Shown: piece after piece, positions 1 to 64,000 of the stretch
Numbering within the stretch: the first letter of the stretch is position 1
Layout of the letters: each line of letters starts with the position of its first letter
Made by a program: the position numbers and the translations under genes
From: a virus
Length of the DNA stretch: 64,000 nucleotides
Virus record (IMG/VR): IMGVR_UViG_3300042447_000912
Coordinates: 1-64,000 of that record
Direction: 5' to 3' (one strand)
Notes under the pieces: model-generated
Told to the model about the DNA's origin: nothing
Database searches by the model: none
Seen by the model: only the letters and a program-made list of their open reading frames with translations

Positions 1-468
1 CCTGAATACACACTCACATTGACTGACCCATTAACAAACAAACCATTCGAAGCTACAATAGTTTTGGATGAATTAAATATTGTTAAACCAAATTCAACAC
101 CTGATGAAAACGGACATTACAATGTAAAATTACCACGTAGTGAAGCGAATGTAAAACTTAAACCACTGACTTATGGTGAAATCATTGAAATAGATAAAAT
201 GGTTGAAAGTTATCCTACTAATATGACACCTCCAAGAGTTACTTGGAAATTAATGAAACATATTGTTGAAATTAATGGTGAGACAGATAGAGAAAAAATT
301 TCACAAATGGTAAATAATCTTCCAATTATGGATTCAAAATTTATTAAAAAATTCATAAAAGAAAATGAACCATCTTTGGATTTAAAAAGAGTTGTTAGAG
401 CACCATCAGGTGAACAGGTGAATTTGGAGGTCACCTTTGGTGTTGAATTTTTTCGCCCTTTCTTCTAA
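1..468 (+). CDS. gp26: T4 gp26-like tail/baseplate-hub assembly chaperone, 5'-truncated
   Basis: The reading frame is open to the left edge, so the true start lies outside the window; a TTG at 19 is inside the gene, not its start. About 155 residues are visible. The C-terminus carries the family-like ending in which an APSGE segment leads to a beta-rich VTFGVEFF just before the stop, as in T4 gp26-type (T4_baseplate) proteins that help assemble the baseplate hub and are not retained in the virion. The family is usually about 200-245 aa, so some 50-90 residues are probably missing. The stop at 466-468 follows a UUU-CGC sequence, and the +1 frame continues for about 50 codons (next entry). Family assignment comes from pattern recall, not a search; the position before a tape-measure-like gene supports it. 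Confidence 0.6.
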   Translation, partial: PEYTLTLTDPLTNKPFEATIVLDELNIVKPNSTPDENGHYNVKLPRSEANVKLKPLTYGEIIEIDKMVESYPTNMTPPRVTWKLMKHIVEINGETDREKISQMVNNLPIMDSKFIKKFIKENEPSLDLKRVVRAPSGEQVNLEVTFGVEFFRPFF

Positions 469-610
469 GTATAGAGAAGTATTATTAGATGAGTATTTTT
501 TATTGGGTAAATTTCTTCATACATCATATACCGATTTTTTAAATTTACCAACATACTCAAGAAAATATTTAGTCAATAAAATTATAGAATACCACACATC
601 TGAAAAATAA
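452..610 (+). CDS. gp51: +1-frame extension of the chaperone gene (gp51-like), probably made by programmed frameshift
   Basis: In the +1 frame, sequence continues from the chaperone end to a TAA at 608-610 and encodes ALSSKYREVLLDEYFLLGKF followed by a segment with LPTYSRKYL. This helical pattern resembles the small T4 gp51 hub-assembly proteins (aromatic and Leu-rich, then Pro, then Arg/Tyr). The +1 frame is closed upstream by TGA at 419-421 and contains no ATG before the coding part; only GTG/TTG codons at 437-445 could serve. A +1 slip of tRNA-Phe from TTT (451-453) to TTC (452-454), promoted by a following rare CGC codon, would fuse it directly to the chaperone. Alternatives are non-ATG initiation or a sequencing error. 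Confidence 0.6.
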   Translation, partial: FALSSKYREVLLDEYFLLGKFLHTSYTDFLNLPTYSRKYLVNKIIEYHTSEK

Positions 611-628
611 AAAAAGGTGTGTGGTATT
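588..628 (+). terminator. hairpin overlapping the late promoter of the tape-measure gene
   Basis: A perfect 11-bp inverted repeat: AATACCACACA (588-598) pairs with TGTGTGGTATT (618-628) around a 19-nt A-rich loop that includes the stop of the frameshift product. The right arm runs into the TATTTATTTATA motif. It could terminate or process the upstream transcript. Confidence 0.5.
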
Positions 629-636
629 TATTTATA
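625..636 (+). promoter_or_regulatory. putative late promoter TATTTATTTATA
   Basis: The shared TATTTAT motif lies 25 nt upstream of the ATG at 650 and partly inside the preceding hairpin. It recurs before structural operon heads on both strands. Confidence 0.55.
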
Positions 637-649
637 AAACAATTTAAAT

Positions 650-2461
650 ATGGGTGGAGACGATGGTAAATCACTCTTAAGTGGTATAGAAAAACAATTT
701 CAGGAAATTGGAGAAAACTTTGGTGACGCTGTATTATCAAATGTAAAACCTGCTAGTTTAAAAAAAGTTTTTGATGAAGTAGAGGGTGCTGCAATTGGTG
801 TCGCAAAATCTTTTGGTGTTGGTAGAACTAATATATTGAGCATAAAAGCAGCAATGACAGATGTTGTTGGTGATGTTAAAGAATTGGGTGGAAAATTTTC
901 TGATATATCAGCTATTCAAACATCAATATCCTCTGATTTGGGTAGGAATGTCATATTAAATAATCAAGCGTATAAAGGATTAATAGCAACAGCTAAGGTT
1001 ACTGGTTTGGAAGTTGATGATATGGCAAAAAAATTCAAAGATGTTGGTGTTTCATATATGGGTGTACAAGACCAAATGCAGAAAGTAGTTGACATCTCAA
1101 GAAAAATGGGAGTTAATGCTCAAGGTGTTTCAGATGAGGTAGCAAAAAATTTAACTAAACTTAATACATTTAATTTTAAAGGTGGTATAGAAGGGTTAAC
1201 TAAAATGGTAGCTCAGGCTAAAGTTTTAAGAATAAATATGGAAGAAGTTTTTACATTATCCGAAAGTTTATTCGAACCTGACAAAGCTATAGAAATGTCG
1301 GCGGCATTACAAAGATTAGGTGTTACACAATCTGAATTATTAGACCCACTTCGATTGATGGATATGGCACAGAATGACCCTGGTGAATTGATGAATCAAA
1401 TGTCCAAAATGTCAGAAAAATTTGTTCAGCTTAATAAAGATGGTCGTTTCGAAATTATGCCTGGTGCAAAAAGACAACTAAGAGAGATTGCCAAAGAAAT
1501 GGGAATGAGTTATGATGAATTAGCAAAAATGGCAACTGGCTCAAAAGAACTCGATATGAAATTGAGTAAAATTAAATTTCCTGCAACATTTACTGAAGAA
1601 CAAAGAAACTTCATAGCTAATTTATCAGAAATAGGTCCTGGTGGTGAAATGACTTTAACCGTTGATGGTACTCAAATGGGAATAGATAAAGCTATGGAAA
1701 CTTTTGCTAAAGACAAAGATGCTTTAGACAAATTTATGAAAGACCAAGAACCTAAAACGATGGAAGAGTTGGCAAAAGAACAACTTACTGTCCAAGAAAA
1801 CCAAGAAATATTGTTGGCTATGATTGCTGACACTATGGGTTATGGTTTAGCAGCATCCAAAGGTGGTGAAAGATTAAGTAGGGCTGAGATAGAAATTTAT
1901 AAAAATGGTATCGAAGTATTAAAGAGAACAACTAAGGATAAAGAAGGTAAAGAAAAAACAGAAACATTTTCAGAAAAGGGAATTAGACAAGGTATTGGAA
2001 CTCAGTCAGATGATTTGATTAAAAGTTTATTCAAAGGTGATTTCAAAGGAGCTGGTGAGGCTGGCAGTAATATGGCCAACGAGTTTTACAATATGTTTAA
2101 GGAAAAAATGGAAAAAGCTAGTGTTGTGTATAAAGAATCTAAAGTTGGAAGTATTTTGACTGGTGAGGATGAAAAAACTAAAACTCAAGTAGCAACTACC
2201 ACAACACCGAAAACAACTGAAATGAGTTATTTGGATAAATTACAAAAACAAGTACAAGCACCAACAACTCAAAACTTAAATTATAGTGGTAATTTAAATG
2301 TAACTTTTTCAGCCCCACCTGGTGTAAATACCACTGAGGTCGAAAGAGTGTTGAATGAACTTATGAAAAAACCTGAGTTTATTCAAATGATTGCTCAAAT
2401 GGCCAAAGACCCAACAGGTAAACAAACTCCATCACAACAAAATATGAATTTTGGTAGATGA
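650..2461 (+). CDS. probable tail tape-measure protein (T4 gp29 analogue)
   Basis: The 603-aa protein is Met-, Lys- and Gly-rich and mostly helical, with stretches such as VAKSFGVGRTNILSIKAAMT near residue 50 and a long helical middle. The C-terminal third becomes Thr/Gln-rich and low in complexity. T4 gp29, which sets tail length, is of nearly equal length (590 aa). The position also fits: directly after the gp26/gp51-like chaperones and before baseplate genes. I recognise no specific motif, so the assignment rests on composition, length and neighbours. The gene has its own late-type motif 25 nt upstream. An alternative is another hub or tube structural protein. Confidence 0.5.
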   Translation: MGGDDGKSLLSGIEKQFQEIGENFGDAVLSNVKPASLKKVFDEVEGAAIGVAKSFGVGRTNILSIKAAMTDVVGDVKELGGKFSDISAIQTSISSDLGRNVILNNQAYKGLIATAKVTGLEVDDMAKKFKDVGVSYMGVQDQMQKVVDISRKMGVNAQGVSDEVAKNLTKLNTFNFKGGIEGLTKMVAQAKVLRINMEEVFTLSESLFEPDKAIEMSAALQRLGVTQSELLDPLRLMDMAQNDPGELMNQMSKMSEKFVQLNKDGRFEIMPGAKRQLREIAKEMGMSYDELAKMATGSKELDMKLSKIKFPATFTEEQRNFIANLSEIGPGGEMTLTVDGTQMGIDKAMETFAKDKDALDKFMKDQEPKTMEELAKEQLTVQENQEILLAMIADTMGYGLAASKGGERLSRAEIEIYKNGIEVLKRTTKDKEGKEKTETFSEKGIRQGIGTQSDDLIKSLFKGDFKGAGEAGSNMANEFYNMFKEKMEKASVVYKESKVGSILTGEDEKTKTQVATTTTPKTTEMSYLDKLQKQVQAPTTQNLNYSGNLNVTFSAPPGVNTTEVERVLNELMKKPEFIQMIAQMAKDPTGKQTPSQQNMNFGR

Positions 2462-2478
2462 TAAAAAAAAAATTCATC

Positions 2479-2486
2479 TATTTATT
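2479..2486 (+). promoter_or_regulatory. putative late promoter TATTTATT
   Basis: The motif starts 21 nt before the ATG at 2500, in the 38-nt gap after the tape-measure-like gene. Confidence 0.5.
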
Positions 2487-2499
2487 TTAAAATAAGATT

Positions 2500-5400
2500 A
2501 TGTCCGAAAGTTCATTATCGTTTGCATCAACATCAAGTTTTAGAAATAGTTTACTGAATAGGAATTTACCCCCCTATGCAGTGACTGGTGTTTATACAGC
2601 ACCTGTTGGTACTAGAACATATGAAACAAGTTTAAGTGATTACAATGTTATTAATTCACCTGATGATTTAATCTCACAGAATCCATTTGTAAGACAACTT
2701 TATCCGTTGAATGAGTATGGACCTGAAGGTGGATATAATTATACAATCACATACAATAACCCACCAATAATTAATAGTTCTAATCAAGGTGAATATAGTC
2801 CAAACGACACAGTACTAGATTTAGTTAATGAATTTTTTATTGACGCAGCATATATCGAAAACAGATATGGTCCTGTGGGAGGATTCAATGATATGGTTAT
2901 TATTGATAACATACAAAACAATAATAAGTTATATACACCATATTGGAATCCCCCAACTTTTGTACCCTCTTCCTATAGTCCATATCAGATTCTAATTTCT
3001 CCTGACCCCGCTGGTGATAGTGGATTATTATCACAAGATTCATATTTAGCTAAGCTTGGGGCTCAAACTTTAAAAAAACTTTTTCAGGACAGAGTTGATG
3101 CTGATACAAGAAGAAATACACAAGGCACTTTGACTCTTGATACAACAAGTGACCCTTTTGATATTTCTTTAATTATTGCGGGTAAAGAACCCTTGAGGTC
3201 TAAAAATTGGACTATTACAGTACCAACAACACCAACTAATGAATCACCATTTATACAAAGTTTGGGGGGTGCATATTTTCCTGTATCACCTATTGCTGGT
3301 GATTATTTTGACCCTGTACTTTTTAATGCTGGTTCATCCACACAAATATCATTAGCTCTTAACGTACCTAATTTAACAACTGGAGGTGGAGGTTTACCAC
3401 TCACCTTAAATATTACAACGAATCCATCACAGAATTTCATTGATAACACTGGTACAGGTCAACAATCAGCTTTATTTGCTAATATTGATTATAATAGATA
3501 TAGAGCACAATATACAAGAACTTCACAATTTGCACAAACTGAAAGTACAATAAATCAAAATGGTACTTTGAATGGTGGTTACTATGTGGGTAGTAGAACA
3601 TCTGAACCATCGACTATTACATCACCACCTTTACAAATACCTATTGACCCATTCGGAAGACAAGTACAAACACCGGTTTATGGACCTAGTGAGTTGGGTA
3701 GTTTATATGAAGGAAATATTGGTCGATTAAATTTTGGTTTGGCTGGTAAATCATCATCTGATGGTGGAGGTATTGATGGTCAATTTGTGTGGGTTTCACC
3801 TAAATATAAAAGTGATGCTGGTTTTAAAGCAACACCTGGTGGTGGTACTGGTTCACAAGATGAGGAATTTAATTTAATAAGTTCACAATATACAAGTAAC
3901 GAATCAACAAATTTACAATTCAAAGAAAGTTCTATTTTAGATGCAACTCAACGTCTTGTTAATTCGGCGGATTTAGTTAATGGTATTTCGAGATTAAAAC
4001 ACGTTGGAAATGCAATTAATCAAGTTAGTAAAGTTTTCAACGATGGATATAAAGAATTAACAAAAGGTTCAAGAGTTTTATCATATAGAGATAACACTAC
4101 TGGTGCTGAAGCGGGTATTGAATATTGTAGGGTATTTGCAAAAGATACACCTTATTACACTTATGGTGATTTACAGAAATCAGATGGTATTACTAAATCA
4201 GGTAGAAGATTTGACTATTCTGTATTGGACAACACTTATAATTTAAACATAGCACCACTCAAAAATCCTGGTTCAACAAATCTACAACCAAATGCAAAAG
4301 GTCAAGTTGTTGCTAAAAAATATATGTTCTCAATTGAAAATCTTGCTTGGAGAACATCAAGTAAACCTGGGTTTACATATGATGATTTACCTGCATGTGA
4401 AAGAGGACCTAATGGTGGTAGAATTATGTGGTTCCCACCCTATGATTTAACATTTGAAGATAGTGCTGATGTATCCTTCGATGCAACAACTTTTATTGGT
4501 AGACCTGAACCTATATATACTTACTCAAAATCAAGTAGAAGTGGTTCAGTAAATTGGAAAATCATAGTCGACCATCCTTCTGTTATGAACACAATTGTTC
4601 AAAAACAACTTAAGGGTCAAACTAAAGAAAAAATTGATTCAATAGTTGATTCATTTTTTGCAGGTTGTGTAAAATTTGACATTTACGAATTAGCTAAAAA
4701 ATTTAATACAATACCATTGTCTGAATTATATACATACCAAGAGGTTATTAATAATCCAAGATTAACCAAAGAAGAACTTGGTCAAGTTATAACAGAAATA
4801 TCAAAAGAAAATGTACCACTTGGAGGACAAGATGGAGGAAATGTTACTCCACCTCAGGGTGTCAAAAAAACTACACCAGACCCAGCTAAACAAGCTTTTG
4901 TTGATGCCTATTTAGGTATAGGTTTTTATTTTGACAATGATATTCCATCATCTGGTGATATTCCATATAATAGTACTTATGATGGTTATATTTCAAAAAA
5001 AGAAACTTATAAAACGAATGCTGAATCAGCTTTTGCTTCAGGTGGAACTTATTGTAAACAAAATGTTGAATTTTGTAATAGAGCCAAAAATGTCAACGAG
5101 TTTTTCGATTCTGTTGTAAAAACAAATTATGAAAAAGTTTCAAGTGGACAAAAGAATTTTATTACTGATGCCTTTGATTTATTGAATAATAAAAAAGGAA
5201 CTATTACTATAGAAATGGAGGGTGCTGCCTCAGCGACTGCGTCAGTTGATTACAATAAAAAATTGTCACAAAGAAGAATAGATTCAGTTGAAAGTTTCTT
5301 AAAATCTTTTAAAATCGGAGATGCTAATTTACAAAAATTTATTGATGATAAAAAACTAATAATTAAAGAAATTGCAAGTGGTGAACAAGCTAAAAGTGTT

Positions 5401-7539
5401 GTTCCCAAATCGGCAGATGGTACACCAGGTTTTGAAGTAAATTGTACTGAGGATATTAAAAGTACAACTGGTGCTATCACTTTTCAATCACAAGTATATT
5501 CTGTAAATGCAATGGCTTGTAGAAGAGTTATAATAAAATCAATTGTTGTTGATGTACCCGATATTGAAACTATTGAACAACCGAATGTTGAAGAACAAAA
5601 AGAAGTCAAAACACAACAAGTTGATGTTGTATCAAGTAGACCTGTAGATAGAGTTCAACCAACTGTAGATATTGTTAAAAAACTTAAAGATGGTATTGGT
5701 AAAAAAATATTGAGAAACTTATTTAGTGAATGTGATTATTTTGAAGTATTGAAGGAAGAAAATCCTATGGTATATACTTCAATTGTTGAAAAAATAAAGT
5801 ATTTCAATCCGGCTTTCCATTCTATGACACCTGAAGGCTTAAATGCTCGTCTAACTTTCTTGAATCAATGTACAAAACCTGGTGAAACGATACCAACAAT
5901 AGGTCCTGATGGTAAACCAAGATACAATGATGCTCAAAATACTGCATTTGGTGCACCACCAGTTCTAATACTTAGAATAGGAGATTTTTACAATACAAAG
6001 ATAATACCTAAAAGTGTTAGTTTTACATACGAAAAAGATGGTCAATTTGATATGAATCCTGAAGGTATTGGATTACAACCAATGATAGTTTCAGTAAAAA
6101 TGGGATTTGACATTATTGGTGGTATGGGTCTTAAAGGTCCTGTAGAACAATTACAGAATGCTTTATCATTCAACTATTATGCTAACACAGAAATATATGA
6201 TGAAAGAGCAACACCTACTGATGAAAGTTATAAAGTTGTAGACCAAGAAATTATTACTTCTTTAACCGCAGGAGAAGAAGCTGCGACAACTCAAAATTCA
6301 ACACCACCACAGACAAATCCTGGTGGTTCAACTATAGGTGAAATTATTACAAATATACCAGTACCTAATGGTCAAAATGGTGAAATCTCATACGGAAAAG
6401 TAATGGACACATTAATAGACCAAAGTGTAGGTTATTTCAATAACACACTTAATACATTAGAAAAGATTACACTAAATTATAATTATGGAATTCTACAATT
6501 GGTGAATCAAAAAAGATTATATACGACTGGTTTAATGAAAGGAGCAACTTGGGCAAACCAAGATACACCAATCTGGGGTGCACCATCTAGTGTTGGTGAA
6601 ACATTGGCCACTTTATTTAAAAATGTAACTGATGATATTGATGATGATGCTAACATAATTATTGAAGAATTAAATGCTAAAAAATTTGGATTAGATTCAC
6701 CAGCAATTAAAGGAGTTAAACAAAATATGAAAGAGTATTTTAAAACACTTCAATCTGAATTTGAGAATGGTATTACAACTATAACACAAGAGTTTATAAA
6801 GTTTGAACAAGATTTTGTTTACTTAATACGACAAATAAATTTAATAAGTGAAAATACTGATGGAAAACTTTTGAATGGTAATAAACCGAGAGTTTATAAC
6901 TTAACAGGTACTTCAGAAGTAACAGCATCAAGTTTGGAAAGTAGTCCAAAACCAACTAACACTACTGAGGAATTATCTTATGATTATGAGAAAGTTTACG
7001 AAGCATTGATTGACTATAATGATTATTTGTCAGGATTGGAAACTGAGGCAAAATATACAATTATAACAACAGAAGAAGGTTTAGATGAAATTTTTCCATT
7101 GAATGATTCTTTATTTAAAGATAATTCTGAACTTCTTTTCTTTATGGTTATATCAAGAATATTCTCTGATAAAAATAAAAGGGATGGTTTTATTAATAGT
7201 ATAATTAAAGGGGAACTTCTTAAAATTTCAGACCCACTAAATTTAAAAAATCAATTTACACAGATAGTAAATAAGTTAGCTAATAAATATGATAAGGAAT
7301 TAGCGGAAGAGGAAAAAATGTTCAAAGAACTAAGAAAAGATAAATATTTAAAAAATTTCTTAAGTAGTCCTGACGAAAAACTTTATCCTAAAGGTAAAAC
7401 AAGAAAATTTAATTATACAACGATACCTAACCAAAATACTAATGCAACACAAGAAACAAATATAAAAAATGTTTTTAGTACCACTAATACTAATCAAGAT
7501 ACTCAAACATTTGATGGAAAAGTTTCATTCAATAGTTAA
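2500..7539 (+). CDS. giant baseplate/tail structural protein with internal OmpA-like domain
   Basis: The 1679-aa protein has an N-terminal half (about 1-780) that is Pro/Gly/Asn/Tyr-rich, as in virion beta proteins. Around residues 805-1015 lies an OmpA-type peptidoglycan-binding module: a GFYFDND strand, then an IEMEGAAS strand and the helix motif NKKLSQRRIDSV (about 918-929), which fits the family pattern NxxLSxxRxxxV. Near residue 1158 a LRIGDFYNTKIIPKSVSFTY segment looks like a beta module of tail-tube or baseplate proteins. The last 350 residues are helical and charged. It is followed 3 nt later by gp53, so both are probably translated from one mRNA. Its exact T4 counterpart (gp48/gp54 region) cannot be fixed by eye. 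Confidence 0.6.
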   Translation: MSESSLSFASTSSFRNSLLNRNLPPYAVTGVYTAPVGTRTYETSLSDYNVINSPDDLISQNPFVRQLYPLNEYGPEGGYNYTITYNNPPIINSSNQGEYSPNDTVLDLVNEFFIDAAYIENRYGPVGGFNDMVIIDNIQNNNKLYTPYWNPPTFVPSSYSPYQILISPDPAGDSGLLSQDSYLAKLGAQTLKKLFQDRVDADTRRNTQGTLTLDTTSDPFDISLIIAGKEPLRSKNWTITVPTTPTNESPFIQSLGGAYFPVSPIAGDYFDPVLFNAGSSTQISLALNVPNLTTGGGGLPLTLNITTNPSQNFIDNTGTGQQSALFANIDYNRYRAQYTRTSQFAQTESTINQNGTLNGGYYVGSRTSEPSTITSPPLQIPIDPFGRQVQTPVYGPSELGSLYEGNIGRLNFGLAGKSSSDGGGIDGQFVWVSPKYKSDAGFKATPGGGTGSQDEEFNLISSQYTSNESTNLQFKESSILDATQRLVNSADLVNGISRLKHVGNAINQVSKVFNDGYKELTKGSRVLSYRDNTTGAEAGIEYCRVFAKDTPYYTYGDLQKSDGITKSGRRFDYSVLDNTYNLNIAPLKNPGSTNLQPNAKGQVVAKKYMFSIENLAWRTSSKPGFTYDDLPACERGPNGGRIMWFPPYDLTFEDSADVSFDATTFIGRPEPIYTYSKSSRSGSVNWKIIVDHPSVMNTIVQKQLKGQTKEKIDSIVDSFFAGCVKFDIYELAKKFNTIPLSELYTYQEVINNPRLTKEELGQVITEISKENVPLGGQDGGNVTPPQGVKKTTPDPAKQAFVDAYLGIGFYFDNDIPSSGDIPYNSTYDGYISKKETYKTNAESAFASGGTYCKQNVEFCNRAKNVNEFFDSVVKTNYEKVSSGQKNFITDAFDLLNNKKGTITIEMEGAASATASVDYNKKLSQRRIDSVESFLKSFKIGDANLQKFIDDKKLIIKEIASGEQAKSVVPKSADGTPGFEVNCTEDIKSTTGAITFQSQVYSVNAMACRRVIIKSIVVDVPDIETIEQPNVEEQKEVKTQQVDVVSSRPVDRVQPTVDIVKKLKDGIGKKILRNLFSECDYFEVLKEENPMVYTSIVEKIKYFNPAFHSMTPEGLNARLTFLNQCTKPGETIPTIGPDGKPRYNDAQNTAFGAPPVLILRIGDFYNTKIIPKSVSFTYEKDGQFDMNPEGIGLQPMIVSVKMGFDIIGGMGLKGPVEQLQNALSFNYYANTEIYDERATPTDESYKVVDQEIITSLTAGEEAATTQNSTPPQTNPGGSTIGEIITNIPVPNGQNGEISYGKVMDTLIDQSVGYFNNTLNTLEKITLNYNYGILQLVNQKRLYTTGLMKGATWANQDTPIWGAPSSVGETLATLFKNVTDDIDDDANIIIEELNAKKFGLDSPAIKGVKQNMKEYFKTLQSEFENGITTITQEFIKFEQDFVYLIRQINLISENTDGKLLNGNKPRVYNLTGTSEVTASSLESSPKPTNTTEELSYDYEKVYEALIDYNDYLSGLETEAKYTIITTEEGLDEIFPLNDSLFKDNSELLFFMVISRIFSDKNKRDGFINSIIKGELLKISDPLNLKNQFTQIVNKLANKYDKELAEEEKMFKELRKDKYLKNFLSSPDEKLYPKGKTRKFNYTTIPNQNTNATQETNIKNVFSTTNTNQDTQTFDGKVSFNS

Positions 7540-7542
7540 ATT

Positions 7543-7866
7543 ATGGCAAGACAAACATATAACAGATACGCAGATTTTCTTTTAAACGGACAACAAACGA
7601 TTGTTCCATATATTCAACTACCAAACAAAAGTAGTGATAAAAGATACATTTATAAAATTGGGATGTCCAGAATGGATAAAGTGTCACAACAATATTATGG
7701 TTCTCCAACTTTCGGTTGGTTAATCTTGATGGCTAATCCACAATATGGTGGACAAGAATGGAACATACCTGATGGTTCTATATTGACAATACCATATCCG
7801 TTAGTAACTTCTTTACAAGATTACAAATCCCAATTAAACAATCATTTCTTCTATTATGGTAGATAG
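7543..7866 (+). CDS. gp53: baseplate wedge protein gp53-like (LysM-type fold)
   Basis: This is a short 107-aa protein. The segment from about residue 45 to 90, with DKVSQQYYGSPTFGWLILMA, NPQYG and then IPDGSILTIPYP, matches the LysM-like core of gp53-type baseplate wedge proteins: a start-up helix, YYGSP, GW and an IPDGT-like turn before a final strand. In T4, gp53 joins wedges to the hub and starts the hexagonal baseplate. It is shorter than T4 gp53 (196 aa), so only the LysM-like part seems to be present. The gene lies 3 nt after the OmpA-containing gene, and its last 11 nt overlap the start of the 2450-aa hub gene, indicating translational coupling. Confidence 0.75.
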   Translation: MARQTYNRYADFLLNGQQTIVPYIQLPNKSSDKRYIYKIGMSRMDKVSQQYYGSPTFGWLILMANPQYGGQEWNIPDGSILTIPYPLVTSLQDYKSQLNNHFFYYGR

Positions 7867-10800
7867 ACCCGAAAATATATTAGTCGATTTTGACTATAAC
7901 AACATTATAGTAGTTGACCCAAACAAAATTATTGATGAGGATGGTCGTGCAAAAGACAGACACATCAGAATGGAGAATATGGTTTATTATGCTAATTTGG
8001 AATGTAAAGTAGTTCCAAGAACTAAATTAGCCGTGGGTGTTGCAGCTAATGATGCAATTCAAACAGTATCTGTAGCATCTCTTAATTTTCTACAACCTGG
8101 TGGAGAAGATTATCTTAATACTAAATGGACTGATGAAATAACAGGGAAAGATTCTTTGAAAGGTCAAGGTATTAATCAACCAATAAAAAACCAATTTCAA
8201 AATCCGAATAAAAGTGATGACTACTATGTAAGACAAACAATTAATACTGGTGGTAAACCTGGTGCTACTGACACTGGATTATTAGGTATAAAGTCAATTA
8301 GTGTCACAATTAACACAGCATTTGAACCAGTTATATCAATAAAAATGATTGATATAAGAGGTAAAGCTCTATTTGAATCAGGTGATAGTTCACCATATGC
8401 TGTTTTCTTCAACCTACCATATCCTTTATTCTATCTAACACTAAAGGGGTATCTAGGTAAAGCAATCAGGTTACCATTGATGTTGTATAAATTTGGTGCT
8501 TCATTTAATACTGGTTCGGGTAACTTCGATGTGGACTTACAATTTTATACATACAAATATAATGTAATGACTGAAATTACAATGGCTGGTCTATTAGCTA
8601 CACCTTATATGTATAAAACAAATCTTAGAATACAAGAAAGAAGTGGTGTCCCCAATCAGTCAGCAAACGTACAAGATAGAACAGTTACTAGAGGGTATCA
8701 AAAGATTCAAGAAGTTTATAGTGAATATAAATCAAAAGGTATCATACCTGATGATTTTCCTGAACTAACGTTGATGGAAATGAAAGATAGATTGGACATT
8801 TTTATTAAAAATAAAATGGACACTTTTGCAAAAGAAAACTTACAACCATTGAGTGATTGTGAAAGTTATAGAGTTAACTTAGCGGAATACTATGGTGATG
8901 TTTATTTTTATGCAGGAAATCAATCTTGGTTCAATAGAAATATGGACACACAAAATTTTATAGTTTTGACTGATAAAAAAACTAGGGTTTATACGTTCAC
9001 TAAAGTTATAGATACACCTGATAAAAGAAACACTGCTGAAAGTGAATTAATTGGGAAAATTAATGATAATAATAAAAAATTAAAAACCAATCAAACTGTT
9101 GGTGAGGATGGAAAATATAAAATAGGAAAAAAACCTGAGGTTAAGAGTGCGATAAATTTTAGTATAAGTATAGATACCTTCAGAAAAGTTGTACAAATCA
9201 AAGATATTGATATCGCTGAAACCTTCCTACAACGTAAGAAAAAAGAACCCACACCAGCTGAATTGGAGACATTTCAAGCTGAGTTGGAATTACAATTAGA
9301 GTTTCAAGCGGGTTCATTTAAAACAAAAAATGGGGACATAAAACAAGAAAAAAAATACTTTTTTTTCGAAGGTGATGGTTCATTTACTTCAATAGTACAA
9401 CAAATGAACACAGACCTCAAAAGAATAAAAGAGGATATTGAAAATGCTTTGACTGAGACATTGGCCGACTTATTACAAAATAAAAACAATGGTATTGGTT
9501 TTGTACCAAACATTAGAAATGTGTTAGCTGTGTTCTTTGCTAATGGTGAGGCATTTTTGAGATTGATGGATGATGTACATACTAAAGCTTGGAATGAAAG
9601 AAATAGTGATGTTAGGAAGAAAGCAATTTTTGACCCACAAGTTGCTGGTGCTTCACAAGATAATATAAATCCAGGTGATGACACTAATACACCAATTTAT
9701 CCTTGGCCACAATTTATTGTCGCAACTAATGGTGAAAATGGACAAGAAAAATATGAAATTAGATATCCTGGTGACCAATCTTTAATAAGTCGTACTCAAG
9801 GTTATTTATATGATAAATGGCCTGAAATTGAATTTGTTGAAGAATTCATTAAAGGTTTGACTGAGAGAGACCCCGAAAGAAAAGAAATCGGACCGACAAC
9901 AAATGAGGTATTAGATATTAAACGTGCATCTATTAATGCTATTGAGTTTCCAATAACCAATCAAGTTTATAGTAATAAAGAGGAAGTTAAGTTCTTTTAT
10001 GAGATTTACGAGAGATTAATTTATTTAGTTAATTTTTCAAAAATTACTCGAGCAAACAATACTAACTCTACTGCTGACGAAATATCAAATGTTTTAGCCG
10101 AGTTTGAAAGTGGTAATCTTTTGGATAGTTTGGGTGTAAATAGTCCATTCATAATTATGAAACTTAAAAATTTGGGTTTCAATGCTCAAACTTTTCCTTT
10201 AATCCTTAGACAAATATCTAATGGTGGTATAGGAGAAAGTTGGCAAAATTATATCAGAGGAATTTTCAATACAAAATATATACGTAATCAAATTTCTAAT
10301 TCTAGTTTCGAATTTATTAAAAGTTCTGATTTTATTAGTAGAGCTACTGAACCTCAATTATCAATTGTTGACGAAGACAAACTACAAAATTTTATTGATG
10401 ATTCTACCGCAGGTAATAAAGTTGATTTTACTGACACTTTTCCATTTACAAATTTAAATTGGTGTAAAAATAATTTAGCTAATGGTGTTGGTGTATCCAC
10501 AGTTAATCAAGCTATGGATACGAAAGATGTTATATTTTATAATAAAAATAAAAAAGTTATAACTAATTTTAACCAAGATACGACCTTTAACCAAATCAGA
10601 CCAATTACACACTTTGTTTTTCAAAATGTTAGTGAACCATCAGTAACGGAAGATAATTTAAAGACATTTTTACAAAGTAGAACAACTGATTATAAGTTAC
10701 AACTTATAACTGAAGGTAATGTTGATTATTCAAATTATAATGGAAATTTAGGTTTGGCTAATCAAACATCTTCTATGTTTAATACACCATACTTTACCAA

Positions 10801-13800
10801 CTCAATACAAGAAGCAATACAGAAGTTTAGGAATGGTGACCCCTACCCTTTTACTGTTCCCGCTTACTTGTTTTTGAATAGTTTACCATTAGCAACACCC
10901 AAAGAAAAATATAAAAGTTGGGACTTTGGTGAAGAAAAAACATTGAGTTATATTTTTGCAAGTTTAAAAAAATATTCGGGTGTTCACAAAGTACCATACG
11001 CATGGTTATTAAAATTAGGTTCTGTTTGGCATCGTTATAAAAAATATGTTGAAAGTACAAATAACTTTGATATATTGGATAACTCTTGGAAAAACTTTAA
11101 TAGCTTAGTAAATTATGACCCAGTTACATCAGCAGCAACTAAAACATATAGTTTGACAATTAATAATGCAAACGTTGACATAGTATTAGAAGACATCAAT
11201 ACAATCGGTGTGGGGACTGGTACAACTACTTCCGTAATTATGAATGTTGGATTTTATCCAAAATTAATAAATGACTTTAACGTTTTTTATCAAGGTTATG
11301 AAATAATTAAAAGTAACCAACAAATAAATGGTATTGCAAGAGTAACTGGTGGTACAATATTAACAATTTCATCAGTAAATTTAGACCAACTCACAATCGG
11401 TAACATTTTAGGTGGGACAAGTTTTTTAGCTGGTACTACAATCTTATCACAAATAAATGGAACACCTGGTGGTATTGGTCAATATACTATTAATTTACCA
11501 CAATCAGTAACTGACTCAAACTTTTTTATAACCAATTCACAATCCGTTGGATATTCAGATACTTTAATACAACAAGCGTTAAGTTCTGGTTTAACAATGG
11601 AATATGTTGCTGAAGCAATTATAAATGAAACAAACTCAGCAAGAAATCTCAATACTAAAATCATACCTTGGTCGGTGAGTGTTAAAACACCAGCGGGTAA
11701 ATTTTGGTATCAAATACCATCAAGTGGTAGTTTGTTTAATCAAACAAAATTGGAATGTTTTAAAAAGACATCAACAAATGGAATTTCATCAGTTGTAATT
11801 CCAGTTACTGGTAATACTGCAATTCATAATGGTGCTGTTAGAACCTTTTGGACTGCCCCAAATTATGGATATTTTGATAACAATAAATTAACTAAACCTT
11901 CATACGATTCGTATTTAAAATATATAAACCCATCAAGTGATGACCAAGAAAATTTTAGTTTCAGTCCAGTAACCCCATCAAAGATTGAGGAACTTTTATC
12001 AATATTCCCTAAAGATGTTTTGGATGGTTTCGAAACTGAGTTTTTAAAATTTTCACGTTCAGTTTATGACATTGAAAGTGATGGGTCAACAAATATACCA
12101 GGAGGTATAAATGAAATACCATCTAAAGCTGCATTCAAAAATTTCCAAGCTTTGATGAGGGATATGATGAAAATACCTGTCATAACTGGTAATACAGGTG
12201 AGGAAATTGTATCAACTATTCAAACAAGTCAATTTGAAAAAATAAATTCTTATCTTTCAGATTTTCTTCTCTATGATATCTACTTTAAATTTGGTAATCC
12301 ATCAAATTATGATAGGAAGTTATTTTTAACTTTTTCAAATGAAGAAGTTGTTGACCCCATCGTTTGGGAAAAGTATCAAATCATAACACCTAATAGTGTA
12401 CCTGTAAATGGAAACCCAACTTTGTTATTTTCAGAGGTTAATTATCCTAATGTTTGGAAGGCTTTGAGAACCTATGTGGGATTTTCAACAATACAAGATA
12501 TAAGTTATAAAAATAGTGGTTCATATATCACTGATTTCTTTGTTGATTTTAATGTTGCGTTTACGGAAGATAATGTTAAATCTTTTGCTCAAATTATCAA
12601 AATTTACGCAACTCAGAAACTAAATCAGTTTCAAGTAAATCAAATTGAACCACCTCAGTCACCACCAACACAACCAACTCAGATTGTAGGTATAACTTAT
12701 CTCAAAAACTTATTTACAATTAACATAGAATACTATGATGGTAAATATAGAACAATTTATAAGAACTCTGGTGGGACACCTCTATTTGAAAGTAAGTATG
12801 AAAGTATTCCACTTTCATTGAGAGCAGCAAACAATTTTAATGTGACTGCAACAACAAATGTTTATTATTCGGCAATAACTAATCAAGTTATTGAAACTGC
12901 ATATAATTCATTATCTAATAATCCTAATGACCCGCAATATATTGTAAGACAAGAATTTGTTGAACCACAAACTTATACACCAACACCAAACACCACACAA
13001 CAGAAAGGTAAAAATGCCTTTCAAACTGCTATGTCATCCTACTTGTCTCAAGTGGATAACTTTAGAGATAAGATTGTTAACAATTTGATACCAAAATTAC
13101 AAAAATCTTTGGCCAATGTTAATATGACAGTTGAAGAACAGAAACCATCGAAGTTGACTGGTGAACCACAACCTAAAGTTGAATTATGGGAATCATTTAA
13201 AGCACTAAATGATAAATGGATTTCTGGTAATGACTACAAAACTAAAACATTATTTGAGGATGTTTTATTATTGGATAGGGCAAATAAAAACATTGGGGAA
13301 GAAGTATTAATTGATATATTTTCAATAAGTGACCAAATTACAAACATAAATGCTTCGGCTAGTTTGTATTCTTACGTTACGGGTATATTACAATTAAATC
13401 ATTTTGTTGTACTTACAATACCTAACTACATCAATTTTTACAATGTACAAGATGCGATTAAAGACCCAAAACCAAGATTGGAAGGTACTGCAGAATTTGC
13501 AAATACACTTTTTGGGACATTTTTAAATGTTGATTATAGAGAATCAACAGCTAAAATGGTTTGTACTTACGCAGGTAAAGCTAGTGAACAACCTGATGTT
13601 AAAAGTGTTGACTTCAGATTTAGAAGTGATTCATTTGATTTGACTAGAGCAAGTGATAATCCCTTGGTTGAAAATCAAGTTGGTAAAAAAGATTGGGATA
13701 AATCAAATAGAGTAGTTGGATTTAATGTTGATATCGGTCCTCAAAATCAGGGTGTATTTAAAAACTTTAGTGTTGGTCAAAATTCATCTTTAGCAACATC

Positions 13801-15208
13801 AGAATCACTTCAGATTTTAAACCAAATGGCAAATCAAGGTGGAAACAGAGGTGGTGCAACACAAAGTGTATCCTTATATAATTTATATAAGAACAGAAGT
13901 TATACTTGTAATATTGATATGTTGGGAAATGCTTTAATACAACCAACAATGTACTTTAATTTAAGAAACGTACCTATGTTTAGTGGTTCGTATTATATTA
14001 CTTCAGTATCACACAACATCACAGATTCAAGTTTTGAAACTAGTTTTGAGGGAGTTAGACAACCAGTACCAAATTTACCAAAGATTGATAATTACATACA
14101 AAATCTTAGAGCTAACTTGGTGAGTAAAATTACTGAATTGATTAAACAACAAAGTACAACAACTACAGTACAACAAAATACAAACGTTAATAGTGTTACA
14201 AATAATGTTACAAGTAATGCTGGTAATGGTGCTTCACAACAAGTTTCTCAAACAACAAATGAAGCTTGTAAACCAGTTGAACAATATAGTAAATTTGTTA
14301 ACAATACTACACCTACTGAGGTTACAATTAATTATCAAGATTTGATTAAAGAAATAAAAGGTCAATCTAATGATGATAAACTACTTTATACTATTTTCTT
14401 TTGGTCTTATACAAATTCATTCAATGGTAAAGATGGACTAAGAGTTATTGGAAATAATCCAGGTTATTTATCTATTGACCAATATTTTGGTACAATTGGA
14501 AATGAAAAATATTTCTGTACAACGAAAAATATTCCGTATGTTGAGTTTAGTTCGTTGTCAAATTATGTTGAGTTTCTTATTAAAAGATGGCAATCAAGGG
14601 TTATTACTTTACAAAGTAATGGAGAACAAATCAATGTGGATGATTACGTTAAATTTGCTTATATAAATTCATTTGCTGATAGTGTTGGTAAAGGAACTGA
14701 GAGTTACAATAAAATGGTTGGAACTAATGACTTTCAAAAATATAAGGATGACTTTAATAAAGCACTACAAATATTAAAACCAGCAACTAATGTTGTAACT
14801 CAAATTACACCACCACCAGCACCGCCACAACCTTCGATTTTACAAGAAACAATTGTCACTGGTGGATTAGATGGTAGTTTCCAAAGATTAACTATACAAA
14901 TAAAACCAAATAGTGGTTTGTGGAAAATATTTGCAGTTAATTTGGATTGGACTTCATCAGCATTGTGTTCACGAAGTGGTAAAAATAAATCTATACCAGA
15001 ATATATTAGTACAGACCAACAATCAGTATTGATAAATAATACTGATTTAATATCACGAATTGGTTGTAGTGGTGTCTCTAGAAATGATTTTATTGGAACA
15101 TACAATTTTGTGATTTGGGTTTACGTTAATCCTGTTTTAGCTGATGGTAGAACAGACCAAAACAGACAACAAGAAATAGGAAAATATCCGATACAGATTG
15201 TATTGTAG
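7856..15208 (+). CDS. giant baseplate hub-like protein (gp27/late-control-D-like ends with large insertion)
   Basis: This 2450-aa protein is the largest in the window. Residues about 135-260 (LGIKSISVTINTAFEPVISI, later LTLKGYLG and LQFYTYKYNVMTEI) resemble the first barrel of tail hub proteins. Residues about 1890-2065 hold the typical second hub module, ending in PTMYFNLRNVPMFSGSYYIT then VSHNI and FETSFEGVR. Between them lie about 1600 residues of unrecognised, Asn/Thr-rich structural sequence. After the hub module come a Thr/Gln/Asn-rich linker (about 2095-2140) and a domain with GNNPGYLSIDQYFG and a helix ending FLIKRWQSR, which vaguely recalls cell-wall hydrolase folds; no catalytic residue can be assigned. 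The final about 100 residues form a beta domain. The hub role is inferred from these modules and from gp53 next door. Confidence 0.6.
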   Translation: MVDRPENILVDFDYNNIIVVDPNKIIDEDGRAKDRHIRMENMVYYANLECKVVPRTKLAVGVAANDAIQTVSVASLNFLQPGGEDYLNTKWTDEITGKDSLKGQGINQPIKNQFQNPNKSDDYYVRQTINTGGKPGATDTGLLGIKSISVTINTAFEPVISIKMIDIRGKALFESGDSSPYAVFFNLPYPLFYLTLKGYLGKAIRLPLMLYKFGASFNTGSGNFDVDLQFYTYKYNVMTEITMAGLLATPYMYKTNLRIQERSGVPNQSANVQDRTVTRGYQKIQEVYSEYKSKGIIPDDFPELTLMEMKDRLDIFIKNKMDTFAKENLQPLSDCESYRVNLAEYYGDVYFYAGNQSWFNRNMDTQNFIVLTDKKTRVYTFTKVIDTPDKRNTAESELIGKINDNNKKLKTNQTVGEDGKYKIGKKPEVKSAINFSISIDTFRKVVQIKDIDIAETFLQRKKKEPTPAELETFQAELELQLEFQAGSFKTKNGDIKQEKKYFFFEGDGSFTSIVQQMNTDLKRIKEDIENALTETLADLLQNKNNGIGFVPNIRNVLAVFFANGEAFLRLMDDVHTKAWNERNSDVRKKAIFDPQVAGASQDNINPGDDTNTPIYPWPQFIVATNGENGQEKYEIRYPGDQSLISRTQGYLYDKWPEIEFVEEFIKGLTERDPERKEIGPTTNEVLDIKRASINAIEFPITNQVYSNKEEVKFFYEIYERLIYLVNFSKITRANNTNSTADEISNVLAEFESGNLLDSLGVNSPFIIMKLKNLGFNAQTFPLILRQISNGGIGESWQNYIRGIFNTKYIRNQISNSSFEFIKSSDFISRATEPQLSIVDEDKLQNFIDDSTAGNKVDFTDTFPFTNLNWCKNNLANGVGVSTVNQAMDTKDVIFYNKNKKVITNFNQDTTFNQIRPITHFVFQNVSEPSVTEDNLKTFLQSRTTDYKLQLITEGNVDYSNYNGNLGLANQTSSMFNTPYFTNSIQEAIQKFRNGDPYPFTVPAYLFLNSLPLATPKEKYKSWDFGEEKTLSYIFASLKKYSGVHKVPYAWLLKLGSVWHRYKKYVESTNNFDILDNSWKNFNSLVNYDPVTSAATKTYSLTINNANVDIVLEDINTIGVGTGTTTSVIMNVGFYPKLINDFNVFYQGYEIIKSNQQINGIARVTGGTILTISSVNLDQLTIGNILGGTSFLAGTTILSQINGTPGGIGQYTINLPQSVTDSNFFITNSQSVGYSDTLIQQALSSGLTMEYVAEAIINETNSARNLNTKIIPWSVSVKTPAGKFWYQIPSSGSLFNQTKLECFKKTSTNGISSVVIPVTGNTAIHNGAVRTFWTAPNYGYFDNNKLTKPSYDSYLKYINPSSDDQENFSFSPVTPSKIEELLSIFPKDVLDGFETEFLKFSRSVYDIESDGSTNIPGGINEIPSKAAFKNFQALMRDMMKIPVITGNTGEEIVSTIQTSQFEKINSYLSDFLLYDIYFKFGNPSNYDRKLFLTFSNEEVVDPIVWEKYQIITPNSVPVNGNPTLLFSEVNYPNVWKALRTYVGFSTIQDISYKNSGSYITDFFVDFNVAFTEDNVKSFAQIIKIYATQKLNQFQVNQIEPPQSPPTQPTQIVGITYLKNLFTINIEYYDGKYRTIYKNSGGTPLFESKYESIPLSLRAANNFNVTATTNVYYSAITNQVIETAYNSLSNNPNDPQYIVRQEFVEPQTYTPTPNTTQQKGKNAFQTAMSSYLSQVDNFRDKIVNNLIPKLQKSLANVNMTVEEQKPSKLTGEPQPKVELWESFKALNDKWISGNDYKTKTLFEDVLLLDRANKNIGEEVLIDIFSISDQITNINASASLYSYVTGILQLNHFVVLTIPNYINFYNVQDAIKDPKPRLEGTAEFANTLFGTFLNVDYRESTAKMVCTYAGKASEQPDVKSVDFRFRSDSFDLTRASDNPLVENQVGKKDWDKSNRVVGFNVDIGPQNQGVFKNFSVGQNSSLATSESLQILNQMANQGGNRGGATQSVSLYNLYKNRSYTCNIDMLGNALIQPTMYFNLRNVPMFSGSYYITSVSHNITDSSFETSFEGVRQPVPNLPKIDNYIQNLRANLVSKITELIKQQSTTTTVQQNTNVNSVTNNVTSNAGNGASQQVSQTTNEACKPVEQYSKFVNNTTPTEVTINYQDLIKEIKGQSNDDKLLYTIFFWSYTNSFNGKDGLRVIGNNPGYLSIDQYFGTIGNEKYFCTTKNIPYVEFSSLSNYVEFLIKRWQSRVITLQSNGEQINVDDYVKFAYINSFADSVGKGTESYNKMVGTNDFQKYKDDFNKALQILKPATNVVTQITPPPAPPQPSILQETIVTGGLDGSFQRLTIQIKPNSGLWKIFAVNLDWTSSALCSRSGKNKSIPEYISTDQQSVLINNTDLISRIGCSGVSRNDFIGTYNFVIWVYVNPVLADGRTDQNRQQEIGKYPIQIVL

Positions 15209-15218
15209 TTTTTTTTTT
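15189..15218 (+). terminator. weak terminator-like element after the hub gene
   Basis: A short ATACA/TGTAT hairpin at the end of the coding sequence is followed by the stop codon and a run of ten T (15209-15218). The stem is only 5 bp, so the call is weak. Confidence 0.3.
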
Positions 15219-15231
15219 CAGTTACAACAGA

Positions 15232-15239
15232 TATTTATA
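15232..15239 (+). promoter_or_regulatory. putative late promoter TATTTATA
   Basis: The motif starts 22 nt before the ATG at 15254, right after the T-run closing the hub gene. Confidence 0.55.
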
Positions 15240-15253
15240 TAAAAACTAAAAAT

Positions 15254-15478
15254 ATGAGTGTAAAATTAATTTTAGATAATTACTTAGGTAAAAATACTAG
15301 AACCTCTGAAAAAGATATGGGGGATGGTACTAAACAAGTTTGTGATTTAGACACTGGTGAATGTTACACAGTGAGAATGAAAGATGGTCTTATTGAAAGA
15401 GTTGATAATACAATGAGAACTCATAAAAAAATTCAAGTTGAAACAACAACAGGAATAAAACAACTATTAAATGGTTAA
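15254..15478 (+). CDS. small protein of unknown function, late gene
   Basis: The 74-aa protein is not recognised. It is polar and charged, with two Cys within ten residues (VCDLDTGECYTVRMKDGLIE), a DxDTGEC-like turn, then a basic stretch and a Thr-rich end. No signal peptide or membrane segment is visible. A strong late-type motif sits 22 nt upstream, and the next gene starts 2 nt after its stop, so the pair is probably one late transcript. It sits between the tail block and the gp32 gene. A minor virion or assembly factor is possible but unsupported. Confidence 0.6.
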   Translation: MSVKLILDNYLGKNTRTSEKDMGDGTKQVCDLDTGECYTVRMKDGLIERVDNTMRTHKKIQVETTTGIKQLLNG

Positions 15479-15480
15479 TA

Positions 15481-16197
15481 ATGAAAACTGACTTAAGAAT
15501 TTTAGAAGAACTAAAGAGATATAATCAAATTAATAAATACATAAACGAACAAGAACTACCACCAGCACCAGGGGGAGAAGTTCCACCAGTACCTGGAGGG
15601 GAAATACCACCAGCACCAGGGGGAGAAGTTCCACCAGCAGGTGATGTTCCAGCTCCAGCTCCTGATACTGCAGCAGGAGCACCTGCACCACCAACAGCAC
15701 CACTACCTGAACCAATTGACACAGAGTCCGACCCTGATGTTGAAAAATTAGGAGACGAAAAGAAAAAAGGTGATAAGGAAGAAATTGAAGTCACTGATTT
15801 AGTTAAAGGACAAAAATCTGTTGAAGAAAAACAAGATGAATATTTCGAAAGTTTATTCAACCATCTCAATGATTTGGAATCCAAATTAAATGCTATGGAT
15901 GGTATATTAGATAGATTAAATTCTATTGAAACTAAAATTGAAAAATACAGAGTTAAAACACCTGAAGAAAAATTAGAACTTAGAACTTTAGATTCAGGTC
16001 CTTTTAACCAAAAATTAAGTAAGTTTTTTGAAGACAAGGAGGAGGAAATGGAAGCGAGTGGAAAAAATGAATATGTTTTAACCACAGACGAAGTTGAAAG
16101 TTATTCACCTAATGAAATTAAAAGAAGTTTCAGAGATTTTGGTGATACTGAGATGACTCCTGAAAATGACGTAAGTAAATTCAAAAAAATATATTAG
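15481..16197 (+). CDS. Pro-rich, coiled-coil protein of unknown function, possibly a prohead core or internal protein
   Basis: Of 238 aa, residues 1-24 form a basic amphipathic helix ending in INE. Residues 25-80 are Pro/Ala/Gly-rich, with three in-frame copies of an 8-residue unit of the type PPAPGGEV. About 90-165 are acidic and predicted coiled coil (SLFNHLNDLESKLNAMDGIL). The tail is acidic. The N-terminus begins MKT and ends in an (I/L)-x-E tripeptide, as in T4 internal proteins whose capsid-targeting peptide is removed by the prohead protease after (L/I)xE. This is a resemblance, not proof; no protease or capsid gene is in the window. It follows the 74-aa gene by 2 nt. Function is unknown. 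Confidence 0.6.
   Translation: MKTDLRILEELKRYNQINKYINEQELPPAPGGEVPPVPGGEIPPAPGGEVPPAGDVPAPAPDTAAGAPAPPTAPLPEPIDTESDPDVEKLGDEKKKGDKEEIEVTDLVKGQKSVEEKQDEYFESLFNHLNDLESKLNAMDGILDRLNSIETKIEKYRVKTPEEKLELRTLDSGPFNQKLSKFFEDKEEEMEASGKNEYVLTTDEVESYSPNEIKRSFRDFGDTEMTPENDVSKFKKIY
15559..15648 (+). repeat. 24-nt in-frame tandem repeat (Pro-Gly-rich linker)
   Basis: Three complete 24-nt units start at 15559, 15583 and 15607, each beginning CCACCAG and encoding an 8-residue Pro/Gly/Glu unit. A partial fourth follows at 15631. Units 1 and 3 are nearly identical, pointing to recent slippage or duplication. Confidence 0.85.
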
Positions 16198-16273
16198 AAC
16201 TTAATTTGACAAACCCACGGCTGACACTTACTATTGTGTATAATATTTCTTAACAAAAAACTTTTTAAACATT

Positions 16274-17125
16274 ATGGCGACAAATCCATTAGATGCTATT
16301 TTAGCTCAGTACGAACAATCACAAAAATCAGGTAGTAATACCAACAAAATGTCTCAAGATGAGAGAATGAAGAAATACTTCGCAGCTCTTCTTAAGGACA
16401 ATGAAAAACAAGGACAAAAAAGATTAAGAATCCTTCCAACTACAGATGGAAGTTCACCTTTCAAAGAGGTGTGGTTTCACGAAATCCAAGTAGATGGTAA
16501 ATGGCAAAAGTTCTATGACCCAGGTAAAAATGATAATGAGCGTTCTCCACTTACAGAAGTATATGAAGAACTTATGTCAACTGGTAGAGATGCCGACAAA
16601 GAACTTGCAAAACAATACAAACCTCGTAAATTTTACATTGTTAAACTTATCGACAGAGATAATGAAAACGATGGAGTTAAGTTTTGGAGATTCAAACACA
16701 ACTACAAAAACGAAGGTATCTTAGATAAACTTATTCCTATCTTTAGAGCAAAAGGTGATGTAACCGATTCTCAAAAAGGTAGAGATATTATCTTAGAGAT
16801 GACCAAAGCAAAAACCCCAAAGGGTGCAACATATACAGTTATTCAAACTATTATGTATGATGACCCAGCTCCACTCCACGAAAACAAAGAAACAGCTGAA
16901 GGTTGGTTGAATGATGAACTATCTTGGGCTGATGTTTACTCTAAAAAACCAGTAGAATACTTGGAAGCTATTGCCAAAGGTGAAACACCAAGATGGGATA
17001 GTGAAAAGGGTGGTTATGTTTATAGTAACTCAGATTCAGGTGAAGTTGTATTAGGTGGTAAATCCACACCAACTTATTTGGACGATTCTGATGATTTCGA
17101 ACCAAGTGGTGACCTTCCGTTCTAA
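16274..17125 (+). CDS. gp32: gp32-like single-stranded DNA-binding protein, zinc-less, with SSB-type C-terminal tip
   Basis: The 283-aa protein coats ssDNA in replication and recombination. The N-terminus (1-30) is a short basic helix region. An OB-like core starts near residue 45 with QKRLRILPTTDGSSPF, matching the IRFLP strand of T4 gp32, followed by HEIQVDGKWQKFYDPGK and a later FWRFKHNYKNEGILDKL segment. T4 gp32 has a zinc ribbon at this place; here there is no cysteine anywhere in the protein. The C-terminal tail is acidic and ends in DLPF, like the DDDIPF tip of bacterial SSB. No TATTTAT motif is found upstream; a TATAAT-like sequence at 16239-16244 is the only promoter candidate. A strong terminator follows, consistent with separate high-level expression. 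Confidence 0.85.
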   Translation: MATNPLDAILAQYEQSQKSGSNTNKMSQDERMKKYFAALLKDNEKQGQKRLRILPTTDGSSPFKEVWFHEIQVDGKWQKFYDPGKNDNERSPLTEVYEELMSTGRDADKELAKQYKPRKFYIVKLIDRDNENDGVKFWRFKHNYKNEGILDKLIPIFRAKGDVTDSQKGRDIILEMTKAKTPKGATYTVIQTIMYDDPAPLHENKETAEGWLNDELSWADVYSKKPVEYLEAIAKGETPRWDSEKGGYVYSNSDSGEVVLGGKSTPTYLDDSDDFEPSGDLPF

Positions 17126-17141
17126 AAATATTTTTTAACCC

Positions 17142-17172
17142 GAACCCCATTAACAAAGTGGGGTTCATTTTT
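17142..17172 (+). terminator. Rho-independent terminator after gp32
   Basis: Perfect 8-bp stem GAACCCCA (17142-17149) / TGGGGTTC (17159-17166) with a 9-nt loop, followed by ATTTTTA. Confidence 0.85.
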
Positions 17173-17181
17173 AAATCCTAA

Positions 17182-17409
17182 ATGAAAATTCAAATTAAAA
17201 TGATTGATGCTCTTGCTCTTAAATACGAGAGTGAGATAGCAGAGGCTGAGGCCACTTTATTGGTTTATTTCTCTAACTCAGTTGGTATTGGTGAACATCC
17301 ACAACATTTAGAAGAAATGGACAAGTATGTTGAGAAAATGGCTAATGCTAAAGACAAGTTGGAAACACTAAAAGAATTTGTAAAATATAATTTAAACGAT
17401 GGCAATTAA
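17182..17409 (+). CDS. small helical acidic protein of unknown function upstream of uvsX
   Basis: The 75-aa protein is not assigned to a family. It is almost wholly helical (ALALKYESEIAEAEATLLVY, then GIGEHPQHLEEMDKYVEKMA), with a short break at GIGEHP. The gene overlaps the start of uvsX by 11 nt, so the two are probably translated together. A recombination or recombinase-mediator role, analogous to T4 UvsY, would fit the position but not the size (UvsY is 137 aa), and I see no UvsY motif. An ATG seven codons in (17200) is an alternative start. Confidence 0.6.
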   Translation: MKIQIKMIDALALKYESEIAEAEATLLVYFSNSVGIGEHPQHLEEMDKYVEKMANAKDKLETLKEFVKYNLNDGN

Positions 17410-18403
17410 GAAAACGGATTTCAGTAGTATTAAAAAGAAGTTCTCCACCTCAGCAAAGTACAAACAACAAAGATACTTTGACTTGGGTACTGAGTTCTTG
17501 GATGCTGTTGGATTACCAGGTCCTGCTGTAGGTCACCTAAATATGTTTTTAGGTCACTCTGATACTGGTAAAACAACTGCTTTAGTAAAAACTGCAGTAG
17601 ATGCTCAAAGAAAGGGTATTCTACCTGTGTTCATAATCACAGAACAAAAATGGAGTTTTGAGCACGCAAAATTGATGGGACTACAATGTGAAGAAGTTGT
17701 GGACGAAGAAACGGGTGAAGTTGATTGGGATGGTTTTTATATCTTCAACAATAACTTCGAATACATTGAACAAATCACAGATTATATCAACGACTTACTT
17801 GATGCACAAGAAAAAGGTGACCTTGAATATAGTTTATGTTTTATGTGGGACTCAGTTGGGTCAATTCCTTGTAAAATGACATTTGAAGGTAAAGGTGGTA
17901 AACAACATAACGCCTCAGTTCTTGCCGATAAAATTGGTATGGGTATCAACCAAAGAATCTCAGGTTCTAGAAAAGCGGATTCAAAGTTTGAAAATACTTT
18001 GATTATCGTTAACCAACCTTGGGTTGAATTACCTGATAACCCATTTGGACAACCAAAGATTAAAGCTAAAGGTGGTGAAGCAATATGGTTGAACTCTTCT
18101 TTGGTATTTTTGTTTGGTAATCAAAAAGGTGCTGGAACAACCAAGATTACGGCAACTAAAGATAAGAGAAGTGTTAAGTTCGCTTCAAGAACAAAAGTAT
18201 CTGTATTAAAGAACCACATTAATGGTTTGGGATATGATGATGGTAAGATAATTGTAACTCCCCACGGATTCTTATCAGGTAAAGATACAACAGAAGAAAA
18301 AGTTTCTATTGAAAAATATAAGAAAGAATACGCAGATTATTGGAAAGATTTATTAGGTTTGGAGGGAGATTTTGATTTGAAAGAAGAAAAAGAATATGAA
18401 TAA
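17399..18403 (+). CDS. uvsX: UvsX/RecA-like recombinase
   Basis: The 334-aa protein catalyses ATP-dependent strand exchange on gp32-coated DNA for recombination-dependent replication. Visible motifs: Walker A GHSDTGKT (52-59), a catalytic-Glu region ITEQKWSFEHAK, Walker B LCFMWDSVG, and a loop region with FENTLIIVNQPW plus KAKGGEAIW comparable to RecA L2/Walker-adjacent segments. The C-terminus is acidic. Length is slightly below T4 UvsX (391 aa). The start is preceded by the 75-aa gene with 11-nt overlap, and the end overlaps the methyltransferase start by 8 nt. It lies with gp32, RNase H and gp41, as expected for the T4-type replisome. Confidence 0.9.
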   Translation: MAIKKTDFSSIKKKFSTSAKYKQQRYFDLGTEFLDAVGLPGPAVGHLNMFLGHSDTGKTTALVKTAVDAQRKGILPVFIITEQKWSFEHAKLMGLQCEEVVDEETGEVDWDGFYIFNNNFEYIEQITDYINDLLDAQEKGDLEYSLCFMWDSVGSIPCKMTFEGKGGKQHNASVLADKIGMGINQRISGSRKADSKFENTLIIVNQPWVELPDNPFGQPKIKAKGGEAIWLNSSLVFLFGNQKGAGTTKITATKDKRSVKFASRTKVSVLKNHINGLGYDDGKIIVTPHGFLSGKDTTEEKVSIEKYKKEYADYWKDLLGLEGDFDLKEEKEYE

Positions 18404-19403
18404 ACTAAAAGTAATATCACTATTTTCTGGTTATGGTACACAAGAGTTGGCACTGAAATACATTGGTGCTAACTATGAAGATGTTGCAAATTGTGACATC
18501 CTTAAAGTTGCGAACATAGCTTATGATTCATTACACGAGACAACATTGGGTAACTTGGGGGACATATCAAAGGTAAACGAAGATAGTTTCCCCCAATGTG
18601 ACCTGATGACCTATTCTTTCCCTTGTCAAGATATATCAATATCAGGGGTACAAAAGGGTATTCAAAAAGGTACAAGAAGTGGTTTGTTATATGAAGTTGA
18701 AAGGATTTTGACAAAGAACCAACCGAAGTATCTTTTGATGGAGAATGTTAAAAACTTGGTATCACATAATCACATTGAGAACTTCAAAGCTCATATTTCA
18801 TTCTTAAATGAATTGGGTTATGGTTGTTCTTGGAAGGTATTGAATGGCGCCGACTTTGGTTGTCCACAGAATAGAGAGAGGGTGTTTATGATGTCCGTAT
18901 TTGGTTTGACAAATAATGAAGTTGAAACAATTATGAGTGGTGTTGAGAAACATAAGAAAGATAGAGTTCCTATGAGACCATTCATCGAAAATGAGATTAC
19001 AGAGGACTTATTTATCACTTGTGACATTACACCTAACCATCCCAAAAAAGATAGTGTGTGCAAACTTGTGGCAAGGAGAAACGATGTTAACTACGACCAA
19101 GCAAGACGAGTTTATTCGATTGATGGTTGTTCCCCTTGTTTAACAACAACTGGTTCACCACAGATTATGGTTGATGGAAGAATAAGAACTATCACAGGAA
19201 GAGAGGCTTACAGATTTATGGGTGTTAGAGAAGAAGATATTGATAAATTATTATCAACAAGTTTAACAACTAATAATCATATTGCGTTGGCGGGTAACTC
19301 CATTTGTGTACCAGTAATGGAAGCTATCTTTACCGAGTTCTTGGGTGAGTATATCACTCAAACGAAAGAAACAAAATCGTTCACACAATTAAGTTTATTT
19401 TAA
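18396..19403 (+). CDS. DNA (cytosine-5) methyltransferase
   Basis: The 335-aa protein transfers a methyl group from AdoMet to C5 of cytosine. Motif I is LFSGYGTQ (9-16), motif IV is SFPCQDIS with the catalytic Cys (77), motif VI is MENVKN (115-120), motif VIII is QNRERVF, and motif X is AGNSI near residue 300. The region between VIII and X (target recognition domain) is short. All core motifs look intact, so it should be active. No restriction endonuclease gene is adjacent, so it is an orphan methyltransferase, likely protecting phage DNA. It overlaps uvsX by 8 nt and abuts the RNase H gene directly, so it is expressed with the replication genes. Confidence 0.93.
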   Translation: MNKLKVISLFSGYGTQELALKYIGANYEDVANCDILKVANIAYDSLHETTLGNLGDISKVNEDSFPQCDLMTYSFPCQDISISGVQKGIQKGTRSGLLYEVERILTKNQPKYLLMENVKNLVSHNHIENFKAHISFLNELGYGCSWKVLNGADFGCPQNRERVFMMSVFGLTNNEVETIMSGVEKHKKDRVPMRPFIENEITEDLFITCDITPNHPKKDSVCKLVARRNDVNYDQARRVYSIDGCSPCLTTTGSPQIMVDGRIRTITGREAYRFMGVREEDIDKLLSTSLTTNNHIALAGNSICVPVMEAIFTEFLGEYITQTKETKSFTQLSLF

Positions 19404-20411
19404 ATGACAAAAACACTTGTTATTGATGCGAACAACTTGATGAAGATAGGCTTCCATGGCGTGAAAGATTATTATCATAATGGAAATCACATTGGGGGTA
19501 TATGGCATTTTCTCAATACAACTAGAAGATTTATTGAAGAATATAATTTTGATAAAGTAATGGTTTTTTGGGATAACGAAGGTAATGCTAATAAACGAAA
19601 GTTAATTTACCCCCAGTACAAAGAAAATAGAATCCAAGAACAAAATGAGTTTAAGGTTCAATCATTTACCTTTCAAAAAGAGAGGGTAAAACAATACTTG
19701 GAGGAGATGTTCATTCGTCAAGTGAACATAGAAAATAACGAAGCTGATGACTTGATTGCATATTATTGTCAGATAGCAACTGACGAGAAGATTACCATTT
19801 TTTCATCAGATAAAGATTTAACCCAACTTATATCCAAGAATGTTTCCATTTATTCACCATCAGCCAAACAATTGTATAATTTTGGTGATAAAATTAAACT
19901 CAAGGAACACGAGATTCCTCACAACAATATTTTGGTTTATAAAATATTAGCGGGAGATAAATCCGACAATATTGATGGAATATATTATTTGGGTGATAAA
20001 ACTTTATTCAAATTATTTCCTGAACTACTTGAACAAGACGTAACTATTAACGATATTTTATCCAAGGCAGAAAATCTCCTTAAAGAAGACAAAGAAAATA
20101 ACACTCTTAAAAATCTTTTGACAGGTAAGACAAGAACTGGAATTTATGGTGAAGAATTTTTTGAAATTAACCAAAAGATTGTAGATTTGTCAAACCCATT
20201 GATTGATGATGAAGGGAGAGAAGTGGTTGAACTTTATTATAAAGAAACACTTGACCCTGATGGAAGAGGACATCGAAATCTAATTAAAATGATGATGGAA
20301 GATGGATTTTTTAAGTTCTTACCGAAAGGAGATGACGCTTGGGTTAATTTCTTAAAACCCTTTTTAAAACTTACAAGAAAAGAAAAACACAATTTTAAAA
20401 CAAAAAAGTAA
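19404..20411 (+). CDS. rnh: T4 RNase H-like 5'-3' exonuclease / flap nuclease
   Basis: The 335-aa protein is a PIN/FEN-type nuclease that removes RNA primers and 5' flaps. Metal-binding acidic residues are seen in VIDANN (N-terminus), VFWDNEGNANKR, NNEADDLIAYY and SSDKDLTQLI, followed by the helix-hairpin-helix-like GDKSDNIDGI. The C-terminal half is helical and Lys-rich. Length agrees with T4 RNase H (305 aa). The ATG follows the methyltransferase stop without a gap, and the next gene starts 6 nt after its end. Confidence 0.85.
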   Translation: MTKTLVIDANNLMKIGFHGVKDYYHNGNHIGGIWHFLNTTRRFIEEYNFDKVMVFWDNEGNANKRKLIYPQYKENRIQEQNEFKVQSFTFQKERVKQYLEEMFIRQVNIENNEADDLIAYYCQIATDEKITIFSSDKDLTQLISKNVSIYSPSAKQLYNFGDKIKLKEHEIPHNNILVYKILAGDKSDNIDGIYYLGDKTLFKLFPELLEQDVTINDILSKAENLLKEDKENNTLKNLLTGKTRTGIYGEEFFEINQKIVDLSNPLIDDEGREVVELYYKETLDPDGRGHRNLIKMMMEDGFFKFLPKGDDAWVNFLKPFLKLTRKEKHNFKTKK

Positions 20412-20417
20412 AACACA

Positions 20418-20870
20418 ATGAGAGAGCAAGACATTACCAAATTGGAGTTCTTAATGATGGTTAACGACAACATCATAGTTCAAAGATACTTCAATGTTAG
20501 AGATTACAATCCTGATGCAAGAAATTCAGTTGATTTCAAAGAGTATATGGATGATTTAATCCATAACTTGAATTATCAACTTAAGATGAAAGCTGTGAGT
20601 TATTTGTTGGAGAATCAATATGATATCACAAACAAACCTGACATCCTTAATACCTCCTATGTAGATGGCCCTGAGTACTTTAACATTTATTTAAAACAAG
20701 GGGACAAGTTACTTTGTCATAGAAGATTTGACGCTAAAATCTACCCTCCAAAGATTAGATACACAGTTGACATCAGACAAACAATCAAAGGAATTTTATC
20801 AGAATTAACTAGTTTATTTTCAGCAAGAGACCTTTCTTTTGATTATCTTGGACTTAATACAAGAGTGTAA
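20418..20870 (+). CDS. unknown protein between RNase H and the replicative helicase
   Basis: The 150-aa protein is not recognised. It starts with an acidic helix (MREQDITKLEFLMMVNDNII), has a central Tyr/Asn-rich helical region and a beta-like end (KQGDKLLCHRRFDAKIYPPK), then a C-terminal helix. No Cys cluster, signal peptide or membrane segment is present. Its location 6 nt after RNase H and just before gp41 suggests a replication accessory role such as helicase loading (T4 gp59 is 217 aa), but no shared motif is visible. It may equally be a regulator of replication genes. Confidence 0.6.
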   Translation: MREQDITKLEFLMMVNDNIIVQRYFNVRDYNPDARNSVDFKEYMDDLIHNLNYQLKMKAVSYLLENQYDITNKPDILNTSYVDGPEYFNIYLKQGDKLLCHRRFDAKIYPPKIRYTVDIRQTIKGILSELTSLFSARDLSFDYLGLNTRV

Positions 20871-20878
20871 TATTTATT
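20871..20878 (+). promoter_or_regulatory. TATTTATT motif before the helicase gene
   Basis: It lies 27 nt before the ATG at 20898, immediately after the stop of the preceding gene. It is the only copy of the late-type motif at the head of a replication gene, and may give the helicase a second, later promoter, or be a chance match. Confidence 0.35.
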
Positions 20879-20897
20879 CATACAACAAATTTAAACT

Positions 20898-22277
20898 ATG
20901 TCATCTAACAAAAATTTTGATTATTTAGGGAGCTCATTTCAGATACAACTACTTAATCAAATTGTGGTAGATAGTACCTTTTCAAGGTCAATAATTGATG
21001 TAATAGAACCTAATTATTTCGAAAACAAATACTTCAAACTCATCATACAGATGATTAAAGAGTATAATCAAAAGTGGGACTCAGTGCCCACTTTTGACAC
21101 ATTGGAACAAATCACAAAATCTGAGTTTCAACAAGAACAAATTGCTAAAGTAGTAATTGACACACTTAAGAAAATTAAGGATGCACCTATCTCTGGTGGG
21201 GATTTCGTTCAAGAGAAAGCGTTAAAGTTCTGTAAACAACAAGAGTTACAAAAGGCTATCACAAAAGCACAAAAAGTAATTGATGGGGGTGAGTTCGAAA
21301 ACTACGATACCCTTGAGGAAATGATTAGAGATGCCCTACAAGTGGGTATCAATGAAAACGGAATGTTGAGTGTATTCTCAAACTTGGATGATGTACTAAA
21401 CGAAGATTTTAGACACCCAATTCCTATGGGTATTGGTGGTATCGATAGATTATTAAAAGGTGGTTTAGCTAAGGGTGAGATTGGTGTTGTGTTAGCACCA
21501 ACAGGTGTGGGTAAATCAACATTCTTGACCAAGATTGCCAACCACGGATTTAACTTGGGTTATAATATTCTTCAAATATTTTTTGAAGATAATCCCAAGG
21601 TTATTCAAAGAAAACATTTTACATTGTGGACTAAAATCCATCCAGATGATATGTCTAATAAGAAGGAAGAAGTAATGACAAGAGTTAAGGAGATTGAACA
21701 AAAAATGGAAAATCAACTTATCTTGGAAAAACTTCCCTCTGATACAATGACAATGACACAAATCAAAAATCTTGTAAGAAAAAAGATTGCTGATGGATGT
21801 AAAATTGATATGATTTTATTAGATTACATCGATTGTGTTGTACCTGAGAAAAACTTGGGTGATGAATGGAAATCGGAGGGTTCAGTTATGAGAGCATTTG
21901 AAGCAATGTGTCACGAATTGAACTTGGTAGGATGGACAGCAACACAAGGTAATAGAAGTTCTATTTCTGCTGAAGTTGTAACAACAGACCAAATGGGTGG
22001 TTCTATTAAGAAAGCTCAGGTGGGTCATGTGATTATATCAGTGGCAAAAACATTACAACAAAAAGAAATGAAGTTAGCAACAATTGCGATTACAAAATCA
22101 AGAATTGGTGATGATGGTATTATCTTTGAAAATTGTAAGTTTGATAATGGGATGTTGGACATCGATACAGAATCTTCGGTAACATTCTTGGGACACGAAG
22201 AACAAAAAGAAGAAAACAATAGACAAAGAATTAAAGATTTATTAGAAAAAAGAAAACAAAGAGAAAACACAAATTAA
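20898..22277 (+). CDS. gp41: gp41-like replicative DNA helicase (DnaB family)
   Basis: The 459-aa protein unwinds DNA 5'-3' on the lagging strand and works with the primase at 55.4 kb. The N-terminal helical domain (1-150) is followed by a RecA-like motor: Walker [10 protein letters not shown] (200-208), Walker B region [10 protein letters not shown], a [11 protein letters not shown] segment matching the DnaB H3 motif, and KSRIGDDG near the C-terminus as the arginine-finger/H4 region. The C-terminal tail is basic and helical. Length is close to T4 gp41 (475 aa). The next gene, nrdB, begins 2 nt downstream. Confidence 0.92.
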
Positions 22278-22279
22278 TT

Positions 22280-23230
22280 ATGACAGAAAAAATATTAACA
22301 GAAAATCCCAATCGTTTTGTGATTTTCCCAATCCAATACCACGACATTTGGGAATACTACAAACAACATCAGGCTGCGTTTTGGACAGCTGAAGAAGTTG
22401 ATTTAAGTGGAGACATTAGGGATTGGCAGAACTTATCAGAGAATGAACAATACTTTGTTAAAAATGTATTATCATTCTTTGCAGCATCTGATGGGATTGT
22501 CAATGAGAACTTGGCTGAAAACTTTTATAGAGAAGTGCAATATCCTGAAGCAAAATTTTTCTATGGATTTCAATTGATGATGGAAAATATCCATTCACTA
22601 ATGTATTCTTTGTTAATTGATACTTATATATCCAATCCTGAAGAAAAAGATGAATGTTTCAATGCAATCGATAGATTACCCGCAGTTCAGAAGAAAGCCA
22701 AGTGGGCATTAAATTGGATTGAAAAAGCATCCTTCCAAGAAAGATTGGTAGCTTTTGCTGCGGTAGAAGGTATATTCTTTTCAGGTTCATTCTGTTCTAT
22801 CTTTTGGTTGAAATCAAGAGGAATTATGCAAGGACTTTGTAATGCTAACTCCTTGATTTTCAAAGATGAAAACCTACATTGTGATTTCGCAATTCACTTA
22901 TTGAACAACCATATTGAAAACAAACCAAGTGAAAAAAGAATAAAAGAAATATTACTTTCAGCATTGGAAATTGAAAAAGAGTTTATTACAGAATCACTAC
23001 CAGTATCTTTAATCGGTATGAACTCCAATCTTATGAAACAATATTTGGAGTTTGTTGTTGATGGTTTACTGGTTAAGTTGGGATGTAGTAAACATTTCAA
23101 TGTAGAACAACCATTCAAGTTTATGGAACAAATTGCCGTTGAAACAAAAGGTAACTTCTTTGAATCAAGAACGGTTGAGTATCAAAAAGCAAAACTTAAC
23201 GAAACAATTTCATTCACAGACGATTTTTAA
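22280..23230 (+). CDS. nrdB: class I ribonucleotide reductase small subunit
   Basis: The 316-aa protein carries the di-metal site and tyrosyl radical that NrdA needs to make deoxyribonucleotides. Ligands visible: Asp in EEVDLSGD, Glu and His in MENIHS, Glu in [10 protein letters not shown], and Glu/His in [10 protein letters not shown]. The radical Tyr is present in [10 protein letters not shown]. The sequence is of the eukaryote/Bacteroidota-like R2 type ([13 protein letters not shown]), rather than the Enterobacteria type. The C-terminus ends in FTDDF, a typical R1-docking tail. The gene follows gp41 by 2 nt and precedes nrdA by 9 nt, so one operon makes both subunits. Confidence 0.95.
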
Positions 23231-23239
23231 AATTAAACT

Positions 23240-25657
23240 ATGTCATTAAGAATTCAAAAAAGGGATGGGGATGTTGTATCCTTTAACCCCACCAAAATAC
23301 AAAACAGAATAAAAAAAGCGAGTAAGAACTTAAATGTAAACTCTGACCAGATTTTTATTAAGGTTATTACTTCCGTACCAACAGAAGGTGTCATATCAAC
23401 AAAACAACTTGATAAGTTGATTTATGAAATTGCTGCATCATATACAGGTAGCCACCACGATTATTCGAGGTTGGCATCTTCTGTTGCAATATCTTCATAT
23501 CACAAAGAAACAAATGAGAGTTTTAGTGAAACAATGAAGTCGTTGGCCGACCTTGGTATTGTAAATCAAGAGTTAATCAATATGATTGATTCCTATGGTG
23601 ATTTAAATATTGATGAAGTAATCAATCACGAAAACGATTATAACTTTGATTACTTTGCTTGGCGTTCCTTATTTGAAATGTATTTGTTAAAAACACCTGA
23701 AGGTGTAACTGTGGAAAGACCCCAACATATGTATATGAGGGTTGCACTATGGGTAACAAAATCATTTGATGAAGCTGTAGAATACTACAAGTCATTATCA
23801 AATCAATTAATATCCCCTGCAACACCAATTATGATTAATGCGGGTACAAAGATTCCTCAATTGGCATCTTGTGTTCTACATTATAACAATGATGACTCAA
23901 GAGAGGGATTGTTGGCCACGATGAATGACATTTCTACTTATTCTGCCGATGCTGCAGGTATTGGGCTTTGTATGTCAAATATTAGAAGTAAGGAGAGTAG
24001 ATTAAGCACATCTGGTGGTTTTGCTGGAGGTTTGTTAAAATATCTTAAAATAGCAAATGAATCATTAAGATTCTTTAACCAACAAGGTAGAAGACCAGGT
24101 TCTGCCGCAATTTATCTTGAACCTTGGCATAAAGATATCTTTGACTTGTTGGACATTAAAAAGAATACAGGTGCAGAAGAACTAAGAGCAAGGGATTTGT
24201 TCACAGCTTTGTGGATTCCTGATAATTTTATGAGAGCCGTAAAAGAGGGTGGTGATTGGTATTTGTTCTGTCCTAATGATATTAAGAAAGCTGGTTTAAA
24301 ACCATTACAAGAATGTTTTGGTACAGAATACGAAAGTGTTTATGAACAAGCGGTAAATCTAGGTTTAGGTAAAAAAGTAAAAGCAACAGATGTTTGGACT
24401 AAGGTAATTGAATCTCAAATTGAGACTGGTGTACCTTACCTTTGTTCTAAAGATAATGCTAACAACAAAACTAATCATCAGAACATTGGGGTTATTAAAC
24501 AATCAAATCTTTGTAACGAGATTTACCAATTTACTGATGAGAAAACTACAGCAATATGTACACTATCTTCAATGGTATTGAAAAACTTTGTAAAAGATGG
24601 TGAGTTTGATTTTCAACTTCTTTATGAAGAAACAAGAAAGGTTGTAAGAGCTTTAAACAAAGTTGTTGATATTAATAACTACTCAACAGCAAAAGGTGAA
24701 AAAGGTGGTAGAGAACAAAGAGCTATTGCTATAGGAACTCAAGGTTTAGCTGATGTGTTTTATCTTATGGATTATGAGTTTACTTCACCTGAAGCAAAAA
24801 AATTAAACAAAGAAATTTTTGAAACAATTTATTTTGCTGCAATCACCGAAAGTAATAGGTTGGTAATTGATGGTGATTATAGTAAATATGTCCATTTTGA
24901 TGGTTCACCAATGTCACAAGGTCAATTCCAATTTGATATGTGGGGATTAACAGAATCTGATTTATCAGGTAGATGGCCTTGGGAAGTATTAAAGTCAAAT
25001 GTTAAACAATATGGTATTTGTAATTCATTGTTTACTGCTCAAATGCCTGTAGCAAGTTCTGCTAAGATTACTGGTTCATATGAAATGACAGAACCCGCTC
25101 ACTCAGCAATCTTCAACAGACGAGTAGTTGGTGGTGAAATCATGATTGTAAATAAGTATCTTATTAATGACTTTGAGAAACTTGGTATTTGGGGTGAAGA
25201 TTTGAAAAATGAAATTATATACAATGAAGGCTCAATTCAAAATATTAATTTCAACAACTACTTAGACCCCGAAGACAAAAAGTATAATCAAAAAGTTAAA
25301 AGAATTGAACACTTGATTAAGAAGTACAAAACGATTTGGGAAATATCACAAAGAGAATTAATTGATATGGCGGCAGATAGAGGACCTTTTATTGACCAAT
25401 CACAATCAATGAATATCTATATGGGTAATCCTACTTTATCGAAGATTACTTCATCACATTTCCACGCATGGCAAAAAGGTTTAAAAACACTTTGTTATTA
25501 TGTGAGAACAAAGGCAATATCAACAGGAGCAAAACATTTGGCTATGGATATATCCAAGATGGATAAACCAAAAGTAACACCAACCTTACCTCATATTGAA
25601 CCTGTTACAAACAAACCAACGGATTCACCTTTTGATTGTTTTGGATGTTCATCTTAA
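23240..25657 (+). CDS. nrdA: class I ribonucleotide reductase large subunit
   Basis: The 805-aa protein reduces ribonucleoside diphosphates. Residues 1-90 form an ATP-cone (RIQKRDGDVVSFNPTKIQNR), so allosteric activity control by ATP/dATP is likely retained. The catalytic centre has SNLCNEI (Asn-Cys-Glu) and the redox pair in LASCVLHYNND and TAICTLSSM. PVASSAKITGSYEMTEP and FNRRVVGGE are conserved late motifs. The C-terminus ends CFGCSS, the CxxC used for re-reduction by thioredoxin or glutaredoxin. Length is that of eukaryote-type R1. It is the last gene of this block and is followed by a terminator. Confidence 0.96.
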   Translation: MSLRIQKRDGDVVSFNPTKIQNRIKKASKNLNVNSDQIFIKVITSVPTEGVISTKQLDKLIYEIAASYTGSHHDYSRLASSVAISSYHKETNESFSETMKSLADLGIVNQELINMIDSYGDLNIDEVINHENDYNFDYFAWRSLFEMYLLKTPEGVTVERPQHMYMRVALWVTKSFDEAVEYYKSLSNQLISPATPIMINAGTKIPQLASCVLHYNNDDSREGLLATMNDISTYSADAAGIGLCMSNIRSKESRLSTSGGFAGGLLKYLKIANESLRFFNQQGRRPGSAAIYLEPWHKDIFDLLDIKKNTGAEELRARDLFTALWIPDNFMRAVKEGGDWYLFCPNDIKKAGLKPLQECFGTEYESVYEQAVNLGLGKKVKATDVWTKVIESQIETGVPYLCSKDNANNKTNHQNIGVIKQSNLCNEIYQFTDEKTTAICTLSSMVLKNFVKDGEFDFQLLYEETRKVVRALNKVVDINNYSTAKGEKGGREQRAIAIGTQGLADVFYLMDYEFTSPEAKKLNKEIFETIYFAAITESNRLVIDGDYSKYVHFDGSPMSQGQFQFDMWGLTESDLSGRWPWEVLKSNVKQYGICNSLFTAQMPVASSAKITGSYEMTEPAHSAIFNRRVVGGEIMIVNKYLINDFEKLGIWGEDLKNEIIYNEGSIQNINFNNYLDPEDKKYNQKVKRIEHLIKKYKTIWEISQRELIDMAADRGPFIDQSQSMNIYMGNPTLSKITSSHFHAWQKGLKTLCYYVRTKAISTGAKHLAMDISKMDKPKVTPTLPHIEPVTNKPTDSPFDCFGCSS

Positions 25658-25664
25658 AAATAAG

Positions 25665-25692
25665 AATCACGACTTAAGGTCGTGATTTTTTG
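25665..25692 (+). terminator. Rho-independent terminator after nrdA
   Basis: Perfect 9-bp stem AATCACGAC (25665-25673) / GTCGTGATT (25679-25687), 5-nt loop, then a T-tract. It separates the replication block from the second baseplate block. Confidence 0.85.
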
Positions 25693-25700
25693 TTTTATGG

Positions 25701-25734
25701 TATTTATAGAAAAAATATAGGGTATATATTTATT
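25701..25734 (+). promoter_or_regulatory. two late promoter-like motifs before gp25
   Basis: TATTTATA at 25701-25708 and TATTTATT at 25727-25734, starting 37 and 11 nt before the ATG at 25738. The upstream copy has the more usual distance; the second would leave almost no leader. Confidence 0.5.
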
Positions 25735-25737
25735 GTT

Positions 25738-26196
25738 ATGGCAAATGGTTTTACATATGGTATAAATTTCCCATTCAAGGATTCTTATGAAGGAAATTAC
25801 TTAAGTTTATCTCAAACAACTGAACAAGAAATCAGAAGTAATTTAATTCATTTATTGTTAACTAGAAAAGGTACAAGATATTATTTACCTGACTTTGGAA
25901 CAAGATTATATGAGTATCTATTCGAACCTTTGGATGGTCCTACTTTTTCTGATTTAGAATCAGAAATTAGAGATTCTGTTGCGGAATTCATACCTGGTAT
26001 AACAATAACAAATGTGACTATAACACCTGCCTCGGAGGGTGAAGAAGATAAAGGATACTACATAAATGAAGATAACCAAAGAGAGTTTAGAGTACCAGGT
26101 ATTGGACAAATGGAACACACAGCAAAAATAAAAATTGACTACATATCAACTGATACTGCTTTTGAAAGTAGTGACTTTGTAATTATTAATATATAA
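25738..26196 (+). CDS. gp25: baseplate wedge protein gp25-like
   Basis: The 152-aa protein has the gp25/lysozyme-like baseplate fold: N-terminal INFPFKDS, a helix with TTEQEIRSNLIHLLLTRKGT, the family hallmark RYYLPDFGTRLYEYLFEP, and a beta end. These proteins form the inner baseplate and start sheath assembly. The frame is open 16 codons further upstream, but the ATG at 25738 is preferred because it follows the late-type motifs and gives the family's usual N-terminus. The gp6 gene starts 4 nt after its stop. Confidence 0.88.
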   Translation: MANGFTYGINFPFKDSYEGNYLSLSQTTEQEIRSNLIHLLLTRKGTRYYLPDFGTRLYEYLFEPLDGPTFSDLESEIRDSVAEFIPGITITNVTITPASEGEEDKGYYINEDNQREFRVPGIGQMEHTAKIKIDYISTDTAFESSDFVIINI

Positions 26197-26200
26197 TTCT

Positions 26201-28039
26201 ATGGCTAACAAAAAAATATCATATACAACCAGAGATTTCCAATCCATAAGAACGGAACTTATTAATTTTACAAGAACATATTACCCAGACCTAATTGATA
26301 ATTTCAATGATGCCTCAATATTTTCGGCTCTATTGGATTTAAATGCTGCGGTTTCAGATAACTTACAATACAATATAGATAGAAGTGTACAAGAAACCGT
26401 ACTACAATATGCACAACAAAGGTCTTCCATTTTTAATATAGCAAGAACTTATGGACTGAAAGTACCTGGTCAAAGACCTTCTGTGGCATTGGTTGATTTC
26501 TCAATAACAGTGCCTGTTTATGGTGATACTGAGGACTTAAGATATTGTGGTATTTTAAGGAGAGGGTCTCAGGTTAATGGGGCTGGTCAAGTTTTTGAAA
26601 CTGTGAGTGATATTGATTTTGCTTCGCCAATAAGTTCGGATGGTGTTCCAAATAGATTAAAAATACCAAATTTTGATTCTAATAATAGATTATTAAACTA
26701 CACCATAGTAAAACGAGAAACTGTAGTAAATGGTACTACAAAGGTATTCAAGAGAGTTATTACCGCAAATGACATAAAACCTTTTTTTGAGTTGTTTTTA
26801 CCCGAAAGAAACGTTTTAGGTGTAACGAGTGTTTTACTTAAAGATGGTACTCAATATGCAAATGTCCCTACAGCTGAAGAATTTTTAGGTTTAGAAAATA
26901 GATGGTATGAAGTTAAAGCATTGGTTGAAGATAGGGTATTCATCGAAGACCCAACCAAAGTATCTGACAATCCTGGTATTAAGGTAGGAAAATATGTTCA
27001 AACAAATACAAAATTTATATCAGAATTTACACCTGAGGGTTTCTGTAAATTAACTTTTGGTGGTGGTAGTCAATCAGCAGACGAACAATTAAGAGAATTT
27101 GCTAGAAATGGTTTTGAATTAAACTTATACAAATATTCAAACAACTTTGCTTTAGGTAGTACATTGAAAGCTAATAGTACACTATTCATTCAATATAGAA
27201 TAGGTGGAGGTACTGGAAGTAATTTAGGTGTAAACGTAATTACTCAGATAGGTACAATAAACTTTAATGTCAACGGACCTTCAACTTCGGTAAATACAAG
27301 TGTAATTAATTCTTTGTCTTGTACAAATGTCACTGCAGCAATTGGAGGAGCACCAGCACCAACTACCGAAGAAGTAAGAAATTTAGTGACATTCAACTTT
27401 TCAGCACAAAACAGAGCTGTTACAATTAATGATTATGAATCATTAATAAGAACAATGCCTTCACAATTTGGAGCACCAGCCAAGGTTACAATCACAGAGG
27501 AGAACAATAAAATTAAAATTAAAATGTTGTCTTATGATGAAACTGGTAGATTGACTGAGGTGGTTTCAAACACACTCAAAAATAACGTAGCTAATTACTT
27601 ATCGAATTATAGAATGATTAATGACTACATTTCTATCGAAACTGCGAATGTAATCGACTTAGCATTTACGATAGATGTTGTTTTAGATAATAGTCAGAAT
27701 CAAGGTGCCGTAATAACTCAAATAGTTGATAATGTAACTAATTTTATGTCACCTTCAGTTAGAAACTTAGGTGAAAATGTTAATATATCAGAATTAAGAA
27801 GAATATTACAATCACAGAATGGTGTAATAACTCTATCAAACATATCGGTGTTTAATAAAGTAGGTGGTGAATATTCATCATCTCAAACATCACAAAGGTA
27901 TTCAGATAGTGAAACTAAACAGATTGAATTAATAGATGACACAATTTTTGCAGAACCTAGTCAAACTTATCAAGTAAGATATCCTGGTAAAGATATTAGT
28001 GTGCGTGTTAAGAATTTGAGTACGGTCAATTTTTCGTAA
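26201..28039 (+). CDS. gp6: baseplate wedge protein gp6-like (baseplate J family)
   Basis: The 612-aa protein is a wedge component that forms the inner baseplate ring. The N-terminus SYTTRDFQSIRTELINFTRT plus LIDNFNDASIFSALLDLNA is typical of gp6/J proteins, as is the middle LTFGGGSQSADEQLREFARN and the FNFSAQNRAVTINDYESLIR helix before the C-terminal dimer domain. T4 gp6 has 660 aa, so length agrees. The gp25-gp6 order is the T4-type baseplate order. It is followed by a 73-nt gap with an inverted repeat and a late motif. Confidence 0.9.
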   Translation: MANKKISYTTRDFQSIRTELINFTRTYYPDLIDNFNDASIFSALLDLNAAVSDNLQYNIDRSVQETVLQYAQQRSSIFNIARTYGLKVPGQRPSVALVDFSITVPVYGDTEDLRYCGILRRGSQVNGAGQVFETVSDIDFASPISSDGVPNRLKIPNFDSNNRLLNYTIVKRETVVNGTTKVFKRVITANDIKPFFELFLPERNVLGVTSVLLKDGTQYANVPTAEEFLGLENRWYEVKALVEDRVFIEDPTKVSDNPGIKVGKYVQTNTKFISEFTPEGFCKLTFGGGSQSADEQLREFARNGFELNLYKYSNNFALGSTLKANSTLFIQYRIGGGTGSNLGVNVITQIGTINFNVNGPSTSVNTSVINSLSCTNVTAAIGGAPAPTTEEVRNLVTFNFSAQNRAVTINDYESLIRTMPSQFGAPAKVTITEENNKIKIKMLSYDETGRLTEVVSNTLKNNVANYLSNYRMINDYISIETANVIDLAFTIDVVLDNSQNQGAVITQIVDNVTNFMSPSVRNLGENVNISELRRILQSQNGVITLSNISVFNKVGGEYSSSQTSQRYSDSETKQIELIDDTIFAEPSQTYQVRYPGKDISVRVKNLSTVNFS

Positions 28040-28062
28040 AGATTTATTTTGAATTGTATTGA

Positions 28063-28111
28063 ATTATCTTTTTGAAATGAACGTATAAACTATTTATTTC
28101 AAAAGATAATT
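28063..28111 (+). promoter_or_regulatory. long inverted repeat enclosing a late promoter motif
   Basis: ATTATCTTTTTGAAAT (about 28063-28078) pairs with ATTTCAAAAGATAAT (about 28096-28111) apart from one bulged T; the right arm ends 2 nt before the ATG at 28113. TATTTATT lies at 28091-28098. It can act as terminator for gp6, as a start-site hairpin, or both. Confidence 0.5.
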
Positions 28112-28112
28112 A

Positions 28113-31100
28113 ATGTCTCAATCATATAGAATAAGAACCGAAGTCGGTAAGGATAAGTACGTAAATGTACTATTAGAACAAGATTTCGAACAATTAGAAA
28201 TCCTTTCATTAAAGATTCTTCAAAGTCAAATTTACACTAGATTATGTTCAGATTATGGTGTTGTTGCTGGAAGAATTACCGCTAATTCAGGGTTCGGTTT
28301 ACCAAATTGTAAAGTGTCTATTTTCATCCCTCTATCCAATGAGGATGAAAACAATCCTATTATATCTGATTTATATCCCTATAAACTTTTAAGTGATACT
28401 AATGAAGATGGTTATAGATATAATCTATTACCTTATGTTAAATCACATAGTGGACATAACCCGACTGGTTCTTTTCCTGACAGAATAGATGTACTTACAG
28501 ACCCAAATTTAATAGAAGTTTACGACAAATATTATAAATTTACGGTAAAAACAAATGATAGTGGGGACTTTTTAATATTTGGTGTTCCATTAGGTACTCA
28601 AACAATTCACGTTGATATTGACTTATCTGATATTGGTGAGTTTTCATTATCACCCCAAGATTTAATTAGATTGGGTGTTGCGACCGAATCTCAAGTTGCT
28701 GGTACAGAATTCAGAACATCGACCGACCTAAATACATTACCACAAATAATAACACTTAATAGAACAATTAATGTTGAGCCATTGTGGGGTCAACCTGAAG
28801 TTTGTACTATTGGAATTACAAGAACTGATTTCGATATTACAGAGGAATCAGGTATAGAAATTACGCCAACAGCAATTTTTATGGGTAGTATTTTCTCAAA
28901 TGGTAACGACCAATTTCAAACTCAGAGATGCAGACCAAAATTAAGAAGTGGTGATTTGTGTAACTTAGTTGCAGGCCCTGGTGAAATATTAGCAATTAGA
29001 CAAACAATATTTAATGATGATACAGGAAGACCTGTTTTAGAAACTTTCCCTTTGGAATCAGGAGGTCAAGTTATTGACGATAATGGTGCTTGGTTGGTTG
29101 ACGTACCTATGAATTTAGATTATGTCACAACTAATGAGTTTGGTGAAAGAGTAATTTCTAATGACCCAAAAGTTGGTATTCCGACAAGAGGAAAATATCG
29201 ATTTAAAATTAAATGGAATCAATCACCTACTTTGTCTGAGGACATAAAAAGAGGTTATTTCTTAGTTCCAAATGTTAGAGAATATGGTTGGGAAGTAAAT
29301 GTGGACAAAGACCCCTTAGTTATACAAGATTGGATAACTAACCCATTATCAATACCACCAACTATTGACCCAAACTTTTATCCAAACAATGAATTAGCAA
29401 AAAAATCGTATTCCTTTAGTTTAGATTGGAATGATTATGTTGACCCTCAAACTGCAATTAATTGCGAAGATACATTTTATTTAATGTCTTTTAACAAAGT
29501 TTACACTGTATCACAACTAATTGACCAATATAGAAGGGGATTTTTACCGAATGAATTCGTTGGAATAAAAAATAATTTAGATGATGCGTGTGAAAGTGAT
29601 AACGTAAAGTTTCCAAACAATGATGCAAATTATAGATTTGATTTATTGTATTTGTTAGCACTTGTGGCTATGTTTATTTTTAAACCAATTTTATTTGGTT
29701 TAGTTCCTATAATTCATATTGTTGCTGCTTTGGTTGCAATTTTAGGGTTCGTATTTGGAATTATTGTTGGGGTTATTTTATATATCGTTTTACCAATATG
29801 TTATGTTATTGCGGGAATTGTCGCTTTTTTGAATTGGTTAGGTGCTGGTTTGGAACCTATTGATTGTATTGACCCTGAAGAGATTAATCAAATTATGGAC
29901 GATATGTTCAATTTGTATAAAAAAATATTGAATATAAATTTACCATTGTTAGTTTATCCCAATTGTGAATTGTGTTCTTGTGAACCAGGAGGTGAGTTAA
30001 GTACCCCACCATCAAGTGTTCAATCCTCAGGTAATTATGTCGCAGCAGCCACAGAAACGGGTGGAAATGGTATTTTATCAACATATATGTTACCTACCCA
30101 ATATGATGTCAAAGATGTTGATGTTCAGTTTAGAAGTGGTATACAAGCTTTATTGGCTGGTGCTGCATATACTCGTGATGAACCATCAGGTAAGGCAAGA
30201 GTCCCCCAATTTTCAAGTTTTGGAACAGATACTACTTGTCCTTCTGTAAGTACACCTGAAGACCCAACAAAAATAGTTTTATTTACTAACAACCTCACTT
30301 TAGCGGAAAGAATTAATTTATTTAACGTAAAAGCTAAATATTTCGATGAGAATCAAATAACAAATCCTGGTGGAGGTGTAAACAGAATTAAAGTAACTTT
30401 CAACACACCAAATAATAATCCACTTACAAAATTCCATTTGGATAATATGTTAGTAATTTCTTGTAAAGAAAATACTTTATCAAATTTTCCAGTTGGTCAA
30501 ATTATTACGTTCCAAGACCCGAACTTAAGTTCGGATATAAATATTAATGGTTTTACACAATTAAATCAATATGGAACTGGTGCTGTAACTGGTTCAACAT
30601 ATCGTCAACAACCTATAGAAAATGTACAATTATCATATGCAAATCCAAATGGTAATGGTTCTATCTCAGTGTTAGGGGGTTATGACTTATTTTTCTCAGG
30701 AGACCCACAATTCCATAAGTTTCCTATGGATATTGAGTATTTCCAAGTAATTACAGCTATGACCTATTCAAATTATACTGGTCAATGTCAGTCAGCAAGT
30801 TTAAGTAATAATAAAACATTACCACATCGTACTTTAGGTAATGATACATTGTTAAGAGAGGTAAATGGTGTTTACTCTTATAGTTATTATCCACCATCAC
30901 CACCACATCAACAGTTCCCGCCAGCAAGATTATACAATCCTATGAAATTGTATAAAAAAAATACTGAACAAGTTATTGTTTTTCTTGTAAGAGGTGTTGA
31001 CCCATATTCAACCAGACAACCTTGTGAATATGATTTGAGTAGATTGTTCGGATATGACTTGGATGTTAACGGACTACCACAAGGTAACGTTATAGTTAGA

Positions 31101-33461
31101 GGTAATTATAAACTTAATATACCAATACAAGCATCAAATAATAATAATAATCTAAATGGTCTAAGGGCTGTGAGACATAGTTTTGGGATAACAAGCACAA
31201 CCCAAAATATTTTATCTACGTCAGATATAATAACGGGAATACCACTATACTATAATTCTTTTAATTTTGAATTGTCCACAAGTGGTTTGGCTAAATTTAG
31301 TAGTTTTACTTCTGATATGCCAAGTTATTATTCTAGTTTGGACTCATCTGTTCCTGCAAGTTTTAGACCAAACGATGTACCATCAACAAGTCAAATTAGT
31401 TTAAGTAGATTTGCTGAAACACCTTCAGTGTTTTACAACAACTCAGAAGTTTTGAGGGTGAAAAGTCATGCGGCAACCATTAATCAATTCGCAAACCCAA
31501 CCTTACCATTTCAAGGGGGTAATTCACCATATTATTGGGGGTTTTCTGTTGAAATTGATTCATTTTTAGGTACATTTCCTGCTGGTTCAAACACATCAGG
31601 CTGTAATCGTGATTATTTTGGGGCATTACCTAATGATTATCTTTATGATACGAGAGGATACTATGTTAATGAAATTATAGATGGTGGTTCTTTGATGGGA
31701 CAAGAAAAATCTCGTATTACAAGTGCAGTATTTGATTTTTATGCTGATGGTTGGTACTTTGCCCCAAGATACAACAATACGTATAATTTCCAAGCGGCAA
31801 CAACACCTACGAATGCAAGAAAAATAATAATGCGTTCAGATAGATTACCAACTTCATCAACCGTTACTGATGTACAAGGAAATAGCTTACCATTACAAAG
31901 TAATCTAATCTTTAGTTTGTTCAGATTAAGTGATAGTGGTTTAACTCAAGGAACTACTGGTACAGCATCATTCATTGGTGGAGGAGCTGACCCATCAAAT
32001 TTAGATTTAGTTACCTCTGAGTCAGTTCCCAATCCTGTTTTTGAATCATTTACTTGTGAGAATGCAGTACCATTATTTTGTTATACTGTAGGTACGAACA
32101 ACGAAATTTCAATAAAACCTGATGATAACATTTGTTACACAAATGGTGTGACTGGAAAAAAAATAATGAAAAACGGATGTTATCAACTTATTTCAGAAAT
32201 CTTGTTATCACTACCTGCTGACCTTTTAATTGTTAATGAATGGACATCAAGGTTATTAGTTAATTTCGGTGCTTGTAGAAATGTGTGGTCTCATTTATTC
32301 GTTAATAATTGGATTAATGGTTCTTTGTATGCGTTTGCATTTAAAAATGACAGAATTTTTGATGCTAATAATGTACCACGTAGTCAATATTGTCGTAGGA
32401 CATTATATCTACACCCAACAAACAATTTTTATTATAGAAGTAGTCCATACGTAACTGGAACAACGACTGGATTTATTGGTGCACCACCAAGTACTTTCAA
32501 CATATTACCTTTCGTACCTGGTATCCCTTTCGGTGGGAATGATAGGAACTTGAAGTTCCCAACAACTATGTTAGATTTAGGTCCTAGGTCTCAATTTTTA
32601 CAAGAACTTGTTTTTTCTGATGAATTTGATGGTTATGTTGTTAACAGAATGGATGATTCATCTTATTCTGATGTAAGTGAGATATTAAATCTACTTATAA
32701 TAAGTAGATTAACAAATCTAAGTTTTATTGGTATATTATTGAGTGCTGCAGGTGGAACTATATTTGAATTCTTCTTAAATAATAGAGATTTATTTAAAAA
32801 CCTTGTTGATGCTGATTATGCCCAAATGATATCTATAAGTTCCGAATTAGGAATTTCAGCTTTCGAACCTGCAAATTATCCTACTGACCCAAATGGACAA
32901 GACCCTATTTATATCAATAGCCCGTTTGCTAGTGATGTTGTAATGGGAATATTTTGGTCAAGTGATACACAAGTTAGAGATTATATATCACCAAAAAGAA
33001 ATATAATCAACACCAATGCTAATTTAGGTTCAATTTGTGGGTTTTCAAATATACCTGTGTTCTCGCAAGAAGTTCCATTCTATCAATGGCAAATACAACC
33101 AAACGCAGATGGTGGTGCTGCTGAGAGTATTTTTGGGTCTCAAGGAAACAATTGGTTTACTAACCCCATTAATAGTAATGGTACTTTTTTTAGTTCAAAC
33201 TATCAATCAATGGACAGATTACAACAAACTTCTAGATATTTTAGATATGATAGTAATACTAAAGGTACTGGTTATATTTTTGCTACAGACCAAAATGGTG
33301 ATGAAGATGGTAATAGACAATTATGGTCACACAATAATCCTGACGACAACAACATCACTATTGGTGCACCATTCCACTTCTATTTTGGTCTGAAAAAAGG
33401 AAAAACTTCTTTTGATAGATTTAGAAGAAAATGGATAAAATTTGATACAATAACTGATTAA
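28113..33461 (+). CDS. giant baseplate wedge-region protein with hydrophobic membrane-like segment (gp7 position)
   Basis: This 1782-aa protein follows gp6, where T4 has gp7 (1032 aa), but no gp7 motif is certain. Residues about 45-190 look like a carboxypeptidase-regulatory/CNA-B-like beta domain (YGVVAGRITANSGFGLPNCK, then TNDSGDFLIFGVPLGTQT). Residues about 510-580 are strikingly hydrophobic, enough for two or three membrane helices (for example IVAALVAILGFVFGIIVGVI). A Cys-rich stretch CELCSCEPGG follows near 625. The remaining about 1100 residues are Asn/Ser/Tyr/Pro-rich beta structural sequence. The next start codon overlaps its stop (TAATG). A structural role is likely; membrane insertion during infection is inference. 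Confidence 0.6.
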   Translation: MSQSYRIRTEVGKDKYVNVLLEQDFEQLEILSLKILQSQIYTRLCSDYGVVAGRITANSGFGLPNCKVSIFIPLSNEDENNPIISDLYPYKLLSDTNEDGYRYNLLPYVKSHSGHNPTGSFPDRIDVLTDPNLIEVYDKYYKFTVKTNDSGDFLIFGVPLGTQTIHVDIDLSDIGEFSLSPQDLIRLGVATESQVAGTEFRTSTDLNTLPQIITLNRTINVEPLWGQPEVCTIGITRTDFDITEESGIEITPTAIFMGSIFSNGNDQFQTQRCRPKLRSGDLCNLVAGPGEILAIRQTIFNDDTGRPVLETFPLESGGQVIDDNGAWLVDVPMNLDYVTTNEFGERVISNDPKVGIPTRGKYRFKIKWNQSPTLSEDIKRGYFLVPNVREYGWEVNVDKDPLVIQDWITNPLSIPPTIDPNFYPNNELAKKSYSFSLDWNDYVDPQTAINCEDTFYLMSFNKVYTVSQLIDQYRRGFLPNEFVGIKNNLDDACESDNVKFPNNDANYRFDLLYLLALVAMFIFKPILFGLVPIIHIVAALVAILGFVFGIIVGVILYIVLPICYVIAGIVAFLNWLGAGLEPIDCIDPEEINQIMDDMFNLYKKILNINLPLLVYPNCELCSCEPGGELSTPPSSVQSSGNYVAAATETGGNGILSTYMLPTQYDVKDVDVQFRSGIQALLAGAAYTRDEPSGKARVPQFSSFGTDTTCPSVSTPEDPTKIVLFTNNLTLAERINLFNVKAKYFDENQITNPGGGVNRIKVTFNTPNNNPLTKFHLDNMLVISCKENTLSNFPVGQIITFQDPNLSSDININGFTQLNQYGTGAVTGSTYRQQPIENVQLSYANPNGNGSISVLGGYDLFFSGDPQFHKFPMDIEYFQVITAMTYSNYTGQCQSASLSNNKTLPHRTLGNDTLLREVNGVYSYSYYPPSPPHQQFPPARLYNPMKLYKKNTEQVIVFLVRGVDPYSTRQPCEYDLSRLFGYDLDVNGLPQGNVIVRGNYKLNIPIQASNNNNNLNGLRAVRHSFGITSTTQNILSTSDIITGIPLYYNSFNFELSTSGLAKFSSFTSDMPSYYSSLDSSVPASFRPNDVPSTSQISLSRFAETPSVFYNNSEVLRVKSHAATINQFANPTLPFQGGNSPYYWGFSVEIDSFLGTFPAGSNTSGCNRDYFGALPNDYLYDTRGYYVNEIIDGGSLMGQEKSRITSAVFDFYADGWYFAPRYNNTYNFQAATTPTNARKIIMRSDRLPTSSTVTDVQGNSLPLQSNLIFSLFRLSDSGLTQGTTGTASFIGGGADPSNLDLVTSESVPNPVFESFTCENAVPLFCYTVGTNNEISIKPDDNICYTNGVTGKKIMKNGCYQLISEILLSLPADLLIVNEWTSRLLVNFGACRNVWSHLFVNNWINGSLYAFAFKNDRIFDANNVPRSQYCRRTLYLHPTNNFYYRSSPYVTGTTTGFIGAPPSTFNILPFVPGIPFGGNDRNLKFPTTMLDLGPRSQFLQELVFSDEFDGYVVNRMDDSSYSDVSEILNLLIISRLTNLSFIGILLSAAGGTIFEFFLNNRDLFKNLVDADYAQMISISSELGISAFEPANYPTDPNGQDPIYINSPFASDVVMGIFWSSDTQVRDYISPKRNIINTNANLGSICGFSNIPVFSQEVPFYQWQIQPNADGGAAESIFGSQGNNWFTNPINSNGTFFSSNYQSMDRLQQTSRYFRYDSNTKGTGYIFATDQNGDEDGNRQLWSHNNPDDNNITIGAPFHFYFGLKKGKTSFDRFRRKWIKFDTITD

Positions 33462-35281
33462 TGGGAAATATTAACTATACAAGAGTTGTTTTGGGGTCTT
33501 TGAGGTATAAGTCAGCGCCAAATACTGATTTATCCTTTCAGATTCCATTTAAGAGTACTCAACGTGAGTTGATAGAGTACGATAGGAGTGCTGATATAAA
33601 TTTACAACAAGTATTCCAAGATGAAAGGGAAGCTTCAAATTTGTTCAGACCATCTTGTAAATTTAATGTAGTATTCAAAAATGCTTACACAGGTACAACC
33701 AATTACAGACCTTTCGAACGAAACTTGTATTACACCAATGCTGAAGAAGTTATAAGTTCTAGATGTGTATATAATAATAATAGTTCACCTTTACCTTGGG
33801 GTGGTTTTCCACTATATAATGAATTTGATTTTATACGAAACGATTACAATGTTTCAGGTTACACAACATCACCAAATAATCATATAAATTTTGTAGCAAG
33901 TAGTGCAAGTACGTATAATTGGAATTTCTTTTTATCGTATGGGTATGATAATGATTATACCAAGGAACACACTGCAACCTTTTTGATACCTGATGATATA
34001 AATCCTTACTATGAGACAGTTAATTGGGTAGTAGGTGATGGTATCCCCTTCGTATTGACAAAAGGAACTTTCAATGGTAGAAATGTTTTAAGATTTAGAT
34101 GTCCAATAAAACATGGTATGGATGTGGGTGAATATGTTCAACTAAGTTCAAATTTTACTTACGATAATAGTAGATTATTTCAAGTTTATAGTTTGGGGGA
34201 TTATAGTTATGGTTCTGAAGAGTATATTTTTAATTTGGTTGATTATGGATACACCGGAACAACATTCAGTGTTGGACTAAAAGGAACTGCTAAAAGAGTT
34301 TTAAATCCAAATAACGTCACTGATACAATCTCAGAGTATTATGTTAGAAAACACAAAATAGTTACAAATGTTAATGATGCTTTATTAGTTAAAACTGGTT
34401 TTGAAGAAAATAGTTACAACAATGTAAAGAAGTATGAAAGTAGTGGTTTTACCCCTGATGGCCAGGCAAGAGTTTCTGTTAAGGAGGGAGGTCAAGCATA
34501 TTCATTAACCTTCAATAAAAAAATAGATATTGGTTCTTTATTAGACAATCAACGAAGACCATTAACAGAATTATTTTTTACGGTAATTTGGAAGGGATAT
34601 TTTGGATGGACTTTGGGCATGCCTAAAATTTCACCCCAAACTGGTTTCTACGGATTAAAACAAGGATGGGAATTCAATTTACCCTTAGATACAACAACTA
34701 ATCAACCTAGTCCTTGGTGGCAAAATTCAGAATCTAGGTCTGAAACAAATTTTCCGATTGGAACATATACAACAACTCAAACTTCACAACCTCAGTATGG
34801 ATTTACATATGTTGAAACTCTAAATGAGGGGGATGAGATGGATGGTGAGATATGTGAGTGGAATAATTTTGCCCAAACTGAAAGAATGATTGTAGACATA
34901 TATCATAAAATACGATTTAATCCTTTTGTTTTTGCAACTAACTCAAACACGATAGATAACCTCAATTCTAGAGGTTATTATTATAAACCATTTTATAGTT
35001 TACCAATACGTGTTTTTTCTGATTATATTGAGGATGGTAATTTTAACACAATAGTTGGTGTACCCGATTACGCATATTTCTCAACATCACAAAATACCTT
35101 TAGATGGAGGGATTTATATCCATATGGCTTTGTTGACTCAACTGGATTGGGTTATGATTATCCATTTTTAAATGGTGTTCATTATCCTTATGACAATTAT
35201 ACTTTTAGAATAATACCTGAAGGAACTAATTATACAGAACAAACTATAATAACTCAACCAACAATAGATAATTGTGAATAA
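33461..35281 (+). CDS. baseplate/tail structural protein, unknown family (gp8 position)
   Basis: The 606-aa protein is rich in Tyr, Phe, Asn and Gly with little helix, typical of virion beta proteins. The N-terminus is NYTRVVLGSLRYKSAPNTDL. A block at about 350-400 (SLTFNKKIDIGSLLDNQRRP, LFFTVIWKGYFGW) and a later ERMIVDIYHKIRFNPF look like conserved core segments. No T4 family can be named by eye; the place after the gp6 and gp7-position genes would fit gp8 (334 aa). Start and stop are coupled on both sides: TAATG at 33459-33463, and an 8-nt overlap with the next gene. Confidence 0.55.
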   Translation: MGNINYTRVVLGSLRYKSAPNTDLSFQIPFKSTQRELIEYDRSADINLQQVFQDEREASNLFRPSCKFNVVFKNAYTGTTNYRPFERNLYYTNAEEVISSRCVYNNNSSPLPWGGFPLYNEFDFIRNDYNVSGYTTSPNNHINFVASSASTYNWNFFLSYGYDNDYTKEHTATFLIPDDINPYYETVNWVVGDGIPFVLTKGTFNGRNVLRFRCPIKHGMDVGEYVQLSSNFTYDNSRLFQVYSLGDYSYGSEEYIFNLVDYGYTGTTFSVGLKGTAKRVLNPNNVTDTISEYYVRKHKIVTNVNDALLVKTGFEENSYNNVKKYESSGFTPDGQARVSVKEGGQAYSLTFNKKIDIGSLLDNQRRPLTELFFTVIWKGYFGWTLGMPKISPQTGFYGLKQGWEFNLPLDTTTNQPSPWWQNSESRSETNFPIGTYTTTQTSQPQYGFTYVETLNEGDEMDGEICEWNNFAQTERMIVDIYHKIRFNPFVFATNSNTIDNLNSRGYYYKPFYSLPIRVFSDYIEDGNFNTIVGVPDYAYFSTSQNTFRWRDLYPYGFVDSTGLGYDYPFLNGVHYPYDNYTFRIIPEGTNYTEQTIITQPTIDNCE

Positions 35282-36119
35282 CAACAGATATTATATAACA
35301 TTACCAGTAACCTCACAAGAGATAAACATACCAATAGAAATTACAGAAGATTTCTTAGGAAGGTCTGATAGTATTGAACTTTATGAAGATGAGGTTTTGG
35401 GTCAAGTTATTGGTATTCCATTTGATTTTGAAGTTGGTAGATATTCACATAATGAATATTCACCAACAAACACACAAACATCAGTTAACTACGAATTCTA
35501 CTTTTATAGTGGAAATCCTAACACTTTGAGTGCAACAACATGCCCTTTATCAAGTTCACCTGATTTAACACTTTGGGGGAATAATTATTTGGCTGAAGGT
35601 TTCAATTCAAAAGAATTGTATTACTTTGCTAACTCTTTTGCAAATTCGTTTTTCAAACTTGATTTTTACGATAGACCTGACGAAAAAAACCAAACTAATT
35701 ATTTTACCGTAATAATACCAACTCAACAAGGTTTTACGACAACAGCGTCAATTTCACCTTACATAGCACCAGTACAAGTTAAAATACCAAAGTATAAATT
35801 GGATTTTGTTGGTGACAAAGAGGGTTTCTTTTTTTATTGGTTAAATGTACCACAATTTTTGACATTAGATACTTTTTATATGTCAATGAAATTTTTTGAT
35901 GCAAAGTTGGGTGTTTTTGTAAGAATGATGAATGAACCTCAATGTCGATTACCAAACAAATACCAATTTGATTCAAGTATATATTTTTATAATAAAGTGA
36001 AACTGAATTACGATACAAAAAAATATGAAATTTTTGATGGTAAAAATCATAATAATAGAATAGGTACAACGACAAATCCTATGAAGTGGTACGAATATGT
36101 TAATCCACCAAATTTATAA
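35274..36119 (+). CDS. structural protein of unknown family
   Basis: The 281-aa product starts at a GTG (35274) that overlaps the preceding gene by 8 nt; no in-frame ATG lies nearby, so GTG is the most likely start. The protein is beta-rich and aromatic-rich (FEVGRYSHNEYSPTNTQTSV, FFYWLNVPQFLTLDTFYMSM). The last 90 residues hold Phe/Tyr/Lys-rich strands ending in PMKWYEYVNPPN. No motif is recognised. The gene chain without gaps from 28113 to 37297 suggests one structural transcript and related assembly partners. Confidence 0.55.
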   Translation: MNNNRYYITLPVTSQEINIPIEITEDFLGRSDSIELYEDEVLGQVIGIPFDFEVGRYSHNEYSPTNTQTSVNYEFYFYSGNPNTLSATTCPLSSSPDLTLWGNNYLAEGFNSKELYYFANSFANSFFKLDFYDRPDEKNQTNYFTVIIPTQQGFTTTASISPYIAPVQVKIPKYKLDFVGDKEGFFFYWLNVPQFLTLDTFYMSMKFFDAKLGVFVRMMNEPQCRLPNKYQFDSSIYFYNKVKLNYDTKKYEIFDGKNHNNRIGTTTNPMKWYEYVNPPNL

Positions 36120-37297
36120 TGGAAAGTACAATTTATAACATAAGAATTTCACCTGAAAATATATCCAACGATTTATTTATTGTTCCGTATTTCGGAGGAT
36201 TTTCCCCACAAATTAGTGGAGACCCTTGTTGTGTTACGACTTTTTCAACAACACAAAAATATGAAGGATTTACGTATGTTTACTCCTCTATGACAAATGT
36301 TTTATCAGGCGGTACTAATGGGACTTCTTTATTAACAGGACTAACATTACCTATTTTATTTACACAATCAGCTGTAGATTTCGGATATTATTCAGTATTT
36401 GATGGAATGATATTACAACAAGATGTAATGACTAATTTTGTCTTTACAGGCTCAACCATATTCCCAAACAATTTTACAGTAATTCTTTACAATACATCAG
36501 AAATAGAACTAAAAAAATACTTGAGTTTTTCGAACTATCAAATTAGTTGGGGCGATGGTTCAACAACAACTATTGGACCTTATACTTCAACACCTTATAC
36601 TCACACATATAGTTCTGCTGGAGAATATACAATAACTATGTCGGGTATGAGTCCTTGGGGTTATAACACAATTCAAAAAACACTAACAATACCATTCTCT
36701 TCAACTACGATTAACAATCCAAATGGTACTGCGTATTTTACCCCACTTGGTGGAAGTTGGTCAGGAAGTGCTTTGAATTACAATTTTATTTATAGTGGTG
36801 ATTCAGATTGTGAAACAACAATAGAAGGATTCAATACATTTTTGGGTAACTCAGATTTAATCATATCAGGTTATAGTAAATCAGGACTTAATGATTTGGA
36901 AGTTTATGGTTCAATTAATAACCCTAATTTTTATTTAGGAAAATATAAAATCGGATGGCAAGTTACAGGTAGTTCCAATGTTGTTGGTACTTTTTGGGGA
37001 CCGAATCCAAATGGTTATACAGCATATACTATTAATGGTGTTGATTACTATGACTATCCTGATGGTACGACTTTATTCATCGTTAGTGGTGTGTCTGAGG
37101 TTGATTATGTTTGTTCTGCTATAACTAAAAATGAAGCACTACTCAATGTTATTGATGAACCTGCAATACAAACAAATGTTTTTGTTGAAAGGGGTAAGAA
37201 TTCGGGTATTGAAACGATGATAAGATTGGGGGAGGTTGATAATCTTGGGGATTTAGATAATTATGGCTACGGATTTTTTAAAGTTACAAAGTTGTAA
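36119..37297 (+). CDS. PKD-domain virion protein
   Basis: The 392-aa protein contains a PKD/Ig-like domain at about 120-200, with the hallmark ISWGDGSTTTIGPY then YTHTYSSAGEYTITMSG. PKD domains are surface beta-sandwiches for protein-protein or carbohydrate contact, common in phage tail proteins. Before it lies a beta domain (FIVPYFGGFSPQISGDPCCV); after it an unrecognised domain and a C-terminal region with GIETMIRLGEVDNLGDLDNY. It starts at TAATG overlapping the previous stop. The gene's end overlaps a hairpin followed by a late-type promoter. Confidence 0.65.
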   Translation: MESTIYNIRISPENISNDLFIVPYFGGFSPQISGDPCCVTTFSTTQKYEGFTYVYSSMTNVLSGGTNGTSLLTGLTLPILFTQSAVDFGYYSVFDGMILQQDVMTNFVFTGSTIFPNNFTVILYNTSEIELKKYLSFSNYQISWGDGSTTTIGPYTSTPYTHTYSSAGEYTITMSGMSPWGYNTIQKTLTIPFSSTTINNPNGTAYFTPLGGSWSGSALNYNFIYSGDSDCETTIEGFNTFLGNSDLIISGYSKSGLNDLEVYGSINNPNFYLGKYKIGWQVTGSSNVVGTFWGPNPNGYTAYTINGVDYYDYPDGTTLFIVSGVSEVDYVCSAITKNEALLNVIDEPAIQTNVFVERGKNSGIETMIRLGEVDNLGDLDNYGYGFFKVTKL

Positions 37298-37301
37298 CTT
37301 T
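37280..37301 (+). terminator. terminator-like hairpin at the end of the PKD gene
   Basis: AAAGTTACAA (37280-37289) / TTGTAACTTT (37292-37301), 10 bp with a 2-nt loop, including the stop codon. The TATTTATT motif follows at once. Confidence 0.5.
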
Positions 37302-37303
37302 AA

Positions 37304-37311
37304 TATTTATT
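37304..37311 (+). promoter_or_regulatory. putative late promoter TATTTATT
   Basis: It starts 49 nt before the ATG at 37353, the longest leader of the set, directly after the hairpin closing the PKD gene. Confidence 0.45.
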
Positions 37312-37352
37312 AATAGGTTAGTCAATATAAACTTAGAATAAAAGAATAATAA

Positions 37353-38261
37353 ATGGCACTCGCAAGTTATGGTACTATAAGACCATCAGATGTTTCACCA
37401 GAAGACGTTGAGATAATTTTACATTATACCCCATCAAGGGATGATACAGCTAATTTTGTATTGACTAAATTAGATTCAGTTTCATTATTGAGACCATACT
37501 TTAACAATAGTAGTACTGGTGGTAATGCTAACATAGAAATATTAGGTGGTTTATATAATTTAAAATTACCTGCTGACCAATTTAATGCAATAGGAATTTA
37601 CACAATTTATTTAAGACCAACTCAAATAAGAACTAAAATATTAGATTGTGGTGTGTTATCAGCATTACCTAATGTTAGAGGTATAATAATTGATTTGAAT
37701 CAAGTACCAAATCAATATAGAAACAAGTTTACAAATCAAGGTTTAGTTGGTTTCAGAATTGAATATCTTAACACAGATGGTTCAAAAATACCTAACTTTT
37801 TTAGAGTAATTACATCTTCATTTTTCTGTGAACCTGTAATTCAAAATCTAACGAACACTTCGCAAAAAGCGATAAGATACAGATATACTGATAGTAATAG
37901 TGGATTATTGTTTTGTACATTGTCACCATCATCAGCACCAACTAATAAACCGAATGCAATACCATACATTGGTCAACCTGACCAAGATATCATAATAACT
38001 AATACTTTCTTCAATCCAATAACCCTTGATATTGAAGTTGCTGAACACGATTTCTCAACGTTGGCTATTGCACTTTATGGTAATCAAACCAAATCTATTG
38101 ATGATGGTATCTACACTTACTACGATAGTCAAAATAACATATACAGACAATATAACCTATACGAAATCAGAGACCAGTTTAATGAGCTTCTATTTGAGGT
38201 AAGACAAGACAGAGGTAATAATATAGATTTCAGTAAAAACTTCACTAACATCACTTCGTAA
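37353..38261 (+). CDS. structural protein of unknown family
   Basis: The 302-aa protein begins MALASYGTIRPSDVSPEDVE, with a helix-poor, beta-rich body (GIYTIYLRPTQIRTKILDCG, later NLTNTSQKAIRYRYTDSNSG) and a helical end (YNLYEIRDQFNELLFEVRQD). No signal peptide or membrane segment. It sits directly before the 1125-aa tail protein with a TAATG overlap and has its own late-type motif, so it is probably a virion protein that partners the next gene product, for example as adaptor between baseplate and fibres. That role is inferred from position only. Confidence 0.55.
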   Translation: MALASYGTIRPSDVSPEDVEIILHYTPSRDDTANFVLTKLDSVSLLRPYFNNSSTGGNANIEILGGLYNLKLPADQFNAIGIYTIYLRPTQIRTKILDCGVLSALPNVRGIIIDLNQVPNQYRNKFTNQGLVGFRIEYLNTDGSKIPNFFRVITSSFFCEPVIQNLTNTSQKAIRYRYTDSNSGLLFCTLSPSSAPTNKPNAIPYIGQPDQDIIITNTFFNPITLDIEVAEHDFSTLAIALYGNQTKSIDDGIYTYYDSQNNIYRQYNLYEIRDQFNELLFEVRQDRGNNIDFSKNFTNITS

Positions 38262-41200
38262 TGGCTAAATTCACATGTCCTCCTCAAACACCATCAGGTG
38301 CTGGTACTTTTGCAAATAATCTAGTTGGTTTACAATTAGTTACTGGTGGGGGTTTGACACAAGGAACATTTAATTTTACACTTTCGGCAAGTGAAAAAGT
38401 TAATAGAAACTTTTCCACTGGTACTTTTTCTAATCCAATCAGTTTGGATTCGATGGGTATCATAGATATTAATCAAGCCAAAGCTATTATAGAAAATAAT
38501 TACAAAGTTTATCCAAATTTTGATTTAACTCAAGTTACAAACTTTGTTTTATATGGGTCTATGGCCAAAAGGATGTCAGCTGCAGTAACACAAGTTATTA
38601 GTTATTTTCCTGCAGCACTAGAATCAACGACATTAAGATTGGATTATTCCACTGGTGTAACAGCATTTAATGTTGTTTTCAGTTTACAATATAATGAAAC
38701 AACGTTTGAATTAGACCTTACCAAAATAAGAAATCCTTTTGGAATTGATTATACAACTAACTCAACTAGAAATCTGTCCCTCAGAGAGATACCAGTATCA
38801 ACATTGAGGAATATGACATTAGAATATGCCAAGTATTCCTTATATTATAATGAAATTGGGTATCAAGTTAAACGTATAGTACCAACAAATTCTTTAACAT
38901 CAGGTAATTTAAGTATTACTGTCGTTGGTAATCCATTTTCAGGTGAAACGAATGTTTTTGGAAATATTATAATAAGACCAAATGATAGTGAAGTTAATAA
39001 AGTTTTTAATGAAAATTTAGACGAAGTTGAAAACTTCTTATTAAATAGAACATCAACACCGATATATACAGCATCTTTCGTCATCCCTAAAGAAGCTGAT
39101 GATGGAACGTATTACTCCGATAATGCTTCGGTAACTTGGCCAATATTGGGATTATGGAATTTGGACATTATCTCAAGCACTTTTGTTGATTACTTAACAG
39201 TGTTGAACGACATCAGTGTATCATTTGATTCATATAGGACAAATCTTGTATCAAGATTTTTTACAACACCAGCATTTAAAGAATTTGATACCATTGGTCA
39301 AAAAATGGATAAAGTTCTCCAAATCTATGGTAGAAGTTTTGATGAGGTAAATAAATATATCACAAGTTTATCTTATGTTACATCGGTTAACTACAATGTA
39401 AGAAATGACATCCCATCTCAATTATTAAGAAATTTAGCTCAAACTTTAGGTTGGCAGACGAATATTTCACCGATAACTAATACTGATTTTTTAAACTCTG
39501 TTTTTGGTCAAACAAATCAAGAAAAATCTATGTTCAGTGGGGTTCCAGTTGCTCAAACACCCGATGAATTGAATTATCAATTTTACAGAAATGTCTTATT
39601 GAATACCGCTTATTTATTCAAATCAAAAGGTACTAGAAAATCAATTGAAAATTTGTTAAGATTAATTGGTGCACCTGAAGCTTTGGTTGAATTTAATGAG
39701 TACGTTTACTTAGCCGACCAACGAATTAATATAAATAAGTTTAATAGTTATTATGCACAAATTTCAGGTGGTACTTTAGTAGAACAAACACCAACACTAG
39801 AAAGTTCGAATGTCTTCACTTTGTTTGGCGTACAATATACTGGATTTACAACTACTGTAACAATAAAAGACGTTAATATAACAATTGATGAATTCCCAAT
39901 TGACGAATTTGGATTTCCCAAACCAATAACGGATAGTGAAGCTTATTTTTTTCAGATAGGTAGTGGATGGTTTGAACAAACCCCACAACACAGAGCACCT
40001 GAACAAGTGAATTCAACTTTAAGTGTTTTCACAGGACTGAATCCCGATTATCAAACAAGTTTAAAACCATACACTTATGGTCAAGAATATTTAGACAGAT
40101 TCAGAAAATTTCCATTTATTCAATTAGGCTATAATATTTCACCATCTGTTGATAATAACAAATCTTGGTACGATTCTGAAGTACTACTAAGAGTTAACTT
40201 AGATGGTAATATTAACGCAAGATACTTCGTTGCTGATGACAAATTAGTTTTAAATGTTAAGAATACTGAGATATTTTTGAATCCTGCACAAGGACTTTTA
40301 TATGATGTTTGGTATATGTCACGTTTGTACAATTATCCAATACCAAATCAAGGTATGAATTATGTCAATCCGAATGGGTGTTTTCCAAACGCGGCAAGTT
40401 GCTACCCTGATAGAAATGGTGTTGATTGGACGATTATTAACCCACAACCAAAACAAAAAACCTTCTTCGAATTTGCTCAAACATTTTGGAAGAATACGAT
40501 TAATGTAAGAAATAGACAATATTCTACTGATGGTAAAACTAGTGGTTACCCAACACTACAATCAATTTATTGGAAATATTTACAATCATTACAAGATGTG
40601 AATATAGCAAACAATAATTTCACTTACCAAACTATGATAGAATACGTTAATGGTTTGGGTGATTATTGGATACGCTTAATTGAACAAATGGTTCCAGCAA
40701 CAACCATTTGGAATACTGGTGTCAAGTTAGAAAACTCAATTTTCCATAGACAGAAATTTCAATGGAAAAGACAAAGAGGTTGTCAGATTATATTAGATAC
40801 ACCACCACCAACACCTGACCCTGTTGATTTATGTGAGTGTATAAGTATTACTGGTGCTTCAGTTGGAAGTAGTACATTAATAACAACATTGAGTCCTAAT
40901 GGTTATGTTAATGGCAAACAATCATTCTTGGGTTATGACCCTTGTTGTGGTTTAGTTAAAGATATAATTATTTCTTATAATTCGGGGTCAACTCGTTGGG
41001 AATATTATTATGATGGAACTCTTGTAGGTACTTTAAACTCAACATCTGATTGCCCAATTGGTAGTGTTTGGTCGAATACAAAAAATAATGTTGGAACTAT
41101 TTCATCAACTAATAGAACTATTTGCCCAAATCCTGCATCGTTTACACCATTGAGACCTAATCCTTGTAGACCATGTGAGTTGAATGATAGTTTATATACC

Positions 41201-41638
41201 TACGATTGTCCTATACAAAACACAGAGTGTCCAAAATATCCTTGGTTAAGTGACCCAAAACTTGGTAGTTTTGGTAGTGTTTTAGGTAAATTGTTGAATG
41301 AATATCTTACTTCTATTGGTTATGACCCAAATAATTGTAGTTTGAATACGTTAACCACAGAGTGGTATGTGGATATTAGGATAGATGATATTCAAGTTGT
41401 TTCTTACCCATTCTTCAATGGAATAGGATATAATTTAATACCATTAAGTTATCCTACAACTACGAATTGGGACACAGCATTAGTTACCGCTATGAATTTG
41501 ATTAAACCACTAGGTTATGATTATTACTTTACTAGTGACGATACTATTGTAGTTTATAATCAAGTGTGTTCTGTGTCAGAAGCTGATATTAACTTCAAGT
41601 TAAATATCGGAATAAACTTCTCAATTTATTGTGTATAA
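38261..41638 (+). CDS. baseplate-to-fibre tail protein with gpI-like segment
   Basis: This is a 1125-aa protein. Residues about 335-380 (YRTNLVSRFFTTPAFKEFDT and a helical stretch) and about 440-480, with AYLFKSKGTRKSIENLLRLI then GAPEALVEFNEY, resemble the helical core of phage tail proteins of the gpI/baseplate type, in which a 'KSKGT+KSIE' helix is common. The C-terminal part is Cys-rich (about 860-1000, with DLCECISITG, YDPCCGLVKD, PNPCRPCEL) and beta. It is coupled by TAATG to both neighbours. Probably it links the baseplate to the SprB-repeat fibre encoded next. Confidence in virion location is good, in exact role modest. Confidence 0.6.
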   Translation: MAKFTCPPQTPSGAGTFANNLVGLQLVTGGGLTQGTFNFTLSASEKVNRNFSTGTFSNPISLDSMGIIDINQAKAIIENNYKVYPNFDLTQVTNFVLYGSMAKRMSAAVTQVISYFPAALESTTLRLDYSTGVTAFNVVFSLQYNETTFELDLTKIRNPFGIDYTTNSTRNLSLREIPVSTLRNMTLEYAKYSLYYNEIGYQVKRIVPTNSLTSGNLSITVVGNPFSGETNVFGNIIIRPNDSEVNKVFNENLDEVENFLLNRTSTPIYTASFVIPKEADDGTYYSDNASVTWPILGLWNLDIISSTFVDYLTVLNDISVSFDSYRTNLVSRFFTTPAFKEFDTIGQKMDKVLQIYGRSFDEVNKYITSLSYVTSVNYNVRNDIPSQLLRNLAQTLGWQTNISPITNTDFLNSVFGQTNQEKSMFSGVPVAQTPDELNYQFYRNVLLNTAYLFKSKGTRKSIENLLRLIGAPEALVEFNEYVYLADQRININKFNSYYAQISGGTLVEQTPTLESSNVFTLFGVQYTGFTTTVTIKDVNITIDEFPIDEFGFPKPITDSEAYFFQIGSGWFEQTPQHRAPEQVNSTLSVFTGLNPDYQTSLKPYTYGQEYLDRFRKFPFIQLGYNISPSVDNNKSWYDSEVLLRVNLDGNINARYFVADDKLVLNVKNTEIFLNPAQGLLYDVWYMSRLYNYPIPNQGMNYVNPNGCFPNAASCYPDRNGVDWTIINPQPKQKTFFEFAQTFWKNTINVRNRQYSTDGKTSGYPTLQSIYWKYLQSLQDVNIANNNFTYQTMIEYVNGLGDYWIRLIEQMVPATTIWNTGVKLENSIFHRQKFQWKRQRGCQIILDTPPPTPDPVDLCECISITGASVGSSTLITTLSPNGYVNGKQSFLGYDPCCGLVKDIIISYNSGSTRWEYYYDGTLVGTLNSTSDCPIGSVWSNTKNNVGTISSTNRTICPNPASFTPLRPNPCRPCELNDSLYTYDCPIQNTECPKYPWLSDPKLGSFGSVLGKLLNEYLTSIGYDPNNCSLNTLTTEWYVDIRIDDIQVVSYPFFNGIGYNLIPLSYPTTTNWDTALVTAMNLIKPLGYDYYFTSDDTIVVYNQVCSVSEADINFKLNIGINFSIYCV

Positions 41639-43779
41639 TGTCTTGTTTTTTAGATGTAGTAGTAAATAGTATAACTGGTGATTGTAGTAATACGTCCTCA
41701 GGTGCGTTTAATATAAGTATCAATGGTAGTGCTCCTGATTTTACAATTTCTTGGATTGACCCTAGTTTTGGTACAATTCCACTTAGTGGTGCCACAGGGT
41801 ACACAATTAGTGGACTTTCGGGTGGTTCTTATGTATTTAATGTTATTGATAGTTGTTCAGGAGGTAGTACAACATTTCCTGTAAGTGTCTATATTTCGAC
41901 AGGGACTTGTGTTACCTTGACAGGTGTTCAGAATACAACTTGTAATCTGAGTAATGGTAGTATTACTGCTGATACAACAAATTATTATAATTCACCTACT
42001 TTTAGTTTATACGAAATATCGAGTGGGTTTATTACTTCAGGACAAAGTTTCAACAATATCTTCACATTTAATTCTTTATCTGCAGGTACATATTATGTTA
42101 TTGCGGACGATGGTGGGGGATGTACTGGTAAATCTGAATCATGTATTGTTAAGTCATCAACTACGTTAGATTTTGGTGTATATGTCATCAATGATGCGGG
42201 ATGTGCAGTGGACTCAGGGGCAATCTACGTTACTGGTCAAACTGGAGTACCACCATACACATATTTGTGGTCAAATGGTCAAACAACCCCATCAATCACA
42301 GGATTAACACCTGGTAATTACAATGTGGTGGTGACAGATAGTGCTGGTTGTTCTAATAGTTTGGGTGTGGTTGTAAATGAAGTACCACCAATTGGATTGG
42401 GAACATTTACAATTACAAATCCATCTTGTTACACTTCGGATGGAAGTGTAACAGTTGTTACAACTGGTGGTACTGCACCTTTTTATTATTCAGGTTCTAA
42501 CGGAACTGTAACAATTACTTTTGCTTCGAGTTATACATTTACTGGTGTTGCCGCAGGTAATTTCTCAGTTAGTGTAACTGATGCTGGTTTATGTAATTTT
42601 GTGGCATCCACAATTTTGTTGACTCCGAATTCATTTACTAACGTAACAGTTTCAACAACCAACTCACTATGTAATAATAATACAGGTGTTGTTTCAGTTT
42701 CTCTATTTGGTGGTTCCCCTCCTTATTCATATACTCTGATAGATTTCACAGGAAACTCAGCAACAACAGTTACTAATGCAACAAATGTAAACTTTAATGC
42801 CTTGGAATCGGGTAATTACACCTTACAAATTACTGATGGAGGACCTTGTGTTTTTACTCAAGCTGTGACAATAAATAATACAATTTTATATACTTTAAGT
42901 TCAGTTGTATCAGGTACAACTTGTGGACAAAATAATGGTGTTGTTACTTTAAATATAAGTAGTGGAGGTACACCACCCTACATCTATCAGATGGATGGTG
43001 TTTTAGTTAACACAAGTTTGTCAGGTTATACATTTTCAGGATTAGCACCTGGTAATTACACAGCATCTGTAATTGATGCTAATTTATGTCAACAATTTTT
43101 ACCAATATTAATACCAACCTCATCCTCGGTAAATTTTATATTAAACCCAACATCACCACTATCGGGAAATGATGGGATGATAGAAACTTTTATATTAGAA
43201 GGTGAACCTCCGTTTAATTTAATATGGAGTTCAAACGCACCAAGTGGACAAACTGGTTTAACAATAACTGGTCTCACTGCTGGTACGTACAATCTAAGTG
43301 TTACAGATGATAATGGATGTACACAAGTAAGAAGTGTAACTTTATTCGGATACAATTTAATATCTTCATATCAAGTTTTAAATATTTGCAACGATAATTT
43401 TGTAAATTCGGGTCAATTAATCAAAAAGGGACTACAACAGATGTATCTTGAAGGTTTTCATGACTTAACATCAGGTGATACCAATTGTTTACTAAGTGCC
43501 GCAACTTTTGTTTGTGAAGTTAGTGTAAATGGGGTAACCAACTCAATTGGTTTTTATAATTCCACATCGTTAAACGATTTTCCAACTGATAGTGTATATT
43601 TTAATGTTGTTGAAATATTATTATCACTATACCCCGAATTAGAAACAATAACTATTGATATATCGACAGGTGAGATATTAATTAGTTCATTGTGTAATCC
43701 ATCCATTGGGATGATTGATGCAACAATAATTGTGAGTGTAATAATTCTTTACAACATAAATTGTGTAAGTTGTGCATAA
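41638..43779 (+). CDS. tail fibre/adhesin made of SprB-like repeats
   Basis: The 713-aa product starts at an ATG overlapping the previous stop (TAATG); a TTG nine bases upstream is less likely. Residues about 1-570 hold seven tandem repeats of 70-85 aa with the SprB pattern: Cys, N/DG-x-(I/V) strand, GGTPPY-like turn, GLxxGxY, V(T/I)D..xxC. The clearest unit has VPPYTYLWSNGQTTPSITGL and GNYNVVVTDSAGC. SprB is the mobile surface adhesin of gliding Flavobacterium; such repeats are nearly confined to Bacteroidota. The C-terminal about 140 residues are non-repetitive and hydrophobic at the end. It likely forms an extended fibre or spike. A bidirectional terminator follows. Confidence 0.8.
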   Translation: MSCFLDVVVNSITGDCSNTSSGAFNISINGSAPDFTISWIDPSFGTIPLSGATGYTISGLSGGSYVFNVIDSCSGGSTTFPVSVYISTGTCVTLTGVQNTTCNLSNGSITADTTNYYNSPTFSLYEISSGFITSGQSFNNIFTFNSLSAGTYYVIADDGGGCTGKSESCIVKSSTTLDFGVYVINDAGCAVDSGAIYVTGQTGVPPYTYLWSNGQTTPSITGLTPGNYNVVVTDSAGCSNSLGVVVNEVPPIGLGTFTITNPSCYTSDGSVTVVTTGGTAPFYYSGSNGTVTITFASSYTFTGVAAGNFSVSVTDAGLCNFVASTILLTPNSFTNVTVSTTNSLCNNNTGVVSVSLFGGSPPYSYTLIDFTGNSATTVTNATNVNFNALESGNYTLQITDGGPCVFTQAVTINNTILYTLSSVVSGTTCGQNNGVVTLNISSGGTPPYIYQMDGVLVNTSLSGYTFSGLAPGNYTASVIDANLCQQFLPILIPTSSSVNFILNPTSPLSGNDGMIETFILEGEPPFNLIWSSNAPSGQTGLTITGLTAGTYNLSVTDDNGCTQVRSVTLFGYNLISSYQVLNICNDNFVNSGQLIKKGLQQMYLEGFHDLTSGDTNCLLSAATFVCEVSVNGVTNSIGFYNSTSLNDFPTDSVYFNVVEILLSLYPELETITIDISTGEILISSLCNPSIGMIDATIIVSVIILYNINCVSCA

Positions 43780-43783
43780 TAAA

Positions 43784-43808
43784 AAACCCCACCTAAAAAG
43801 TGGGGTTT
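43784..43808. terminator. bidirectional terminator between convergent gene blocks
   Basis: Perfect 9-bp stem AAACCCCAC (43784-43792) / GTGGGGTTT (43800-43808) with a 7-nt loop. An A-run on the left and a T-rich stretch on the right make it work for both strands. Confidence 0.88.
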
Positions 43809-43812
43809 AATT

Positions 43813-44412
43813 TTACCATAAATTTTCTTGTTTCATATATCCTAACACACAACAATAAGCATCACTCATATCAAAATTCTCTTTCTTAAGAGTATTGTTT
43901 TTTGTGTAACCCCAATTTATTTGAGGTTCTCTTTTGGCTACTTGTTCCCAAATAATTTGTTTTTTGTCACAATCCTTTGGTAATCCACCAAACAAAACAA
44001 ACTTCCCTTTACCATTATCTTTCACTAACCATGGGAAAGCGTTTTTTCTTGAGTTGTATGTTGATATGTATTCAGGAACAATACCTAAAACATCATATAT
44101 CTCTTTGGAAATAAGAGTATTATATCTCATTAAAGTTTGTATAGTATAAACATTGTTACTATTTAAAAGTGGCTCTTCGATAACAACTTTTTTGATGTTT
44201 AATTCATCATACCCCTCTAATTTAGTTTTGAAAATTTCGGTCTTAAGAAATAATTCCTTCATTTTATTTTCTTCTTTAGGTTTGGTTACTGGTGAGATAT
44301 GAGTTAATTCCAATAATTCCTTACTTTCTATGTCAAACAATGCCCAACCAATTGTTTTCGTAGAAATATCTAACCCCAAAACCTTTGGGGATTGTTTCAT
44401 TTTATCATTCAT
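43813..44412 (-). CDS. RuvC-like (RNase H-fold) endonuclease, probable Holliday junction resolvase
   Basis: The 199-aa protein has the layout of RuvC-type resolvases: VLGLDISTKTIGWALFD (Asp15), KKVVIEEPL (Glu79/80) and the C-terminal FDMSDAYCCVLGYM with Asp181/184, which together supply the acidic metal site. It would cut branched DNA before packaging, replacing the unrelated endonuclease VII (gp49) of T4. The ATG at 44412 is followed by a second Met four codons later, so the start is uncertain by a few residues. It is the last gene of the minus-strand island, 3 nt after a fibre gene, so it is transcribed late with virion genes. Confidence 0.72.
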   Translation of the reverse strand: MNDKMKQSPKVLGLDISTKTIGWALFDIESKELLELTHISPVTKPKEENKMKELFLKTEIFKTKLEGYDELNIKKVVIEEPLLNSNNVYTIQTLMRYNTLISKEIYDVLGIVPEYISTYNSRKNAFPWLVKDNGKGKFVLFGGLPKDCDKKQIIWEQVAKREPQINWGYTKNNTLKKENFDMSDAYCCVLGYMKQENLW

Positions 44413-44415
44413 AAA

Positions 44416-46836
44416 TTAAATATCTAATTTGATTACAAACTGTTGAATCCCCGTTCTCGGATATGGAGATTGTAGCTTTGAAACAATCATAAGATTTTTG
44501 TCTGAATCGTAAAGACCAATTTCAGTTACGAATGGTTGGACTGAAGTATTCCACGATGGATTTGAGGAGTATTGGAATTCTGATTGACCTAATACTATCT
44601 GATACCTCATTTCATAAATTGTGGCTTGAATGTCAGTTTCTATATTACCATAAAAATAATATTCATCACCAAAATTTAATTGAGTTCCTGAAAAACCTGC
44701 CGTAGTTATATCAATATAATCACTTAAGTCATAAAGTGGTGCATTATCATATAAGTCCTGAGTTATAACAAACGTATTACCTGTTAAACCTGATTGTGTT
44801 AAATACCCATTATTACTTGTACCACTAAGTTGGAAATTATAGTCAATTATTCTCCATTGTGATGGTTCTGGTCTACCATTACCCTCAACCTTTTGACAAA
44901 TAATTTCAAATGAATCAGCAATAAAACCTGACGTAATATCACAACCTACAGAACATATACTTGGATTAGATGATAAACAATTAAATTCATCACCAAATCT
45001 TACACTAACATTTTGAGAATTCAAAGGATTACAAGTTATGTTAGGTCCTTGTATTACTTGATAATAATTAGAATGTAAAGAATTAGTATAGGCTGAAGAG
45101 TTTGATAATCGATATGTAACGTGTAAATATTCAGTTTCGCCAGTCAGAATTCCCTCAACAGATTCGTTATCCAAACCACAAATATTTGGTGTAATTAAAG
45201 CAACCTTTGGCGCTGGTAATGTCCAGTTTCTATTGGCTTTATATGACATTGCGGCAATAATCTCTTCATCATCAATAATGATTAGTTTGTGGTCAGGAAA
45301 TACCTTACCAATTCTGTTTGGTATTCCCGCAATCGGTGTTGTATTTGGGTTTGGATTAGTATCCCATAGGTGATAATATCTTATACCTGGATTATTCATA
45401 TCTTGGTTTTGATTTGACTCCAAGTAATGAACAGTAAATAATGGTATAATTAAATCATCAAAACCAGGAGGGTCAACATAAAAAGTTTGTCCATAACAAC
45501 ATTCAGGGTTTTTATGCCACATTAACCACGGAATGTGTAATTTGAAATTCCTTGCTTCTCCTATTGTATCATCAGGTTCAGTAATATCGTGAGGTTCCAA
45601 GGCGAATTTTTCACCATAGAAAAAATCAATCGTATTATTAGTATAATGAATAATAGCAATGGCCTTTTGTTCTTCAGGTGTAACTACAACCTTTTCATCA
45701 AAAGAGTTATAATAATAAGTTGAATCAGTATCGGTTTGTCCACTACTTGAAGCGTAACCAAAATATTCTTTAGACCCCAAATAATCAATAGAACCAAATT
45801 TAGTATAATCTTTGTGTGTTGAGGAATTTATACCTGCTGGACTTTCTGACCAAGGAATATTCATATTCCAAATTTTAACATCAAATTGGTCAGTATAACA
45901 AACCGATTCAAAATTGATAACATCATATGGGAAGTGTTGAGATGGTGTTACACTATCATAAATCTCAGTCATTCCTGATGGATATACAATTACACGAGCA
46001 TAACAATCACCACTTAAATATGTAAAATCAGGTGTTGACCTATCCAAAGTTATATTATCCAAACAAACATCAACAATTCGATATGTTAAAATCGTATAAC
46101 AACTTGACATATCCACAACACAAGTTGCAGTATAACTCGGTAAACACGGGCCACAATTAGTCACAGGACAAGTTGTGGTTGTAGTTGTTGTTGGAGGTGA
46201 TGGTGGACTACAAGCGTCAGTTGTTGTTGTTGTCGTTACTGGTAAGGTAGTTGTAGTAGTTGTTGCAGTGAAACAATTACAGTCATTAACACCATTACCA
46301 TCATAAATTATCGTTATAAAATCACCAATTTGATAGTTCCTAACAAAATCATTGTTACATGTAATTGCCGAAACCACAATCAAATTTGAACCATTCAAAC
46401 CACTCATTTGTATTACATAGTTAGATGTTAGTGCGTAGTCACCTGTGGTTATTGCACTCCACTCTATGTTTGAACCTGATGTTGTACCTAAGAAAAACCC
46501 CCTTGGTGATGCTGTATTATACACTGGACTTACAATCGATTGCATAAATGGGATTCCATATGTATTTCCGTTGTTACCATCCACGTAGTAAGGGTATTTA
46601 ATGTTTTCCTTATTTGATTGAGGAACACCTGCCGAATTTTGAGCATTGAAACTTGGCTCTAATACTCTACTATTATATTGGTTATAACTTGTTTGAGGAA
46701 TAGCATTATACGAAACTTCACTATCACCAATTTGAAAATAACTTATATTAAAATTACCTTGAGAAATTTTTTGTCTCCCAGTATCGGTAATCCTTGTGTT
46801 TATTAAACCTGCTGTGTTTTTTAAAATATATCCCAT
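44416..46836 (-). CDS. tail fibre/collar-type protein with Thr-run linkers
   Basis: The 806-aa protein has an N-terminus (1-40: MGYILKNTAGLINTRITDTG, ISQGNFNISYFQIGDSE) like fibre proteins that attach to the baseplate. Near residue 190-225 come two Thr-runs (TTTTTTLPVTTTTTT, later PPTTTTTTT) flanked by Cys and Pro. The middle is Cys-containing beta sequence. The C-terminus, with FVTEIGLYDSDKNLMIVSKL, resembles the gpH/collar domain of tail fibres (VTEIGLYD..xxLvavgk), so an ancestral short domain seems split by an insertion of about 650 aa. A late-type motif lies 11 nt upstream of the ATG on the minus strand. Likely a host-binding appendage. Confidence 0.65.
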   Translation of the reverse strand: MGYILKNTAGLINTRITDTGRQKISQGNFNISYFQIGDSEVSYNAIPQTSYNQYNSRVLEPSFNAQNSAGVPQSNKENIKYPYYVDGNNGNTYGIPFMQSIVSPVYNTASPRGFFLGTTSGSNIEWSAITTGDYALTSNYVIQMSGLNGSNLIVVSAITCNNDFVRNYQIGDFITIIYDGNGVNDCNCFTATTTTTTLPVTTTTTTDACSPPSPPTTTTTTTCPVTNCGPCLPSYTATCVVDMSSCYTILTYRIVDVCLDNITLDRSTPDFTYLSGDCYARVIVYPSGMTEIYDSVTPSQHFPYDVINFESVCYTDQFDVKIWNMNIPWSESPAGINSSTHKDYTKFGSIDYLGSKEYFGYASSSGQTDTDSTYYYNSFDEKVVVTPEEQKAIAIIHYTNNTIDFFYGEKFALEPHDITEPDDTIGEARNFKLHIPWLMWHKNPECCYGQTFYVDPPGFDDLIIPLFTVHYLESNQNQDMNNPGIRYYHLWDTNPNPNTTPIAGIPNRIGKVFPDHKLIIIDDEEIIAAMSYKANRNWTLPAPKVALITPNICGLDNESVEGILTGETEYLHVTYRLSNSSAYTNSLHSNYYQVIQGPNITCNPLNSQNVSVRFGDEFNCLSSNPSICSVGCDITSGFIADSFEIICQKVEGNGRPEPSQWRIIDYNFQLSGTSNNGYLTQSGLTGNTFVITQDLYDNAPLYDLSDYIDITTAGFSGTQLNFGDEYYFYGNIETDIQATIYEMRYQIVLGQSEFQYSSNPSWNTSVQPFVTEIGLYDSDKNLMIVSKLQSPYPRTGIQQFVIKLDI

Positions 46837-46839
46837 AAA

Positions 46840-46847
46840 GATAAATA
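46840..46847 (-). promoter_or_regulatory. putative late promoter TATTTATC (minus strand)
   Basis: It starts 11 nt before the ATG of the 806-aa fibre gene, so a transcript from it would be nearly leaderless. Confidence 0.45.
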
Positions 46848-46860
46848 TCGAAAATTGATT

Positions 46861-47586
46861 TTATGTGACGATAATGTTACAACAATAACATCCTGATATA
46901 GAAACATTACTTAAAGTGTAATTTTCAACACTTTGACCTAAATAACAAGCGACATCTTGGTTTTTAGTTGTAGTTGTATATGTTGTTAATATTAAAGTAT
47001 CTGAATTTGTATAAGTGAGATTGTTCCATCCCTCAGTGTACGAAGTGATGTAAACATTTTGATTTTGACAACCTGGTGTTGGATTATAAGTTGTACTCAA
47101 AGTCGAACTTGAGTATGAAATAGATTGTGTGACACTATTTTTAACCAAGTCACTCGTTGACGTTGTTGTAGAAGTACCTGAGAATGGAGAAGATTTTGAA
47201 GTATTTAAATGTACCAAATTAAATGTTATAGTTACACCACTTGGTAAACTTGGAAACACTGAAATAGTTGTATCGTATTTTTTTGTTAATGTTGTATTGT
47301 TATTAACTATTGTTGTTGACGAAGTATTAATTGTAACGTTGTATGTTATTGAATTATTCGATGTGTTTAGAATAACAGAATTTGTTGATGTTTCACCCGA
47401 CACGTCTTTTACAATAACAGAGTATTGACCAGGACATAAATTACTAAATAATGGTGTATTAAAATAGGTTAAACCATTATTAATTGAGTAGGAATATGGT
47501 GGTGTTCCATTGTAACCTTGAATTGCAAAAGAACCATCACATCCACAAATTGTATCATTTATATTAACAGTTGAAGTTAAAATCAT
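46861..47586 (-). CDS. SprB-repeat protein, fibre component
   Basis: The 241-aa protein has one SprB-like repeat at residues 8-75: CGCDGSFAIQGYNGTPPYSY, then SNLCPGQYSVIVKDVSGE. The rest is Thr/Ser/Asn-rich beta sequence with a repetitive look (STTIVNNNTTLTKKYDTTIS, LSTTYNPTPGCQNQNVYITS) and ends CYCCNIIVT. No signal peptide is visible, as expected for a virion protein. It starts 3 nt after the stop of the 731-aa gene and has no own late motif, so it is probably cotranscribed with it. It is perhaps an accessory module of the same appendage. Confidence 0.6.
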   Translation of the reverse strand: MILTSTVNINDTICGCDGSFAIQGYNGTPPYSYSINNGLTYFNTPLFSNLCPGQYSVIVKDVSGETSTNSVILNTSNNSITYNVTINTSSTTIVNNNTTLTKKYDTTISVFPSLPSGVTITFNLVHLNTSKSSPFSGTSTTTSTSDLVKNSVTQSISYSSSTLSTTYNPTPGCQNQNVYITSYTEGWNNLTYTNSDTLILTTYTTTTKNQDVACYLGQSVENYTLSNVSISGCYCCNIIVT

Positions 47587-47589
47587 ATA

Positions 47590-49785
47590 TTAGCTTGTTG
47601 AAGTAAATGTGTATGTACTTGTTTTAGTACCCCCAGCAACTAAATTGGCTGTTAATGTAACTAAATAAGTATGTGTATTACCAATCGGAGGACACGGGCC
47701 TTCCCATCCTTGAGTATTTGAAGCACCTGGGTCACCTGTGGTTGGATTTATTGTCACACCACCAGGCCAAGGTATTGATGAACTAACCTGAGTGGTTGTA
47801 TTTGGTATATTTGTTACATCCCAATGAATATATCCCGGATTGTCTAAATCTTCACAATAAATTTCAAAACTACTAATGTCTGAACTTGTTAAACCCCCCA
47901 ACAAATACCATTTAAACCAAGGAGTTTCATTAGAACCACCACAAGCCCCTGAAAATTTAAATGTTGTTGGTATGTCACTATCATCTAACGCCCACCAAGC
48001 ATTAATTGTTAAAGATAAAAAGTCAGAACAAGCACCTATTGATGTTATAGTTTGTTGTTGAGGACTTGGAGGATTAACAGACATTGTCCATGCTCCTGAA
48101 GTTGGTGAACTTGGATATCCTTTGAATATAGTCCAAGTAGATGTACCTAAAGCTGTATTTATAATACTACTTGTTGATGCCGATAACGACCATACTCCCG
48201 AAGTACCAACAGATGGGTTAAAATATACAATTTCATTACCAGAATTTGATATCCAAGATGTTTGGCCATTTATATAAGTGTTATATTGGAAAGTAATTTG
48301 AGTTGTGGTTGGAGTAGGTGTACCGCCAGTCCTTTTGGTTGTCGTAATTGACATACAGAAAATATTTTCTAAATAGTTTGGAACTGGAGGTAAAGTTGTT
48401 GTTGATGTTGTAGTCGTTGTAAAACCAGGTACTGTACAAGTTGTTGTGAAAGTATAGTCACCATAATAGTCACTAACAACGGCAGTATAACTACCAGTAG
48501 ATAGACCATTTATTGTCTTACCACCTATTAGTGTAGCACCATTAGGAAAAGTCCATTCTATTGTGTATGGAGGAACACCACCAACGATACTTAATGTTAT
48601 TGAACCATTTGAACTATCAGGGTTTCCAGTAATATTTGTTACATTACAGATTACGTTTAATGGTTGTATAGTGAGTACGTTACAATCATTTACTGGTATA
48701 TAACCCGAGTTTATATATGACCTAGTTGTTGTAGTTGTCGTTGAAGTGGTAGGTGTTACACCAGTACAAGGTGTTCTTAAAACTTGTGAACAAAAAGGTG
48801 AACCCGAACATGTTACTAATGTAAATCCACTCGAACAAGTTAACCCAGTAACACCTGAATTATCAAAAGTAGTACCCGTTAAATCTCTTGTGGTGAATAC
48901 GGTTACTAAGGTTAATGCTGATTGGGAAGTAATTGCACTCAAAGACGAAACACTACCTGAATAAATTTCAGCACCGAAACCACCAGTAGCTCCTGTACTT
49001 GAATTTAGACCTTCCATTTGAATATAATTCGGTCCTGCTGGTAAAGTTATTGGGAAAACTGACCAAGTTGAAAAAGTTTGACCATGTGTTCTATAAGCTG
49101 AAAATGAATTGTACTGATTACCGAAAGTAAAACCACTTGTATTAGCTTCAACTAATAACACACCATTTAATTTAAATCTGTAAAAATCGTCAGCACCCAT
49201 TCCCAAATAATAGGTTTGAGATGTTGGATTATTGAAACAAGCAGTGAAACCAATCCATTCATTTGCTGGAGAAAAAGGTGATGTTGTTGTTGGCCAAACA
49301 CCTGAGTAATTTAATCTACCTGGTGAATTGGGTAGAAAAGTTGTTGATTTATTACCCCATACTGTATTAGAATTAGCACATGGCCAAATTCTAGGTCCGT
49401 GAGTTGTTGCACTTAATGAACAACTTTCTAATAAACCACTTGGAGAAACAATACTTTGACCAGCACCCGGGCCTCCCAAAATATAATTTAAAGTTCTATC
49501 CTTCAAACTTTTGGTAGTATCAGAATCTATAAAAAATGATGTGTTGAATAAGGGTGTCCCATTTTTTGTTTGAGAACCAGTTGTAATTCCTGTCAGTATA
49601 ATTGGAAACGTCAAATTAGTTATGTCTTCATAAAAAATTGTCCCCATATATCCGTTGGTAGAAAACTGACCTGCTTTCAAAACAACAAGAGTTGAGGCAG
49701 AACCACTGGTTGATGCGGTTACTTCTCTTATACACTCAGAATTATCAGGTGCTGCGGTATAACCAGATGGACAAAAACAACTCAT
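47590..49785 (-). CDS. multidomain adhesin: PA14-like domain, SprB repeat, Thr linkers, C-terminal PEBP-like domain
   Basis: In this 731-aa protein, residues about 130-290 contain a PA14/GLEYA-like beta domain (YYLGMGADDFYRFKLNGVLL). A Thr linker (about 350-358) is followed by an SprB repeat (370-450: SNGSITLSIVGGVPPYTIEW, GLSTGSYTAVVSD). A second Thr linker (about 455-468) precedes an unknown domain. Residues about 590-731 match the phosphatidylethanolamine-binding protein (PEBP/YbhB) pattern: DIPTTFKFSG, YIHWDVTNIP and WEGPCPPIGNTHTYLVTL, with the HW, GPCPP and GxxHxY ligand-pocket elements in order. Small Cys-rich N-terminus (MSCFCPSGYT). It is probably a receptor-binding virion protein. 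Confidence 0.7.
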   Translation of the reverse strand: MSCFCPSGYTAAPDNSECIREVTASTSGSASTLVVLKAGQFSTNGYMGTIFYEDITNLTFPIILTGITTGSQTKNGTPLFNTSFFIDSDTTKSLKDRTLNYILGGPGAGQSIVSPSGLLESCSLSATTHGPRIWPCANSNTVWGNKSTTFLPNSPGRLNYSGVWPTTTSPFSPANEWIGFTACFNNPTSQTYYLGMGADDFYRFKLNGVLLVEANTSGFTFGNQYNSFSAYRTHGQTFSTWSVFPITLPAGPNYIQMEGLNSSTGATGGFGAEIYSGSVSSLSAITSQSALTLVTVFTTRDLTGTTFDNSGVTGLTCSSGFTLVTCSGSPFCSQVLRTPCTGVTPTTSTTTTTTRSYINSGYIPVNDCNVLTIQPLNVICNVTNITGNPDSSNGSITLSIVGGVPPYTIEWTFPNGATLIGGKTINGLSTGSYTAVVSDYYGDYTFTTTCTVPGFTTTTTSTTTLPPVPNYLENIFCMSITTTKRTGGTPTPTTTQITFQYNTYINGQTSWISNSGNEIVYFNPSVGTSGVWSLSASTSSIINTALGTSTWTIFKGYPSSPTSGAWTMSVNPPSPQQQTITSIGACSDFLSLTINAWWALDDSDIPTTFKFSGACGGSNETPWFKWYLLGGLTSSDISSFEIYCEDLDNPGYIHWDVTNIPNTTTQVSSSIPWPGGVTINPTTGDPGASNTQGWEGPCPPIGNTHTYLVTLTANLVAGGTKTSTYTFTSTS

Positions 49786-49800
49786 TAATTAGATTTTAAA

Positions 49801-49808
49801 TATAAATA
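49801..49808 (-). promoter_or_regulatory. putative late promoter TATTTATA (minus strand)
   Basis: It starts 23 nt before the ATG of the 731-aa adhesin gene. Confidence 0.55.
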
Positions 49809-49811
49809 GAT

Positions 49812-50789
49812 TTATTGATTGTTTTGAACAATCTTTTTCATTATTTCGATGTATTTTATTGTTGAACTATTTTTCTCCACGTAATCAAAAAAATTAATGT
49901 TGGTTTTCAATTTATCTAAAGGACTTACATTAATAAATTCACCTTTATAAAATTTTGAAGATTTCAAGTCATCGGTAACACCTGCCATATGTAGTATTGA
50001 ATGTTGATTATAAATCTCCATTGAATCTGTTGCCCACGAAAAACTTAATTCATCTGATATTTTAGTTTCATAATTATGTAACCATAAATTCCACAATAAA
50101 GACCACATTTCTGCTGTCCAAAATTGTATTTCACCAGGACTTATCGGAAATCTTTTTTGGTAACTCAACATTTGGTCATAAAGTGGTGTACAATCTTCAT
50201 AAATTTTTTTCCATAGTTCTTTTGTCGTGTTTTTCAACAAATACTGACCACCACCTGAGTTAAGTTGGTTTTCTTTTATAGTATTAACATCAATTCCTAT
50301 AATATCACTCATTTCTCTCAAAAGTTGACCTTTTTGTGAGTTTGGATGTCTTCCTTCATATCTTTTACAACAATCCATAATGTAGTTGTAACCAATATAA
50401 CCGATTGTATCTGATAAATAATTTATTTCATCTTTGAGTAATGAATTGAAATCAGGTAATTTTCTGAATACAATATCAGCATCGTGTAAAAAAATATTTC
50501 TACTTAAAATCGGAAACTCCTCAATTAATTTGTAAACTAAAAATGGTTTTATGTTAGGTATATAATGTTTTTGTTTTCTATCATCTAAATAATGATGAAC
50601 ATTAATTCCTAAATCTTTTAAATTTAAGGATTCATCACTAGGTTTGGTATTACCATAAACCATTGCAAATACAACGTGTATTTGATTTGGATTGATTCCC
50701 ATCTCAATAAAGTTGTGAACATAAACTCTTACTTGCCAATGAAAGTAAGGAACATCTGGTTGTGCTGATACAAAAATTAAATCCTCCAT
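49812..50789 (-). CDS. glycosyltransferase-like protein (GT-A, DxD motif)
   Basis: The 325-aa protein has a Rossmann-like N-terminal half (LIFVSAQPDVPYFHWQVRVY, then QIHVVFAMVYG) and the metal/nucleotide-sugar motif FLHDADIVF with DAD at 103-105. The C-terminal half contains NSGGGQYLLKNTTKELWKKI and SPGEIQFWTAEMWSLLWNLW, patterns common in GT-A enzymes for acceptor and sugar binding. It is flanked by fibre genes on the same strand and has a late-type motif, so virion proteins, perhaps their Thr-rich linkers, are likelier acceptors than DNA; that is inference. Its start codon lies inside a hairpin (50780-50810). Confidence 0.72.
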   Translation of the reverse strand: MEDLIFVSAQPDVPYFHWQVRVYVHNFIEMGINPNQIHVVFAMVYGNTKPSDESLNLKDLGINVHHYLDDRKQKHYIPNIKPFLVYKLIEEFPILSRNIFLHDADIVFRKLPDFNSLLKDEINYLSDTIGYIGYNYIMDCCKRYEGRHPNSQKGQLLREMSDIIGIDVNTIKENQLNSGGGQYLLKNTTKELWKKIYEDCTPLYDQMLSYQKRFPISPGEIQFWTAEMWSLLWNLWLHNYETKISDELSFSWATDSMEIYNQHSILHMAGVTDDLKSSKFYKGEFINVSPLDKLKTNINFFDYVEKNSSTIKYIEIMKKIVQNNQ

Positions 50790-50810
50790 AATACAAAATT
50801 ATAGAGGATT
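50780..50810 (-). promoter_or_regulatory. hairpin enclosing the glycosyltransferase start codon
   Basis: On the minus strand AATCCTC pairs with GAGGATT and the inner TATAAT/ATTATG nearly pair around a 5-nt loop. The ATG at 50789 is in the stem, so translation may be dampened. Confidence 0.4.
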
Positions 50811-50818
50811 ATTTGACT

Positions 50819-52033
50819 TTATAAATAATATAAAACATCCGCAGCCCCAATAAAAGTAGCATTTGCACCTAATGGTGTTATACATAACCACATTTCATCT
50901 AAAGTACCATTAACATTTGAACCAACTCTTATTTGATTGTCATCTAATTTAGTGGTCGTTAAAGCAGATGTACCAGCCTGACCAATTAATGATGTCATTA
51001 CGTGTCCTGGTGTTGTTATTGTTGGAGTTCCATCACTTAAAGAATATTGAAAAGGTGAGTTAGGTATATCAGTCCAACTTGGCGTTGAAGATAATGTTGG
51101 ATTGAATTCTATAGTCAACAAGTAATTATCGTTTGAAGTGTTTAAGATACTGATTGTGTCAAACTGAGATGTTACACCAATGTAATTTTCTTTTAATCTA
51201 TAGCCAATATATGGGTATTTTGTACCTGAGGTGGCCATCGTAGTTGTTGCGGTATGTGGAATTGAAACCGTAGAATACAAACCATTCAATGCACCTTCTG
51301 TAGATACTTGAGAACAAATCATATCAAAATAACCTGAACCAACACCAACTTGTCTTATTTCATATCTAATTGGTTGATTCGGTGAAGACATATATACTGT
51401 TGGAATATTGTTAGCAGCAGTATAATCAATAAAATATATTGTTTGACCTGATAAAACCATACCAAATCTCACTCTACCTACACCTAACCATTGATAATCT
51501 ACAGTCATTAGATTTGTTTCAGCCCAATCAAAATTATTTGGGTCGAATTCGGTTGAGTTCCAAGTTGTTGAGTCAGCACTAAAAGTACAAGAACCACTTA
51601 AGAATATATTAAATGTTATTGCGCTAGTAACACCATTACTTTCCAAAAAGTAACCATCAAATACTGAATTATATGGTGACCCTGTTGTTGATTGAAAACA
51701 CCCAACTCTTTTAATAACATTGGATTCAATTTGAAAATTACTAAAACTTCCCTCAAACAACTGACTTTTACCTGGTTGGTAAATTGGATGTGTTTTAGTT
51801 TTACGAATAACTAAATCATTGTTAGCTGATGTTGACATTCTAACTCTTGCGTATTGTTGACTAAATACGGATGTTGCAGTACCAGCAGTTACCTCACTAA
51901 CCTGAAGTGGATTTTTATCAAATGTATGTTTAATATCCAAAAGATTTTGGACTGCGGCAGTCCTTAATCTACCGAAAGCGTCTAAGTTAGGTCCATCTGA
52001 ATATTTTATTGAGTTATTAAAAATGTATGCCAT
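50819..52033 (-). CDS. phage structural protein with DAFGRLR N-terminus
   Basis: The 404-aa protein has an N-terminus (SIKYSDGPNLDAFGRLRTAA, then DIKHTFDKNPL) of a type I recall from a widespread family of phage virion proteins that begin with a 'DAFGRLR' motif followed by a DxxxxYDKxP segment. The remainder is beta-rich (YFLESNGVTSAITFNIFLSG, QPIRYEIRQVGVGSGYFDMI) and ends in a hydrophobic VLYYL. No enzymatic motif is seen. It starts 1 nt after the stop of the upstream fibre gene on the same strand, so it is expressed with it. Probably a fibre or capsid-surface decoration protein. Confidence 0.65.
   Translation of the reverse strand: MAYIFNNSIKYSDGPNLDAFGRLRTAAVQNLLDIKHTFDKNPLQVSEVTAGTATSVFSQQYARVRMSTSANNDLVIRKTKTHPIYQPGKSQLFEGSFSNFQIESNVIKRVGCFQSTTGSPYNSVFDGYFLESNGVTSAITFNIFLSGSCTFSADSTTWNSTEFDPNNFDWAETNLMTVDYQWLGVGRVRFGMVLSGQTIYFIDYTAANNIPTVYMSSPNQPIRYEIRQVGVGSGYFDMICSQVSTEGALNGLYSTVSIPHTATTTMATSGTKYPYIGYRLKENYIGVTSQFDTISILNTSNDNYLLTIEFNPTLSSTPSWTDIPNSPFQYSLSDGTPTITTPGHVMTSLIGQAGTSALTTTKLDDNQIRVGSNVNGTLDEMWLCITPLGANATFIGAADVLYYL
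50820..50827 (-). promoter_or_regulatory. putative late promoter TATTTATA (minus strand)
   Basis: It starts 38 nt before the glycosyltransferase ATG and overlaps the stop region of the upstream structural gene. Confidence 0.5.
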
Positions 52034-52034
52034 A

Positions 52035-52850
52035 TTATATTATCCACCAATTATTATTTCTTGCCACAAATGAAAGTGACATATAGTTTATGTTCATATC
52101 AACGTAAGCGTTCCCATCAATTGTACCCGAAGATGGTGTTATTCTTATTCTATAAGTACTTGCATAACCACCTTCGTCTTTGATTGTTAATTTATATCCT
52201 TGAATACCTGAGGGTGAAAATAAAGTGACATCAACATTACCTGAGTAACTTATTCCATTATAACTATAACCTGTAACTAATGTAATAGCTGAAGTTGATA
52301 TACCAGTTGTTGATTCGGTGGAAGTACCTACACCTATAACATTAAAAGTACCACCAGTATTATTTACAAGTGTCAATGTTCCCGCCGAAAATGTACCACC
52401 AGTAACCCTTATGTCCGTTGGTAAATTTTGATATGTCGTTGCTGATATTGTTCCACTACTAGTTGTTCCCGTGACTGATAAATTTCCATTAATTGTTAAA
52501 CCAGTCATAGTATTAACATTTACAGAAAATGAACTTCCATCACTTTCAGATAAAGTAAATGTATTATTATTGTAAGTAAAAGCGGTAACACTTGTGTCTG
52601 TAAATCCTGTAACAAATCCTGAAACTGAAAAAGTACCACCAGAACTATTAGTAAATGTTATTACACCTGTTGAGGAATTATAAGTACCACCTGTAATGTA
52701 TACCGATTGTACTAAATTAGTTACTTGTTGGATTGTTGCTTTATATGATGAACCTGCAGGATTTTGCGATGTATCACTGGTATTAACAATATGTATTAAA
52801 TCAGTGAATGTTACTCCTGTTGCTAAAGTTCTATCGGTAAGAAATGCCAT
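52035..52850 (-). CDS. tail fibre protein with Thr/Gly/Ser beta repeats
   Basis: In this 271-aa protein, after a short N-terminus (MAFLTDRTLATGVTFTDLIH), residues 50-180 contain repeated short strands of the type (Y/V)xxGTxxxxTxTxxNxxGGTFxVxG: ITFTNSSGGTFSVSGF, LTLVNNTGGTFNVIG, FTLSESDGSSFSVNV. Such repeats build trimeric beta-helix fibres. The C-terminus is a compact beta domain (ITPSSGTIDGNAYVDMNINY) ending WWII. It has its own late-type motif 20 nt upstream. Probably a distal or linker part of a tail fibre. Confidence 0.65.
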   Translation of the reverse strand: MAFLTDRTLATGVTFTDLIHIVNTSDTSQNPAGSSYKATIQQVTNLVQSVYITGGTYNSSTGVITFTNSSGGTFSVSGFVTGFTDTSVTAFTYNNNTFTLSESDGSSFSVNVNTMTGLTINGNLSVTGTTSSGTISATTYQNLPTDIRVTGGTFSAGTLTLVNNTGGTFNVIGVGTSTESTTGISTSAITLVTGYSYNGISYSGNVDVTLFSPSGIQGYKLTIKDEGGYASTYRIRITPSSGTIDGNAYVDMNINYMSLSFVARNNNWWII

Positions 52851-52862
52851 TTTATTTTTTTA

Positions 52863-52870
52863 TATAAATA
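52863..52870 (-). promoter_or_regulatory. putative late promoter TATTTATA (minus strand)
   Basis: It starts 20 nt before the ATG at 52850, in the short gap after the 99-aa gene. Confidence 0.55.
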
Positions 52871-52871
52871 G

Positions 52872-53171
52872 TTAGGACATAAAGAAATATGGAACACCAT
52901 CCATAAAAAAGAAATCTTGTAAATCCATAAAGTCCTTATTATCATCACTACAATATAAAACTTTGAATTTCTCACAACCATCACTTGTAATTACCTTAAT
53001 ACCCAAAGCTGGTGCAGTTTTGAATTGTTGTGGAAGTGCAAATAAATTATTTAAAGGTACGTTTGTATCAATGTACGCAACCAAAACACATTGAAGGCCA
53101 TATACATCACAAATATAAACTGTATAGGGAAAATTAAGACCAAAAATGGATGAAAATTCTAAAGTAGTCAT
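52872..53171 (-). CDS. small virion-associated protein, unknown family
   Basis: The 99-aa protein has beta-type sequence with YTVYICDVYGLQCVLVAYID and IKVITSDGCEKFKVLYC. It shares a layout with the 71-aa gene at 55179: 'PF/Y-x-(I/V)-Y-x-CD', then 'CVxV', then 'KV-x-x-D-x-C-E'. So the two look like paralogues, perhaps minimal SprB-like domains. The last 25 residues are acidic and Phe-rich (DFFFMDGVPYFFMS). A late-type motif lies 24 nt upstream. No known function. Confidence 0.55.
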   Translation of the reverse strand: MTTLEFSSIFGLNFPYTVYICDVYGLQCVLVAYIDTNVPLNNLFALPQQFKTAPALGIKVITSDGCEKFKVLYCSDDNKDFMDLQDFFFMDGVPYFFMS

Positions 53172-53187
53172 TTGAATAGTTACTTTA

Positions 53188-53195
53188 GATAAATA
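53188..53195 (-). promoter_or_regulatory. putative late promoter TATTTATC (minus strand)
   Basis: It starts 24 nt before the ATG at 53171. Confidence 0.5.
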
Positions 53196-53211
53196 CTACA
53201 TTTTATATAAA

Positions 53212-55173
53212 CTAAAATCCACCATCAATCAAAGTACCTCCTTTACCTGTATCACCAATAGTTGAAATACAAATAGTACAATTTTCGAAGAAACTTACAC
53301 CTGAAGTTGGAAAACTGTTTCCTGACAAATAAGTTGAAGTTGAACCCAAAGGTAACGTTGGATATGTGGTTGAATAAGAAATAAATTTCCAACATTGTCC
53401 ATTGTATGGTGAACTTGATAAACTGAATACTTGATTTGGAGTATATGTCGGACCTGGTAAAGTTTGTATTACATATTGAGTTGGGTCAGAACATCTCTGA
53501 TACAAATAATAACCAACTGCTTGTGAAGACGTTGGAGTAGGTGTTAATGTTGGAGTGATGGATGGGGTTGGTGTAATTGTAGGGGTTGGGGTTATATCAG
53601 GAGTACAAACACTATCACAACTTGACAAACCAGTGATACTTCCCAAAGGACCATCAACCAAATCTATTTGGTCAACACCGATTACGTCTAATTCTATACC
53701 TAAGAACACAACACACTTTGAAACACCATTTATATTTGCCTTGAATATATCTGATTGTGTTAAAGTACCACCTGATGGTAATATTATTGGATTTACAGCA
53801 TAATATAAACTACCATTTGAACAATCAACGAACTTCTTACTCGAAGGACATTCTAATATTCCAATTACTGGATTAAAGGTAACTGTTCCTGAGATATTAC
53901 AAGGTCTTGTCACTTCAGGTGTCATTGTAGGTGTTACACTTATTGTTGGTGTTGGAGTTGGTGTATAACCAGTAATTGTTGCATCCAATGCTCTACCACC
54001 ACAAGGGTCACTTGGTGTTGGTGTTGGAGTTATTGTTGGTGTTAAAGAGATTGTAGGTGTTACACTCGGAGTAGGAGTAACTTCACAATCAAAAACCGCA
54101 GTGAAATCTAAAACTGAACAATTTACAGTTGGTGTTGGTGTTGGTGTTGGACATGCTCCACTGAAAACATAATCATCACATAAATCGGGACAACTTGAGT
54201 TACAAGGATATGGTCCTTCAAGTAAACAAGAGCCACCCAACGTAGTCGATAAACACCAAGTACCTCCAGTTGTAAAATATATAAAGTCACCATTCGTTGT
54301 TCCAGACCAATATGTTTCACTATTATATGTACCAGCAGACAAGTAGGTGTCATCATAACCTAAACCTGTGTCACTTATACAATATATGGGTGGACAACCC
54401 AAACAAGAAATTAATTCACTAAAAAGATTAATTGAAGAACCTGTTAAATCCGATAAACAATTTAAAGCATTATCAATAGTTGTTGTAGTAAATGATGGAC
54501 AATAACTTGTTGTTAATGAACCAGCACCCCTTGGAACTGATGTGGTTAAATTTTCTATTTCCCAATCATTAGTGTCCCAATACATTACCATAAAGTCACC
54601 ATTGATATTTGTAAACGTATAATATTGTCTGCCATTTATAATACCATCATTGTATAATCCTCTATAATAATAACCACCTGAATATTCGATTCCAAGTAAT
54701 AGACAACATTCATCTATATTACATTGATATGTATTTGTACAATCAACACAATCTGTAAAAATAACTGGAATTGCAAAATCCATTTGTAATGCTGTCACAT
54801 ATGGATATGATGCTGCGTCACCATCGTCTGTAATGTTATGACATCCATAACTAACGTTAGTACTATTAGTAAAAGCTGCAAAGTAGACATAATATGACGC
54901 ACCTGAAAAACCTGATAACGAATTAGGAATTTCGACAGAAAATGAATCAACAGAACAACATGCAGAAAAATCGTAGGTTAAATCTAAAGTACCTTGTAAT
55001 TGTACATCCAAACCCACATAAGTTGAACCAGTAACGGATTCATCAGCTGAAATATAAAATGTTTGACTTGGTGGTATATTAATTATAATATTACTACCTT
55101 GAGAATCTATGAATGTGAATCCACTATATAATGTAGAACCTGTGTTTGCAACAAAAAAGCCGTAATTAGCCAT
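53212..55173 (-). CDS. Cys-rich adhesin with Thr-Pro linkers
   Basis: This is a 653-aa protein. Residues 1-150 form a beta domain; 150-330 are Cys-rich with aromatic repeats (GRQYYTFTNINGDFMVMYWD; later YNSETYWSGTTNGDFIYFTT and WCLSTTLGGSC), looking like two copies of one small lectin-like fold. Then come four Thr-Pro linkers at about 341-350, 363-391, 403-415 and 526-550 (for example ITPTPTITPTPSITPTLTPT) separating short Cys-containing domains. The C-terminal 100 residues (GYYLYQRCSDPTQYVIQTLP, CWKFISY, FFENCTIC) form another Cys-rich module. It follows the 71-aa gene by 5 nt. Probably a flexible multi-domain host-binding fibre. Confidence 0.6.
   Translation of the reverse strand: MANYGFFVANTGSTLYSGFTFIDSQGSNIIINIPPSQTFYISADESVTGSTYVGLDVQLQGTLDLTYDFSACCSVDSFSVEIPNSLSGFSGASYYVYFAAFTNSTNVSYGCHNITDDGDAASYPYVTALQMDFAIPVIFTDCVDCTNTYQCNIDECCLLLGIEYSGGYYYRGLYNDGIINGRQYYTFTNINGDFMVMYWDTNDWEIENLTTSVPRGAGSLTTSYCPSFTTTTIDNALNCLSDLTGSSINLFSELISCLGCPPIYCISDTGLGYDDTYLSAGTYNSETYWSGTTNGDFIYFTTGGTWCLSTTLGGSCLLEGPYPCNSSCPDLCDDYVFSGACPTPTPTPTVNCSVLDFTAVFDCEVTPTPSVTPTISLTPTITPTPTPSDPCGGRALDATITGYTPTPTPTISVTPTMTPEVTRPCNISGTVTFNPVIGILECPSSKKFVDCSNGSLYYAVNPIILPSGGTLTQSDIFKANINGVSKCVVFLGIELDVIGVDQIDLVDGPLGSITGLSSCDSVCTPDITPTPTITPTPSITPTLTPTPTSSQAVGYYLYQRCSDPTQYVIQTLPGPTYTPNQVFSLSSSPYNGQCWKFISYSTTYPTLPLGSTSTYLSGNSFPTSGVSFFENCTICISTIGDTGKGGTLIDGGF
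53525..53600 (-). repeat. Thr-Pro codon repeat
   Basis: Low-complexity tract encoding a Thr-Pro linker of the 653-aa adhesin. Similar tracts lie near 53930-53965, 54010-54085 and 54128-54150 (GTTGGT-type hexamers on the plus strand). Confidence 0.75.
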
Positions 55174-55178
55174 TATTA

Positions 55179-55394
55179 TTATACTACTAAATTGGAGATT
55201 ATTTCACAATTATTATCGTCAACAACCTTAAGATTATATGATAATTGACCATCCAAAATGAATGGGACATCAAAAGAATATGTTCCACCAGTTATGGTTG
55301 AAACATATACACAAGTTGTAAGGGGGTCATCACATAAATAAATGTCGAAGGGTGTAGCCCCAGTTACTCCATTTATTGTTATCGTTGTTGGCAT
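55179..55394 (-). CDS. small SprB-like domain protein
   Basis: The 71-aa protein is a single beta domain: ITINGVTGATPFDIYLCDDP, GGTYSFDVPF, YNLKVVDDNNCEI. The order TPF...GTYSF...KVVDxNxC matches one truncated SprB-like repeat, and the layout recurs in the 99-aa gene at 52872. No signal peptide. It is the first gene of the minus-strand island, with a late-type motif 25 nt upstream, and is followed after 5 nt by the 653-aa adhesin. It may cap or extend that fibre. Confidence 0.55.
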   Translation of the reverse strand: MPTTITINGVTGATPFDIYLCDDPLTTCVYVSTITGGTYSFDVPFILDGQLSYNLKVVDDNNCEIISNLVV

Positions 55395-55447
55395 TTGACA
55401 AAATTGTTTTTTATAAATATATTAGGTAGTAAAACTTTGTGAATATT
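55395..55447. promoter_or_regulatory. divergent promoter region between fibre island and primase operon
   Basis: Only 53 nt separate the two divergent start codons. On the minus strand TATTTATA occupies 55412-55419, 25 nt before the ATG at 55394. On the plus strand AAACTTTG at 55432-55439 is a one-mismatch version of the Bacteroidota -7 element TAnnTTTG, 9 nt before the primase ATG; no good -33 element is seen. Confidence 0.45.
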
Positions 55448-56350
55448 ATGGCTGACGACAATGAAATAATAGTAGATTTACTCAATGACATATTTGGAAA
55501 GGAAAAACAACATTACGAGTCCAAATGTCAAGTTTCATACAATTGCCCTAATTGTGATGAAGGTAAAAATAAGGGTAATTTGGAGATTAATTATTTCAAA
55601 CATCTATTTCATTGTTGGAGTTGTGGTGATACGGACAATATGCACGGGTCACTTGGAAAGTTAATAAAAAAATATGGTAAAAAGTCACATTATAAAACAT
55701 ATTCCATATTAGCTCCAGAAGAAAACAAACCATTACAAAGAAAGAAAGTTGAAAAACTAAAATTACCTGAACACTTCAAGAAGTTCAACGAAGTTTCAAG
55801 TATCTATCCTGTAAGGAGACAAGCCTACAACTATCTAATGAATAGAGGTATTACTGATGAAATTATTGAAAGATATGGTATTGGATTTTGTGATAATGGT
55901 AGTCACGCAGGTAGAATTATAATACCATCATATGATAATAAAAATGAATTAAATTATTATATTGCGAGAAGTTGGGATTTACATACAAAAGCTAAATATA
56001 AGAATCCTGAATCGGAAAAAGATAAAATCATATTCTTTGAGAGTTTGATAGATTGGGAAAAAGATATTACCTTGGTTGAGGGAGTATTTGATTCTATCTT
56101 TATACCAAATAGTATACCAATGTTGGGGAAACATATGAGTTCGTTATTATTTAATATCTTGTACGAGAAAGCCAAAAGAAATATAACAATTGCATTGGAT
56201 GGTGATGCCTATGATAATGCGGTAAGTTTATACCACGAGTTAAATGGTGGTGAATTATATGGAAGAATAAAGATTGTAAAATTACCACTTGATAAGGACA
56301 TCGCTGATTTGAGGGGAAACATAAATGAATATTACATAACAATAAGATGA
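55448..56350 (+). CDS. gp61: DNA primase, gp61-like (zinc finger plus Toprim)
   Basis: The 300-aa protein makes RNA primers for the lagging strand with the gp41 helicase. A zinc ribbon is formed by CPNC (33-36) and CWSC (56-59). Toprim motifs follow: EGVFDS (211-216) and ALDGDAYD (249-256), after a GRIIIPSYD region typical of DnaG-type primases. The frame is open to a GTG at 55439, but ATG 55448 (MADDNEIIVDLL) is preferred as the first Met. Its last 4 nt overlap the next start (ATGA). It is shorter than T4 gp61 (342 aa) but complete in motifs. Confidence 0.9.
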   Translation: MADDNEIIVDLLNDIFGKEKQHYESKCQVSYNCPNCDEGKNKGNLEINYFKHLFHCWSCGDTDNMHGSLGKLIKKYGKKSHYKTYSILAPEENKPLQRKKVEKLKLPEHFKKFNEVSSIYPVRRQAYNYLMNRGITDEIIERYGIGFCDNGSHAGRIIIPSYDNKNELNYYIARSWDLHTKAKYKNPESEKDKIIFFESLIDWEKDITLVEGVFDSIFIPNSIPMLGKHMSSLLFNILYEKAKRNITIALDGDAYDNAVSLYHELNGGELYGRIKIVKLPLDKDIADLRGNINEYYITIR

Positions 56351-57192
56351 CAGATTTATATAAAGTAAGAGATGAGATATTGGAAATAGTGGGGAATAGA
56401 CAAAAAGAACTACAACTTACATTTGAGGAAGAAGCTCATAAATATACAATGTTGGATATCAATGGAAAACTGAAAGATGATTGGTATTCCGTATCAAAGA
56501 TTATTAAAAAATATTACGATGAGTTTCCAGCTGAAGAAATTGCATTAAAAAAGGCCAAAGGTGATGTTGAAGAACAACAAAAATTATTAAAAGAATGGGC
56601 TGATGCTGGTACATATTCTACTAACTTGGGGAGTAGAACCCACTATTTGTTGGAACAAAAATCATTGGAAATGTTTGATATCGAAAAAGAAGTTAGACAA
56701 CCCATATTTGATTGTGATTTTGAACAAATATTGAAGAGTGATAGAATGGTTAGTGCTGGTGGTAATTATTTGGAATTAATGAAAGAAAGAGGTGCGGTTT
56801 TACTAGATACTGAAATGGTATTAGGTGATAACGAATTACAATATGTTGGACAACCCGACCAAATGTGGTTAATTGAAAATAAAGAAAAAAACCAAATAGG
56901 TATTTTCTGTGGTGATTATAAAACTAACAAACCAAAAAACTTTGAATCTAATCAATTTACCAAACCAATGAAGTATCCCTTCAATAAGTTACCAAACAAT
57001 GCTTTGGGACACTACTATATCCAACTTCCACTATATTTAAGATTATTATTTAAAATGTTGAAAGGAAGTAAGTATGAAAATATTGGACTATTTGGGGCAA
57101 TTATAGTATTATTGAAAGACGATGGGACATTTGAAGAATTTAGAATACCAACATCGGTTATTAATCAGGTAATGAATTTGAAAATCTTTTAA
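56347..57192 (+). CDS. PD-(D/E)XK nuclease, RecB/Cas4-like exonuclease
   Basis: The 281-aa protein has motifs in the family order: SRTH (96-99), Glu156 in DTEMVLG, Asp171 in VGQPDQMW, Asp190-Tyr-Lys192 in FCGDYKTNK, and the QxxxY element HYYIQLPLY (Gln226, Tyr230). This set is typical of RecB/Cas4/AddB-type nucleases, which bind metal through E/D and act on DNA ends. No Fe-S Cys cluster is visible, so it is not a classical Cas4. Coupling with the primase and location before gp47/gp46 suggest a role in recombination-dependent replication or DNA-end processing. The exact substrate is unknown. Confidence 0.8.
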   Translation: MTDLYKVRDEILEIVGNRQKELQLTFEEEAHKYTMLDINGKLKDDWYSVSKIIKKYYDEFPAEEIALKKAKGDVEEQQKLLKEWADAGTYSTNLGSRTHYLLEQKSLEMFDIEKEVRQPIFDCDFEQILKSDRMVSAGGNYLELMKERGAVLLDTEMVLGDNELQYVGQPDQMWLIENKEKNQIGIFCGDYKTNKPKNFESNQFTKPMKYPFNKLPNNALGHYYIQLPLYLRLLFKMLKGSKYENIGLFGAIIVLLKDDGTFEEFRIPTSVINQVMNLKIF

Positions 57193-57198
57193 AACAAA

Positions 57199-57384
57199 AT
57201 GGAATTGGAAAACGAAGTATTAATTGAAAGGGAGAAGGAATATCTCGATGACTTGAAAATGGTGCTCAAAAAATTAAAAAAGAAATACACATTTATTTAT
57301 AATGGTGTGAAGTTTGTCTCTGATAGGGAAATTATAGGTGTTGAACCTGAGACATATAAATTAATTTACAAAAACAACAATTAA
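57199..57384 (+). CDS. small charged protein, unknown
   Basis: The 61-aa protein starts with a long acidic/basic helix (MELENEVLIEREKEYLDDLK) with Lys-rich continuation, then a short beta part (FIYNGVKFVSDREIIGVEPE). Not recognised. It stands in a run of tightly packed small early genes (gaps of 6 and 3 nt), typical of phage early regions that encode host-takeover or regulatory factors. Confidence 0.5.
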   Translation: MELENEVLIEREKEYLDDLKMVLKKLKKKYTFIYNGVKFVSDREIIGVEPETYKLIYKNNN

Positions 57385-57387
57385 AAA

Positions 57388-57660
57388 ATGGAAAACCAAA
57401 AATTAGAATCAGTTGAAGTTTCAGTTTATGAATCTTTTACAACTTACCTTAGAAAAAAACCATTGGTTATTAACATTACAGATTATCCTGAATTGGATGG
57501 TATGGATGAAGACCAAATCCAAGCTTATATTTTGGAAAATGGTTGGGATATGAAACCTATGGATGGTAATGTTTATGAAAGTTTGATGGAAGAACTTAAT
57601 AACCAAGATACCGAATGGGATAAAATTGATAATGAAGATTTTAATATAATTGTAGAATAA
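57388..57660 (+). CDS. small acidic protein, unknown
   Basis: The 90-aa protein is strongly acidic, with SVYESFTTYLRKKPLVINIT then YPELDGMDEDQIQAYILENG and a C-terminal acidic part. The middle could form a small helix-hairpin. No recognised motif and no Cys. Its high net negative charge would suit a DNA mimic or a polymerase-binding factor, but nothing specific supports this. It is located 3 nt after the 61-aa gene and 1 nt before the zinc-ribbon gene. Confidence 0.5.
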   Translation: MENQKLESVEVSVYESFTTYLRKKPLVINITDYPELDGMDEDQIQAYILENGWDMKPMDGNVYESLMEELNNQDTEWDKIDNEDFNIIVE

Positions 57661-57661
57661 T

Positions 57662-57892
57662 ATGGATAACCTAATTAATACAGAACAAAACCTACCAAAA
57701 ATTGACCTTAAAGAACAACCAACTATTACCTGTGAGGAGTGTGGGTCAAAATACTTTAAAGAAGTAGTTCTAATCAAAAAAGTTTCTAAAATGTTAACAG
57801 GTAGTTTTGAAGATACCTTAGTACCATTCCCAACTTATCGTTGTGATGATTGTGGACACGTTAATCCCGACTTCGAATTATTTGATAAATGA
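57662..57892 (+). CDS. small zinc-ribbon protein
   Basis: The 76-aa protein has two CxxC knuckles: ITCEECGSKYFKEVVLIKKV and, 40 residues on, TYRCDDCGHVNPDFELF. This is a typical four-cysteine zinc ribbon with a central basic/hydrophobic stretch. Such proteins often bind nucleic acid or polymerase; no function can be named. The stop overlaps the next start (ATGA). Confidence 0.65.
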   Translation: MDNLINTEQNLPKIDLKEQPTITCEECGSKYFKEVVLIKKVSKMLTGSFEDTLVPFPTYRCDDCGHVNPDFELFDK

Positions 57893-58092
57893 TAGATAAC
57901 AAGATATTATTGGAAACTTATATGATTGGTTTCTCTGACGAGTTGAAAGGTGAAACAAGGGAATTCAAAGACCCAATGTTAATAAGAGCATATGAGTTGG
58001 GAAAAGTTGATGCCTTTGTTGGTGATGATGTTATGTCCGTTAATTACCAATCTGACGAACATTTATTAAAACGAATTAAAAATTATGATTAA
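57889..58092 (+). CDS. small unknown protein
   Basis: The 67-aa protein is acidic and helical (NKILLETYMIGFSDELKGET, RAYELGKVDAFVGDDVMS). Not recognised. It overlaps the zinc-ribbon gene by 4 nt and the gp47 gene by 8 nt, so it is translationally linked to the recombination nuclease operon. Confidence 0.5.
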   Translation: MIDNKILLETYMIGFSDELKGETREFKDPMLIRAYELGKVDAFVGDDVMSVNYQSDEHLLKRIKNYD

Positions 58093-58861
58093 AAAATTGG
58101 TTCATTTCTCAGATTTGCATTTGAGATTAATTAAAGACCACGACCTATATAAAACAATCCTTACGGATATGTTTAACCAATTCAAGGAAATACAACCTGA
58201 TAGAGTCGTATTTACAGGCGACCTAGTACATAGTAAAAATCAAGTCAGCCCTGAACTTATTGAAATGGTAAGGTGGGTATTAGATGAATGTTCAAAGATT
58301 GCCAAAACAATTGTTATTGTTGGTAACCACGATATGTTGGAGAACAACTTATCACGATTAGACACATTAACCCCCATCATCCAATCAATGGACAATGACA
58401 ATATTGTTTATTATAAGGATAGAGGTGTATATCAAGACGAAAATATAGATTGGGTTGTTTATTCATTATTTGAACATAACATTCCACCAGTTATAGAGAA
58501 GTCAGACAGATTAAAGATTGGGTTATTTCACGGACCTATTGTTGGTTTATACACAGATATTGGATATAAGTTTGAGACAGGATATGAGGTCAGTAAGTTT
58601 GAAGGATGTGATATTGTTCTATGTGGTGATATACATGCCAGACAAACGATTTATTTGGATAAAACACCAATAATCCAAGTAGGCTCAACAATCCAACAAA
58701 ACTTTGGGGAATCTTTACGGAAACACGGATTTGGAATATATGATGTTATTAAAGATGATTATTCATTTGTTGACTTGAATAATCCTCGACCATTCCTTAA
58801 GTTTGAGATGAACTCATTTGAAGATATTATTGATGGAAAAGAAAAATTACTTAACGCTTAA
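58085..58861 (+). CDS. gp47: gp47-like SbcD/Mre11 nuclease subunit
   Basis: The 258-aa protein is a metallophosphoesterase. The five phosphodiesterase motifs are visible: HFSDLHL (Asp10, His12), FTGDLVHS, GNHDM, a later FHG (LKIGLFHGPI), and LCGDIHARQ. With gp46 it forms the Mre11-Rad50-type complex that resects DNA ends for recombination-dependent replication. It is slightly shorter than T4 gp47 (339 aa), lacking much of the C-terminal region that binds Rad50. The following gene starts inside its last 29 nt. The gp46 gene is not adjacent but 1.8 kb downstream. Confidence 0.88.
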   Translation: MIKKLVHFSDLHLRLIKDHDLYKTILTDMFNQFKEIQPDRVVFTGDLVHSKNQVSPELIEMVRWVLDECSKIAKTIVIVGNHDMLENNLSRLDTLTPIIQSMDNDNIVYYKDRGVYQDENIDWVVYSLFEHNIPPVIEKSDRLKIGLFHGPIVGLYTDIGYKFETGYEVSKFEGCDIVLCGDIHARQTIYLDKTPIIQVGSTIQQNFGESLRKHGFGIYDVIKDDYSFVDLNNPRPFLKFEMNSFEDIIDGKEKLLNA

Positions 58862-59453
58862 TAAACAAAACCAAAAAGATTTAACTGATTATTGTAAGTT
58901 AAATAATATTGAAGATGTTGATAAGTTCTTCCAGAAATGTTTTAAGAGGGGATATGATATTGAAAGATATGGATTGATTGGAAATACAAGTGAACCTGAA
59001 AAAATAATAGAATATGTTGAAAAAGAAGTTCCTATTGAGGTTGTTAAATATATCGAGAAAGAGACAATTAGAGAAGTCCCAATCGAAGTTATTAAAGAGG
59101 TTGAAAAGGAGGTCATTAACACAGTCTATGTCGAGAAGGAAGTCCCAATCGAAAAGATAGTTGAGGTAATAAAAGAAATACCTATTTACATATCAGGTGA
59201 CACTCAAATTATTGAAAAGATAATTGAAATTCCAATTGAGGTTATAAAAGAAGTTGAAGTAGTTAAGGAGATTGATAAACCAAATGAAAAGATGGGGATG
59301 TTACAAGAAACCTTGATGAAACTGAGAAGGGAAATGGGGGATAAAGACAAAACAATTACAGAACTCAACAATAAGATTGAACAATTAGAGAAATTGGTAT
59401 CAAACACTGGTGCCATATATATGAAAGGGTCAAACCTCAGTCAAAATCTTTAA
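58833..59453 (+). CDS. repeat-rich helical/coiled protein between gp47 and gp46
   Basis: The 206-aa product uses the ATG at 58833; a TTG at 58818 would add five residues. After an N-terminal domain of about 50 aa (NKQNQKDLTDYCKLNNIEDV), residues 55-150 consist of degenerate copies of a Val/Ile-Glu-rich unit like EVPIEVIKEVEKEV (at least six), followed by a coiled coil (LRREMGDKDKTITELNNKIE). Alternating charged and beta-branched residues suggest an extended stalk. It overlaps gp47 by 29 nt, suggesting a role with the gp46/gp47 nuclease or as a DNA-bound scaffold; function unknown. Confidence 0.6.
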   Translation: MEKKNYLTLNKQNQKDLTDYCKLNNIEDVDKFFQKCFKRGYDIERYGLIGNTSEPEKIIEYVEKEVPIEVVKYIEKETIREVPIEVIKEVEKEVINTVYVEKEVPIEKIVEVIKEIPIYISGDTQIIEKIIEIPIEVIKEVEVVKEIDKPNEKMGMLQETLMKLRREMGDKDKTITELNNKIEQLEKLVSNTGAIYMKGSNLSQNL

Positions 59454-59464
59454 TTTTTTATTAG

Positions 59465-59503
59465 TCCCACTATTTTAATATAAAAAAGTAGTGGGATTTA
59501 TTT
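59465..59503 (+). terminator. terminator-like hairpin containing a gene start
   Basis: Perfect 8-bp stem TCCCACTA (59465-59472) / TAGTGGGA (59489-59496) with an A/T-rich loop, followed by TTTATTT. The GTG start of the next gene is inside the right arm. Confidence 0.65.
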
Positions 59504-59790
59504 ACTTCATCAAAGACAACGCAAATCAAGTTAAAATAGGTTACACAAAAAGAAATGTAAAAGATAGGGTTAAAGAGTTGAACTCGCCAAATTTAATTAC
59601 TATACTTGAATACGAGACAAAGTACCCCACACAACTCGAAAAAGCATTACATTTCAGGTTCAAAAAACATAATATTGAAAGAGAATGGTTTTGTTTGGAT
59701 GACTTCAAGGTTGAAGAACTGAAACAGATATGTGAAATGTTGAATGAGGGACTTTGTGCAATAAAAGAAAACAATTATTTCAAATTATGA
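59491..59790 (+). CDS. T5orf172 / GIY-YIG-like domain protein
   Basis: The 99-aa protein begins GFIYFIKDNANQVKIGYTKR, followed by RVKELNSPNLITILEYETKY and ALHFRFKKHNIEREWF: the pattern of the T5orf172/MUG113 domain, a branch of the GIY-YIG nuclease superfamily. Known members occur in phages and mobile elements; a nuclease role is likely but activity here is unproven. The only start is GTG at 59491, as an in-frame TAA lies at 59476 and no ATG follows before the domain core. The GTG is inside a terminator-like stem. It overlaps the membrane protein gene by 4 nt (ATGA). Confidence 0.75.
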   Translation: MGFIYFIKDNANQVKIGYTKRNVKDRVKELNSPNLITILEYETKYPTQLEKALHFRFKKHNIEREWFCLDDFKVEELKQICEMLNEGLCAIKENNYFKL

Positions 59791-60140
59791 TTTCAGTACA
59801 ATTAATTACTTGGTTTATCCTATCTTACGGATTAATGAACATTATGGTTTATGGAAGTATATTCCAAGGACTTAGAGATTTCTTCAAGAATCTTGGAAAT
59901 AATCCGTATCAACCATTCCAATTCTTTTTCCACTTCATTGATGGTATTTTATCTTGTCCAATGTGTTTCAGTTTTCACGGAGGATGGTTTTTATCATTGG
60001 TAATATTCTCACCTGTTCATATATTGTTTGGAGTTCCTATTTGGGGTTCTTGGTTCTTTGATGCTATTTTATCATCAGGTGCTGTATGGGCAATCAATGC
60101 AATCGTTGAATATTTTGAGGAAAATAGACCATCTAAATAA
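59787..60140 (+). CDS. small phage membrane protein (about three TM segments)
   Basis: The 117-aa product starts at the ATG at 59787 overlapping the previous stop (ATGA); an upstream TTG would add only polar residues. Hydrophobic segments: 3-22 (SVQLITWFILSYGLMNIMVY), about 60-80 (GGWFLSLVIFSPVHILFGVP) and 85-105 (WFFDAILSSGAVWAINAIVE). CPMC before the second segment recalls the DUF1360-like phage inner-membrane proteins with a CPxC motif. The role may be in host-envelope takeover or holin-like; it is in an early operon, which argues against a lysis holin. Confidence 0.6.
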   Translation: MISVQLITWFILSYGLMNIMVYGSIFQGLRDFFKNLGNNPYQPFQFFFHFIDGILSCPMCFSFHGGWFLSLVIFSPVHILFGVPIWGSWFFDAILSSGAVWAINAIVEYFEENRPSK

Positions 60141-60155
60141 TTAAAAAAAATTAAA

Positions 60156-60362
60156 ATGAAGTTAGTAGAGTTTAAATTAGAAAAAGGTTCAGTTTTCGTC
60201 AATCCTGATAAGATTGTTTCAGTTAGTGAAAAACCTGATGGAAGGACAGAAATAACAACAACAAATTATAATGAATTTTATAATGTTGACGATAATATCA
60301 CTAATGTTCTCAAACGATTGGACATTTATGGTAATTTTACAATTTACAAATTAAATCAATAA
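60156..60362 (+). CDS. small unknown protein
   Basis: The 68-aa protein is mixed alpha/beta (KLVEFKLEKGSVFVNPDKIV, then GRTEITTTNYNEFYNVDDNI). It looks like a compact beta-barrel-like domain that I do not recognise with certainty. It stands alone between the membrane protein (15 nt gap) and the 83-aa gene (4 nt gap), with no Cys or signal peptide. Confidence 0.5.
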   Translation: MKLVEFKLEKGSVFVNPDKIVSVSEKPDGRTEITTTNYNEFYNVDDNITNVLKRLDIYGNFTIYKLNQ

Positions 60363-60366
60363 CAAA

Positions 60367-60618
60367 ATGGGAAAGGCAAAAAAAGAACACAACAGAAAGA
60401 TTGCAAAAAGAAACGAAAGAATTGCTGCAGAAAAGAAAAAGTTCCAAAAACAATACACTGAATTGTTGGAACAAAAATTGAAAGAATACCAGGCAAAACT
60501 TACAGAAAACGAACAATTAGAAAATGAAATGAAAATCTCTTTAGGTGGACAAGATTTGAATTTCTCTATTGTTGACCCAAGTGAAATAGAAGTACCAACC
60601 ACAGAAGAAAACCAGTAA
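60367..60618 (+). CDS. small basic-then-acidic coiled-coil protein
   Basis: In this 83-aa protein, residues 1-55 are a highly charged helix (KKEHNRKIAKRNERIAAEKK), probably a coiled coil or RNA/DNA-binding helix; the last 25 residues are acidic and Pro/Thr-rich. Not recognised. It precedes gp46 by 7 nt. An internal regulatory or nucleic-acid-binding role is possible but unsupported. Confidence 0.5.
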   Translation: MGKAKKEHNRKIAKRNERIAAEKKKFQKQYTELLEQKLKEYQAKLTENEQLENEMKISLGGQDLNFSIVDPSEIEVPTTEENQ

Positions 60619-60625
60619 CATCCCT

Positions 60626-62998
60626 ATGGATTTATTCAATCCACCCCCAGATTACAATTACAATTTTATGATTAAAGATATTGATTTTAACAAATTTGAT
60701 AACCCATATATTCAAGTTGTATGGGAGGATTATCCTGAAAACTTTACACAAGAAAAGATAAAGAGTGTTAGACATTACTTCCAAAAGAAGTATAACTCAA
60801 CTAATGTTAATGTAATAACCAAAACTAAATCTAGTGAGGTTACAACACAAACAATTGATGTATCATTCAATATCTTGGATAAGAACTATCAATATGTATT
60901 GGTAAAATCATTCTTGGAAAACAAAAATCTAACAAATCTAACAGAATCCATTCTTAATTTGGATAAAGCTGTTGATAGTAGATTATTATTAAATGAAAGT
61001 GAGATATCACCCTTTAAAAGATGGTATATCAAAAACATTGAGTTCTCCAATTTCTTATCGTATGGTGAAAATCAAAAGATTGATTTTGATAAGTGTAATG
61101 GTATCTCGGTGGTGGAATCAAATCCCCCTAACTTTGGTGGGAAAACGGTTTTAACAGTGGATTTATTGTTATTCTTATTCTTCAATGAAACAACCAAAAC
61201 ATCAAAAGCTGAAGAAGTTTTCAATAGATTTTCTAGTAAGGATAAAGTTCACGTCAAAGGTGAAATTATCATTGATGGTGATGAATATGTTATTGTTAGA
61301 AATATTGAAAGAAAGAAGAAAAAAGATGGGGATTGGAATGTAAAAACTGAATTAGATTTCTTTAAGAAACTATCTGATGGGACATTACAGAACTTCACAG
61401 GAGAACAAAGGAGAGAAACTGAAAGTTTCATTAAAACTTCTATTGGTACGAAGGAAGATTTCTTAATGACAATTTTAACTACGGCAACAAACCTTGAAGA
61501 GTTAATTGACTCTAAACCCACAGCAAGAGGGCAGGTATTGTCTAGATTTATGGGGTTGGACTTTATTAAAAAGAAGGAAGACACTGGTAAAGAAATCTAT
61601 TCAGAGTTTTCCAAGTCAATGTTATCAAATGTATATTCAAGTGAAAAGTTGAAATCAGACAATGATGGATACAAAGAAAGAATTGAATTACTACAAACGG
61701 AAAACATTACCCAACAAAACAATTTGATTGATGTTCAAAATAGGATAATCAAAGGACAAGAATATAGAGATACATTACTAAAATCCAAACATACGGATAT
61801 TGATATTGAAATCTCGAATATTGTTCCTGAGCGTATTGAAAGTGAAATCATCGGGATTAAAACCCAAAAACAAAGTGTTGAAAAACAATTAAAAGAACTC
61901 AAAGTGGTTGAACCAACAGAGTTTTACTCGGAACAAGAACACGACTGGTTAAAAGATGAACACAAACATTATTACAAAAAGATTGTCCAATTAGAACAAA
62001 ATATTAAATCGATTGAAAGTTTAAAATCTTCAGTTGATGGTGGAATTAAATGTGAACATTGTGGTATTGAATTGATGATGGCCTCAATAACCCAAAACAA
62101 AATTGCTGAACTTGAAGGACTTATCATTCATAAAACCGAAAATGAGGTGTTAATGAATGATTTAATAATCAGAGAAGCTAAGTATGTTCAGTTAAAAAAA
62201 GAATTTGATGAGTATGAGAAAAACAAACTTATCAAAGAAAAATATGAACTTACAATTGAGGGTTATCTGATGAAAATCAAAGGATTGGAAGATAAGTTGG
62301 AAAAGTTTAACTTGTTACAGGATAAAATATCCACAAACAACAAGATTGAAACCCAACTTATCAAAGCCAACCTAAGATTAGATGAACTAGATAGAGAAAA
62401 ATCATCAGTTCAAAGAATATTGGATTCTAACAACTATCAAATTCAAAGTTTAAAAGATAAGATTGAACAAAATATCCAAATGATTGAGAAAATCAAAGTT
62501 GAAGCTGAAAAAGAAAGAATCTATAAAGTTTATTTGGAAATCTTTGGAAAGAATGGTATATCTAAAACAATAATGAAAACAATGATTCCAATGTTGAACT
62601 CTGAGTTACAAAGATTATTGGAAGATAGTTGTCATTTTAGATTGGAAATCAACATAAATGACAAGAATGAGGTTGAATTTGTTATGATTGATAACAACAC
62701 CCAAGTTGAGAAATTAATGTCCTCTGGGTCAGGTTATGAAAGAACCATAGCATCATTAGCATTGAGAGCTGTATTGACAAAAATATGTTCTTTACCAAAA
62801 CCGAATATTGTTGTTATGGATGAGGTATTTGGAAAGATATCAAACGAGAACTTGGAAATGGTTGGTGAATTTTTCACTAAAATTAAAAACTATTTTGAAA
62901 AGATATTCGTTATAACCCACAATCCATTGGTTAGTAATTGGGCTGACAACATTATAAAGATTACCAAAGAAAACAATATTAGTAGTGTGAGTCAGTAA
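60626..62998 (+). CDS. gp46: gp46-like SbcC/Rad50 ATPase
   Basis: The 790-aa protein is the motor subunit of the Mre11-Rad50-type nuclease. The Rad50 N-terminal lobe starts near residue 135 (IEFSNFLSYGENQKIDFDKC). Walker A is degenerate, SNPPNFGGKT (about 165-174). A long coiled coil follows, with the zinc hook CEHCG near residue 475, then the ABC signature SSGSGYERTIASLALRA and Walker B NIVVMDEVF near 727, and a C-terminal His in VITHNPL. Residues 1-133 form an extension absent from T4 gp46 (560 aa), which begins directly with the ATPase. The gene is the last of the early operon and is followed by a terminator. Confidence 0.9.
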   Translation: MDLFNPPPDYNYNFMIKDIDFNKFDNPYIQVVWEDYPENFTQEKIKSVRHYFQKKYNSTNVNVITKTKSSEVTTQTIDVSFNILDKNYQYVLVKSFLENKNLTNLTESILNLDKAVDSRLLLNESEISPFKRWYIKNIEFSNFLSYGENQKIDFDKCNGISVVESNPPNFGGKTVLTVDLLLFLFFNETTKTSKAEEVFNRFSSKDKVHVKGEIIIDGDEYVIVRNIERKKKKDGDWNVKTELDFFKKLSDGTLQNFTGEQRRETESFIKTSIGTKEDFLMTILTTATNLEELIDSKPTARGQVLSRFMGLDFIKKKEDTGKEIYSEFSKSMLSNVYSSEKLKSDNDGYKERIELLQTENITQQNNLIDVQNRIIKGQEYRDTLLKSKHTDIDIEISNIVPERIESEIIGIKTQKQSVEKQLKELKVVEPTEFYSEQEHDWLKDEHKHYYKKIVQLEQNIKSIESLKSSVDGGIKCEHCGIELMMASITQNKIAELEGLIIHKTENEVLMNDLIIREAKYVQLKKEFDEYEKNKLIKEKYELTIEGYLMKIKGLEDKLEKFNLLQDKISTNNKIETQLIKANLRLDELDREKSSVQRILDSNNYQIQSLKDKIEQNIQMIEKIKVEAEKERIYKVYLEIFGKNGISKTIMKTMIPMLNSELQRLLEDSCHFRLEININDKNEVEFVMIDNNTQVEKLMSSGSGYERTIASLALRAVLTKICSLPKPNIVVMDEVFGKISNENLEMVGEFFTKIKNYFEKIFVITHNPLVSNWADNIIKITKENNISSVSQ

Positions 62999-63003
62999 AA
63001 ATA

Positions 63004-63033
63004 AAATGGTGAGAAAAAAACTCACCATTTTTT
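63004..63033 (+). terminator. Rho-independent terminator after gp46
   Basis: Perfect 10-bp stem AAATGGTGAG (63004-63013) / CTCACCATTT (63021-63030) with a 7-A loop and continuing T-run. Confidence 0.9.
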
Positions 63034-63054
63034 CTTTTAACAGAAATATTATTC

Positions 63055-63062
63055 TATCTTTG
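63055..63062 (+). promoter_or_regulatory. Bacteroidota-type -7 element TATCTTTG
   Basis: It matches TAnnTTTG exactly and lies 33 nt upstream of the ATG at 63088, just after a terminator. No clear TTTG -33 element was found at the usual spacing. It suggests host RNA polymerase reads this gene early. Confidence 0.5.
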
Positions 63063-63087
63063 TATCCAACAAAAACGGCATAACAAT

Positions 63088-63603
63088 ATGAAATACCTAC
63101 TTTCAATTTTCATCGAACACAACGAACAAGAATTATTTGTAAAATCTATTGGTAAGGAGATTAGTACTATCTCATCCAAAAATGGTGTAAAATACTTTTT
63201 CGGCCCTCAGACAGCATTATTCACTTTCGAAACGAAACTTTCTTTTGAAGGTGTAAAAAACTTTTTTGACTCAATCCTAAGTGATTTGTCAATAACACAT
63301 ATCCTTGTCCCAATAAAAACTGACAAAATGTCATATTGGTTCGAAAAAGAACACGAGAAACTATTGTTTGGTACGGATATTTGTGCAACGAATGAAGAAT
63401 ATTCAGAGGAAGAACAAGAAGAAATGAGAGAAGCAATTTTGGGTGACTTAACCAAAATCTTTGAGAAAGAAATTATCGAAGAAAATAGAGTCAAACAAAA
63501 AATTGTTCCTACCTTGGATGACCTTTTGGATAAGATTAATATGAGTGGGTTGAACTCACTAAATGAAGAAGAAAAAGATTTGTTAAAACAATATTCAAAA
63601 TAG
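63088..63603 (+). CDS. unknown protein upstream of the sigma factor
   Basis: The 171-aa N-terminal half is alpha/beta (YLLSIFIEHNEQELFVKSIG, LSITHILVPIKTDKMSYWF). Around residue 105-120 is an acidic helix (EEQEEMREAILGDLTKI). The C-terminal 30 residues (PTLDDLLDKINMSGLNSLNE, EEKDLLKQYSK) form a helix-turn-helix-like hairpin of a type common at the C-terminus of Bacteroidota membrane and regulatory proteins ('LDkIxxxGxxSLxxEE+xxL'). It ends 1 nt before the sigma-factor ATG, so the two are cotranscribed. A regulator or partner of the sigma factor is possible; function unknown. Confidence 0.6.
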   Translation: MKYLLSIFIEHNEQELFVKSIGKEISTISSKNGVKYFFGPQTALFTFETKLSFEGVKNFFDSILSDLSITHILVPIKTDKMSYWFEKEHEKLLFGTDICATNEEYSEEEQEEMREAILGDLTKIFEKEIIEENRVKQKIVPTLDDLLDKINMSGLNSLNEEEKDLLKQYSK

Positions 63604-63604
63604 C

Positions 63605-64000
63605 ATGAAAGAAAAAAATTCAGGTATTCCAATCAATCAAGAAGAGATTCAACAATATCTCAAAGACATTAGAAAGAAAAAAGTTATGACTCCTGAGAGA
63701 GAGAAGGAATTATCCTCTTTGATGAAATCAGGTACATTAACATCAGGTGATGTGGACAAAGTCCATAAAGAACTATTGGAGGGTAATCTTCGTTTTGTTA
63801 TTACAGTTGCAAAACAATATCAAAATCAAGGATTGGATTTGGCTGACCTTATTGCTGAAGGTAATTTGGGTTTAATGAAGGCCATTAAGAACTTTGATTG
63901 GAACAAAGATTTGAGATTTATATCCTATGCCGTGTGGTGGGTAAAACAATCAATCCTACAAAGTTTAAATGACAATGCAAGAACCATTCGTCTCCCTGTG
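63605..64000 (+). CDS. RNA polymerase sigma-70 factor, RpoD-like, truncated at window end
   Basis: 132 residues are visible and the frame is open at the right edge. After a short N-terminus (MKEKNSGIPINQEEIQQYLK), a region 1.2-like helix follows, then region 2: GNLRFVITVAKQYQNQGLDL, DLIAEGNLGLMKAIKNFDWN and RFISYAVWWVKQSILQSLND, ending in ARTIRLPV. This is region 2.1-2.4 to start of 3.0 of a primary-type sigma, closely resembling Bacteroidota RpoD and unlike the short divergent T4 gp55. It would redirect host RNA polymerase, probably to phage middle or late promoters. The ATG is 1 nt after the stop of the 171-aa gene. Confidence 0.9.
   Translation, partial: MKEKNSGIPINQEEIQQYLKDIRKKKVMTPEREKELSSLMKSGTLTSGDVDKVHKELLEGNLRFVITVAKQYQNQGLDLADLIAEGNLGLMKAIKNFDWNKDLRFISYAVWWVKQSILQSLNDNARTIRLPV

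Follow-up and report, generated by a model that had tools for sequence, protein, structure and literature searches.

What is a domain of the phosphatidylethanolamine-binding protein (PEBP) family doing at the end of a large phage protein? The question is raised by the virus record IMGVR_UViG_3300042447_000912 of IMG/VR, of which we analysed a stretch of 64,000 nucleotides (positions 1 to 64,000), referred to here as the window. An open reading frame on its minus strand, at 47590-49785, codes for 731 amino acids and contains, in order, the three PEBP strings quoted in the initial annotation. According to the parts of PMC8793217 cited here, PEBPs are found in every domain of life, and their fundamental biochemical function is contested. 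The best supported account of the window domain is that it belongs to a phage lineage of PEBP domains used interchangeably on surface proteins, tail-associated or other, with the polar cavity intact in most of the members found. The parts of the protein and its surroundings are as follows; L-numbers are labels of IMG/VR loci or contigs.

47590..49785, minus strand: 731-aa modular surface-type protein with PEBP domain; gene identical in five IMG/VR contigs
48760..49785, minus strand: N-terminal Cys-containing domain (residues 1-342), shared with an upstream gene of L263 and L285
48421..48693, minus strand: SprB-like region (residues 365-455) between Thr-rich linkers, linked by blastp to slot proteins
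48034..48384, minus strand: 'WSLSAST' region domain (residues 468-584), directly before the PEBP domain; limits set by eye
47590..48030, minus strand: PEBP domain (residues 586-731; 146 aa), without the C-terminal part of cellular PEBPs
46861..47586, minus strand: 241-aa protein, counterpart of the C-terminal half of the undivided slot protein in sister phages
44416..46836, minus strand: 806-aa neighbour, whose relatives bound the variable slot
49812..50789, minus strand: phrog_4417 protein (E 6.5e-70), the other boundary of the slot
50819..52033, minus strand: phrog_1645 virion structural protein (E 3.6e-50), in the same gene run as the PEBP gene

A PEBP domain at the C-terminus

Residues 586-731 are a PEBP domain. 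Pfam PF01161 matches with an E-value of 1e-11 and 45.7 bits against a curated cut-off of 24, whereas TIGR00481, at E 1.5e-9, stays below its cut-off of 57.75 (37.8 bits for the whole protein, 42.1 for the domain alone); the domain is a member of the PEBP family and falls short of assignment to the YbhB/YbcL subfamily. The solved YbhB (PDB 1vi3) matches in sequence at E 8.4e-6, the profile of phrog_5139 matches the protein at E 5.4e-9, and an HMM built solely from 75 PEBPs of genome contigs gives the 731-aa protein 53.2 bits, compared with 7.6 bits for the best of 1000 shuffles of the domain, which rules out chance similarity. AlphaFold2 modelled the domain alone with a pLDDT of 86.4 and a pTM of 0.83 from an 81-row alignment that is mostly cellular PEBPs, so that the model is biased towards the PEBP fold and is not independent of them; the full-length model, from a three-row alignment, has a pLDDT of only 31.7. 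Searched with the domain model, Foldseek returned seven PDB chains at E<=0.001, all of them PEBPs and from four different proteins, and VIA-align superimposed 133 residues on YbcL (1fux) with Z 14.8, 2.6 A and 29% identity, the best row that is neither a PEBP nor PEBP-like having Z 8.6. The viral structure library gave nothing at E<=0.001, a kind of null result that cannot prove absence. The initial annotation had placed a PEBP-like domain at the C-terminus of an adhesin, and profile matches and fold comparison bear out the domain and its C-terminal position: the predicted structure is that of a PEBP and not of an unrelated fold. Its span of 47590-48040 began at the right base and ran 10 bases too far, the exact end being 48030.

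YbhB and YbcL (PF01161, TIGR00481; PDB 1fjj, 1vi3 and 1fux) share with the window domain the fold (Z 14.5-14.8) and the Asp, His and Tyr of the cavity; a cysteine pair of the window domain is present in YbcL and absent from YbhB. In contrast to both, the window domain is the C-terminal module of a 731-aa protein, has a shorter C-terminus and carries Thr in place of an Arg, while the cellular PEBPs sampled are separate proteins.

The N-terminal domain matches PA14 at 0.038 only and has no relative among solved structures (best E 0.74). Pfam SprB does not reach 0.01 on the 731-aa protein itself; its SprB-like region was recognised through blastp matches to slot proteins, of which 44 in a set of 57 carry Pfam SprB. 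Relatives of the 731-aa protein in L006 and L014 are 83% and 74% identical.

A variable slot and seven architectures

The PEBP gene occupies a slot between the phrog_4417 gene and the gene of the 806-aa protein. The former has 210 relatives in IMG/VR, and across the best 80 of these 210, which were compared, the content of the slot varies; five of the 80 loci (L106, L107, L134, L143 and L153) gave no row. The slots hold 103 ORFs of at least 120 aa, and a Pfam scan of the 57 non-redundant ones found SprB in 44 and PF01161 in three, all three of window type. One of the 57 matches DUF5122 beta-propellers (6e-31) and one LRR_4 (0.003). In the whole records of 50 slot relatives, selected from 73 loci not of window type, PF01161 found no match (0/50) and a profile of the phage domain found two (L262 and L285), so the domain is rare in sister phages.

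The slot variants disclose how the window protein is put together. In L243 the slot holds one 476-aa protein that runs from a SprB-like region through a next domain and a second SprB repeat to a Cys-rich end. In the window type, by comparison, the PEBP domain closes the first half, and the second half is encoded by the separate 241-aa gene, which starts three bases past the stop codon of the PEBP gene and whose product matches residues 238-476 of the L243 protein at 50%. L263 shows the split in this slot but no PEBP domain, and L262 and L285 have a divergent PEBP domain on a different N-terminus. At this locus the PEBP domain is therefore a terminal piece that can be exchanged. Modular receptor-binding and tail-fibre proteins of phages likewise have a variable slot, linkers and an exchangeable C-terminal domain, and a variable C-terminal domain on a shared scaffold is what we find (no PEBP in L263, a degenerate PEBP in L285, a SprB-type end in L243). 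In contrast, no PEBP domain is described in any such protein that we found, and the gene of the window protein was encountered only in metagenomic virus contigs.

Several further features of the cassette deserve mention. In L263 (675-1583) and L285 (1894-2793), a relative of the window gene at 53212-55173 bears the MSCFCPSGYT-type N-terminal domain of the PEBP protein (41% and 38%), and therefore domains shuffle between cassette genes. A 716-aa protein with four SprB repeat matches (window 41629-43779) lies beside the cassette on the other strand, and the L014 version of the 806-aa protein (4588-7818) has 1076 aa, with an insertion, judged by eye, before its last part. The phrog_4417 protein may be glycosyltransferase-like, as its sequence appears by eye; it anchors a cassette whose proteins have Thr and Thr/Pro linkers, and these linkers could be its substrates for glycosylation.

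Apart from the record analysed here, 18 IMG/VR contigs carry the PEBP domain, several being copies, in seven architectures including that of the window:

731-aa type: seven contigs
514-aa protein: two contigs with identical proteins
877-895-aa protein with C-terminal PEBP domain: four contigs, L339 being the same as L351, and the L393 frame having 883 aa in the whole record
Internal domain between Thr/Pro linkers: L345, in a 1722-aa frame
196-aa protein with a Gly-rich stretch: L347
Fusion with a subtilase: L327
173-aa gene: two contigs (L333 and L391), differing at 9 of 173 residues

Protein-pattern scans recovered the seven window-type contigs (five with the identical gene, one with 92% and one with 68% identity in the domain) and L262/L285, and otherwise only separate PEBP genes of 155-194 aa. 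A scan of DNA for the motif W-x-GPCPP-x-G gave 71 stretches, 15 of them with an ORF carrying the PEBP domain at E <1e-15 under a model that included the window type: six of window type and nine new ones (L327, L333, L339, L345, L347, L351, L391, L393 and L396). Four weak rows (L363, L374, L350 and L371; E 1e-4 to 0.04) were set aside as chance matches around the motif, and L381, the L006 contig, was missed because its locus begins inside the gene. Since six protein-pattern scans had missed the nine contigs that the motif scan added, absence claims drawn from such scans are weak, and a one-off fusion can be rejected. Pfam confirms the domain in L327, L345, L339, L396, L333 and L347 (5.6e-19 to 1.2e-12) and misses it in L285. 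Most of the other phage domains have only 30-43% identity to that of the window and sit in unrelated carriers.

L333 has a tail context: the gene run of its 173-aa PEBP gene also encodes a tail fibre/host-specificity protein (phrog_2056, 2.1e-6), a baseplate wedge-tail fibre connector (phrog_677, 7.9e-29) and a protein with matches to both phrog_9158 and Peptidase_S8 (1.2e-10 for the latter); the tail-fibre cluster is seen in the near-copy L391 as well. Of the 331 phage records matched by the L333 connector, at least 325 bear the name Synechococcus, Prochlorococcus or cyanophage. L347 encodes a ribonucleotide reductase and, beside its PEBP gene, a protein with a weak minor-tail match (1.1e-4), and L339 has a DNA polymerase on the other side of its PEBP gene. 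In the window, the direct neighbours of the PEBP gene have no tail PHROG match; whereas tail genes are adjacent in L333, the gene run of the window offers only the phrog_1645 virion structural protein; 130 phage records match it, and 121 of these carry the name Synechococcus, Prochlorococcus or cyanophage. The phage itself has a baseplate wedge protein, encoded about 20 kb from the PEBP gene, a DnaB-type helicase, a ribonucleotide reductase, a primase and an SbcC-like protein. Six phage records match the wedge protein, namely those of an uncultured phage at 28%, a Microcystis phage at 24.5% and four immuto-group Flavobacterium phages (26%). SprB repeats are a feature of Bacteroidota, and together with the matches of the wedge protein they suggest a Bacteroidota host.

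This context bears on whether the protein belongs to the virion at all. An intracellular or released protein made late in infection would fit the form of the PEBPs sampled elsewhere, which stand alone as proteins of 141-345 aa in the genomes and of 155-194 aa in prophage loci. However, Thr linkers and a SprB-like region, the lack of a signal sequence by eye, the shared gene run with phrog_1645 and the tail cluster of L333 make such a protein very improbable here, and a module displayed on the virion remains the reading that we prefer.

The relatives also bring proteases into view. PEBP and protease genes are close together in three of them, fused in L327 (357-2591), two genes apart in L333 (5007-7190) and directly adjacent in L351 (4609-5868, upstream), and there may be a functional link. 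Yeast carboxypeptidase Y inhibitor is a PEBP that acts on a serine protease. By analogy, the domain could inhibit or steer a serine protease, either shielding the carrier protein from proteases of the host surface or guiding a protease of the virion. The fusion with Peptidase_S8 in L327 (PF00082 at 4.3e-25, PF01161 at 5.5e-17), the S8 protein two genes off in L333, the phrog_20754 protease directly upstream in L351 and a structural match of the window domain to carboxypeptidase Y inhibitor (1wpx, Z 9.1) all speak for such a partnership. We nevertheless regard it as quite improbable, given that Pfam and PHROGs recognise no protease near the window gene, that Pfam confirms neither the protease upstream in L351 nor the related protein in L396, and that adjacency may simply reflect tail clusters that hold both kinds of gene.

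The polar cavity and the cysteine pair

Five polar residues of the PEBP cavity, two Asp, two His and one Arg, are described as nearly invariant in the part of PMC8793217 that we cite, from which the FT numbering below is also taken. The window protein has the following residues at the cavity and at the cysteine pair:

47848..47850, minus strand: Asp646 (domain D61), equivalent to FT D71
47842..47844, minus strand: Asp648 (domain D63), equivalent to FT D73
47824..47826, minus strand: His654 (domain H69), equivalent to FT H87
47671..47673, minus strand: His705 (domain H120), equivalent to FT H118; the next residue is Thr706
47941..47943, minus strand: Cys615 (domain C30), likely disulfide partner of Cys698
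47692..47694, minus strand: Cys698 (domain C113), likely disulfide partner of Cys615; kept in 12 of 12 aligned phage domains

Tyr707 of the cavity is kept too, and the salt-bridge Arg is replaced by Thr706. This Arg is present in 67 of 77 comparison PEBPs and absent from 10, hence frequent and not diagnostic. The comparison set (75 PEBPs from genome contigs and two host-type copies from prophage contigs) was chosen for resemblance to the phage domain, with a motif filter requiring both Asp, both His and the Tyr, so that the presence of these five in 77 of 77 is due to the filter; the counts for Arg and Cys are unaffected. Equivalents of C30 and C113 are both present in 68 of the 77, both absent in eight and present singly in one. 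The pair suggests a disulfide between Cys615 and Cys698 and an extracytoplasmic setting.

In an alignment of 12 phage domains, with a mean majority fraction per column of 0.53, the Asp, Asp, His, His and Tyr of the cavity are kept in 11, the exception being L285. Several Trp, Gly, Pro and Cys positions are kept in all 12, among them the Trp that precedes GPCPP, the Cys pair and one further Cys; the salt-bridge Arg is found in only two. The constancy of GPCPP itself is partly by construction, as this motif was the search key in finding five new rows and more, and the independent number is below 12, with L333/L391 and window/L006 being close pairs and L339, L393 and L396 being related. The pocket His and Asp, for which the initial annotation had advised a check, are kept here, in the relatives with 92% and 68% domain identity and in 11 of the 12 phage domains; loss of the pocket in all relatives, which it had named as fatal to its proposal along with an unrelated fold, is confined to one lineage. 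In this lineage, L285 (7100-7552) and L262, the domain is retained, its cavity residues are swapped and its Cys and Trp positions stay; the L285 alignment is uncertain at position 61, which reads D in one alignment and H in two others. Section 6 of PMC8793217, as far as we draw on it, names multiple cavity changes for only two other PEBP groups. The domain has an omega of 0.061 against L006 and 0.139 against L014 (dS 0.94 and 1.82), so it is under purifying selection, as are the other regions measured.

A fold that persists where its pocket is lost might have a purely structural task. The domain would then be a compact beta-sandwich that caps or stabilises the protein, with cavity residues that help it fold and with recognition left to other domains. 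L262 and L285, which keep the domain with its cavity residues replaced, the weak matches to FN3-type modules in both Foldseek and VIA, and the better conservation of several Trp, Gly, Pro and Cys positions (12/12) than of the cavity (11/12) are in line with such a decoration module. We consider it unlikely, however, as the cavity is kept in the other 11 aligned phage domains, mostly at 30-43% identity and in unrelated carriers.

The cavity might also catalyse rather than bind, the domain acting on a small molecule or an envelope group in the manner of the activity proposed for the family as a whole. In the passages cited here, PMC8793217 argues that the cavity is an enzyme centre and likens the set of two His, two Asp and one Arg to catalytic centres. 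That source itself offers the enzyme role as a hypothesis, however, and the fifth residue, the Arg, is replaced in 10 of the 12 phage domains, so that an enzymatic tip appears rather improbable to us.

The preferred reading, by contrast, assigns the cavity a binding role. As proposed, the C-terminal PEBP module of a phage surface protein, most likely displayed on the virion, would present a polar cavity formed by Asp646, Asp648, His654, His705 and Tyr707 and held by the probable Cys615-Cys698 disulfide; this cavity would bind a small polar or anionic group of the host envelope, such as a phosphorylated group or a sugar on LPS, glycan or lipoprotein, and would do so during adsorption. We hold such a virion-displayed binding module to be a serious candidate that falls somewhat short of probable. 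In its favour are the PEBP fold, the cavity kept in 11 of 12 phage domains, the seven carrier architectures, the tail-fibre cluster around the L333 gene, the variable SprB-rich slot with an allele lacking the domain, the cysteine pair, purifying selection and the single clade of phage domains. The loss of the cavity with retention of the fold in L262/L285, which indicates that the fold can persist without the pocket, counts against it, as do the Thr in place of Arg in the window, the rarity of the domain in sister phages, the lack of a tail PHROG match in the direct neighbours of the window gene, the internal position of the domain in L345 and the view, held in the cited part of PMC8793217, that a cavity with two His and Asp fits an enzyme better than a binder. 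As for the ligand, a weak point of the initial annotation is its premise that PEBP pockets bind phosphate-containing headgroups. Section 6 of PMC8793217, in the part cited, records phosphoethanolamine and other small polar ligands in the PEBP cavity and states that phosphatidylethanolamine has not been seen there. Binding of a lipid headgroup by the window domain is unsupported, the family name being all that speaks for it.

Descent and significance

We searched 50,697 phage records by tblastn, using as queries the domains of the window, L014 and L327, the L347 protein and YbhB of E. coli, and found ybhB/ybcL-type genes and weak rows in four unannotated records, with no recognisable virion-type protein among them. 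The match in MT835538 lies in a 207-aa frame, so there is no large fusion; that in OR851037 is the end of a ybcL-type gene, that in OR847342, which could be assigned to no gene type, is on a fragment whose main ORF is RelA/SpoT-like by eye, and MT839731 is a weak row (E 9). In the open-licence literature, among the matches listed, we found no paper on a PEBP in a phage virion, fibre or receptor-binding protein, which agrees with the remark in the initial annotation that no phage receptor-binding protein with this fold is known to have been described. Among nine records tested, the best match to phrog_5139 comes from the ybcL gene of a lambdoid phage, which lies outside the tail genes, and the virion-type phage domains make up a different branch of the tree. 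Giant-virus PEBP homologues are likewise virus-encoded (PMC8793217, in the part cited), and the viral structure library contained one weak row of Orpheovirus (E 0.054). In contrast to the window domain, they belong to eukaryotic viruses, and in what was seen there is no sign of a virion module.

A tree of 52 rows places ten phage domains in a single clade against 42 cellular-type PEBPs (100/99), recovered in 200 of 200 bootstrap trees. The 42 were picked by hand from the 77 comparison rows and include two host-type prophage copies, and L285, L391 and L156 were left out. Four phage rows also group in an 81-row tree (100/99), with long branches and an unsettled bootstrap. The sample of cellular PEBPs is limited, and a cellular PEBP might fall inside the phage clade. 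A host-derived moron gene, as in phages DN1 and PhiR34_1, was rejected as an origin, since the window domain is fused and lies on another branch. The best reading of the sequences is that the phage lineage would represent a mobile domain passed among the tail-fibre and adhesin-type proteins of large, partly T4-like, uncultured phages. A wider proposal is that large aquatic phages share a distinct virion PEBP lineage, as a host-contact domain that can be exchanged and whose conserved polar cavity recognises a single, shared small group of the envelope; we put this forward tentatively, as possible and rather doubtful.

If true, this would make the PEBP fold a new class among those by which phages recognise receptors, and would give a viral PEBP the task of binding a ligand outside the cell. 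A phage lineage that retains the cavity on different carriers offers an independent way of testing which ligand it binds. The range of folds known from phage tip domains would grow by one, and genes that PHROGs labels 'unknown function' are marked in uncultured phages, cyanophage-like myoviruses among them.
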